Shown in pieces: positions 1 to 41,445 of a stretch of DNA of 41,445 nucleotides (position 1 is its first letter; every line of letters begins with the position of its first letter). Source of the stretch: a bacterium (lineage in GTDB: Bacteria; B130-G9); the NCBI GenBank assembly GCA_035527515.1, contig DATLAJ010000092.1:1-41445 (forward strand), read 5' to 3'. The notes under the pieces are model-generated. The model made no database searches and had not been told where the DNA came from. It worked only from the letters and a program-made list of their open reading frames with translations. The translations under genes were made by a program, and so were the position numbers.

Positions 1-25
1 CGCCCGACGCCAGCGCCACAACATA

Positions 26-55
26 TTGTGGGCGATTCGTGAATCGCCCCTACAA
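26..55. repeat. Intergenic inverted repeat
   Basis: A near-perfect hairpin: arms GGGCGATTC (30-38) and GAATCGCCC (41-49) are separated by GT, and the flanks TTGT and ACAA can extend the pairing. It lies beyond the 3' end of the glycosyltransferase-like gene. It resembles the short dispersed palindromes common between genes in uncultured bacteria and could also act as a transcription end signal, but there is no T-tract. The rest of 1-249 holds no gene I can support. Confidence 0.55.
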
Positions 56-249
56 GAAACACGGCTGACCCCTTTATTGGACAGCCTCTGGAACCACGAG
101 CACACGATTGCAGAACTTCAAATGCAGAACTTGGCCGGGTCAAATCAACAGCGCTGCGGTTAGTTGTCGTTCGGGAGAGTGCCGGTCCGCTTCAGGCTCT
201 GCAAGTCAACTGCGGGCTTCGGGAAAGGCAGCCTCGATTCCGCGAGAGG

Positions 250-2244
250 TCACCTGCGCTTCCCCGGCTGCTTGCGAATGGAGATCGCGCCGAGGAAGGG
301 AATCCCGTCTTCACCCACGAGACCTGTCGTGATCCTGGTGACTTCTCGCGCAGTGAGCCAGTCGATTTGGCGTCTCAGCATAAACGCCGCCTGTCCGGCC
401 TCAATCTCTCTCACAGCCCTGCCGACAGGGCGTTGGCTGCCACGTTGATACCACTCGAGCCAGGCGAGCTGCGCCGGCAACTGGTTCGGGTTGAGAAACC
501 CGACCGATATGAGGTCATAGGCAATTGTGTCCACCGGGTTGTCTCTCATCTCTAGGCAGCCAACAGCTTTGTGATCGACGTCGCAGGCCGCAAACCTCGC
601 TCCCGATTGGTCGAGAGTGCCGTTGAATGCGAAGGACAGCATGTCCGGCGGCGGCATCCGGTAAGAGGCCTGCCGCAGCTTAAGAAGCGCCCTGATGTCA
701 TCACGGCTAGATATCTTCTCATCGGTCTGGCCTATGACAATAACGTGCTCATCCAGCCTGGTGTCAGGGCATTCGGCGATGTTGTCAAGCATCTCATCAA
801 TCGGAGCGAAGCGAAGCTCTCGGCCGGACAGGAGCACAGCAAAAGCCCGAACATGGTCAATAAAGATTGGCTCGCCATCCTTGACGAGTTCGAGCTTGGT
901 TGCAACTATGGTGAGCGGCTCGGTTCCCTCGGGCAACTGATCGATGATTGTGCTGGCCAGACTCCTGGCCTTGCCTCCCAATCTGAACGGCCAGGGGAAG
1001 TCCATCGCCAGACCGAGATTGCCGGCTGCGATGAGGGCCACCAGCATAAAGACTGCAACGCTCGAGCCCCCGAGGCGCCCTCTTCTCCAGCCATATAATA
1101 GTAGAACGAGTGCTAGCACAAGTCCCCCCAGCACGAACGGAACGCTCTGGCCGCCCTGCATCACGAACGCGTAGAACGTGCCGCACGCCAGTGCGACGAG
1201 TAGGCCGATCTGAAGCAAAGTAATGCTGGAGCGGGGCCTCTCCTCGAAAGTCTTTAGGACCAAGACCAGCACAAGCGCGAATGCCACGCTGGCGGGATAG
1301 TCATGTCTATTCGCTGATCCCTGGAGAAAGGCTGGACTCAGCAAGACCAAGACTAGCAGAGCCAGAATCCGTGTTCTGGCCTGAAGCACGCATAATAGAA
1401 CGAAGATCGCGCCAAGCGCCCCGAAGAAACGGTATTCAACTGGACACCAAAGGATTGTCAACAAGCCATGGACTGTCCTCAGCAAGAAACTAGGCGTGGT
1501 CTGCGGGATGTTAGTCTTAAAGGCCAGCGCAGACCTCAGCACCACGTAGCCAGCAACCAGGGCAACTGAGATCGCCACTGCAATCAGAATCCTTCTTTTC
1601 GCCCCTTCCACAGGTCTCTCGAAGGGGAGGAACCAGATAAGCCCTACAACGAGAGGCATGACCAGCGCAAACTCCTTGCTGGCGATCGCCAGTACCATAG
1701 ACAGAGACAGGGCAAGCAGCGCGCCAACGCCGCCTTGACGCACGTACCTGACCGAGAACAGAATGGCTGACAGGAGAAATGCGGTGCAGATGGTAGCATT
1801 GTTGGCCGAGAGCCAGGCCACCGCCTCGAAGTTGAACCAGAAGACCGCAAACAGAAGCGAGGCGCACTGGGACCATACACGGTCGAGGCCTAGCACTCTC
1901 CGCGCAAAGACGAAAACGAGGACAGTGTTGATCAAGTGAATGAGGACGGCCACGGCGTGGTAATAGTCGATTCGTGTCCCAAACAGTGCGAATTTAAGAG
2001 CCCAAACATAATCGGCAAACGGGCGAAAGAACCTGGAGACCTTTGGCTCCAGCCCCGGTCTTTCCCCTCTGAAGAAAGAATTGATTAGCGTGTCGCCGAG
2101 CTCCTTGTCTCCGTACCCGTAGAAGACGAAGTCGTCACCGAAAAAGTCGAACTTAAGAGACGGCAAATAAAGGACGGCGAGCAATCCAAGTATCAAGAAC
2201 CACAACCAGACGTGGCGAAACCTGAGCGCCTTTGTTTTGCCCAA
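250..2244 (-). CDS. GT-C-like membrane glycosyltransferase family protein
   Basis: A 664-residue polytopic membrane protein. The N-terminal helix (about residues 12-30) is followed by an outer loop with an Asp pair (D37-D38, in FFGDDFVFYG), then FRPFADY and a His-rich helix (YYHAVAVLIHLIN). This arrangement matches the GT-C fold, where acidic residues in the first loop are catalytic and the sugar donor is usually a polyprenyl-phosphate sugar. The EAVAWLSANN segment near residue 150 is typical of the same group. About ten hydrophobic helices fill residues 12-420. The C-terminal 240 residues are soluble, probably extracytoplasmic, and unrecognised. The start is TTG, preceded by a strong AAGGAGGT on the minus strand about nine bases upstream. 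It stands alone and is divergent from the DUF6754 cassette. Donor, acceptor and product are unknown. Membrane topology and family are fairly secure; transferase activity is inferred. Confidence 0.7.
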   Translation of the reverse strand: MGKTKALRFRHVWLWFLILGLLAVLYLPSLKFDFFGDDFVFYGYGDKELGDTLINSFFRGERPGLEPKVSRFFRPFADYVWALKFALFGTRIDYYHAVAVLIHLINTVLVFVFARRVLGLDRVWSQCASLLFAVFWFNFEAVAWLSANNATICTAFLLSAILFSVRYVRQGGVGALLALSLSMVLAIASKEFALVMPLVVGLIWFLPFERPVEGAKRRILIAVAISVALVAGYVVLRSALAFKTNIPQTTPSFLLRTVHGLLTILWCPVEYRFFGALGAIFVLLCVLQARTRILALLVLVLLSPAFLQGSANRHDYPASVAFALVLVLVLKTFEERPRSSITLLQIGLLVALACGTFYAFVMQGGQSVPFVLGGLVLALVLLLYGWRRGRLGGSSVAVFMLVALIAAGNLGLAMDFPWPFRLGGKARSLASTIIDQLPEGTEPLTIVATKLELVKDGEPIFIDHVRAFAVLLSGRELRFAPIDEMLDNIAECPDTRLDEHVIVIGQTDEKISSRDDIRALLKLRQASYRMPPPDMLSFAFNGTLDQSGARFAACDVDHKAVGCLEMRDNPVDTIAYDLISVGFLNPNQLPAQLAWLEWYQRGSQRPVGRAVREIEAGQAAFMLRRQIDWLTAREVTRITTGLVGEDGIPFLGAISIRKQPGKRR

Positions 2245-2404
2245 ATCGCCAAGACCTCCTTATTTGATCAAGTGACCCACCGGCGCCACTTGCGGAGCGC
2301 ACTAGCGAGCAATGATAGTAACTGCCGATTCCGAGTCAAGGGCAGAGCTGGGGAGGAGTTTTCGTAATCGTGCCCGGGCCTGCTCAACTGACGGCGTTCT
2401 TCCG

Positions 2405-2610
2405 GCATCCCCGCAAGGGGATGAACGTGAGTAGCGGTAGGTGCAACCTACGGGTCAGGGTTAGAGGAGGAAAGGAAAACAGCCCTGAAAGGGCTGAACA
2501 TAACCCTGTGGACGGGCTGTTCGACCCATTCGGGCTCGCGAGCATACCGACGTGAACGGATTCCGTAGGTCCCACCTACGGCTACTATTGTGGCCCCCCT
2601 TCGGGGAACC
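2405..2610. repeat. Cluster of five short hairpins (intergenic repeat block)
   Basis: Within the 680-base divergent gap (2245-2924) there are five compact stem-loops: CCCC/GGGG at 2409-2420; GTAGGT/ACCTAC at 2437-2451; AGCCC/GGGCT at 2481-2495; CCGTAGGT/ACCTACGG at 2563-2581; and CCCC/GGGG at about 2595-2606. The second and fourth share the core GTAGGT-N3-ACCTAC and are each preceded by a GTGA-containing stretch (ACGTGAGTAG, ACGTGAACGG), so the block looks like two copies of one unit in tandem. Small ORFs across it are not convincing. The rest of the gap, apart from the promoter near 2889, shows no gene. Confidence 0.6.
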
Positions 2611-2746
2611 GAAACACACCATCACGTCAATCCTAATTCCACTTTTGCTCTTGACCAAAACCAAGAACCACAGCCAACAACACAACACTCCTTAATCAAA
2701 AAATACGAAAAGTCCTGCAGAGCTGGGCCGAAGGATCAGATTGAGC

Positions 2747-2765
2747 CAAGCCACTGCACTCCAAA
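2747..2765. repeat. 19-base motif shared with 35051-35069
   Basis: CAAGCCACTGCACTCCAAA here matches CAAGCCACCGCACTCCAAA upstream of the ATP synthase operon at 18 of 19 bases, although the two sites are 32 kb apart and both are intergenic. This suggests a dispersed degenerate repeat rather than a coding sequence. Confidence 0.45.
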
Positions 2766-2888
2766 GCACCCGCTGGGTGCAACTCACAAACCGACCAGAA
2801 CCACCACGATCGCCCATTAGAATGGCTGAATAGCCTGCATACGGAACGTCCATGACTTCCAATCTTATTTCGATTGGCCGCCTCGGTC

Positions 2889-2918
2889 TTGACAGCGATT
2901 GACGGGGAGTGATATAGA
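2889..2918 (+). promoter_or_regulatory. Sigma70-type promoter for the DUF6754 cassettes
   Basis: TTGACA (2889-2894) is followed after 18 bases by TATAGA (2913-2918). The predicted transcript start near 2925 leaves a short leader before the TTG start at 2979. No comparably good promoter was noticed between the eight following genes, so this may serve both cassettes. Confidence 0.5.
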
Positions 2919-2978
2919 GGTCATTTGGTTAGATTGGTCACGTCTGATGTGTTCTTGCCAACGTATCGAGGGAAAGGG

Positions 2979-4187
2979 TTGAATTTCTTATTAGGGATTG
3001 TCGGAACCTGTCGGGGACCAGTCCGGACTTTCTTACTTGCTCTCGTTCTCGCTAGCATGGCCGGGGGGTTGGGCTTTGCGACCCCGTCGTCCGATCTGGC
3101 GCCAGGGCCTCCTGTGAATCCCCAGGTCCGGGACAGGCCCAACGATGCTGGCTCGGCCATCGAGATTACTTGGGATGCGTCCTTCGATGACACAGACGGC
3201 CGGGGAATCGTCAGCTCCTATTCCATTTTTTGCTCTACCGAGGCTATGAGTGGTTTCGTGTGCATCGGCACGGTCGGTTCAGGCCGAAAGAGCTACAAAT
3301 ACGTTGACTACAAGGTTGAGGACGGCCGGCGGTACTTCTATAAGCTCGTCGCGCAGACCGGCAACGGGGCCTTCTCAGGCGCAGACGTGTTGGGCCCCGT
3401 TATGTCGTCTGCGCAGTGGTTTTACTCGAACCGCCTGACCATGTTGGTTGCGCTGATCATTGTCTCGGCCTCGGTCCTGGTCTTCATATCGAGGGCTCGT
3501 TCGGGCAAGGAGCTCTATATTAGGCCGATAGCCGGGCTTCAGGCGGTTGACGAGGCGGTAGGCCGTGCGACCGAGATGGGCCGGCCAGTCCTATACATAC
3601 CCGGCATCATGGACATGGACGACGTCCAGACGATAGCCGGTGTGGCGATTCTTGGTCGGGTGGCCAGAAAGACAGCGGAATACGAGACCCCGCTTTCCGT
3701 CCCAGTGTCGCGCTCTGTGGTGATGTCAGCCGCACAGGAGACCGTAAAGGAGGCCTACTGGGACATGGGCAAACTAGAGGCCTACCATCCCGACATGGTC
3801 CGTTACATAACAGATGACCAGTTCGGCTTTGCAGCAGGCGTCGATGGCATCATGCTTCGCGAGAAGCCGGCCACCATCTTCTTTCTGGGCGCGTTCTACG
3901 CGGAGTCCTTGATACTTGCCGAGACAGGCCACTCCATTGGCGCGATACAGATAGCCGGGACGGCGATGACTTCGCAGCTGCCCTTCTTCGTAACGGCGTG
4001 TGATTACACCCTAATCGGTGAGGAGCTGTTTGCGGCCGGGGCCTATTTGACGGAGGACCCGCGGCTTATGGGCAGCCTGAAGGGCCAGGACGTCGTCAAG
4101 GGGCTTGCCATAGCGTTCATCATTGTGGGCTCGATTCTCGAGTTGTCGGGCATTCACTGGCTGACAAAACTTCTGGTAGTCAACTGA
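2979..4187 (+). CDS. Fn3 + DUF6754 membrane protein, cassette 1 component A
   Basis: A 402-residue protein with an N-terminal signal or anchor (about 15-38), a fibronectin type III-like domain outside the membrane (about 44-143, with an ITWDAS strand and a YFYKLVA strand), a transmembrane helix (about 152-172), a DUF6754-type domain (about 182-375) and a C-terminal helix. The domain opens with AVGRATEMGRPVLYIPGI and later has AESLILAETG and CDYTLIGEELFAA. No catalytic motif is recognisable. I prefer the TTG at 2979, which has GAGGG six bases upstream and lies downstream of the promoter. A TTG at 2925 would add 18 residues but falls at the predicted transcript start. The paralogue at 6341 conserves all segments; the DUF6754 domains are roughly half identical by eye. 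Function is unknown. Confidence 0.8.
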   Translation: MNFLLGIVGTCRGPVRTFLLALVLASMAGGLGFATPSSDLAPGPPVNPQVRDRPNDAGSAIEITWDASFDDTDGRGIVSSYSIFCSTEAMSGFVCIGTVGSGRKSYKYVDYKVEDGRRYFYKLVAQTGNGAFSGADVLGPVMSSAQWFYSNRLTMLVALIIVSASVLVFISRARSGKELYIRPIAGLQAVDEAVGRATEMGRPVLYIPGIMDMDDVQTIAGVAILGRVARKTAEYETPLSVPVSRSVVMSAAQETVKEAYWDMGKLEAYHPDMVRYITDDQFGFAAGVDGIMLREKPATIFFLGAFYAESLILAETGHSIGAIQIAGTAMTSQLPFFVTACDYTLIGEELFAAGAYLTEDPRLMGSLKGQDVVKGLAIAFIIVGSILELSGIHWLTKLLVVN

Positions 4188-4200
4188 GAGAGGCCGGTTC

Positions 4201-4842
4201 ATGAGGCGAGAGATACCACTGATCATCACGTTCATTTGCGGCGCTACGATGGTGGTTCAGTTCTTCATTCCGCATGACCCGTTCGACGGTATGAAGGCCT
4301 ATTTCCAGAATTCATATATGGTCATAGCTGGGTTTGCGATGATTCTGGGCATCTGCAACCTAACGATGCTGCACCTCAAGAAAGTCCGGGACAAGAGGCC
4401 CAAATGGGGTTACAGCATCGTGCTCATGGCCGGTCTGGTCGGCATTGCGGTCCCTGGGTTTTTCTTTGGAGGGATCGAGGAGAAGACTCTGTTTGATTTC
4501 ATTTTCCAGAACGCCCTTGTCCCTATGCAATCGACGATGTTCGCTTTATTGGCGTTTTTCGTCGCCTCGGCCTCGTATCGCGCGTTTCGTGCGAGAACAG
4601 TTGATGCCGCCCTTCTTCTTGTGGCCGGTTTTCTTGTGATGCTCGGTCGGGTGCCGCTCGGGGATAGCCTGACTTGGTTCATGCCTGAGGGTTTCAGGAT
4701 GTCGGACCTCGCCAACTGGATCATGGCGGTTCCGAATACGGCTGGCCAGCGGGCGATCATGATGGGTGCGGCCTTGGGCATTGTCGCTACTTCTTTGAGG
4801 GTGATTCTGGGAATAGAAAGGAGCTATCTCGGCGGTGGATAG
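4201..4842 (+). CDS. Multi-spanning membrane protein, cassette 1 component B
   Basis: A 213-residue hydrophobic protein with about six membrane helices and no family I recognise. A conserved block in the second half (MFALLAFFVASASYRAFRAR, then VMLGRVPLG, VPNTA and LGIERSYLG) is shared almost residue for residue with component B of cassette 2 (7615-8298). The N-termini (MRREIPLI and MRRQVPLL) also match. The RAFRAR stretch is a likely cytoplasmic basic loop. It begins 13 bases after component A with a GAGAGAGG ribosome site and overlaps component C by eight bases, which indicates translational coupling. It is presumably an integral subunit of a membrane complex with A, C and D; that role is inferred from co-conservation only. 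Confidence 0.75.
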   Translation: MRREIPLIITFICGATMVVQFFIPHDPFDGMKAYFQNSYMVIAGFAMILGICNLTMLHLKKVRDKRPKWGYSIVLMAGLVGIAVPGFFFGGIEEKTLFDFIFQNALVPMQSTMFALLAFFVASASYRAFRARTVDAALLLVAGFLVMLGRVPLGDSLTWFMPEGFRMSDLANWIMAVPNTAGQRAIMMGAALGIVATSLRVILGIERSYLGGG

Positions 4843-5701
4843 TGTGCCAACGAAGCCCCGGCGCTCTCTGGTCGATAGGCTCAAAGATATCGATCGCCGG
4901 GTGATCTTCGTCTTCATAGCGGTTGCGGTGATCATCCCTATGGTCTGGCCGATTGGACTGTCTTTGAAGGCCAGCCCGCCTTCGAGGGCGCTGTTCCGCG
5001 AGGTTGAAAGCCTGCCGCGAGGCTCGGTTGTGCTGATGGCGTTCGATTACGACCCGGCGACAGAGATCGAGCTCGGCCCGATGTGCCTGGCTTTTCTTAA
5101 GCAGTGTTTCCGCAAAGGTCTGAAAGTAGTTGGACTTGCGCTTTGGCCGCAAGGAGCCCAGCTTGCGCGGGCCTCGTTCTCGGAGGCCGCCAAGGGGTAC
5201 AACGTGAGATATGGCGTGGATTACGTGAATCTCGGGTTCAAGGCCGGTGGGATCGTCGTGATCGACTCTCTGGGCAAGGACTTTAGGGAGAGCTTCCCCG
5301 TCGATGTAGATGGCAGGCCTCTTTCCGATCTGCCGCTGATGAAGAAGGTCAAAAACTTCGCCGACATCGATTTCGTTATGGCCCTTTCTGCCGGGGACCC
5401 CGGGCTCCCGTTCTGGATAATGATTGCTCAGGGCCGCTTTGGGAGAAAAGTTGGTGGGGGCTGCACCGCTGTCTCAGCGCCCATGCTCTATCCGTATTTC
5501 CCGAACCAGCTTGTTGGCCTGTTGGGAGGCATGAAGGGCGCAGCCGAATACGAGCTCTTAGTTGGGGAGAAGGGCCCTGCAACTAGAGGTATGGATGCGC
5601 AGTCGATTGCGCACGCCGCGATCGTGTTCTTTATTATTATTGGTAACGTGTTCTTCTTTATCAGCAAGCGCAAACAGAAGCTTATGGGGGCCAGAGCTTG
5701 A
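4835..5701 (+). CDS. Bitopic protein with alpha/beta-like outer domain, cassette 1 component C
   Basis: A 288-residue protein with an N-terminal helix (about 22-42), a soluble region (about 50-250) and a C-terminal helix (about 258-278) followed by a basic tail. The soluble region starts with a predicted strand-helix-strand unit (VLMAFDYDPATE, a helix, then KVVGLALWPQG) that recalls Rossmann-like domains of GldG-type ABC-associated proteins, but this is only a resemblance. Segments shared with its paralogue at 8314 include FDYDPAT, the YGVDYVNLG strand, PYFPNQLVGLLGG, GAAEYE and GMDAQS. The start is GTG inside the end of component B; a second GTG at 4844 is possible. The conserved polar residues suggest a binding or catalytic site facing one side of the membrane. 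Function is unknown. Confidence 0.75.
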   Translation: MDSVPTKPRRSLVDRLKDIDRRVIFVFIAVAVIIPMVWPIGLSLKASPPSRALFREVESLPRGSVVLMAFDYDPATEIELGPMCLAFLKQCFRKGLKVVGLALWPQGAQLARASFSEAAKGYNVRYGVDYVNLGFKAGGIVVIDSLGKDFRESFPVDVDGRPLSDLPLMKKVKNFADIDFVMALSAGDPGLPFWIMIAQGRFGRKVGGGCTAVSAPMLYPYFPNQLVGLLGGMKGAAEYELLVGEKGPATRGMDAQSIAHAAIVFFIIIGNVFFFISKRKQKLMGARA

Positions 5702-6333
5702 CCCTCGAGACGTTTGACACGACGTTCGGCCTTTGGATAGGCGCTCTGCTTACGCTGTGCATTTTCAGCTTTTTATACAAGGACAACCCCTTCTACAGGT
5801 TCGCTGAGCACCTCTTCGTGGGTGTCTCGGCCGGCTATTGGCTCGTCTATAATTATTGGAATATCGTCAAGCCGAACCTGATCGATCCGCTGGCGGCAAG
5901 GCGGTGGCAATACCTGCTTCCGTTGGCGCTCGGCATATTCATGCTCACCAGGCTGTGTCCGAAGATCGGGTGGCTCTCTAGATGGCCGATTGCGTTCATG
6001 ATCGGCTCCGGGTCCGGCCTGATGGTCATCACCTATTTACAGTCGAACTTCCTGGAGCAGATAAAATCAACACTGGTTCCGCTTGACCCGAGTGGACAGC
6101 CCTGGTATGTTCTCGCCAACAATCTGATCCTTCTAGTAGGTGTTGTATCTGGACTTGTTTATTTCTTCTTCTCAAAGGCTCATACGGGTGTTACTGGTGG
6201 CGTTGCTCGGATCGGTATCGTGTTTCTCATGGTGTCCTTTGGCGCCTCGTTTGGATACACGGTCATGGCGCGTATTTCTCTGCTGATCGGAAGGTTGTAT
6301 TTCTTGCTACATAAGTGCGCAGGTTTCATATAA
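5698..6333 (+). CDS. Multi-spanning membrane protein, cassette 1 component D
   Basis: A 211-residue protein with about six membrane helices. The TTG start overlaps the stop of component C by four bases. Conserved features shared with the paralogue at 9182 are SFLYKDNPFYRFAEHLFVG near the N-terminus (a polar loop with conserved Lys, Asp, Asn, Glu and His) and FGASFGYTVMARISLLIGRL near the C-terminus. A polar and charged pattern so well conserved within membrane segments suggests a transport path or a contact surface with the other components. I do not recognise the family. It closes cassette 1; the next cassette begins within eight bases. Confidence 0.75.
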   Translation: MTLETFDTTFGLWIGALLTLCIFSFLYKDNPFYRFAEHLFVGVSAGYWLVYNYWNIVKPNLIDPLAARRWQYLLPLALGIFMLTRLCPKIGWLSRWPIAFMIGSGSGLMVITYLQSNFLEQIKSTLVPLDPSGQPWYVLANNLILLVGVVSGLVYFFFSKAHTGVTGGVARIGIVFLMVSFGASFGYTVMARISLLIGRLYFLLHKCAGFI

Positions 6334-6340
6334 GGTGCGG

Positions 6341-7561
6341 ATGTTGACAAGGGCTTCGGTGTCATTTGCCGGCAGGCGATTGCTGCACCTCTCGATGTGT
6401 GTGCTGGCCGGGTCACTGGTCTTATGTTGCCAAGCGCTCTGTCAGTCGCCCCCGTCGGACACACCTCCCTTCCCAGCTACGAATCTTGTCGCCAAGGACA
6501 CGCCGGATGATGACGGTGGTTCGATCACCCTCTCCTGGACACTTTCGGCCGACGATAGCGGTGGCAAAAACGACGTCATAGGATACGAGGTCCGGCGCTC
6601 AAAGGACCCCAATGGCCCGTTTGAGACGGTGAAGTCGGTGTCAAAAGGCACTTCCGGGGTCACGGACGAAAGCAAAGTCGAGAACGACGCAGGTTATTAC
6701 TATCAGGTTGTAACGAAGGACGTTGGGAGCGAGACTCCCTCCACTGTCTTTGGGCCGATTCAGGCGGGAGTTCAGTGGTTCAACCTCGGGCGATTGAACA
6801 CTCTGATCGTCACGCTCATTTATATAACACTGCTGCTCTATTTCATCGTTCAGGCCAAGAAAGGCGCGAAGCTCTTCATTCGTAGGATTGCCGGCCTCGA
6901 TGCACTCGAGGAGGCGGTTGGCCGAGCGACGGAGATGGGCAAGCCTATTCTCTACGTGCCGGGCATTAGCACCATCAGTGACGTCGCGACGATAGCGTCG
7001 CTCAACATCCTGTCGGGAGTGGCCAGGACTGTCGCGGAATACGACACGAGAATAATCGTGCCGAACTACGACCCGATTGTTATGACTGTGGCTCAGGAGG
7101 TTGTTAGGGAGGGATTCCTGGCGGCAGGTAAGCCGGAAGCCTACAACGAGCAGGACGTGTTCTACGTCACCTCGAGCCAGTTTCCCTTTGTCGCTGCGGT
7201 TGACGGGATCATGGTCCGTGAGAGGCCCGCAACGAATCTCTTTATTGGGATGTTCTTTGCCGAGTCGCTAATTCTTGCCGAGACAGGCGCATCGACCGGA
7301 GCGATCCAGATAGCCGGCACCGACGCAGTCGCGCAGCTCCCGTTCTTCATAGCCGCGTGCGATTACACCCTCATCGGCGAGGAGCTCTACGCGGCGAGCG
7401 CATATCTCAGCCGAGCTCCACTTCTTCTGGGCAGTTTGAAGGGTCAGGACTGGATGAAGATGTTTCTCATCGGCTGTATATTGATAGGCCTAATTACCTT
7501 GAATGCCGGATATGATGGGTTCAAGAGTTTGTTTGATATTCCTTTAACGATCTTTAGATAA
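6341..7561 (+). CDS. Fn3 + DUF6754 membrane protein, cassette 2 component A
   Basis: A 406-residue paralogue of the gene at 2979 with the same order: hydrophobic N-terminal signal or anchor (about 13-34), Fn3-like domain (about 43-143), membrane helix (about 153-173), DUF6754 domain (about 180-375, opening AVGRATEMGKPILYVPGI) and C-terminal helix. AESLILAETG and CDYTLIGEELYAA are retained. The ATG at 6341 has AAGG five bases upstream; a GTG at 6335 would add two residues. The outer Fn3 domain is much less similar to its paralogue than the DUF6754 domain, which fits a duplicated complex whose exposed part has diverged to contact a different partner. That interpretation is inference. Confidence 0.8.
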   Translation: MLTRASVSFAGRRLLHLSMCVLAGSLVLCCQALCQSPPSDTPPFPATNLVAKDTPDDDGGSITLSWTLSADDSGGKNDVIGYEVRRSKDPNGPFETVKSVSKGTSGVTDESKVENDAGYYYQVVTKDVGSETPSTVFGPIQAGVQWFNLGRLNTLIVTLIYITLLLYFIVQAKKGAKLFIRRIAGLDALEEAVGRATEMGKPILYVPGISTISDVATIASLNILSGVARTVAEYDTRIIVPNYDPIVMTVAQEVVREGFLAAGKPEAYNEQDVFYVTSSQFPFVAAVDGIMVRERPATNLFIGMFFAESLILAETGASTGAIQIAGTDAVAQLPFFIAACDYTLIGEELYAASAYLSRAPLLLGSLKGQDWMKMFLIGCILIGLITLNAGYDGFKSLFDIPLTIFR

Positions 7562-7614
7562 GGTGCCCAGCTCGTTATGGTGTCAGTCGGGATGAATACC
7601 ACGAGAGTCAACAG

Positions 7615-8298
7615 ATGAGAAGGCAGGTCCCGCTCTTAATCTGCTTTGTCGCCGGAATCGTGATGCTGGCTCAGAGCTTTATTCCGCCGCTGACCTGGTT
7701 CTATACTAATGCCCTTGCCTGGGCGAGAATCATTGCGTGCATTGCGCTGTTTATTGGGCTGATAAGCCTTGTTCGGCTGCACACAACGAAGATCAAGCGA
7801 AAGTCCGCCAATTGGCAATTCAGCATGATAACCCTGTGTGCTTTGGGCTACATGATGCTTGCGGGCCTTCTGACTCGCTACGGTTTTTTCATCTGGCTGC
7901 ACGGCAAATGTGTCTCAGGTTCGACAGGCGACGGGTTTGTTACCGTGCTCGAGAACGCTTTCAACTTCCAGGACATCTTCCTGAACGTTCAGATACCGAT
8001 TCAGGCCACCATGTTCTCGCTGCTCGCATTCTACATCGCCTCGGCAGCGTTTCGCGCGTTCAGGGCCAGAACCCTTGAGGCGACGCTTCTTCTGATTGCG
8101 GCCACAATCGTGATGCTGGGCCGGGTGCCCATAGGCCAGATGATTCCGGGGATATCGGAGATCACGACGTGGATTCTCGACGTGCCGAACACGGCCGCAA
8201 AGCGCGGGATCATGATCGGTGTTGGCTTGGGCATGACCTCAACGGCCCTGAAGATCATGCTGGGGATTGAGCGCACTTATTTGGGCATGAAAGACTGA
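7615..8298 (+). CDS. Multi-spanning membrane protein, cassette 2 component B
   Basis: A 227-residue paralogue of the gene at 4201, with about six membrane helices. It shares the N-terminal MRRQVPLL, the FRAFRAR loop, VMLGRVPIG, VPNTAAKR and the C-terminal LGIERTYLG. It carries a longer loop between the middle helices (about residues 97-122, with a Cys and several Gly residues) that is absent from copy 1. It starts with ATG 53 bases after component A; this is the largest gap inside either cassette. Role unknown, expected to be the same as that of copy 1. Confidence 0.75.
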   Translation: MRRQVPLLICFVAGIVMLAQSFIPPLTWFYTNALAWARIIACIALFIGLISLVRLHTTKIKRKSANWQFSMITLCALGYMMLAGLLTRYGFFIWLHGKCVSGSTGDGFVTVLENAFNFQDIFLNVQIPIQATMFSLLAFYIASAAFRAFRARTLEATLLLIAATIVMLGRVPIGQMIPGISEITTWILDVPNTAAKRGIMIGVGLGMTSTALKIMLGIERTYLGMKD

Positions 8299-8313
8299 GA
8301 GAAGGTTGATTTC

Positions 8314-9180
8314 ATGAGCTTCTGGCGTTTCTTACTCAGGATGGATAGACGAATAGTCTTCATTCTGGTTGCGCTGGCTGTGATCGCGCCGCTAATAGCG
8401 CCGCTCAATCTTCCGATCAGCGTTAGTAAGCCAGTAAGGAATCTTCATCGGGCAGTAGACCAGGTCCCGGCCGGGGGCCGACCGATTCTCGTCTCTGTTG
8501 ATTATGATCCATCCACCGTGCCTGAGCTTCGACCTATGACACTTGCGGTTCTGAGGCATTGCTTGAAAAGAGGCGTGCCGGTGATCGTGTTGAATCTTTA
8601 CCCAACGGGATCAGGCCTCGCCAGAGACGCAGTCGAGACCGTTGGGAAGGAGTTCCCTGGCTCGTCATACGGCAAGGATTACGTGTACATGGGCTATAAG
8701 CCGGGAGTAACTTTGGTGATGATGGGAATCGGAGAGGACTTTCACGACACCTTTCCAACAGACGGCTATGGGAGGCAGAGCTCTGACCTGGAAATGCTCA
8801 ATGGTGTCAAGAACTATGATGACATCGCTTTGATGATCGATTTCACTGGCAGCGCCGCTTATGAGGCCTGGATCATGTTTGCGCACCAGAAATACGGATG
8901 TGATGTAGGCGCTGGAGTCACCGCGGTCATGGCAAGCGACGCCTATCCGTATCTGAATTCGGGGCAGTTAGTGGGGCTGCTGGGTGGCCTCAGTGGGGCA
9001 GCTGAATACGAGCAGCTCATCGATTGGCCCGGGAATGCTACCATTGGCATGGACGCCCAATCGGTCGTTCATATCCTGATCATCATCCTGATCGCTCTCG
9101 GTAATATAGCCTATTTCGCAACGAGGCGCCAAGGACAAACCGCTCAGGCCGCCGGTCGAGAACGGGCGGGGGGTTCGTAG
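8314..9180 (+). CDS. Bitopic protein with alpha/beta-like outer domain, cassette 2 component C
   Basis: A 288-residue paralogue of the gene at 4835 and of the same length. It has an N-terminal helix (about 13-33), a soluble domain and a C-terminal helix (about 254-273). Conserved residues include VDYDPST, ELRPMTLAVL, the YGKDYVYMG strand, the FPTDGYGR loop, a SDL pair, VKNYDDI, PYLNSGQLVGLLGG, GAAEYE and GMDAQS. Loss of similarity outside these blocks, with strong retention inside them, argues that the blocks form an active or binding site. The ATG has GAGAAGG upstream. It is followed one base later by component D. Confidence 0.75.
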   Translation: MSFWRFLLRMDRRIVFILVALAVIAPLIAPLNLPISVSKPVRNLHRAVDQVPAGGRPILVSVDYDPSTVPELRPMTLAVLRHCLKRGVPVIVLNLYPTGSGLARDAVETVGKEFPGSSYGKDYVYMGYKPGVTLVMMGIGEDFHDTFPTDGYGRQSSDLEMLNGVKNYDDIALMIDFTGSAAYEAWIMFAHQKYGCDVGAGVTAVMASDAYPYLNSGQLVGLLGGLSGAAEYEQLIDWPGNATIGMDAQSVVHILIIILIALGNIAYFATRRQGQTAQAAGRERAGGS

Positions 9181-9181
9181 T

Positions 9182-9838
9182 ATGACTGGCATGGAACTCT
9201 TCTGGGCCTGGGTTGCGGCATATCTTACGCTCAGCATCTACTCGTTCCTATATAAGGACAACGTTTTCTATAAGATCGCTGAACACCTCGTCGTCGGCGT
9301 ATCTGTCGGCTATATCTTCACAATCAACTGGTTTCAGGGCTTACATCCCTACCTCTTCGAGCCCCTCAGCAAATCTGGTGAAGAACCGATCAACCTCCTT
9401 CGGCTGATCCCCTTTGCCCTGGGTCTTCTGTTTCTTCTCAGGATCAGCCGGAAATACAACTGGCTGAGTCGATTCACGATCGCACTTGTAATGGGAATAG
9501 GCTGTGGCACCGCAATTCCTTACACTATTGAGGCCAGGCTCATTGAGCAGACCAAGGCCTCAATGATAAACCTCTTTGACCAGCCGAGCCTTTGGGCTGG
9601 CGTCTGTAGCTTCATTATTCTCGCGGGAACGATCGCGACGCTCGTTTTCTTTTTCTTCTCAAAGGAGCATAAGGGCGTTCTCGGTGGGACCGCAAGAGTC
9701 GGCGTCGTTTTCATTATGGTCGGCTTCGGCGCCTCGTTTGGCTACACAGTCATGGCCCGTGTCTCGCTTCTGATTGGCCGGCTCAACTTCCTCATCAACG
9801 ACTGGGGCAAAGGCACCTACCACTTCATTTTCGGGTAG
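9182..9838 (+). CDS. Multi-spanning membrane protein, cassette 2 component D
   Basis: A 218-residue paralogue of the gene at 5698, with about six membrane helices. It keeps SFLYKDNVFYKIAEHLVVG, a central EQTK loop, FFFSKEHKGVLGGTARVG and FGASFGYTVMARVSLLIGRL. It ends the eight-gene run. The following 215 bases contain a promoter (9965-9993), so the downstream genes are probably a separate transcription unit. Function unknown; by analogy with copy 1 it forms the second polytopic subunit of the putative complex. Confidence 0.75.
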   Translation: MTGMELFWAWVAAYLTLSIYSFLYKDNVFYKIAEHLVVGVSVGYIFTINWFQGLHPYLFEPLSKSGEEPINLLRLIPFALGLLFLLRISRKYNWLSRFTIALVMGIGCGTAIPYTIEARLIEQTKASMINLFDQPSLWAGVCSFIILAGTIATLVFFFFSKEHKGVLGGTARVGVVFIMVGFGASFGYTVMARVSLLIGRLNFLINDWGKGTYHFIFG

Positions 9839-9964
9839 AACGCTTCTGAGCTGACGCTTAGGGTGTGGCAGTTTTGCCATCAGGCTATCACTACAAGGTG
9901 CTTTGGATGAGTGATTCAGGGCTGCATATTGGCCAATGCGCCTGCTTCGGTTCATCGGTTTTGA

Positions 9965-9993
9965 TTGACATGGCAGCAGGAGTTGGGCATATT
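9965..9993 (+). promoter_or_regulatory. Sigma70-type promoter upstream of the zinc-ribbon gene
   Basis: TTGACA (9965-9970) and CATATT (9988-9993) are separated by exactly 17 bases. The start of transcription would lie near 10000, about 57 bases before the ATG at 10057. Confidence 0.55.
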
Positions 9994-10056
9994 TTATGTG
10001 GTTGGTTTGAGGCAATTGGGAACCCTGAGCGCTAATTAGGTAGTCTGGAGGAGTTG

Positions 10057-10332
10057 ATGGCGGAGATAGTGTGCCCTAATTGCAGGGTTAAGGTTCCGTT
10101 GAAGGAGTCTGGTGAGGGTCCTCCCCAAGAAATCGTCGAGTGTCCCGGCTGCGGGATGCTGATCGATCTCAGGGAGTTGGTGCGGCATCAGGACGAGCAG
10201 GATGTGGCGGCGGAGTGGCATGATATCAAGCAGAGGCGTAGGAAGGAACTCAACACCATTCTAGTCATCGCCCTCCTAGCGGCAGTTATCGCCGGCATCA
10301 TTATTTATGTGTATTGCATTCTAAATCCATAG
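10057..10332 (+). CDS. Small zinc-ribbon protein with C-terminal membrane anchor
   Basis: A 91-residue protein. Two Cys pairs (CPNC at residues 6-9 and CPGC at about 32-35) form a typical zinc-ribbon knuckle pair, followed by a charged, probably helical stretch (about 40-65) and one C-terminal membrane helix (about 67-88). The ATG at 10057 follows GGAGG by five bases, which makes it better than the in-frame TTG at 10054. Its role is unknown; small anchored zinc ribbons of this shape often act as membrane-bound adaptors, but nothing here proves that. It is followed by a small membrane protein and a histidine kinase on the same strand. Confidence 0.65.
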   Translation: MAEIVCPNCRVKVPLKESGEGPPQEIVECPGCGMLIDLRELVRHQDEQDVAAEWHDIKQRRRKELNTILVIALLAAVIAGIIIYVYCILNP

Positions 10333-10335
10333 CCC

Positions 10336-10347
10336 AAGACCGGTCTT
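10336..10347. repeat. 12-base perfect palindrome AAGACCGGTCTT
   Basis: AAGACCGGTCTT lies three bases after the stop of the zinc-ribbon gene and is followed by a short pyrimidine run. It could be a weak hairpin terminator or a protein-binding site; no long T-tract follows. Confidence 0.3.
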
Positions 10348-10420
10348 TCTGTTGGGGGCGCTCCTTTCGTCCGTTGTCATTTCTTTGTCGAGGAAGTCGT
10401 TTGCTGAGGAGTAAGGGAGT

Positions 10421-10774
10421 TTGAGACCGCTATTCGATTTCGTCAGCAGCATAGTAACGGTTGTATTCGGCACCATTCCGCTTCGGGATGTGATCTGTCT
10501 CATTTTTATTCTTGTAACGGTTGCGTTTGTGGTCAAAGCTCTTCGGACCAAGGGGCTTGCCAGAGACACCCGGCGGTGGTGGTGGCATTTTCTTGTTGTT
10601 ACGTCGCTTTTTTTCGGGAGCGAGTTGTTCCGGACGGGCAGGCGCTTTCTCCGGCCGGAGAGCGCAGTTGCGGACGTGTTCTATCTTCTGAACTACCTGA
10701 CGATGGCGCTCGGGTGCATAATGCTTCTTGTTCTCATTTTCTGGTCGTACAGACGGCTAAACATATTTCAGTGA
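10421..10774 (+). CDS. Small membrane protein of unknown function
   Basis: A 117-residue protein with three predicted membrane helices (about 17-38, 56-68 and 85-108) and basic loops (ALRTKGLARDTRRW, RTGRRF). The start is TTG with GAGGAGTAAGGGAG immediately upstream. It ends 15 bases before the histidine kinase, so co-transcription is likely, and it may be an accessory or sensor partner of that kinase. No family recognised. Confidence 0.55.
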   Translation: MRPLFDFVSSIVTVVFGTIPLRDVICLIFILVTVAFVVKALRTKGLARDTRRWWWHFLVVTSLFFGSELFRTGRRFLRPESAVADVFYLLNYLTMALGCIMLLVLIFWSYRRLNIFQ

Positions 10775-10789
10775 TGTAGCTCTTAAGAA

Positions 10790-12385
10790 ATGGAAGTCCC
10801 ACTTTTCATAAAGGTTGCTCAGTTTGCGAGTGCGCTGAGCATATTCTCTGCGATAATCGTCTGCCTCGTCAATTTCGTGATGACGGGGAGGTCTGGGCGC
10901 GTTTGGCTGTTGCTGACGGGCGCCCTGGCGGCGGAGTTCTTGGTCGTTTTCAGGGACATCGTGGACATCTGGGTTGGGTTTGGTCCCTTTGCCGCCGTCT
11001 TTGCCAGATTTGATTACATAAGCTTGGCCTTCACGTTCTTGTTCGCGGTTGCTGCGCACCAGTTCATTTCCTACAAGCAAGACGAGCTTCTGAGGGCGTT
11101 CGGGGCTTCTCAGACGGCCAAGCGGATTTTAGAGTCGTCGCTTGGGGCAATGGGCGACAGGTTTGATGTTATTGGGCCCGATTTTCGCGTCATCTATTCC
11201 AACATTGCCTCGAGCGATCTGTCTCATCCCAAAGACGATCCTGGCGCGAAGAGCGCCGAAGGTCCGAGCGTCAGCGCACAGCTTGCCCTTGCCACCTTTA
11301 AGAGCGGGCTGCTCTCTCGAGGCGAGGAAGTTTCTGAGGACGGGGACGGGGCAAAGCGAGTTCTAGATATCGTCGTGTCCCCGGTTATTTCAGGAGACGG
11401 CCAAGTATTGGCCTGTGTTCGAGTGGCGCGCGACATAACCGAGATAAAGCAAATGCAGAGGGCCATAAAGGACGTCAATGTGAAGCTAGAGGAGAACGTT
11501 CGCGAAAGGACGGTTCAGCTCGAGAATGCGCTTGAGCAGCTAGGTCGCACGCATGAACATCTCTTGCAGTCAGAGAAGCTGGCTGCGCTGGGCAAGATAG
11601 CGGCTGGTCTGACGCACAACATCGCCAATCCGCTCTCGGTGCTTGGGCCGAAGCTCAAGCTTTTTGGGGACTATTTCTGGCATGTAGATAATATTTTCCG
11701 CGGATATCGAGCGCTTCATGATTTGGATGATCCGGAGGTCATCAAACAACGACTGGGGCTTATCGCGCAGGAGTCTCGAGAGGGTAGGGGCATTGACTAT
11801 TATCTGCGCAAGTTGAATAGATTCGTCGTGCCATGCGTCAAGGAAGTGCACAAGATCGAGAAGATCGTTCAGGACCTCGTTGACTACTCGAGGATGCAGA
11901 AGCCAGAGGTCGAGCCGGTGCAGATCAATGACCAGTTGAGGCTAGTAACTTCGCTTTTGGATTATGAGTTTAGGGGCTCAAAAATACGCCTTGAAACACG
12001 TTATTACGAGGGATTGCCAGAGGTTGAGTGTTACGCCGCGGAGGTCAACCAGGTGATAACCAATCTTCTCATCAATAGTATCGAGGCGGTTTCGACGAAG
12101 CGGAGGCAGGACCCAGATTTCGAGCCTGTGATCAAGATCACGACTCAGGGGGAGGATTCTGTTGTCAAGATAAGCATTGAGGATAACGGAGTCGGCGTTG
12201 AAACGGATGATTCGACGAAGGTTTTCGACCCGTTCTTCACGACTAAGCCGGTTGGCGGGGGAGTGGGCCTTGGGCTTTCAGTTTCGGCGGGAATAATCGA
12301 GAAGCATGGAGGTAGCATCGAGCTGAGTTCAAAGCCTGGCGAGTACTCCAGGTTCGTGATCACGCTCCCAATAGAGTTGAGTTAG
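10790..12385 (+). CDS. Membrane sensor histidine kinase
   Basis: A 531-residue kinase. Residues about 7-30, 38-56 and 68-95 are membrane helices forming an N-terminal sensor. A PAS-like region (about 110-220, ending VRVARDITEIK) and a coiled linker (about 225-265) follow. The phosphoacceptor His is predicted at residue 276, in LTHNIANPLS, where most relatives have H-E-x-N-N-P. The ATP-binding domain shows an N box (NQVITNLLINSIEA), G1 (DNGVGV), F box (FDPFFTTK) and G2 (GVGLGLS), so it should be active. No response regulator lies in the window, so the kinase is an orphan here. The small genes upstream and the secreted giants downstream are on the same strand, but a strong promoter at 12504 separates it from the latter. 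Confidence 0.9.
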   Translation: MEVPLFIKVAQFASALSIFSAIIVCLVNFVMTGRSGRVWLLLTGALAAEFLVVFRDIVDIWVGFGPFAAVFARFDYISLAFTFLFAVAAHQFISYKQDELLRAFGASQTAKRILESSLGAMGDRFDVIGPDFRVIYSNIASSDLSHPKDDPGAKSAEGPSVSAQLALATFKSGLLSRGEEVSEDGDGAKRVLDIVVSPVISGDGQVLACVRVARDITEIKQMQRAIKDVNVKLEENVRERTVQLENALEQLGRTHEHLLQSEKLAALGKIAAGLTHNIANPLSVLGPKLKLFGDYFWHVDNIFRGYRALHDLDDPEVIKQRLGLIAQESREGRGIDYYLRKLNRFVVPCVKEVHKIEKIVQDLVDYSRMQKPEVEPVQINDQLRLVTSLLDYEFRGSKIRLETRYYEGLPEVECYAAEVNQVITNLLINSIEAVSTKRRQDPDFEPVIKITTQGEDSVVKISIEDNGVGVETDDSTKVFDPFFTTKPVGGGVGLGLSVSAGIIEKHGGSIELSSKPGEYSRFVITLPIELS

Positions 12386-12503
12386 GGCGTAACAGGCGGC
12401 TGATAGGCGCATTGGTAGGTAAGCGGTGGGCTGAAGCTGGGGGTTAGGCGAGAGCATTAGGCGTTGGTTCAACGAGCTGGTCGATTCACTTTGATATACA
12501 CGG

Positions 12504-12532
12504 TTGACATGTGTGAAGGTCTCCTCTATATT
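12504..12532 (+). promoter_or_regulatory. Near-consensus sigma70 promoter for the giant secreted protein
   Basis: TTGACA (12504-12509) and TATATT (12527-12532) with a 17-base spacer make this the best promoter match in the window. The leader to the ATG at 12703 is about 165 bases. The 317-base gap 12386-12702 holds no gene that I can support. The start is set by AAGGAGG at 12690-12696, six bases before the ATG. Confidence 0.65.
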
Positions 12533-12702
12533 CTCAAGTCTTAATGTTTGGTTCAATGACGAGTTTTAGGCGCCTCGCATAATAGCGTTGTTTGCGGCGC
12601 ATCTTGCGTGGTGGATTATATTGTGGATTCTTGTTTTTAGGGTTTGTGGGAAGTTGCTCTCTTGCTGGAGCCTGTTTAGATAGTCAATAAAGGAGGAAGG
12701 CA

Positions 12703-15700
12703 ATGCTAAAGCGGGGATGGTTCTTACGATCCGCCGTCGGGCTTTGCGCTCTCGTAATGTTGTTCGGTGCAAGTGGTGCCTCGGCGTCGTCAAGGGGCGA
12801 TCAGATAGCACCCGAGACCTACATAATGGGTAGCGGTAACGAGGTTTATGAGCCCTATTTCGATGATGACTTTAACGGACGTTATGATCCTGGCGAGCCG
12901 TTCGTTGACATCAACAGAAATGGGCTTTGGGACGTGAACGTCTTCGTCCCGGAGGGCGGTGTAGTAACTTCAAAGCACGTGATGTTCTGTTACTCTGCGG
13001 TTGACAACTCCATCACGGACGGGCTCGAGAAGGACAACAACGTCGGGAAGATGGGATTCTCGTATTTCAACCCGTTCACCAGCACTTGGTCGTCGTTTGC
13101 CAATCAGTTGTATTGTGTTCTCGAGGTTCCCGAGTCCGTGCTCGTGCAGCCGGTCCCGAACTATGACGTTTCTTACACGTTCAAGGTGCGGGCGAAGGAC
13201 CCTTCAGGCAACATCGATCCTGACCCGGCCACCAGAACGTTTTACGTGGGCGTTGGATACTTGGGCACGGTGACGAGCGTTGGTGCTGAGACCATAGTTG
13301 ACAAGAGTGCTGCTTGGTCGGATCAGGCATTGGTTGGCCTGTATGTAAACCCTAATATCGAGCAGACTCAGACGTTTCTCATCGTCGGGAATACGCTTAA
13401 CGTCATATATGTTGAAGAAGGCGCTCAACTCCAGTCGATAGCAAACGCCGGGGATAGGTTCTGGGTTATTTACCCGATGCTGACCCCACCGAGGCTGGGC
13501 GTGAAGAATATCGCCACTCGTGATTCCCTTTCGAGGGTAGTGGTAGGGACCGGTAACGAGGTCGAACTCAGCTGGTCAGAGGTCGCCGCAGGTTTCGAGG
13601 CGCAGGTTTCTTACGATGTTTATCGAAATGGCGTTTGTATAGCGGCCAACTATTCCTCCACGACGTTTACCGATCCGGATAACGCGGAGCCTGGCACGCC
13701 AAACCCGTTGAACGGGCAGACATACAAGTATCAGGTTGAGGCGAACGTTCAGACCTCGATCATGACTTACAAGACGCTTCGTTCAAACGAGGTGGATGTC
13801 TCGCCGATCGATCTCACAGTAACGTCGAACGATATTCTGACGGTCTCGCCTGGGAACGTAACGATGGGTCAGGATACAAACGAGGTCGTTTTTGTTCTGG
13901 AGAACACGACGAAGACCAAGCCGGTGGACTGGTCCATTTATGCGGACGTGTATTATTGGGACCCCAGGGGGGTGCGGATGTTCGGCCAATATCTCTGGGC
14001 TGGCCGCTTCACCAATGCGAAGATAGTCGCCGAGGAGGGTGGTTTGGCCAACGCAAAGGCGCAGGTGGGGCTGATTGACACGACTGCGAGTTGGGAGCCG
14101 AACGAGCTCGTTGGCAAACAGATCACGATAGCGGAGCGCTTCCATGATTTGAATGGTAACGGTCGTTATGAGTGGCATGATGACAACGGCGATGGCGTTT
14201 GGGACTACGGTGAGGGCGAGAAGGATGCCAGCGGAGAAGGCCAATTCGGTCGCATTGAGTATGACGATTTCGTGATAACGTCCAACGATCGCACGAGCCT
14301 GACGGTTGACCGGGACCCGACTAGGATTGGCCGCAATTCGGAGGGCCAGGTGGCCAATAGCTCTGGCGCAGGTTCCTATTACTACATTCGTGATTGGTTC
14401 CCGATGTCTGCGATCTCGTTCTCGCGTGTGACGGGGCAGGTGCTGATGGAGCCGCAGACGTTTAAGATGGAGCTCGACAGGGGCCGGCTTCCTGCGGGCT
14501 GGTTCATCGTTTATCTTTACGTGGAGCAGAACGGTCGAGACCCCTATCCTGGCAACAGCAACCCACTTGACCCGATTGTGTGTGTGGTGACGATCCAAAA
14601 CGGGAATCCGCTCTCGATCTCGCGCGTCATAGGCGTGCCATACGAGGCCCCGGGATGGGGCAGCGATCCTGCGGCCAGCACGGACGGCGTAGCGAAGGAT
14701 ACCGTTACGCTCGCTTTCAATCTGACTGACAACGCGACGGACTTCAGGGGTGGTCTCTTCCCGAGGCACAAGTCGTTTGCCTATTGGGCTGCTTCGGGTA
14801 CTCTGGCGGACCAGGTCGGCGAGATGTTTGTGGGATGTTTTCTTAATCCGGACGTTTCCGATCTTGCTTACTGGGCGGGCGGGGCTATGGTCGAGGACAG
14901 GCCTCCGCAGGCGTATCGCATCGAGTCCTATACGGTCCAAGGTGGTTTATTAGCTGTGCCTCAATCGACTCTGGTGCAGCTCGAGCTTCCGGCCAGCAGC
15001 AACGGGCATATCGGCGTTGACAGGAGGGACTATCCGCCTCCGGAGGACCTTGGCCTGCTGGGGGGTACTGCGCCGATTGACTACACGGTTTACAGGCCTT
15101 GGGGCACCGGTTCGGACCAGGCGCCGAGCTCTGATCAGATGGGTCTGGACCGTTGCTGGACGTATCAGGGAAACGATCCCGGTGATCCCAACGGTTACAC
15201 GGCGGGGCTGCCGAGAACAAGGGGTCAGTGGACCGCCGGGGACGAGGTTATGGTCAGGCTTAACAACAGCGCGATTCGTCCCGGGGTCTATGGTATCGAT
15301 CCAGATGTTGTTGCGACTGCCAAGGGCGACTACAACGATGTCCTGGACTATTGGTGGCGCCCGCTTCTGGTGCACGAAACCACCCCGTTTGAGAACGGTG
15401 TGCTCACCGGTAGCGTCCGTGATTACTACATTGAGCCAGCAGGGGACGTTGCCTGGAAGGGTTGTAGATATCAGATCGTTACTGGAAGCGCCGCCGACGA
15501 AGACGCGGGGATTCTGAGAGAGAGTTGTCACATCACAGACGATTCGGCGTTCGTTGGCTCTGCCATAGCGCTCGACCCGGTCGGCCAGATGGGTGCTCTG
15601 AACGCAGGAGAGCATTACTTCATCACTCAGGCCTATAACCCGGAGCCGTTTTATTCCTCTACTTGGGTTCGGAGCTGGAAAGATTTCAAGGCTGGCCTGA

Positions 15701-18700
15701 CGCCTGATCAACCGCCTCCGCCGTCGGCGCCGCATTTTGTTGGCGGGTCGATAACTTGTGAGTGCCAGCCGCCTCCAGGAGCGTTCGACGCCGGCACTCC
15801 ATATAAGGACGTCAACCACAACTGCACATACGATGCTAATCCGACCCTGACGTTCCTTTCCGCGGACATTACCGAGGGCGGAACAGCCTCATTCAACAGT
15901 TTCGTTATCTACGACAGCGACGGCGACGACTCCGTTACAGGCAAGGCGAGGCGCTGGAGCGTTTCGCCTTCCAGGCACACCATACTTGAGCCGAGGATTC
16001 CGGGCGACACAACCGGCCGTGCGGAGTGCAATGACCCTGACGTTTGGGCGAGCGGCATGGCAATGGGGAGCTACCCGCTTCTCGTGAATGGCGATGGGGA
16101 GCCTTACTGGGACTCCAACGGCAACGGCATCTACGACGGAGCAGACACGCTCTACCTTGAGCCGCCTATGACCAACCGGGACCCCAGGAGTTGGAAGTCG
16201 AACTATTTGCCTGATGACCTCGAATCTCAGGACCTTTACTGTGTCATTGAGCCCGGCGAGGTCGTTACAGGTTATCTGATCTTGACCAACAAGAGCGTAA
16301 GAGACGCACTCAGCGTTTCTGCCCTCATATCAGAGTATGACCCGTATGTAACGCTTATCGGAAACAACCTGACGATGTTCGACAACGTCCCGAGCGGCAG
16401 GACGCTGATCGCGGTTCCGCCCGGGTCCGGTCTCACCGCGCAGGAGGCGGAGCGATACGCTTTCAAGTTCAGGGTCTCCGAGCAGGTCCCCTGCTACACG
16501 AATGGTTACGACGTAACGTTCTACACCAAGGTGTTCGACAGTTGGGGTGGCGATTCCTATGATGATTCGTTTAGGGTGAAGCTCTTCAGGATCGATCAGC
16601 CGACTGTTATGCCTCCTGTGATTGATGACGATAGGTATGGCTACAGCGGAACAAGCATTTACAGTAACGGCGATGGCGTCATGCAGGCTGGGGAGCGAAT
16701 TGAGCTCTTAATAAGGCTGCGTAACGAGAGCTGCTTGCCGATCGGCAACAACGGCCCGACGGGCCAGCTGATAGCGCAGATGTCGGTCGACAACCCCTTG
16801 GTTACGCTCGCCGGCGGCGGCCAGCTTATTTCGGGCGCTGCGAGGAACTATTTGAGCATACTGCCCGGGGACGAGGGGACGCCGTTCGATGCTGAACCAG
16901 AGTTCGAGGTCCAGATTGCCAATAACTATGATGGCTCGCCAATCCCGTTCGAGCTGACAATGACGGGCGCGGTTACCTACGGGTCGGCTCCTCCTCCGGC
17001 GGCTGAGTACGTATCGCCTTGTCTCTATACGTGGCGGACATCGTTCTGCGAGAACCCTAAGATCTATGGGGTCGTTCATTACAACAAGCTCTCAGGAGAT
17101 TCTACCGCGCTTCTGACGAGCACACTGATTGACGAAAACGCGCTCTTTGTGCCGGGCAGCCTTTCTGGATTGAAGCTTAACCCGAACACCAACCAGTCCA
17201 AGACATTTGAGATAATCAGCAACGCGGTAACGAGCATCACCGTGGATGGCAATCTTCGGACAGTGGCGAAGGTCGGCGACCCGTATGAGGTGGTCAGAGA
17301 TGCGTCTAACGTAATGCTTAACCCTGGCGAGACGGTTGAGGTCGTCATGACTGCGGCTCCGGGGCAGATCGCAAGCTTCAACTTCGAGAAGGTTAATCGC
17401 AATAGGATTTCTGGCTCCGTCAGTGCCGTCATGGGGGACACGATCATAGACCTGACAGCGGACTTCGAGATCGGCTCGCTCGCGGGTCTGAAGCTCCTTA
17501 TCAACGGCACCGATGTTTACCATATCATAGGTAACTCCACGAACGTCATTGTTCTGGACCGCAACGTGGCGGGTCAGATCAACATGGGCGACGGCTACCA
17601 AACGTATGGTTTTGCGAGCGTGCAGAGATTCTTCGAGAGCAATATCCGGATGTTCGACGATGGTATGCACAAGGACGGCGCGGCGGGCGACGGTGTTTAT
17701 GTCGGAACATATACTGTCAAAGAGGGGGATGACATTCTTGCGGACGTTGTTGGTTATCTTGAGGACACAAGCAGTGGTAACGTAGGGCACGTTTATGCCT
17801 CTAAGCCTTTGATGATTGACATCTCTCTGCCTGAAGCGCCTCAGGGCGTTAGGGCTACGATCACGACGGTTCAGCTAGGTAATGCGATAAGGCTTGATTG
17901 GGACATAAACCGTGAGCGTGACTTTCAGTATTGCACAGATGCGGGCTATGCGATCTTCAGAACAGATGATCCGAGCCAGATTCCGAGAGAGCCGGTTGAG
18001 ACTCTCAATTGGGCCACCGATACGTCCGCCTCGTTGATCTTCAATATTGGTCCTCCGGAGGCATTCACGGATGCGAACGGCAATGGGACGTGGGACCTAG
18101 GCGAGGTGTTCAAGGACTGGAACGGCAACGGCATCTACGATCCTGGGCCGTATTGGGTGGATAGCACAGCTGTGCAGCCTGGCGTAACCTATTACTACTT
18201 CATAAAGGCCATCGATGCCTATGGCAACAGCAGCGATTACTCGAAAGTAGTTGGCATAACGCTTTACTCTGCGATGAACCTGGGCATTGACAAGATGCCG
18301 GACAGATGGGAGGAGCAGTATGGCCTTAAGTCGACGGTTGACGACACCTACAACGACGACCTCGATTATGATAATGATGGTCTGACCAACTATGAGGAGT
18401 TCCTGCTTCACACCAATCCAACTGACCCAGACACTGACAAGGACGGCGAATGCGACGGCTCTGAATACGATAGAACTGACGATCCGGTCTCGGCGATCAA
18501 CCCCAGGGACGAGTCTCTAGGATTTGACGTGAGGCCGGGCGGCTATGCCGGTATTTCCTCCTACGTAACGCCAGAGTCGGACACCCAGTTCTGGTTTGTT
18601 GATGAACACGCAGGCTGGGTCGTTCATCAATATCAAGGCAAGGTCCTCTACGGAGGCAACAGCAGCAGCTTTGAGATAATCGACAACACCCAAACGGCGC

Positions 18701-21700
18701 TGTTAGTAAGCGGTGATCCCGATCGAACAAAGCTCGCTACACCTGACTATTACTGGATAGACGGTGCGAAACATGTCGACCCAGATACTGGGATCACTGC
18801 CAAGATATCCTCGGTTTATGGGATTGATCCGCGGACGATCTCAATGAGCATAAACGGCAGCGAGGTTCCCTGGGAAGACCTTGTCATAGCGCCGTGTTAC
18901 ACGAAAACCTACGGTGATTTTGTTGCTGACGAGCTCTCGGAGTGTTGGGTGGTTGACACCTATAATGACAGGATTCTGGAGCTGGGCGGGGAGACGATGA
19001 ATGAGGTCTCCAGGATAGCGGGGCGCGGTTTCTACAGGCCGGAAGGGCTTGCGATCGATCCCACAACCAAGACGTTGTGGGTGGCCGATACGGGCAACAA
19101 CGAGGTTGTCAAGCTCAAGATGCTCTCGTCGCTTTCGGGCACCTGGACCAGCGTTCAGGCGGATCTGACTGGCTCGACGACACTAACCGACAACACGGCC
19201 AACTGGACGCCCGGAGCGCTCGTTGGCTATTCGGTGAACCCCAGCACCGCTCAGCCATTCCCCCAGTGGTATGAGATAGCGAGTAATACATCCACATCAC
19301 TGACGGTCAGTAGCCTCGTAACTGCCACGCCAGGCGACAGCTACGTGATCAACTACTACGAGGCCCAGGAGGAGTGCCGGATCGTTGGATTTGACGGCCC
19401 GACTAGCCTGGCTGTTGATTGGGTCAGAGGTAACTGTTGGGTAACTGACACCGGCAATGATCGTGTTTTGCGGCTGGCGAAAGATATCGAGAGTTATGGG
19501 ACGGTCTATGACCTCGCGGTCTCCGTTGGCTACCATACTGCGATTGGCGGTGCTGATGGCGTCGAGAGTCCTTTTTCTGCGCCTCGTCACATAGCAGTAA
19601 ACAGCTATCCGTTTCCGCTGGCAGAGGAAGGTGCGTGCTGGGTTGCTGACACAGGGAACGGTGATGTTGTGAAACTATCTGCCGGCGGTACCGCGATACT
19701 CAAGAGAATACACGGTTTTGACCGCCCGTCGTGCATTGCGGTTGATTACTATCAAGGGGCGATCTGGGTTGCCGACAGTGGGAATGACCGCGTGGTCAAG
19801 CTTCTGAGCGATGTCCCTGACGGCTACGACGTGAACGTCAGGAACTATCCCGAGATGGATATCAAGGTGAATCTGGACCCCGACAGCTATCCGACTGGCG
19901 TTGCGGTGAACCACGTCACCGGCGAGGCATGGGCGGCGCTTTCAGGGACCGGTCAGGTGGTCAAGATTGCGCCTGACGGCACGGTGGAGGCTACGGTCAA
20001 TGGCTTCGTCTCGCCTGCCAAGGTGAGCGTAGCGTCGTTAAGAGACCTTGGGGGCCACGTGGGGCAGTGCTGGGTCGCTGATTCGGACGCCGATATGGTT
20101 TACAAGATAGACCCGGAGGTCCCCGACGGCTACAACCTCTTCACAGACGCCGGCTACATCCAGCGGACGGCGACAGGCTCCGTGCTGATGCCCTCGTATG
20201 TCCTGGTCAATTCGGGCGGTGTGCAGGCTGGCTACGGCGTTCAGTACCAGCCGGACCAGCAGTTTGGATATGGGCAGGTAGTTGACGTCGAGATCCAGGC
20301 AACAGACCTGTTCTTGTCAAAGAGGGACGGTCTGGGCAACCACGGCTCGGCCTCGTTCGTGTTCACCACCGTGGAGCGGGATACTTCGGCGCCGTTCCTG
20401 GCGAATCAGGTCCCGCCCAAGAACTCGCATAACGGCAGCGTTTACGGGCCAGTCGAGTTTGATGTGCTCGATACCGGCACTGGCGTTGACGGCGACACGG
20501 TGCAGATGTACGTCAACGGTGGGCTGATATTCAGTGGCGTAGGCGGGGATGTGTCTGGTGTGTCAACGGTCCCGAAGTATGACGAGGATGAGAAGGCTTC
20601 GGGCTACGCGATTGCCTATCAGCCATCTCCACGATTTGGGTATTACGAGAAAGTAACGGTTAAGGTTATTGCAGCTGACTTTGCTTTCCCAGAGCCCAAT
20701 CGCAGCATCCTTGAGTACTCGTTCTATACCGAGATTGACGCCGATCCGCCCATGGTCTATGAGGGTTCTGAGCGGCCGAGCGTGGGCCAAGAGGACGTTG
20801 ACCCCAACGTCGAGTCGGTGAGCGTCATCGTTTTCGATACTAAGAGTGGGGTGGACCCGGACTCGATTGAAGTAACTATCGATGGGAAGCCGGTCGCCTG
20901 GGATGCTCTGACGCTTGAGCCGTGGATGCATCCTGATGGATACGTTGGCTACCGCATAATCGCCCCGATCGGGCAGACGCTTACATACGATCAGGACCTT
21001 ACCGTGTGCGTACGAGCGGCCGACCTTGGCGGCGACGAGGTTACGGGTCCGAATTGGATGGAGACATATTGTTGGAGTTTCAAGACCAACCCCGACGCCA
21101 ACAAACCTTATTTCACGAATCTGCACCCCGATAGGGGTGAGACGGGCGTCAGGCCTAACACTGATGTCTCTTTCGACGTCCTTGACGATGAGGAGGGCGT
21201 TAGCGCAAGCTCCATCTCAATGCGCATCAAGCCGCTCGATCAATGGATGGACGTCGATCAGCAGATGATGACAATTATGCCGATCAGTCAGGGCTTCTCG
21301 GTGATGTATCAGCCGACAGGGGACTTCTCGCCCAACACAATAGTGGATGTCGAGCTTGGCGCAAGCGACCTTGCTGCGCCGGCCAATACGAAGACCGAAA
21401 GCTATAGGTTCACGCTTGAGGACACTGTCCCGCCGACCTACAGCACGGTCAACTTCGCGCCGAGGCCTGGCTCGCAAGAAGTCGCGATTGACACAGTCGT
21501 CTCGCTCGTGGTGAAGGATGAGCCGAACCCCGAGGCCGGCATCGAGTTCAACTCAGGCATCGATGAGACTTCCGTTGTGATGTCGTTCAATAATCAGCCT
21601 CAGGCCAATGTACAGGTTACCTGGGTGATGGCGCCGTATGTGGCGATCATCAAATGCCAGGCGAGCTTTGAGCACTGCGAGAGCGTCACGGTCAGAGCTG

Positions 21701-22953
21701 AGTGTAGAGACCTCGAGGGCAACAGCATGGTGCCGGCGATGTGGAGCTTCAAGACGGCTGGCTGCTACTCCAGAATGCGGGTTCCGGAGACGCTCGAGTT
21801 CAACAGAACTCCAAAGGACGGCGGCCCGGATGTCCAAACGCTCTTGATCCAGAACATTGGCTACCAGGTCCTGACGGTCAGCAAGATCGACATAGTGAGC
21901 GGTGTGCCACACTTCTCGCTGCCGGCGACGCTCACCCTGCCGCTTCAGATCGATGGTCAGGACAGCTACAGCCTGGACGTGTCGTTCTCGCCGAAGAAGT
22001 ACGGCGACGTCAACGGCCGGATAGTTTTCACGGTGGAGGGGGACGACGGCGATGCGCCGCCACCGTCCTATACAGACCTTATCGGCAGCGCTGGCTACCC
22101 ACCTGTTGTTAAGATCGTTACGCTTGAGTATAGCGAGATCTCGAGCGCGAGAGGTGGGCCGTTCAAGGCTTTTGCGGAGGTCGGCGATCCGGAGGGCGAT
22201 GACGATATTTCCCGCGTTGAGATAAAGATCCAGGGTGATGATTTCGGGCCGATTGACTGGGGCATGATGAACGACGAGGGTGTGGTTGGCGACATGGTCG
22301 CCGGAGACGGCGTGTATTCCTTCCAGTACACGTTCGAGGGATTCGTTCCGCCCGGTGACTATATAGTAACGGTCAATGTGGTTGACAGCATTGGTTATGA
22401 GAGCACGCCTTGGCCATATCTCAGGGTTGATGAGTATAGTAGCTTCACAGGCACGCCGTCTGATGGCTACTTGGCGTTTAATCATAACACGACCTCGATC
22501 GTCGATCAGATGGGCTCCACCCGTGCCATAGTAGATATTCCAGCCAAGCGCGGGACCAGAACCAAGGCCGCGCCTTCGGACGTGCAGCGGCCGTGGATAA
22601 GGGCGGCAGGCTTCGGCGGCTGGGAGTACACTTTCCTGACGACGCAGGGCGGCAGACTCATGGTCTATGCGAGAGTCCGCAACGACGAGAGCGCCATGGG
22701 CAGGCTCGGTTGGGGACGCATTGACAGTGTGGAGCTTCTGCTTCCCAACGGCGAGCCAATAATGGACGGCCTGTTCCTGAAGGATGACGAGGCAACTGGC
22801 GTCTATGGTGATGTGGCCCAAGACGGCACTTTCGTCTTGAAGTTGGATGATCTCAGCGTGGACCTTCAGGCTGGAGACTACATACTCAAGCTGGTTGCTA
22901 CGGACATTTACGGTAATGAGAGTTTGGTTTGGCCATACTTCCACGTCGAGTAA
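12703..22953 (+). CDS. Giant secreted mosaic protein (3416 residues)
   Basis: Begins with a signal peptide (about 1-28, ending ASA). Domains seen in order: paired Asp/Asn-rich Ca-type loops (about 55-77 and again near 485, 1145 and 1790-1815); a Fn3-like domain (about 282-370); seven scattered copies of a roughly 68-residue module (see findings); a thrombospondin-type-3-like Ca segment (about 1882-1923); NHL-like propeller repeats (about 2060-2480, with repeated WVADTGN and LAVD or IAVD); four or five Ig-like domains starting near 2540, with FDVLD and GVD signatures; an ASH/choice-of-anchor-D-like domain (about 3020-3130); and two C-terminal domains ending in a WP motif (3132-3243 and 3296-3416). 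There is no enzyme motif, LPXTG, PEP-CTERM or Por sorting tail. It is likely a surface or extracellular structural or adhesive protein. The neighbouring propeller protein shares its modules. Confidence 0.85.
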   Translation: MLKRGWFLRSAVGLCALVMLFGASGASASSRGDQIAPETYIMGSGNEVYEPYFDDDFNGRYDPGEPFVDINRNGLWDVNVFVPEGGVVTSKHVMFCYSAVDNSITDGLEKDNNVGKMGFSYFNPFTSTWSSFANQLYCVLEVPESVLVQPVPNYDVSYTFKVRAKDPSGNIDPDPATRTFYVGVGYLGTVTSVGAETIVDKSAAWSDQALVGLYVNPNIEQTQTFLIVGNTLNVIYVEEGAQLQSIANAGDRFWVIYPMLTPPRLGVKNIATRDSLSRVVVGTGNEVELSWSEVAAGFEAQVSYDVYRNGVCIAANYSSTTFTDPDNAEPGTPNPLNGQTYKYQVEANVQTSIMTYKTLRSNEVDVSPIDLTVTSNDILTVSPGNVTMGQDTNEVVFVLENTTKTKPVDWSIYADVYYWDPRGVRMFGQYLWAGRFTNAKIVAEEGGLANAKAQVGLIDTTASWEPNELVGKQITIAERFHDLNGNGRYEWHDDNGDGVWDYGEGEKDASGEGQFGRIEYDDFVITSNDRTSLTVDRDPTRIGRNSEGQVANSSGAGSYYYIRDWFPMSAISFSRVTGQVLMEPQTFKMELDRGRLPAGWFIVYLYVEQNGRDPYPGNSNPLDPIVCVVTIQNGNPLSISRVIGVPYEAPGWGSDPAASTDGVAKDTVTLAFNLTDNATDFRGGLFPRHKSFAYWAASGTLADQVGEMFVGCFLNPDVSDLAYWAGGAMVEDRPPQAYRIESYTVQGGLLAVPQSTLVQLELPASSNGHIGVDRRDYPPPEDLGLLGGTAPIDYTVYRPWGTGSDQAPSSDQMGLDRCWTYQGNDPGDPNGYTAGLPRTRGQWTAGDEVMVRLNNSAIRPGVYGIDPDVVATAKGDYNDVLDYWWRPLLVHETTPFENGVLTGSVRDYYIEPAGDVAWKGCRYQIVTGSAADEDAGILRESCHITDDSAFVGSAIALDPVGQMGALNAGEHYFITQAYNPEPFYSSTWVRSWKDFKAGLTPDQPPPPSAPHFVGGSITCECQPPPGAFDAGTPYKDVNHNCTYDANPTLTFLSADITEGGTASFNSFVIYDSDGDDSVTGKARRWSVSPSRHTILEPRIPGDTTGRAECNDPDVWASGMAMGSYPLLVNGDGEPYWDSNGNGIYDGADTLYLEPPMTNRDPRSWKSNYLPDDLESQDLYCVIEPGEVVTGYLILTNKSVRDALSVSALISEYDPYVTLIGNNLTMFDNVPSGRTLIAVPPGSGLTAQEAERYAFKFRVSEQVPCYTNGYDVTFYTKVFDSWGGDSYDDSFRVKLFRIDQPTVMPPVIDDDRYGYSGTSIYSNGDGVMQAGERIELLIRLRNESCLPIGNNGPTGQLIAQMSVDNPLVTLAGGGQLISGAARNYLSILPGDEGTPFDAEPEFEVQIANNYDGSPIPFELTMTGAVTYGSAPPPAAEYVSPCLYTWRTSFCENPKIYGVVHYNKLSGDSTALLTSTLIDENALFVPGSLSGLKLNPNTNQSKTFEIISNAVTSITVDGNLRTVAKVGDPYEVVRDASNVMLNPGETVEVVMTAAPGQIASFNFEKVNRNRISGSVSAVMGDTIIDLTADFEIGSLAGLKLLINGTDVYHIIGNSTNVIVLDRNVAGQINMGDGYQTYGFASVQRFFESNIRMFDDGMHKDGAAGDGVYVGTYTVKEGDDILADVVGYLEDTSSGNVGHVYASKPLMIDISLPEAPQGVRATITTVQLGNAIRLDWDINRERDFQYCTDAGYAIFRTDDPSQIPREPVETLNWATDTSASLIFNIGPPEAFTDANGNGTWDLGEVFKDWNGNGIYDPGPYWVDSTAVQPGVTYYYFIKAIDAYGNSSDYSKVVGITLYSAMNLGIDKMPDRWEEQYGLKSTVDDTYNDDLDYDNDGLTNYEEFLLHTNPTDPDTDKDGECDGSEYDRTDDPVSAINPRDESLGFDVRPGGYAGISSYVTPESDTQFWFVDEHAGWVVHQYQGKVLYGGNSSSFEIIDNTQTALLVSGDPDRTKLATPDYYWIDGAKHVDPDTGITAKISSVYGIDPRTISMSINGSEVPWEDLVIAPCYTKTYGDFVADELSECWVVDTYNDRILELGGETMNEVSRIAGRGFYRPEGLAIDPTTKTLWVADTGNNEVVKLKMLSSLSGTWTSVQADLTGSTTLTDNTANWTPGALVGYSVNPSTAQPFPQWYEIASNTSTSLTVSSLVTATPGDSYVINYYEAQEECRIVGFDGPTSLAVDWVRGNCWVTDTGNDRVLRLAKDIESYGTVYDLAVSVGYHTAIGGADGVESPFSAPRHIAVNSYPFPLAEEGACWVADTGNGDVVKLSAGGTAILKRIHGFDRPSCIAVDYYQGAIWVADSGNDRVVKLLSDVPDGYDVNVRNYPEMDIKVNLDPDSYPTGVAVNHVTGEAWAALSGTGQVVKIAPDGTVEATVNGFVSPAKVSVASLRDLGGHVGQCWVADSDADMVYKIDPEVPDGYNLFTDAGYIQRTATGSVLMPSYVLVNSGGVQAGYGVQYQPDQQFGYGQVVDVEIQATDLFLSKRDGLGNHGSASFVFTTVERDTSAPFLANQVPPKNSHNGSVYGPVEFDVLDTGTGVDGDTVQMYVNGGLIFSGVGGDVSGVSTVPKYDEDEKASGYAIAYQPSPRFGYYEKVTVKVIAADFAFPEPNRSILEYSFYTEIDADPPMVYEGSERPSVGQEDVDPNVESVSVIVFDTKSGVDPDSIEVTIDGKPVAWDALTLEPWMHPDGYVGYRIIAPIGQTLTYDQDLTVCVRAADLGGDEVTGPNWMETYCWSFKTNPDANKPYFTNLHPDRGETGVRPNTDVSFDVLDDEEGVSASSISMRIKPLDQWMDVDQQMMTIMPISQGFSVMYQPTGDFSPNTIVDVELGASDLAAPANTKTESYRFTLEDTVPPTYSTVNFAPRPGSQEVAIDTVVSLVVKDEPNPEAGIEFNSGIDETSVVMSFNNQPQANVQVTWVMAPYVAIIKCQASFEHCESVTVRAECRDLEGNSMVPAMWSFKTAGCYSRMRVPETLEFNRTPKDGGPDVQTLLIQNIGYQVLTVSKIDIVSGVPHFSLPATLTLPLQIDGQDSYSLDVSFSPKKYGDVNGRIVFTVEGDDGDAPPPSYTDLIGSAGYPPVVKIVTLEYSEISSARGGPFKAFAEVGDPEGDDDISRVEIKIQGDDFGPIDWGMMNDEGVVGDMVAGDGVYSFQYTFEGFVPPGDYIVTVNVVDSIGYESTPWPYLRVDEYSSFTGTPSDGYLAFNHNTTSIVDQMGSTRAIVDIPAKRGTRTKAAPSDVQRPWIRAAGFGGWEYTFLTTQGGRLMVYARVRNDESAMGRLGWGRIDSVELLLPNGEPIMDGLFLKDDEATGVYGDVAQDGTFVLKLDDLSVDLQAGDYILKLVATDIYGNESLVWPYFHVE

Positions 22954-22998
22954 TGACGGCGGGGTTTGTTTGAAGATTCCGATGGAGGGATTGTAACT

Positions 22999-25900
22999 AT
23001 GGGGAATCCAGGGCGGAGGCTTGTACCTCTTGGTCTGCTGCTGATAAGTTTCGTCTTGTCGTTCGGCTGGGCGTTCGCCGCCTCAACTGATGTTGCGTGG
23101 CGGATGCTACAGCATGATTCTCAAAGGTCTGGCCTCGTGGATGGTGTCGGGCCTGTGATTCCTGATGTTTTGTTTGAGTTTGAGACAGCGTATTGGGTCC
23201 GATCATCCTGTGTCGTGGCGCCGGATGGCTCAGTTCTTGTCGGGAGCTATCTGGGCATGTTCTACTGTCTCGAACCAGACCTCTGGACCACACCGAGATG
23301 GTGGGTGGATTCGGGCAGCGACATCGAGGGAACGCCCTGCCTCGCTCCAGAAGGCATAGTTTATGTGCCAACCATGGACGGGCGCCTTATCTGCATTGAT
23401 GCCAATACATCAAGCGGGAGCCTTGTGGACATCAAATGGATATACCAGGGACCCGCCTCTCTCAAGACCTCGCCGTGTCTGATGGCGGATGGGGCCATCG
23501 TCGCGACGTTCTCAGATGGCACGCTAGTTGTCCTCGAGCGAGACGGTAACGTTCGGTGGACCTTCTCATCCGAGGGTGGGTTCGAGGCGTCACCGGCGAT
23601 TGCTCACGACGGGACAGTCATAGTCGCTGACGCCGAGGGGCGCGTAACGGCGCTGACCAGAGAGGGGTCTGTTCGCTGGACGGACGATACTCTCAGCGCG
23701 GTTCTATCGTCTCCCACAACCTATTTTGATGATGTCTATGTCGTCAGCTATGACGGCGTCGTTCACGCCCTTTCGCTGGACGATGGCTCGCCGATTTGGA
23801 CGTTCAAGACTGGGTGTCTGAACATCGGTTCGTCGCCGGCGGTCGATTCAGACGGCGCGCTGTATTTCGGGACACAAGAGGGGATCCTGTTCGCGTTGTG
23901 GCACTATGGGGCAGAGAAATGGCGCTTTGCTGCGGACGGCGAGGTCCAGAGCTCGCCCGCCGTGGATGCTGACGGCAAGATATACTTTGGCTGCTCGGAC
24001 TATTGTCTTTATTGCCTTAACAAGGACGGAGACTTGCTCTGGACTGAGCGGACCAGGGGCAAGATCACGTCGTCGCCAGCTATCGGCCCGGCGGAGCCTT
24101 TCGTTGACGAGAACGACAACGGGGAGTGTGACGGCGATGAGACGTTCGAGGACATCAACTTCAATGGGCAGTGGGACGGCAACTGTGTTTATGTTGGCTC
24201 CTGGGACAGAACTGTCATCGTCGTGGGACAGAAGGCCGATGCAGTTCCGCAGCTTTCAGAGAGCTCGGTTTCTCCCGAGGAGGGCAATGTATCTACTGTT
24301 TTCACGTATTCTGTTGGCTACTTCTCAGACCCTGGGAGCGGCCCCGAGACGACGTGGGTTGTGATAGATGGCAGTCCCCATGATATGACGCTTTACAGGG
24401 AGAACTACTACGGACCTGGCATCGACGAATACCGTTTTGAGACGCAGCTTCCGGTCGGCAACCATAATTTCTACTTCGCGTTCTGCGATGCGGACGGCGA
24501 CAGCGTGAGGTTGCCGACTGACGGCGCAATCGACGGGCCATTTGTCAAGCCGGACAACAGACCTCCCGCTCTGCTTGCAGGTTTCGTCTCGCCTGCTTCG
24601 GCCACTCTCGGCTCAACGTTCACATTTACAGTGGATGTGGCAGACCCAGATACGGACGTGATAACGGCCGTCTATCTAGTGCTGAACGGTCCTGGGATGA
24701 GTGAGCCGGCGGTTTATCTCATGCAGGACTTCGTTGCCTCGACCACGAATGACGGCTACTACACGTTCAGACAGGGCCTCGTTCTCGAACATGTGGGCGA
24801 ATACGAGTATCTTTTCGGGGCAATCGATGCCAGGGACGGGATCGGCATTCTGCCGTCCGAAGGCTGGTATCATGGCCCCACGGTTACGCCCTGCACAAGT
24901 CCATGGCCGATGTATCGGCAGAATCGCAATCACACTGGTCTATCGGTGCTCGAGGGACCCTATATCTACACACTGCGGTGGGCTGGCAGGGCCGGAGGCG
25001 GAATCGTGTCCTCTCCGTGCATCGGCGCCACCGGGAACATATACGTTGGCTCGCTCGATGGCTCGCTCTATGCTTATTCGACAGACGGAGTGCCGCTTTG
25101 GAGTTATGCCACTGGGGACATGATCGTCTCATCGCCTGCGGTTGGCTATGAGGATGTGGTCTATTTTGGCTCTGATGACGGCTACTTGTATGCTGTCCAG
25201 GACGGGACGCTATTGTGGCGAACGCAGATGGGCGGAAACGTCCGCTCCTCGCCGGTAATGGGCACGGGCGGCGCTATTTACGTCGGCTGCAACGACGGCC
25301 GTCTTTACGCGCTCGACAAGGACACCGGGACGGTGCAGTGGCGGTATAGTATAGGGGCCTGGATCAACTCCTCGCCCGCAGTCTGGAGGCTGCCCGATAG
25401 GGACATCATCTACATCACTGCGATGGATGGTAATCTTTACGCAGTTCACAATCTCGACACCGGGGGCGTCTATTGCCTCGAGATGTTCCACACCGGCCAC
25501 TGGGTAACGTCGTCTCCATGCATTGGGCCCGACGGGACCATCTACTTCGGCTCCAACGACGGCAACATCTACGCGGTCGATCCTGAGGGTAACCTTGAGT
25601 GGTCCTACCCGACGAATAGCTGGGTGCGTTCATCACCCGCTATCGACAAGGACGGAAACGTTTACGTGGGTTCACTCGACCACCATCTATACTGCCTCGA
25701 TTCTGAAGGCGAGCTCAACTGGATGGTCGATCTCGGCGACCAGATCGTCGGCTCCTGTGCGCTCGACGCGAGAGGTTACGTCTATGTTGGCACCAACTAC
25801 ACCACTCCCGATGGCGGCAAGGAGTTCTGCCTGGACAGGGAAGGCAACATCGAATGGGTATTCCAGACAAGCGAGGCTGTCAATTCATCCGCTGCGATTG

Positions 25901-26763
25901 GCGAGGGCAACATGGTCTATTTCGGGAGCCTGGATTGGAATCTCTACGCCTTTGGCGGCCGCGATGAGCTAGCGCCATATATCCTTGGCGGCGGCTTTTG
26001 GAATAGCAGAATCTCCGCTCGCGATGGCGGGGTGCTTCGGCTGACTGCCTACGTAACCGACCCTGAAGACAACGTGGATTACGTCGAGCTATTCCAGATG
26101 GGGCAAGGTTCCCTCAACCTTTATCTCCTTGATAATGGTCTGGGCGGAGACGAGGTGGCCGGCGACAACAAGTACTCGATTCAGATTGACTGTGGCCCCG
26201 GGGACATGGCGTCAGGTCCTCACTATTATGAGCTGATTGCGCGCGACAAGGCTGGCAACAGGAGCGAGATATGGCCATATCTTGAGATCAGAAGCGAGGG
26301 TCTTCCGGTGCTTCTGGGGCAGGATGCGTCCGCTCCGCTTTTGGCCGCTGGTTTCAAGCCGATGCAGGCCCAACAATTGCACGCGATAGACCTTGCGCCT
26401 CGAGGGTCCAGCGCAGCGGCGCCGCTTTCTGCCTACCCATACAACCCTGACGCCCCTGTTGTGCTCGAGGCGGGCTACGGCTACACGAGGATAACGTCGG
26501 AGAACGGAGGCAGGCTCCAGGTGTTCACAAGAGTAACTGATCCAAACGGGCCGGCGGACATTGATAAGGTTACTTTCAAGCTCTATGCCCTGGGTGTATG
26601 GAATGGCGTCGAGATGTATAGGGACCCGATGGAGCCCAATATGTACACGCTTGACCTGAATATAGGCGCCGGTATATATCCTGGGACATACATGGTGGAC
26701 ATAAGCGCCACGGACCTAGAAGGCAACCAGGGCCGCTGGCCGGCACTTACTGTGTGGGATTGA
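22999..26763 (+). CDS. Secreted double PQQ-type beta-propeller protein
   Basis: A 1254-residue protein with a signal peptide (about 1-27, FGWAFAAS). Propeller 1 (about 30-420) opens with WRMLQHDSQRSGL and has many PQQ-like blades (SSPAVDADGKIYFG, DGDLLWT). A calcium-loop insertion (ENDNGECDGDETFEDINFNG) sits in its last blade. Ig-like domains follow (about 425-630). Propeller 2 (about 632-980) reopens with WPMYRQNRNHTGL. The C-terminus has two domains ending in WP motifs (about 985-1090 and 1145-1254) that match the end of the preceding giant. The ATG at 22999 starts a classical signal peptide and has GGAGGG upstream; an in-frame TTG at 22966 would add 11 residues. PQQ cofactor residues of dehydrogenases are not evident, so a binding or scaffolding role is more likely. 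Its start is 46 bases from the giant, suggesting one operon. Confidence 0.85.
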   Translation: MGNPGRRLVPLGLLLISFVLSFGWAFAASTDVAWRMLQHDSQRSGLVDGVGPVIPDVLFEFETAYWVRSSCVVAPDGSVLVGSYLGMFYCLEPDLWTTPRWWVDSGSDIEGTPCLAPEGIVYVPTMDGRLICIDANTSSGSLVDIKWIYQGPASLKTSPCLMADGAIVATFSDGTLVVLERDGNVRWTFSSEGGFEASPAIAHDGTVIVADAEGRVTALTREGSVRWTDDTLSAVLSSPTTYFDDVYVVSYDGVVHALSLDDGSPIWTFKTGCLNIGSSPAVDSDGALYFGTQEGILFALWHYGAEKWRFAADGEVQSSPAVDADGKIYFGCSDYCLYCLNKDGDLLWTERTRGKITSSPAIGPAEPFVDENDNGECDGDETFEDINFNGQWDGNCVYVGSWDRTVIVVGQKADAVPQLSESSVSPEEGNVSTVFTYSVGYFSDPGSGPETTWVVIDGSPHDMTLYRENYYGPGIDEYRFETQLPVGNHNFYFAFCDADGDSVRLPTDGAIDGPFVKPDNRPPALLAGFVSPASATLGSTFTFTVDVADPDTDVITAVYLVLNGPGMSEPAVYLMQDFVASTTNDGYYTFRQGLVLEHVGEYEYLFGAIDARDGIGILPSEGWYHGPTVTPCTSPWPMYRQNRNHTGLSVLEGPYIYTLRWAGRAGGGIVSSPCIGATGNIYVGSLDGSLYAYSTDGVPLWSYATGDMIVSSPAVGYEDVVYFGSDDGYLYAVQDGTLLWRTQMGGNVRSSPVMGTGGAIYVGCNDGRLYALDKDTGTVQWRYSIGAWINSSPAVWRLPDRDIIYITAMDGNLYAVHNLDTGGVYCLEMFHTGHWVTSSPCIGPDGTIYFGSNDGNIYAVDPEGNLEWSYPTNSWVRSSPAIDKDGNVYVGSLDHHLYCLDSEGELNWMVDLGDQIVGSCALDARGYVYVGTNYTTPDGGKEFCLDREGNIEWVFQTSEAVNSSAAIGEGNMVYFGSLDWNLYAFGGRDELAPYILGGGFWNSRISARDGGVLRLTAYVTDPEDNVDYVELFQMGQGSLNLYLLDNGLGGDEVAGDNKYSIQIDCGPGDMASGPHYYELIARDKAGNRSEIWPYLEIRSEGLPVLLGQDASAPLLAAGFKPMQAQQLHAIDLAPRGSSAAAPLSAYPYNPDAPVVLEAGYGYTRITSENGGRLQVFTRVTDPNGPADIDKVTFKLYALGVWNGVEMYRDPMEPNMYTLDLNIGAGIYPGTYMVDISATDLEGNQGRWPALTVWD

Positions 26764-28099
26764 CTCTAGCGGCGAGATATTGCTTTAAGAAACGAACGAA
26801 CTTACGACCTTGAACGGGGGCTGCCTCGATAGCAGCTCCCGTTTCTTGTTTTAGTGTTTTCAGCGTCATTCCATCGAGGAACCGGCGGAGGTCTCCCTTG
26901 CGGTCTGCGCTTTCGTCTTCGAGCGCAGCCTCGGGCACAAGCACGAGGTCGTTGCTTCCAAAACCTTCCGCCAGCATTCTTTGCCTGATGTCCTGGCCAA
27001 CCAGCAGACCCGCTACCGTTACGCTCTCCCCGAAGAACCTGTTGCCCACCTCAAGCAGCGACAGCCTTGTCCCGAATGCTTGATTGACCCGCCCAATCGC
27101 TCTAGAGAGCATGGGCGCAGCGAGCCTTCCCGTTACTATCGTGGCCCTCGCGCCTACAAGCGACGCTCTCGATTCCAGCCCGCCCAGCGCCTCGTCTAGT
27201 TCCGCCGCAAAGCTCGCGGCGATCCCGACCCCGTTCTCGAGCTGAGCGAATTCGCCATACTCTCGCGCCTTCGGCAACCGAACGCCGGACATCAGGTAGA
27301 ACTCGTCGCTCAAAAACAGAACCTGCCTGTCAAAGCGCTCGCCGAGTCGCGACTGAATAGGCTGCATCTGTTCGATGAGCTGTCCGGCGTAACTGGGCGA
27401 TACAGGCTCGATTGCGGACAGGCGTTCTCTGAATCTTGTCAAGCCCACGGGCACGATGGCGATCGTCTGAACGCCGGGGAATAGTGACGTAAGGTCCGAA
27501 ATAGTCTGTTGGAGGACCTTCCCGTCGTTGATGCCCGGGCATAGCACGACCTGTGTGTGAAGCTTTGCGCCGGAGCGTATGAGGTCCCCAAGCGCTGGCA
27601 ATATAGGAGGCGCCGCTGGGTTGCCGAGCATCTTCGTCCGCACCGAATCGTCGGTGGCGTGGACAGAGACGTAGAGCGGCGAAATGCCGAGCCGCTCGAT
27701 CCTCTTTAGGTTTGCCCTCGAGATGTTCGTGGCGGTGATGAAGTTGCCGAACAGAAAGGAGAGCCTGTAGTCGTCGTCCTTCACGTAAAGCGGCGGCCTA
27801 AGCCCAGTCGGCATCTGATCTACGAAGCAGAATATGCACTTGTTGCAGCAGATTCTGGGCTTGATCGGCTCAAGAGCAAGGCCGATCGGCTGCCCGAACG
27901 TGCGAACGATCGTTGCGGTGTGCGGCGTGCCGGCTGGGCCCATGTAGCTGATCTCGAGGCGATCGTCAGTGGAGGCGACCATGAAGTCGATTTGGTCGCT
28001 GATCGCGACGTCGTTGACGTCTGTAATGCTCGCTCCTGTTGGGATTTGAGCCGCATCTGCCGCTGAGCCGGGGAGCACCTTGGAGACAGTGATGGGCAA
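26747..28099 (-). CDS. DUF512 family protein with PDZ and radical SAM-type Cys motif
   Basis: A 450-residue protein. An N-terminal PDZ-like domain (about 1-65, VLPGSAADAAQIPTG) precedes an iron-sulfur/SAM-type core with C84-x3-C88-x2-C91 (CCNKCIFCFVDQ), the standard 4Fe-4S spacing. It continues into the DUF512 region (about 250-440, with VGVAASFAAELDE-like and LLEVGNRFFGESVTVAGLL stretches). This combination is the well-known DUF512/Fe-S oxidoreductase family, cytoplasmic and of unresolved function. The start is TTG, three bases beyond the stop of the AI-2E transporter gene, so the two form an operon. Its 3' end overlaps the propeller gene by 17 bases in convergent orientation, leaving no room for a separate terminator. 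Confidence 0.85.
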   Translation of the reverse strand: MPITVSKVLPGSAADAAQIPTGASITDVNDVAISDQIDFMVASTDDRLEISYMGPAGTPHTATIVRTFGQPIGLALEPIKPRICCNKCIFCFVDQMPTGLRPPLYVKDDDYRLSFLFGNFITATNISRANLKRIERLGISPLYVSVHATDDSVRTKMLGNPAAPPILPALGDLIRSGAKLHTQVVLCPGINDGKVLQQTISDLTSLFPGVQTIAIVPVGLTRFRERLSAIEPVSPSYAGQLIEQMQPIQSRLGERFDRQVLFLSDEFYLMSGVRLPKAREYGEFAQLENGVGIAASFAAELDEALGGLESRASLVGARATIVTGRLAAPMLSRAIGRVNQAFGTRLSLLEVGNRFFGESVTVAGLLVGQDIRQRMLAEGFGSNDLVLVPEAALEDESADRKGDLRRFLDGMTLKTLKQETGAAIEAAPVQGRKFVRFLKQYLAARVNPTQ

Positions 28100-28102
28100 G
28101 CG

Positions 28103-29422
28103 CTATTTGCCCCTTTCGTCCTGTTGTTCTTGGTGCTCGGGGTCTGCCGCGCCGTCTGGCAGTTTCTGGTGGTTTTCCCGCTGCTGCGTTTGTGCTGCGC
28201 CGTGCTCGGACATTGAGGACGAGTTCGATGCTTCCTGTGTCATCTTGGGCGTAGGACCTGGCCCTGGTAGGCGTTCACCGTCCTGCTGACCCGGCGGCAT
28301 CTTCTTGTCCTCCTCGACCGCTCCTGCCCTCACTTTTCTAAAGAAGTGCATAAAGGTAACTTTAGCCACGGCAGCCAACGGCACGGCGAGAATCACTCCC
28401 ACGAATCCGCCGAGCGTGCCGCCGACCAGAACCGCCAGGATGATTAGCAGCGGGTGCAGTCCGACCTTTCTCCCTACAATTCTGGGAGTAATCACGAAGC
28501 CCTCGAGCGCCTGCACGCTGGCGAAAAGTAGGATGACCAAGAGCGGCTCACGCCACCAGGGCTGCGAATGAAAGCCCGCTATTATCGCTGATGGAATGAA
28601 GCCAATCACGAGGCATAGATAGGGAACTATGTATGCAAAGCCCGACAAAAGGCCAAGCAGCGGCCAGTAGGGCACACCTATCAGCCACAAGCCCGCGCAG
28701 TAAAGCGCCGAGAGCACGAGCGCAACGAGGAGCTGCCCCCGTATCAAGTTGCCAAGTGTGGAGTTGATCTCACTGATGAGCCCGACCACGAAGTCCCTCC
28801 GTCTTGCAGGAATAAGCGATAACACGCAGTCGGTCATCTTATCAAAATCAAGCAGGATGTAGAACACTACTACCGGTGTGATCGCCAGGCCGATTAGCCA
28901 ACCTATCAGCGCAACAAGGCTGCCAAATGTCCCCGCGATGAGCGTCCCAACGGGTCTTGCGGCCTTGCCGGCAAGCGATTTCAGCGTCTCGGCCTGAGGC
29001 GCCAGTGCATCTATGAACGACTCGAGGTCAGAGGGGAACTTCTCGCCGAAGAATCGCTCCCACCAAGAGCTCGCCCAATCTCTGGCCTCTGCGAGATATG
29101 TAGGCACGTTGCTGGCGAGCTCCGCTATCTCGCGAAATAGCGCCGGCACAATGAGGAAGAGGACCAGCGCCGCCGCGGCCACCATCAAAACAGTTACTAA
29201 AATGATGCCCAGCGTCCGGTTCACGCCGGCCCTTTCCAGCCGGCCAACGACCGGGTTCAGGGCGTATGCGGCAAGGGAAGCGAATACCATCATCCCGATG
29301 AGCGAGCGCAGCTGCCACAGGACGTATAGCAGCAGCGCAAGGCCAAGAATGGAGATCGCAATCAGGATGGAGCCGGCAACCGGCCTGAAGTTGTATCTTG
29401 GTGCGTGATTGTCGTGTCCCAT
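28103..29422 (-). CDS. AI-2E family transporter (PerM-like)
   Basis: A 439-residue polytopic protein of the AI-2E/PerM exporter family. It has hydrophobic pairs at the N-terminus (about 15-60), a helix near 70-95 (VILVTVLMVAAAALVLF in register), an amphipathic cytoplasmic segment (about 100-160) and five more helices to about 350. Family-typical stretches are GQLLVALVLSALYCAGLWLIGVPY, FIPSAI, the EGFVITPRIVG segment and the LHPLLIILAVLVGG motif. The C-terminal 75 residues are hydrophilic, rich in Pro, Gln and Glu, and probably disordered; they extend past the usual family end. ATG start with AGGGAGA upstream. Members are proposed to export small molecules or act in Na+/H+ exchange; the substrate here cannot be told. 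Confidence 0.9.
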   Translation of the reverse strand: MGHDNHAPRYNFRPVAGSILIAISILGLALLLYVLWQLRSLIGMMVFASLAAYALNPVVGRLERAGVNRTLGIILVTVLMVAAAALVLFLIVPALFREIAELASNVPTYLAEARDWASSWWERFFGEKFPSDLESFIDALAPQAETLKSLAGKAARPVGTLIAGTFGSLVALIGWLIGLAITPVVVFYILLDFDKMTDCVLSLIPARRRDFVVGLISEINSTLGNLIRGQLLVALVLSALYCAGLWLIGVPYWPLLGLLSGFAYIVPYLCLVIGFIPSAIIAGFHSQPWWREPLLVILLFASVQALEGFVITPRIVGRKVGLHPLLIILAVLVGGTLGGFVGVILAVPLAAVAKVTFMHFFRKVRAGAVEEDKKMPPGQQDGERLPGPGPTPKMTQEASNSSSMSEHGAAQTQQRENHQKLPDGAADPEHQEQQDERGK

Positions 29423-29505
29423 CGTGCACTTTCTCCCTTAGTTCGTGCCAACCCCATGCCCCGGCAAGGCGATGTCTGCCCGCTTGGAACCGTTCGCCCC
29501 TCAGT

Positions 29506-29533
29506 TTGAAGCCAGGTTGGGATGTGATATAAG
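29506..29533 (+). promoter_or_regulatory. Candidate promoter upstream of the EutN-like gene
   Basis: TTGAAG (29506-29511) and TATAAG (29528-29533) are separated by 16 bases, in the 187-base divergent gap between the transporter and the EutN-like gene. Confidence 0.4.
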
Positions 29534-29609
29534 CTTGAGAACAGAATAGTTAGTATTAGGCACCATCTCAAGCGACTTGGGGCCTGGCCTATTTGGAAGG
29601 GGATAAGTT

Positions 29610-29876
29610 TTGAACCTGGGCAGAATCATCGGCAGGGTGGTCGCAACGCGCAAGGACGAGCGGCTTAGGGGCATCAAGCTCCTGCTGTTGCAGCCTTTGA
29701 GAAGCGACCAAACGGCGATTGGTGGCCCCATCGTGGCGGTCGATTCGGCCGGAGCAGGCGCGTCGGAGATGGTTCTTTGGGTCTCTGGTAAGGAGGCGGC
29801 GGTCCCATTCAGTAAGGACATCCCCGTTGATGCCTGTGTCGTGGGGATTGTGGATAGTGCAGATGTCCCTGGATAA
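29610..29876 (+). CDS. EutN/CcmL family microcompartment pentamer protein
   Basis: An 88-residue protein with the length and pattern of EutN/CcmL vertex proteins: N-terminal LGRIIGRVVATRKDERLRGIKLLLLQPL, a central GGPIVAVDSAGAGASEMVLWVSGKEA, and C-terminal DACVVGIVD. These pentamers cap the vertices of bacterial microcompartments or, in some cases, exist outside shells. TTG start with GGAAGGGG upstream. Its last codons overlap the start of a TonB-C-type gene. No BMC-domain hexamer or signature enzyme occurs in the window, so the microcompartment link is unproven; shell genes could lie elsewhere in the genome. Confidence 0.8.
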   Translation: MNLGRIIGRVVATRKDERLRGIKLLLLQPLRSDQTAIGGPIVAVDSAGAGASEMVLWVSGKEAAVPFSKDIPVDACVVGIVDSADVPG

Positions 29877-30663
29877 TCGCTACATGGCGGTCGGGTTTGC
29901 CGCCTCGGTCATCGCTCACATCCTTATGGCCATTCTGGTTCCAGCGCCCGCTCCGGCAACACAGCCTAATCCGAAGGAGGAGCTCATCGAGGTCGCTCTC
30001 TTCCCCCTCGACTACGGGGCGCTGGGATATGAGGTGGCGGCGATGGGCGTGTCTGAGGAGGAAGCAAAGCTGCTCTCGAAGCTCTCTGCCGATACGCTCG
30101 CCTTTGCCGAGCAGCTCCCGCTAGGGATATTCACACGGCCGCCCAAATCAGATTCCGCACCGGACGATCTCAAGCTTAATGTGGAGGACCTGCCGGACAA
30201 GCGCCTCCCCGAAATGGTTGAGAAGGCGCTCGAGAGGCTGGCGAAGTCCAGGCGCGAGACGGGCAGAGCCGGTGCGAGTGAACCAAAGCCCTGGTCGCTG
30301 GCGCCATCTCAGCCGAAGGAAAGGGTGAGTATGCCCAAGATCGCACCATTTGAAGCGGTGTCGGGCCCGAAAGAGAGGCCCGCGGTCAACGTGGAGTCCA
30401 TCATAGGGCCTGTCTCGGCGAGGCGCATCGTTTATCGCCCGTCGTTAGGCCAGGTGACGATCTCGACGCCGGGAAACGTCCGGATCAAGTTTTGGGTGCA
30501 GCCTGACGGCGCTGTTGCCAGGATTCTCTTCGAGCGGAAGCTCGACGCGAGCCTCGACGACTACTCTCTCAGATACGTTCGGGGGCTCAGGTTCGAGCCG
30601 CTGCCCGAGGGCAAGGACTACGTTGAGTGGGGCACGATAACTATAGCCTTTCGGCCGGAATAG
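29863..30663 (+). CDS. TonB-like energy-transducer protein
   Basis: A 266-residue protein with one N-terminal membrane helix (about 9-30), a Pro- and charge-rich spacer (about 32-175) and a C-terminal TonB-C-like domain (about 187-266). The domain shows the family pattern: a strand VRIKFWVQPDGAV, DASLDDYSLRYVRGLRFEP, then a final strand ending in Pro-Glu. Such proteins span the periplasm and pass proton-motive energy to outer-membrane receptors, supporting a Gram-negative-type envelope. The ATG at 29863 overlaps the EutN-like stop by 14 bases; ATG 29884 is an alternative that keeps the helix. ExbB/ExbD partners are not in the window. The long frame extends upstream to 29719, but that part lies in the EutN-like gene and is not credible. 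Confidence 0.75.
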   Translation: MSLDNRYMAVGFAASVIAHILMAILVPAPAPATQPNPKEELIEVALFPLDYGALGYEVAAMGVSEEEAKLLSKLSADTLAFAEQLPLGIFTRPPKSDSAPDDLKLNVEDLPDKRLPEMVEKALERLAKSRRETGRAGASEPKPWSLAPSQPKERVSMPKIAPFEAVSGPKERPAVNVESIIGPVSARRIVYRPSLGQVTISTPGNVRIKFWVQPDGAVARILFERKLDASLDDYSLRYVRGLRFEPLPEGKDYVEWGTITIAFRPE

Positions 30664-30897
30664 GCCGCGACTGCACTCGGCAAGGCAACCGCTCTCTGTG
30701 GGAAACAGGAGTTTCGCAGATCTTGAGCGGGCTCGTCGGGTTATTGGGTATATGGGTCTGATTCTGCATGGTTCCAGCTGGAATTGGACCTGACCGGACG
30801 CAGGGCATGGGCTGCCGCAGATCTGAACAAGAAACCGCGGAAGACAACATTCGGGAATATGGGTTGCGCTTAGACTGCGAAGTACCGACAGTTGAGA

Positions 30898-30926
30898 TTG
30901 ACAGGCGATTCGTTTTATACGATAAG
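30898..30926 (+). promoter_or_regulatory. Candidate promoter of the methyltransferase gene with overlapping small inverted repeat
   Basis: TTGACA (30898-30903) and GATAAG (30921-30926) have a 17-base spacer. A small inverted repeat, TTAT-ACG-ATAA (30915-30925), overlaps the -10 element and is a possible operator for the methyltransferase's own N-terminal HTH. The rest of the 311-base gap 30664-30974 holds only the palindrome TTCCAGCTGGAA (30772-30783) and no gene. Confidence 0.4.
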
Positions 30927-30974
30927 TAGCGTAATGGTTGGGGTTTAACAAGGTCATGGCACAGGTTTGCAGAG

Positions 30975-32399
30975 ATGACATGTGATATTAGAACGCTGCG
31001 TATCAAGAGCCGGCTCGCGCAGAGATCCATCGCTGACAGACTCGGTGTTTCCTCACACCAACTCCGAAAGTGGGAAAGGGGCCTGGAACTGCCAAGCGAC
31101 GAGGTTTTTGGGAAGATGGCCGGTCTTTTTGGGATTGAGCAATCTGAGCTGGTCAAGAGTCAGATTCGGTATTCAAGGACGGTTACCCCTGGCGAAGGTT
31201 ATACCACTCGCTTGACAAATCGGAAGGAATCCATTCCGGCGCGGAAGACCGCCCCAGATGGTGTTTTGAGGGTACTGGACTTGTTTGCGGGATGTGGTGG
31301 TCTGTCTTTCGGATTGGAGATGACGGGTCATTTTGTTGCTGTTTGTGGGCTCGATTTACTTCCAGACAGGCTAGACACATTTCTCGCAAATCACCCTTGC
31401 GCTGCGGGTCTGATCGGTGACATTCGGGACTGGAGAATTGAGGATATTCGGAAGTCCATGGGCCGGGTAGACCTCATTGCCGGGGGACCGCCCTGTCAAG
31501 GGTTCTCTTCAATACGTCCTTTCAGGGCAGTCACCGAGGGCGACAGGCGAAATAATCTGATCGAGTACTTCGTGTTGATAATCGCCGCATTAAAGCCAAA
31601 GTGGATGCTCCTGGAAAACGTTGTGGGAATGCTCACTCACAAAAGAGGAGTGATGCTTGAGTCAGTTATCAGCGCGCTTCAGGATATCGGATACAACATG
31701 TCCTGGCGAATCATAAATGCAGCTCTATATGGAGTGCCCCAGAACCGGGAGCGAATAGTCATAATCGGAAATAGGATGGGCATAGATTTTAAATGGCCGG
31801 AACCGACTCATTTTGCCGAATACAGGAGCATGGCTGGTTCTCGGCCGGAGGTTATATCTGTGTTGCCCGTTTTTTCTCCAAACCTGATGCCTGCGGTCAC
31901 AGTTAGCGTGGCAATAAGTGATCTGGCTCCTGTTGAAGCTGGAGAACAAGTGAACCACTATATTGATGAGCCCAGAAATGACTTCCAAAGAACTATGCGA
32001 GGGGGAAACCCTCAATTAACGCTTCATCGAGCCACAAGACACACCAAGAGAATGCTCAATATAATAGAGCATGCGGGAGCAAATATTTCCCACATACCCA
32101 AAGAACTCATCTCGAGTGGATTCAGCACATGTTACAGTAGGCTTGACGCTAGTAAACCGAGTACGACGCTTACTGTGAATTTCGTCCACCCAGCATCCAA
32201 TAGATGCATCCACCCTCGCCAAAATCGAGCTCTAACAATAAGGGAGGGGGCACGACTTCAGAGCTTTCCAGACCGTTTTGAGTTTATTGGGACCACCGGT
32301 CAAATTGTAAAACAGATAGGAAATGCCGTCCCGCCCTTACTTGCGAAAGCCCTCGGCGAGGCGATCTACACGGCAGATGATTCAAGGGTCAATCAGTAA
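30975..32399 (+). CDS. C5 DNA methyltransferase with N-terminal HTH
   Basis: A 474-residue DNA (cytosine-5) methyltransferase. Residues about 5-60 form an XRE-type helix-turn-helix (SIADRLGVSSHQLRKWERG). The catalytic part shows motif I (D102-L-F-A-G-C-G-G), motif IV with the nucleophile C174 (GGPPCQGFSS), motif VI (ENV, 214-216), motif VIII (QNRERI, from 256) and motif X (GNAVPP near 455), so it should be active. HTH-fused methyltransferases of the EcoRII/SsoII type bind their own promoter as repressors. It converges with a nuclease gene, with one base between the stops, forming a type II restriction-modification system. Base composition is more AT-rich than in the neighbours, consistent with transfer. 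The recognition sequence cannot be deduced. Confidence 0.93.
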   Translation: MTCDIRTLRIKSRLAQRSIADRLGVSSHQLRKWERGLELPSDEVFGKMAGLFGIEQSELVKSQIRYSRTVTPGEGYTTRLTNRKESIPARKTAPDGVLRVLDLFAGCGGLSFGLEMTGHFVAVCGLDLLPDRLDTFLANHPCAAGLIGDIRDWRIEDIRKSMGRVDLIAGGPPCQGFSSIRPFRAVTEGDRRNNLIEYFVLIIAALKPKWMLLENVVGMLTHKRGVMLESVISALQDIGYNMSWRIINAALYGVPQNRERIVIIGNRMGIDFKWPEPTHFAEYRSMAGSRPEVISVLPVFSPNLMPAVTVSVAISDLAPVEAGEQVNHYIDEPRNDFQRTMRGGNPQLTLHRATRHTKRMLNIIEHAGANISHIPKELISSGFSTCYSRLDASKPSTTLTVNFVHPASNRCIHPRQNRALTIREGARLQSFPDRFEFIGTTGQIVKQIGNAVPPLLAKALGEAIYTADDSRVNQ

Positions 32400-32400
32400 C

Positions 32401-33045
32401 CTATCGACTATACAACTTCTCAAGATCTTGATAGCGCCTACGCGAAGGTGAGTGGGGACAACGAAGTATGTCGCAATAAGCCACTTCCAACGCATCCATC
32501 CCATCTGCACTGATTACAGCAGTCTTCCCAGAATCTCCCTCCGTGTTACTGACGCGGAAATGACTATCATCAAGGATTCCTGTTCGAATCTCCCATACCC
32601 AGACGACGTCACCCCGGTTCTCTCTCCCGCGCCTGTAGTTGCCGTCTTGGTCCGCAAGCACATAGCGGAGCGTGACATGAGGCCCTGGCTTGACTAAATG
32701 GCCCTTAGGTTTGTTGGTTTCTAATGCGACTTTTATTTCAATATCCTTGGATCCCTCCGCTACGCCTATCAGATCGGGATATGTATGAGGCTTGTTCTGT
32801 ATGAAGGCTCCCTTTGAAGTCCGGGTAATGCCACGCCTGAATAAGTTCCCTACTATGGCTGACAAGTTCGCGAGTTCGAGCAATTGAGATAGTCTATCTG
32901 AACCTGCATCCTGCAGCGTTGTGTCTATACGATCAAGAACATCGTACAGGTAGTCGATCGCACCCAATATGAACTGTGGCTTCAGGCCGAATTCGGCCAG
33001 GTATTCAGTCTCAATCAGTTTAGCTCTGTCGGATTGCCTTTTCAT
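32401..33045 (-). CDS. Putative type II restriction endonuclease (PD-(D/E)XK)
   Basis: A 214-residue protein not recognised by family. A PD-(D/E)XK signature is visible: P90-D91 in TYPDLIGV, then E103 and K105 in DIEIKVA. The N-terminal half is helical and the C-terminal half is rich in strands. Position is the main support: convergent with the C5 methyltransferase and nine bases downstream of the C-protein gene in the same operon, which is the standard C-R arrangement. The short spacing suggests expression depends on the controller's promoter. It would cut the site protected by the methyltransferase. Activity and specificity are inferred. Confidence 0.7.
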   Translation of the reverse strand: MKRQSDRAKLIETEYLAEFGLKPQFILGAIDYLYDVLDRIDTTLQDAGSDRLSQLLELANLSAIVGNLFRRGITRTSKGAFIQNKPHTYPDLIGVAEGSKDIEIKVALETNKPKGHLVKPGPHVTLRYVLADQDGNYRRGRENRGDVVWVWEIRTGILDDSHFRVSNTEGDSGKTAVISADGMDALEVAYCDILRCPHSPSRRRYQDLEKLYSR

Positions 33046-33054
33046 AGTTGTAAT

Positions 33055-33273
33055 CTAGTCCATCTCTGTAAACAACTCGGTCACATGGACCTCCAGAGCG
33101 CGAGCGATCGCCAATATGTTCAGCAAGCTGACATTGCGTTCTCCTCGTTCTATTCCTCCGACGTATGTCCGATGCAGCCCAGCTCTGTGAGCAAGCTCTT
33201 CTTGGGATATACCACGAGTCGCTCTTAACTTCCGGACACGTTTGCCTAATGCTTGAAGCGGATCTTTCATCAT
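33055..33273 (-). CDS. XRE-family controller (C) protein of the restriction system
   Basis: A 72-residue helix-turn-helix protein with the size and sequence style of restriction-modification controller proteins: GKRVRKLRATRGISQEELA, then AGLHRTYVGGIERGERN as the recognition region (about 22-46), ending VTELF. C proteins bind C-boxes in their own promoter, first activating and later repressing transcription of the C and R genes so that methylation comes first. A matching C-box lies just upstream (33291-33321). The gene starts at the ATG at 33273 (a second ATG follows directly) and leads into the nuclease gene. Confidence 0.85.
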   Translation of the reverse strand: MMKDPLQALGKRVRKLRATRGISQEELAHRAGLHRTYVGGIERGERNVSLLNILAIARALEVHVTELFTEMD

Positions 33274-33290
33274 TGCATAATGCTAGATAC

Positions 33291-33321
33291 AGTGACCACT
33301 ATGAGTCCACAGCCTATAAGT
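33291..33321 (-). promoter_or_regulatory. C-box operator of the C-R operon
   Basis: Reading the minus strand, ACTTATAGGC and ACTCATAGTG flank a TGTGG spacer, and GTCACT follows. This is very close to known C-boxes, where GACTTATAGTC-like and ATTATAGTC-like half-sites surround a central GTG (for example that of Esp1396I). It ends 17 bases before the controller ATG, as expected for near-leaderless C transcripts. It also lies under the region upstream of the divergent vsr gene, so the same protein might influence vsr. Confidence 0.7.
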
Positions 33322-33415
33322 AGCGAATAGGACAACCGGAAAAACGAAAGCACATCGATCAGAGCCTGCAGCCTCGGATGAGACACCCTTTGGTGGCCTA
33401 ACCCGTTCGGAACTA

Positions 33416-33835
33416 ATGTCACGAATCAGAAGCAATGGAAATGTGACGACCGAGATTCGAATGATGCGATTCCTCAAGAAATCGGGTCTCAAAGGGTGGA
33501 GAAGGCACTATCCTCTCAAGGGCAAGCCTGATTTCGTATGGCGCAAGGAGCGTGTGGCCCTGTTTGTGGACGGATGCTTCTGGCATGGCCATGATTGCGA
33601 TCGAAACCTCACACCGAGAAGTAACGTAAGATTCTGGGAAGACAAAATAAGCAAGAACAAAGCCAGAGACCATGCTGTAACCGAGCATCTCCAAGACAGA
33701 GGGTGGAAGGTCATCCGAGTCTGGGAATGTCAGCTCGGGGATGCCGACGCACTGAGGATCGCATTAGTGGAGGCCCTAAGGGAAGGATCACCAGAAATGG
33801 GGATAACGCGAGTCTCGCCGGACCCAGCTACGTGA
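33416..33835 (+). CDS. vsr: Very short patch repair endonuclease
   Basis: A 139-residue Vsr protein, which nicks beside T:G mismatches made by deamination of 5-methylcytosine. Seen: MSRIRSNGN, GKPDF with catalytic-type D39, FVDGCFWHGHDC with zinc ligands C54, H59 and C61, FWEDKISKN, RD, and WEC with zinc ligand C105. It accompanies the C5 methyltransferase as expected. The reading frame continues upstream with LTRSEL before the Met, and RSE-x-MSRIRS is a usual Vsr N-terminus, yet no ATG, GTG, TTG or CTG lies between the stop at 33317-33319 and 33416. The ATG at 33416 is therefore the only standard start, and a slightly shortened or frameshifted N-terminus is possible. Confidence 0.9.
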   Translation: MSRIRSNGNVTTEIRMMRFLKKSGLKGWRRHYPLKGKPDFVWRKERVALFVDGCFWHGHDCDRNLTPRSNVRFWEDKISKNKARDHAVTEHLQDRGWKVIRVWECQLGDADALRIALVEALREGSPEMGITRVSPDPAT

Positions 33836-33930
33836 GTCTACAATATTACAACATTCTAAGGTGAATATGGCGAGAAGGAGCGTTCACAACGCAGACATGC
33901 AGTCCTGCATTTGCCCCCGAGGCGAACGGC

Positions 33931-34011
33931 ATGAAGGGCTACGTCAAGAAGGCGGATGATCTGCTGGGGAAGATTCAGGAAATCAGGCAAGCAGAGGCCA
34001 ATGGACGCTGA
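33931..34011 (+). other. Short ORF, possible gene relic
   Basis: A 26-codon frame (MKGYVKKADDLLGKIQEIRQ then AEANGR) with codon-like composition and helical character. The frame stays open for some codons upstream. It sits in the 259-base gap between vsr and the broken DUF4258 gene. It may be the 3' end of a deleted gene; I do not recognise the family. Confidence 0.25.
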
Positions 34012-34094
34012 AAGACCGAGCTGCCCCGAGGTTGGTCTCTTGTCATTCATGGGACCAAGCGTCTAGAGGGCAGATGCTGAGGGCAACGATATAT

Positions 34095-34413
34095 ATGGAT
34101 TCTAAGGTCGAGCTGAAGCGGATAAGGAACCAGGCTTCAGCTGAGAATGTGCGAGTCACGCTGCACGCACATCAGGAGATGGTTGAGGAAGGGGATAACA
34201 CTTGATGATCTTCTGGACGCAATCGAGAGCTCGTGCATCCTCGAGGACTATCCTGAACACCGGCGGGGGTCTTGCTGTTTGCTTTGTGGATACACGGGCA
34301 GCGCCCGCCCGATTCACGTTGTTTGCACTACAGGCCGTGAAGAGCTTATAGTAATCACAGTGTATGAGCCTAAACCGCCTAAATGGGTAACACCAACTCA
34401 GAGGAGGTTATAG
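34095..34413 (+). pseudogene. DUF4258 putative toxin gene, frameshifted
   Basis: Two frames together give one normal protein of about 105 residues. Frame 1 from ATG 34095 reads MDSKVELKRIR...VTLHAHQEMVEEG. Frame 2 continues ITLDDLLDAIESS...PKPPKW to the stop at 34413. They join at the GGGG run at 34191-34194: removing one G restores VEEGITLDD. Without that, translation stops at 34202. The protein is DUF4258-like (a H-A-x-x-x-M pattern near the N-terminus and RPIHVV...VITVYEP strands). DUF4258 genes commonly pair with a YgiT-type zinc finger gene, which follows here after three bases. A sequencing error or programmed slippage remains possible. Confidence 0.75.
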
Positions 34414-34416
34414 ATT

Positions 34417-34641
34417 ATGAAATGTAGCATTGAGGGTTGCCCCGGCGAGTGTGAGGAGCATCTGATCGCTCACACAGTGCGGCACAATGGGCAGCTGATT
34501 GTCATAGACCACGTCCCAGCGCAGGTCTGCTGCGAGTGTGGGGACGTTCTTCTGAGTCCGGATACGATTCGTCGGATCGAGGCGCTGCTTGGGACTCCAG
34601 CAGAGCCAGTTGGCGCGGCACCACTGTATGAATATGCGTGA
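34417..34641 (+). CDS. YgiT-type zinc-finger antitoxin-like protein
   Basis: A 74-residue protein. Cys residues near the N-terminus (MKCSIEGCPGECEE) and a second pair, VCCECGD (about 38-44), give the YgiT/MqsA N-terminal zinc-binding unit. The C-terminus (VGAAPLYEYA) is the usual family ending. MqsA-type proteins of this short form lack the HTH and occur behind DUF4258 or MqsR-like toxins. It starts three bases after the frameshifted DUF4258 gene and appears intact, so it is a solitary antitoxin if the toxin is dead. No DNA-binding domain is present, so autoregulation is doubtful. Confidence 0.8.
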   Translation: MKCSIEGCPGECEEHLIAHTVRHNGQLIVIDHVPAQVCCECGDVLLSPDTIRRIEALLGTPAEPVGAAPLYEYA

Positions 34642-34722
34642 ATATCGGGTCATCCGAATGATGATCTGGCACCCGGCACGCTAAACAGCATATTCAAACA
34701 GGCGGGACTGAAGAGGAGCTGA
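34642..34722 (+). pseudogene. hicA: hicA toxin remnant (5'-deleted)
   Basis: Immediately after the YgiT-type stop, and in the same frame, the sequence reads ISGHPNDDLAPGTLNSIFKQ then AGLKRS and a stop. This is the C-terminal third of a HicA mRNA interferase (the H-P-x-x-D-L...GTL-x-S-I-x-K-Q-A-G-L pattern). The N-terminal part, with the catalytic His region, is gone, and no start codon is available. The stop is one base before hicB, the normal hicAB spacing. Confidence 0.75.
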
Positions 34723-34723
34723 A

Positions 34724-34936
34724 ATGCATCGTTTCCTTGTGGTGATTGAGAAGGCGGGCAGCAACTACTCGGCATATTCGCCCGATCTGCCGGGCTGCGT
34801 GGCCACCGGCGCAACCCGGGATGAGGTCGAACGAAATATGCACGAGGCGATCGAAATGCACGTGCAAGGGCTTCAGGAGGATGGCTTGACCGTGCCCGAG
34901 TCTCTTTCCTTTGCGGAGTATGTGGCTGTTCGATAA
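34724..34936 (+). CDS. hicB: HicB family antitoxin
   Basis: A 70-residue protein with the HicB fold signature: FLVVIEKAGSNYSAYSPDLPGCVATGATRDEVERNMHEA, then IEMHVQGLQEDG and a P-ES ending. Short HicB forms without a C-terminal DNA-binding domain are common. Its toxin partner hicA is reduced to a C-terminal scrap directly upstream, so this is an orphan antitoxin. It may be retained by chance or give immunity to incoming HicA. Confidence 0.85.
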   Translation: MHRFLVVIEKAGSNYSAYSPDLPGCVATGATRDEVERNMHEAIEMHVQGLQEDGLTVPESLSFAEYVAVR

Positions 34937-35023
34937 ATGCGCGCCTGCGCCTACGGTTTCTCACGTTAATCCCTTTGTATGTTATTCTCTATGTTCTCTC
35001 CTTGGGGGCTTCGCAGCTGGTAT

Positions 35024-35069
35024 CAAGCCACCACCAATGAAAGCGGTGTCAAGCCACCGCACTCCAAAA
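35024..35069. repeat. Direct repeat upstream of the ATP synthase operon
   Basis: TCAAGCCACC occurs at 35023-35032 and again at 35050-35059, 27 bases apart. The second copy continues as CAAGCCACCGCACTCCAAA, which matches 2747-2765 at 18 of 19 bases. The gap 34937-35237 otherwise holds a promoter and no gene I can support. Confidence 0.4.
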
Positions 35070-35122
35070 ACAAGGGGGTCGCCCACACGGTCAATGTGAT
35101 TTTTGGGGTCTGTGGGAAAGTA

Positions 35123-35152
35123 TTGACAGCTTGAGTGGTTCAAGAGTAACCT
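35123..35152 (+). promoter_or_regulatory. Candidate promoter of the ATP synthase operon
   Basis: TTGACA (35123-35128) is followed by TAACCT (35147-35152) after 18 bases. The -35 is perfect and the -10 weak. It would give a leader of about 80 bases before the GTG of atpZ. Confidence 0.45.
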
Positions 35153-35237
35153 TAGGCCTCCCTATTTGAGGCTTTTTGTGTCAGCCGCCTTCGCTGAAGT
35201 TTTTGGGCAAAGTTACCGAATAGAGCAAAGGATAGTA

Positions 35238-35522
35238 GTGCCTAGCACGAGAGAGCCTCGACGACCCAAGGACGAGGTTTTGAGAGAGTTCTTCCGGAGT
35301 ATTGGGCTTGTTACTCAGATCGGCTTAACGGTTGTGGTGGCGATCGGGGTGGGCTTTGGAGCAGGATTCTACGTTGACAGATGGCTTGACACAGACCACA
35401 CTTTTTTGGTTGTTGGCATATTGTTTGGCATTGGTGCTGCTTTCTGGAACGTGTATCGCTTGCTTCTCAAAGGTTTCATTCCGCCGGGGTCCGCTGGCGA
35501 TGATGGTGAGAAAGAGAGATGA
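35238..35522 (+). CDS. atpZ: AtpZ/AtpI-type F0 assembly protein
   Basis: A 94-residue protein with two membrane helices (about 24-44 and 53-71) separated by the short loop YVDRWLDTDH. The G-x-G-x-G-x-x-D-R-W-L pattern and the following FGIGAAFWNVYRLL are typical of the AtpZ family, which works with AtpI in c-ring assembly and possibly Mg2+/Ca2+ transport. I place the start at GTG 35238, five bases after AAAGGA; the frame is open back to 35166 but that stretch lacks conservation cues. It is the first gene of the operon and its stop abuts the TTG of atpI. Confidence 0.8.
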   Translation: MPSTREPRRPKDEVLREFFRSIGLVTQIGLTVVVAIGVGFGAGFYVDRWLDTDHTFLVVGILFGIGAAFWNVYRLLLKGFIPPGSAGDDGEKER

Positions 35523-35987
35523 TTGAGGCTTGTGCGTTTCCAGTCAAAGGGGTTGTGCGACATAGACGAACAAAAAGAGTGCTTATTTGACTTCAGGCGC
35601 CGTGTAACCACGGTCGCGGCCGGGGCTGCGCTCGTGGTCTGCGCCTTGAGCGTGCTCATGGGCTATTGGGGAGTCGCCCTGGGTTTTGGGCTGGGCTCGG
35701 TAGCAAGCATTGCGGCGTTTTGGTTTGCGGTGAAGAAGTCGCTTAGATTGCTCGTAATTGCCGATTCGAATCGAGCGGCAGCGCATTCGTTTGCATGGCT
35801 CGTGCCGAGGTTCTTACTGTTTGGTCTGGCACTATTGGTCGGTGCGAAGTATTCGTCGGTCAGTTTCGCGGCCGTGGCGGCGGGGATATTTCTCTGCCAC
35901 ATCATACTTGTCCTTTACGAGCCCGTGATAAGCCGGTTTTACGCGGATTCTAAGAGGGCCTCGGAAGGGGCTTTTGAGGAGAGTTAA
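35523..35987 (+). CDS. atpI: ATP synthase protein I
   Basis: A 154-residue protein with four membrane helices (about 31-47, 52-69, 90-108 and 112-132), as in the AtpI family. Sequence is poorly conserved in this family, so the call rests on topology, length and its place between atpZ and atpB. AtpI helps assemble the c ring, which matters here because two different c proteins must be built into the rotor. TTG start directly following the atpZ stop. Confidence 0.75.
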   Translation: MRLVRFQSKGLCDIDEQKECLFDFRRRVTTVAAGAALVVCALSVLMGYWGVALGFGLGSVASIAAFWFAVKKSLRLLVIADSNRAAAHSFAWLVPRFLLFGLALLVGAKYSSVSFAAVAAGIFLCHIILVLYEPVISRFYADSKRASEGAFEES

Positions 35988-35992
35988 CAGGA

Positions 35993-36676
35993 ATGGAGAG
36001 CGTAGGGCAAGTCCCTCAGCTACACGAGATATGGGGCCTGAAGCTCCCCTTGGGCGGCGTTAACCACGTGACTGTGATAATGACTTGGGTCGTGATGGCC
36101 ATTATCGTTGTTGTGGCCGCTATTGTGGTGAGGCGGCTCAAAGAGGTTCCTGGCCGCGTTCAGGTTGTGGTCGAGCTGTTGGCCAGGTTCTTCGATGACC
36201 TCGTTGAGGATTCATTGGGCCGGGATGATAGGCGATATCTTCCGCTCATCGGGACACTCTTCCTGTTCTTGCTCCTGTCGAATTGGCTCGGTGTTATTCC
36301 TGGGCTTCGGGAGCCCACCAGTGATATAAACACGCCGCTGTCGCTGGGGATTATGGGTTTTTTTATATGGCACATTTCTGGGATGCGTGCCAAAGGGATA
36401 TGGGGCTATCTCAAGGGGTTCTTCCAGCCCATGTTCTTCATGTTCCCGCTCAATGCGGTTAGCGAGATTGCGAAGGTGATATCGATTTCCTTTCGTCTTT
36501 TTGGCAACATAATGGGCGGCTCAATCATCATTCTGGTCGTTTCGCAGCTGTTGATGTTTCTCATTGTTCCGGTATTGCTCACCGGGTTTTTCGGTTTATT
36601 TGTTGGCTCGGTACAGGCTTTTGTGTTCACGATGCTTTACTTGACGTATATCTCGGTAGCGGTTCGTTCGGACTAA
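35993..36676 (+). CDS. atpB: F0 subunit a of ATP synthase
   Basis: A 227-residue subunit a, the stator channel protein. Key features: PTSDINTPLSL (from 108), the essential arginine R168 in SISFRLFGNIMGG, and the C-terminal helix QAFVFTMLYLTYIS. R168 is the residue that faces the c-ring carboxylates. About five or six membrane helices. ATG start with GAGGAG about ten bases upstream. It is followed by the four-hairpin c gene. Confidence 0.95.
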   Translation: MESVGQVPQLHEIWGLKLPLGGVNHVTVIMTWVVMAIIVVVAAIVVRRLKEVPGRVQVVVELLARFFDDLVEDSLGRDDRRYLPLIGTLFLFLLLSNWLGVIPGLREPTSDINTPLSLGIMGFFIWHISGMRAKGIWGYLKGFFQPMFFMFPLNAVSEIAKVISISFRLFGNIMGGSIIILVVSQLLMFLIVPVLLTGFFGLFVGSVQAFVFTMLYLTYISVAVRSD

Positions 36677-36692
36677 GAGTCAAAGGCTGCAA

Positions 36693-37655
36693 TTGGAAGC
36701 ATATTGGGCTGAAGCTATCAAGTATCTTGCGGCCGGCATCTGTATGGGTTTTGGTGCTATCGGTGCAGGCGTTGGGGAGGGTTACACCGCAGGCCAGACC
36801 GTTTTGGGCATATCCCGTCAGCCGAGCGCCTCGGGCCAGCTGATTAAAACGATGCTCATTGGCCAGGCGATAACCGAGACGTCCGGCATCTTTGCCCTTG
36901 TCATCGCAGTGTTGATGATCAGCCCCGGCGTCGGCGCCGGCGACAATATCGTAGTGAGTATGGCGGCGTTTCTGGGCGCAGGGATAAGCGTCGGTATCGC
37001 GGGCTTTGGCGTCGGTATCGGGGGAGGCTTCCCTGCCGCAAAGGCCTGCGAGGGCATAGCGAGGCGCCCCTCGGTGGCCGGACAGGTCAGCGTCACGATG
37101 CTGATCGGACAGGCTGCCGCCTCAACCCCGGTCGTTTTTGGGTTGGTCGTGGCATTCATCCTTCTTTACACGCCTTTTTCGGGGAGTTGGGAGAGGGCCG
37201 CAGCGCTTCTTGGCGCAGGGATAAGCGCGGGCTTTGGTGGGTTTGGCAGTGGCATTGGTGGGGGCATGCCCGGCGGGACTGCTTGCGCTGCTACTGCGAG
37301 GCGCATGGACTTGCGCAGCCAGATAATCGGGACGATGCTGATCGGCCAAGCCGTTACTCAGACCTCGGCCATCTTCGCGCTGGTCGTCTCTTTTCTGCTG
37401 ATGTTCACCACGGGCGATGGCTCGGACATCGTCAAGATAGCTGGCTTACTTGGTGCGGGCATCAGCATGGGCTTTGGCGCTATCGGCCCCGGCTTGGGTA
37501 CCGGTATCCCGGCGGCGTCCGCATGCACCTGCATTCGGATAAACGAGCGAACCGGCTCGGTAACAACGCGGGTCATGTTGCTGGGCCAGGCAGTTGCGCA
37601 GTCAACGGCCATATACTCTCTGATCATAGCTCTGCTTATGATATTCGTTGTGTAG
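36693..37655 (+). CDS. Four-hairpin fused c-type rotor subunit (8 membrane helices)
   Basis: A 320-residue single ORF made of four consecutive c-subunit hairpins (about 10-77, 92-160, 170-238 and 250-320), each with a Gly-rich first helix (LGAGIS.GFG) and a second helix starting MLIGQA or MLLGQA. Hairpin 1 has E29 and E62 (ITETSGIF) at the two ion-site positions. The equivalents in the others are G111/S144, G190/Q223 and T270/Q303, so only hairpin 1 keeps the carboxylates. TTG start with AAAGG upstream. A normal c gene follows. Fused c proteins with fewer sites are known from V/A-type rotors and from Acetobacterium woodii (double hairpin), but a four-hairpin form in a bacterial F-type operon is unusual. 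It probably joins the normal c subunit in one ring. Confidence 0.93.
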   Translation: MEAYWAEAIKYLAAGICMGFGAIGAGVGEGYTAGQTVLGISRQPSASGQLIKTMLIGQAITETSGIFALVIAVLMISPGVGAGDNIVVSMAAFLGAGISVGIAGFGVGIGGGFPAAKACEGIARRPSVAGQVSVTMLIGQAAASTPVVFGLVVAFILLYTPFSGSWERAAALLGAGISAGFGGFGSGIGGGMPGGTACAATARRMDLRSQIIGTMLIGQAVTQTSAIFALVVSFLLMFTTGDGSDIVKIAGLLGAGISMGFGAIGPGLGTGIPAASACTCIRINERTGSVTTRVMLLGQAVAQSTAIYSLIIALLMIFVV

Positions 37656-37732
37656 TCCAGAACTCATGCTGCTTATGCCTTTTGGCAGTGGCGTGATTAG
37701 TTGTGCAAGTAGTAAGGAAAGGGAGAAGTTTT

Positions 37733-37987
37733 ATGGAGATTACTTCGGACGCGATCATCAAGGCTGCTGCGCTTCTTGGTGCGGGCATCTGCATGGGCTT
37801 TGGAGCCATAGGCCCGGGCGTCGGCGAGGGTTATGCCGCCGGTAAGGCCTGCGAGGGCATTTCTCGGGCCCCGAAGGAGGCAGGCCTGCTGACCAGAACG
37901 ATGCTCATAGGCCAGGCAGTCTCCGAGTCAACAGGCATTTACTCATTGGTAATCGCGTTGCTTCTGATTTTTGTTGTTGGTGGCTAG
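37733..37987 (+). CDS. atpE: F0 subunit c with two-carboxylate Na+-type site
   Basis: An 84-residue canonical c subunit. Its numbering coincides with Ilyobacter tartaricus c: P28, E32 (Q in I. tartaricus), V63, E65, S66, T67 and Y70, all present in PGVGEGYAAGKA and GQAVSESTGIYSL. E32 with E65 is the two-carboxylate pattern described for the Na+-driven rotor of Fusobacterium nucleatum, so Na+ coupling is likely. The start is ATG 37733, with GGGAG seven bases upstream; a GTG at 37703 would add an unlikely basic extension. The 131 bases after it (37988-38118) contain GC-rich potential hairpins (for example CCTGG/CCAGG) but no gene. Confidence 0.95.
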   Translation: MEITSDAIIKAAALLGAGICMGFGAIGPGVGEGYAAGKACEGISRAPKEAGLLTRTMLIGQAVSESTGIYSLVIALLLIFVVGG

Positions 37988-38118
37988 AGGTTCGCATTAT
38001 ACCTGGTTGCTGGCCAGGCTGATACGTGGCCACAGGGCTTGCCTGGGCTCTCTGCCTTTGTTGGGGCCCTTGTTCACGGGGCAAGTTGGGAATCCGAGAC
38101 GAGCAGCGGTGAATAGGA

Positions 38119-38550
38119 ATGGTTGAGCTAAACTTCACGATAGTCATTCAAGCTATCAGTTTCGTGATCTTGTTTCTCGTGATGAAGAAGGTTTTCTGGA
38201 AGCCGCTGATGAAGCACCTCGACCGGCGTGATGCACTGATCAGCGGCCGCAAAGACGAGATCGAGAAGCTCCGGGCCGAGTCGATACGAATGCGTGAGGA
38301 GTACTCGGGCCGGATAAGGGCAGCACGCAAGGAGGGGATCTCGCTTCAAGAGAAGCTCATCAGAGAAGGCCGCGCCGAGCGACTCCGACTGATCTCGGAG
38401 TCGCTGGACAAGGCGGAGGAGGTCACTGCTGCTGGGGAGAAGGGGCTTCTCAATGACAAGCAGGCCGCGCTTGATGGGATCAAGGACGAGGAGATAGGGA
38501 TAATGGCGGAGCAGATCGCGAGTCGGATTCTATCGGTGCAGGAGAGTTGA
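38119..38550 (+). CDS. atpF: F0 subunit b of ATP synthase
   Basis: A 143-residue subunit b: one N-terminal membrane helix (about 5-25, FTIVIQAISFVILFLVMKKVFW), then KPLMKHLDRRDALI and a long charged helix or coiled coil. It forms half of the peripheral stalk linking subunit a to F1. A second, divergent b-like gene overlaps its 3' end, so the stalk is probably a b/b' heterodimer. Confidence 0.9.
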   Translation: MVELNFTIVIQAISFVILFLVMKKVFWKPLMKHLDRRDALISGRKDEIEKLRAESIRMREEYSGRIRAARKEGISLQEKLIREGRAERLRLISESLDKAEEVTAAGEKGLLNDKQAALDGIKDEEIGIMAEQIASRILSVQES

Positions 38551-38558
38551 GGTCGGAT

Positions 38559-39155
38559 ATGGCAGGCAGCGGTAAGGGGAAGGATAGGCGTTCTCGACGG
38601 CTATTGAGGCCTTCCATGGTCATTGTTTATATATTGGGAGCCTACCTGATCGCTAACTACGCATTGAGGGCTAGCGGCCACGTATATCCTGAGACGATGA
38701 AGCTCGTGAACTTAGGGCTGTTCGTGTATTTGATGTATCACTTTCTCAGGAAGCCGTTGGTCGCGATGCTCGACTCGAAGATTGCGGACGCCGTTGAGCT
38801 GCTCAAGACCACAGAATCTCAGTTAGCGGAGGCCAAGAGCGACCATCAGGAGGCTCAGCGTTTGTTGTCAGGTCTTGAGGATGAGATTGAGAAGCTCAGT
38901 GTGCGGGCCAAGGAGCTCGGTGAGGTCGAGCGAGATGCCTTGATTGCGGATGGCAAGGAGCGTGCTGGAAGCATCATAGACCAGGCCAGTGTAACCCTGA
39001 AAGGTCGGGAGCAGGAGATTCGGCAAGGGGTACTCAAGGAGGTAGCGCAACGTTGCGTGGATGTTGCCGGAGCGAGGATTTCCCAGAGGCTTACGCCCGC
39101 TCTTCATCTGGCACTGGTTAGGTCTCGCATCTTGGCGATCGGGAGGCGTTCGTGA
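38559..39155 (+). CDS. Second F0 subunit b (b'-like)
   Basis: A 198-residue b-like protein with a basic N-terminal extension (about 1-20), two hydrophobic segments (about 20-38 and 47-63) and a long coiled coil (about 66-175). The segment KLVNLGLFVYLMYHFLRKPLVAML is the standard b anchor, preceded by an extra helix or signal-like stretch. The last part (VAQRCVDVAGARISQRL) resembles the delta-contacting end of b. The ATG at 38559 has GAGG six bases upstream; a TTG at 38547 would add four residues. Its stop overlaps the atpH GTG. Confidence 0.85.
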   Translation: MAGSGKGKDRRSRRLLRPSMVIVYILGAYLIANYALRASGHVYPETMKLVNLGLFVYLMYHFLRKPLVAMLDSKIADAVELLKTTESQLAEAKSDHQEAQRLLSGLEDEIEKLSVRAKELGEVERDALIADGKERAGSIIDQASVTLKGREQEIRQGVLKEVAQRCVDVAGARISQRLTPALHLALVRSRILAIGRRS

Positions 39156-39739
39156 ATAAAACCTCTTTGGCAAAGCGCTATGCTAAGGCGTTGTGTGGTT
39201 TGGTTCCCGAGGATAAGCTGGAGGACATTCGCGAGGAGTTGCGGGCGCTTGGGAGGTTGGCGCGGGAGTCACACGAGTTTTACAGCATGTTGAATAACGA
39301 GACGTTGGCGCTAGGCGTTCGGCAGAGGCTATTGGACATCGTTCTGAAGAAGCTCGAGCCGCCGGATGTTCTTTTCAAGTTTTTTCACCTCTTGCTTCGC
39401 CACGGACGGATATCGCTGGTCGAAGAGATCGTCGAGCAATATGATTACGAGGCCGATCGTCGGCTGGGGCGGATGCGGGGCGAGCTCTTGGCTCCGATTG
39501 AGGTGCCGAAGGAAGACGTTCGGGCGTTGGAGAAGAGATTGAAGGAGCTTCTAGGAGCGGACGTAACACTGTCGCAGAGGCAGGATAGAACACTTCTTGG
39601 AGGGTTTGTGGTTCGGATTGAGGACTGGCTCTTTGACGCTACCGTTGATGCGGAGCTCTTGCGTGCCAAAGATCTGATCGGCGGCGTTTTGGATACTGGT
39701 CATGATGAGTCCTCTTTGGTTTTGCCTTCGAGAAGCTGA
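39152..39739 (+). CDS. atpH: F1 subunit delta of ATP synthase
   Basis: A 195-residue delta subunit, which joins the b stalk to the top of F1. The N-terminus SLAKRYAKALCGL is the family start. The C-terminus (DRTLLGGFVVRIEDWLFDATVDAEL) is the conserved delta end, with G-G-x-x-x-R-x-x-D. GTG start overlapping the b' stop by four bases. Confidence 0.93.
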   Translation: MNKTSLAKRYAKALCGLVPEDKLEDIREELRALGRLARESHEFYSMLNNETLALGVRQRLLDIVLKKLEPPDVLFKFFHLLLRHGRISLVEEIVEQYDYEADRRLGRMRGELLAPIEVPKEDVRALEKRLKELLGADVTLSQRQDRTLLGGFVVRIEDWLFDATVDAELLRAKDLIGGVLDTGHDESSLVLPSRS

Positions 39740-39749
39740 CTGGAGGTAG

Positions 39750-41264
<1,515 letters not shown>

Positions 41265-41277
41265 TTAGGTTCTTAAT

Positions 41278-41445
41278 ATGCCGACACTAAGAGACGTTCG
41301 ACGACGTATTCTCAGCGTCAAGAACACGCAGAAGTTGACGCGGGCGATGAAGATGGTCGCCTCGTCCAAGCTGCGTCGTGCGGAGAGGTTTCTTGTTCAG
41401 GCTAGGCCTTACTCGAAGAAGATGATGGAGGTCGTTGCGAGCCTG
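41278..41445 (+). CDS. atpG: F1 subunit gamma of ATP synthase (partial, cut by window edge)
   Basis: The first 56 codons of the gamma subunit, the central rotor shaft: MPTLRDVRRRILSVKNTQKL then TRAMKMVASSKLRRAE, the invariant N-terminal helix of gamma. The frame is open to the window end. It begins 13 bases after atpA; atpD and atpC are expected further on. Confidence 0.95.
   Translation, partial: MPTLRDVRRRILSVKNTQKLTRAMKMVASSKLRRAERFLVQARPYSKKMMEVVASL

Follow-up and report, generated by a model that had tools for sequence, protein, structure and literature searches.

Within the window, which is the whole 41,445-nucleotide stretch of DNA analyzed here, positions 2979-9838 hold eight open reading frames (ORFs), all on the forward strand, that constitute two paralogous sets in identical order, A-B-C-D and A'-B'-C'-D', as follows:

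2979-4187, forward strand: A of cassette 1, TTG start with AGGGAAAGG just upstream
4201-4842, forward strand: B of cassette 1
4835-5701, forward strand: C of cassette 1, GTG start
5698-6333, forward strand: D of cassette 1, TTG start
6335-7561, forward strand: A' of cassette 2, GTG start
7615-8298, forward strand: B' of cassette 2
8314-9180, forward strand: C' of cassette 2
9182-9838, forward strand: D' of cassette 2

Identity between paralogues is 46% for A/A', 44% for B/B', 43% for C/C', and 48% for D/D', which agrees well with the first-pass annotation of eight contiguous genes as two paralogous sets. The blocks described there as strictly shared, namely GRATEMG, RAFRAR, GMDAQS, and FGASFGYTVMAR, are likewise each present in both members of their pair. 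The overlapping starts that it reported are a feature of the first set, in which B and C overlap by 8 nt and C and D by 4 nt, but not of the second, the genes of which are closely packed and overlap-free. A and A' are full-length members of DUF6754 (Pfam PF20539), with E-values around 1e-120 (2e-121 and 2e-119, respectively) and scores of 404 and 398 bits against a gathering cut-off of 27. No above-threshold Pfam match was obtained for B, C, or D, and NCBIfam profiles matched none of the eight ORFs. The PF20539 entry covers a single domain to which no function is assigned and includes neither the companion genes nor the seven-gene system described below, while a literature search with most subscription journals outside its coverage returned no paper mentioning either DUF6754 or PF20539. 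A PMT_2 glycosyltransferase is encoded upstream of the cassettes at positions 250-2244; as it lies on the opposite strand and is not a conserved neighbour, it was rejected as a part of the system.

Protein A begins with a signal peptide, followed by a periplasmic Fn3 domain (residues 46-143), a transmembrane (TM) helix (150-174), the cytosolic alpha/beta DUF6754 domain (approximately 185-358), and a further TM helix (361-390), and A' is built in the same way. The AlphaFold2 model of A (mean pLDDT 89) displays the same order of Fn3, TM, alpha/beta domain, and TM. C consists of a TM helix (21-37), a periplasmic alpha/beta domain (48-243), and a long C-terminal TM helix (248-287), again as in its AlphaFold2 model (pLDDT 95). 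B and D are membrane proteins with approximately six TM helices each. Charge bias places the alpha/beta domain of A in the cytosol and that of C in the periplasm, with B oriented N-in and D probably N-out. Conservation within the cassette peaks in the cytosolic domain of A, where 32% of columns are invariant, compared with 6% in the Fn3 domain of A and 9% in the periplasmic domain of C. In the models, the alpha/beta domains of A and C each contain six strands in the same order and with similar spacing, that of C carrying an insert of approximately 25 residues after the third strand. Moreover, A and C share one C-terminal TM motif, Q-x3-K/H ... IIxG. These features are suggestive of a single fold in opposite orientation, and as the support consists of strand order and spacing in models together with one TM motif, the common fold is left as a conjecture. 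Profile-profile comparison by sequence gave a Z of 1.5 for A with C (hhalign probability 6%) and of 0.6 for B with D, neither better than block-shuffled controls. Against solved structures, the best 50 matches of A were nearly all to the Fn3 domain and none to the alpha/beta domain, and C retrieved only generic Rossmann folds (TMq <=0.37). Foldseek searches of the PDB and of viral models gave no informative match.

To trace the history of the two sets, 108 complete cassettes drawn from 70 loci were placed in one tree. In it, cassette 2 of the window belongs to a clade with last copies from other phyla, and cassette 1 falls among cassettes that are single or come first in their loci. All four trees built from single genes recover this last-copy clade, with 25 of its 26 members, support >=0.99, and no mixing, and pairwise distances among the A, B, C, and D genes correlate at 0.76-0.89. 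Since four independent gene trees share one paralogue clade, the duplication is judged from these phylogenies to be ancient and en bloc, pre-dating the divergence of these phyla unless transfer always involved the whole block; the trees fit vertical descent and block transfer alike. The complete co-duplication asserted in the first-pass annotation is thereby upheld, and the phylogeny that it proposed for dating the event has supplied this answer.

Residues that clearly distinguish the last-copy clade from the remaining cassettes occur only in A (seven) and B (five). Those in A include Q217A, R245D, S246P, and A329D. The A of cassette 1 is of the Q217/R245/S246/A329 type, and A', in which the equivalent positions read A/D/P/D, represents the second type of paralogue, so the window carries one A of each type. 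At least one Q-R/K-S-A copy is kept in every sampled genome, and the single-copy genomes examined hold only that type. Judging by position, the four type-specific residues would be located near strand ends of the cytosolic domain of A, among many invariant residues. Because the module types differ at these strand-end positions, they probably handle different substrates or partners.

Relatives of A were detected in at least 564 stretches in a scan of one genome per species, 80 of which were surveyed as loci. The latter all derive from metagenome-assembled genomes (MAGs), mainly ones labelled Zixiibacteriota, WOR-3/Stahlbacteria, Coatesbacteria, Fermentibacteria/Aegiribacteria, Eisenbacteria, Latescibacterota, and Celaenobacter, together with some labelled Gemmatimonadota and a few Acidobacteriota. 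It can be observed with iterated HMMs that the order A-B-C-D is nearly universal in the surveyed loci, in one, two, or three tandem copies, although the second set is inverted in one locus (L022) and lies a few kb distant in three (L014, L046, and L064). The same order in approximately 70 loci rules out chance. DUF6754 genes number 1-7 per genome across 29 whole genomes, two were found in each of the four genomes examined from the window's phylum, and the system was found in every sampled genome of two small groups (4/4 and 5/5). Extra copies are nearly all complete A-B-C-D sets, as read in 40 regions from nine genomes, most of which held an extra copy. The exceptions among more than 150 A genes read are one clear lone A (L162, 7125-8246, with no B, C, or D beside it and five other copies elsewhere in its genome) and two A-A-B-C-D arrangements (the WOR-3 loci L138 and L169, with two adjacent A genes ahead of a single B-C-D). 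In addition, the set in L149 abuts a masked run, and those in L137, L139, and L171 look incomplete in single-contig MAGs, perhaps as a result of frameshifts. The profile searches suggested in the earlier annotation therefore reveal a gene order kept across phyla, and single components, the frequent occurrence of which it had named as counter-evidence, are rare, which supports the obligate association of the four genes that it had deduced.

Three further genes, mostly single-copy, co-occur with the cassettes: c6 (approximately 125 aa), a long GlmL/MutL-like ASKHA ATPase, here termed MutL*, and X381. Clustering of neighbours shows that in approximately 30 loci c6-MutL*-X381, whole or in part, either immediately precedes ABCD or is divergent from it. 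In the window's genome the three constitute an operon on contig C155 (locus L095), unlinked to the window:

C155, 7097-7474, reverse strand: c6
C155, 5209-7026, reverse strand: MutL*
C155, 4061-5188, reverse strand: X381

Two flagellin-like genes and FliS-like genes lie directly beside this operon (L095, 1-3953). A second long MutL occurs in the same assembly on a contig of 3.1 kb (C77, L093), possibly a contaminating one. X381 has a barrel-sandwich end with a weak, below-cut-off Biotin_lipoyl match and a C-terminus that is KOW-like by eye. Profiles of X381 and MutL* retrieved nothing from PDB sequences at E < 0.05. X381 is present in 24 of 24 cassette genomes and in 5 of 5 from a further group, with one full-length copy per genome against 1-7 DUF6754 genes. 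c6 occurs in 32 of 32 cassette genomes and in 0 of 23 cassette-less genomes, the latter including three with a GlmL-type MutL. MutL (PF13941) was found in all four genomes of the window's phylum. Among 199 Acidobacteriota, in 9 of which MutL at large is above cut-off, A, X381, and D are confined to the identical three genomes; for two sets of three drawn at random, the chance of coincidence is approximately 1 in 1.29 million, although the three genomes may be related. It is thus strongly supported that A-B-C-D, c6, MutL*, and X381 constitute one coherent seven-gene system, and the original four-gene reading was incomplete because c6, the long MutL, and X381 also belong to it. In terms of co-occurrence, one core, nearly always single in a genome, accompanies 1-7 paralogous membrane modules. 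It is highly improbable that these are only ancient housekeeping genes that have stayed neighbours because rearrangement is slow, with no joint machine. Some gene order is kept in these phyla and the cassettes adjoin unrelated genes too, but the phyletic co-occurrence persists for unlinked genes, those of the window's genome included, the sporadic presence in Acidobacteriota takes the form of the complete set, and the four gene trees are congruent.

MutL* shares the whole MutL domain (PF13941, E 1.6e-124 for a cassette-linked copy) and the ASKHA motifs (ATDCGSTTTK, GVDIGGATTD, and GSGG) with the GlmL/MutL proteins (PF13941, TIGR01319, NF040745). It differs from them in scores that fall below the NCBIfam cut-offs of the GlmL and Or-4 equivalog or family models (228 against 475 bits for the GlmL model, 212 against 600, and 165 against 204), in a C-terminal extension that the GlmL-type MutLs from three genomes without cassettes lack, and in the membrane cassette and X381 that replace mutase subunits. 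Those three GlmL-type copies score 114-150 bits, compared with 984 for a copy from a cassette genome. A glutamate mutase or aminomutase operon setting was not found for MutL*, as no mutase subunit was recognized among the recurrent neighbours, which are instead c6, X381, and ABCD. GlmL/MutL relatives have been described as chaperones that reactivate glutamate mutase (PMC4682846), and for this reason a membrane enzyme complex was retained as a possible, albeit doubtful, explanation. The two alpha/beta domains would then be catalytic or cofactor-binding, and MutL* would act as a reactivation or maturation chaperone, as GlmL does for glutamate mutase. Besides the kinship of MutL* with GlmL, the invariant polar residues of A at the C-terminal strand ends, the edge at which the active site of Rossmann-like folds usually lies, are consistent with such a complex. 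However, neither a cofactor motif, an Fe-S motif, nor a mutase subunit was seen, no enzyme was matched by Pfam, NCBIfam, or fold, the C-terminal extension sets MutL* apart from GlmL, and the domain of C is on the opposite side of the membrane from that of A.

Gene neighbourhoods provide an indication of where the system may operate. In Zixibacteria, the order MutL - PsbP-like - X381 - TolQ - TolR - TonB-like - TolB - Pal - TPR protein is divergent from ABCD, the names being assigned from sequence by eye; a MotA/ExbB match was also obtained. WOR-3 loci display ABCD - DUF4388 - four small proteins - ExbB - ExbD - ExbD - TonB, and those of Fermentibacteria c10 - c6 - MutL - X381 - ABCD - TonB-dependent-receptor-like protein - ExbB - ExbD - TonB. 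The adjoining ExbB/ExbD/TonB or TolQ/R/B-Pal genes in three lineages point to the cell envelope, not to a substrate. Neighbours of extra cassettes vary by lineage and, named by eye, comprise an ABC sugar transporter, polysaccharide export, SPFH, and transglutaminase-like proteins; considered as a substrate clue, they were set aside, being diverse and lineage-specific. Downstream of the cassettes in the window lies a PAS histidine kinase (10790-12385). Two large proteins are encoded at 12703-26763, a secreted one of 3416 aa, with repeats of Fn3-like and propeller type, and after it a PQQ/beta-propeller protein of 1265 aa. The kinase and the giant Fn3 protein were rejected as parts of the system, since neither is a conserved neighbour of the cassettes. 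Further along, positions 30975-33835 encode an HTH-cytosine-5 methyltransferase, a 214-aa protein with no Pfam match, and a Vsr-like endonuclease, probably a restriction-modification set. An F-type ATP synthase operon includes a 320-aa c subunit of four fused hairpins (36693-37655, forward strand), in which the Glu of the ion-binding helix occurs only in the first hairpin (GQAITETSG; the others read GQAAAST, GQAVTQT, and GQAVAQS).

Two other explanations were considered. In a signalling or sensing complex, which is regarded as unlikely, the periplasmic Fn3 domain and C would sense a ligand and the cytosolic domain of A would signal via MutL*. The presence of large soluble domains in both the cytosol and the periplasm, the histidine kinase in the window, and the DUF4388 and other small proteins after the cassette in WOR-3 would fit, yet the kinase is not conserved as a neighbour, approximately 16 TM helices per cassette are heavy for a sensor, and the most conserved surface is cytosolic. 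An improbable alternative is a cytoskeletal or scaffold machine, in which MutL*, with its actin-like fold, would assemble at the membrane and position complexes for envelope synthesis, secretion, or motility, in the manner of PilM, FtsA, and MreB. Membership of MutL* in the ASKHA fold family, its single copy serving several membrane modules, the Tol-Pal and ExbB/D neighbours, and the flagellin genes beside the core operon in the window's genome are compatible with a scaffold. Nevertheless, polymerization of GlmL-type proteins is not known to us, and the invariant strand-end residues of A better fit a ligand or catalysis. Transport or envelope work is considered more likely than a structural role.

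Our preferred, though tentative, reading is that the shared ATP-driven core energizes several membrane modules, leading to movement or hand-over of a substrate. MutL* would hydrolyze ATP in the cytosol and, via X381 and c6, would act on A at its alpha/beta domain in the cytosol, which is nearly invariant; a conformational change would then pass through the helices of B and D and reach, in the periplasm, the alpha/beta domain of C and the Fn3 domain of A, so that a substrate would be moved or handed over in the cell envelope. Contacts among A, X381, MutL*, and c6 are predicted on this basis, and the strongest conservation lying in the cytosolic domain of A is the expectation if that domain meets the shared core. 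Against the envelope machine, the relatives of MutL* are described as reactivation chaperones, the alpha/beta domains of A and C resemble solved structures only as generic Rossmann folds, and the genes around extra cassettes point to no substrate. The proposed logic is similar to that of ECF (group II) transporters, in which one ATP-driven core is shared by several separately encoded membrane modules, but by analogy only, as no ABC ATPase or ECF profile matched A-D, X381, or MutL* and no S-component match exists. TonB-ExbB-ExbD, also envelope machinery, likewise combines one energizer with many partners. It and Tol-Pal are frequent neighbours with no sequence relation to this system, and they are driven by the proton gradient, in contrast to the ASKHA ATPase here. 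We know of no transporter driven by a GlmL-family ASKHA ATPase.

More speculatively, the system may define a novel class of envelope machine, powered by ATP and distributed widely among FCB-type candidate phyla. The GlmL-like ASKHA ATPase, X381, and c6 would energize several paralogous modules in which the membrane path formed by B and D lies between two alpha/beta domains of the same fold, that of A inside and that of C outside. This arrangement may go back to an inverted duplication in the distant past, and the module types would each handle their own substrate. The seven-gene system itself had not been recognized before, and its function is what we infer. Six of the seven components belong to no functional family, the exception being the GlmL-like ATPase, and the system is found in hundreds of species, mostly of uncultured phyla. 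The tight phyletic coupling of the seven genes, unlinked ones included, makes it possible to treat several hypothetical proteins as a single, testable system. Its parts now have names, its topology and a candidate pocket have been outlined, and its paralogues fall into two defined types. Should the system prove to be an ATP-driven envelope machine, the known kinds of primary membrane energizers would be widened.
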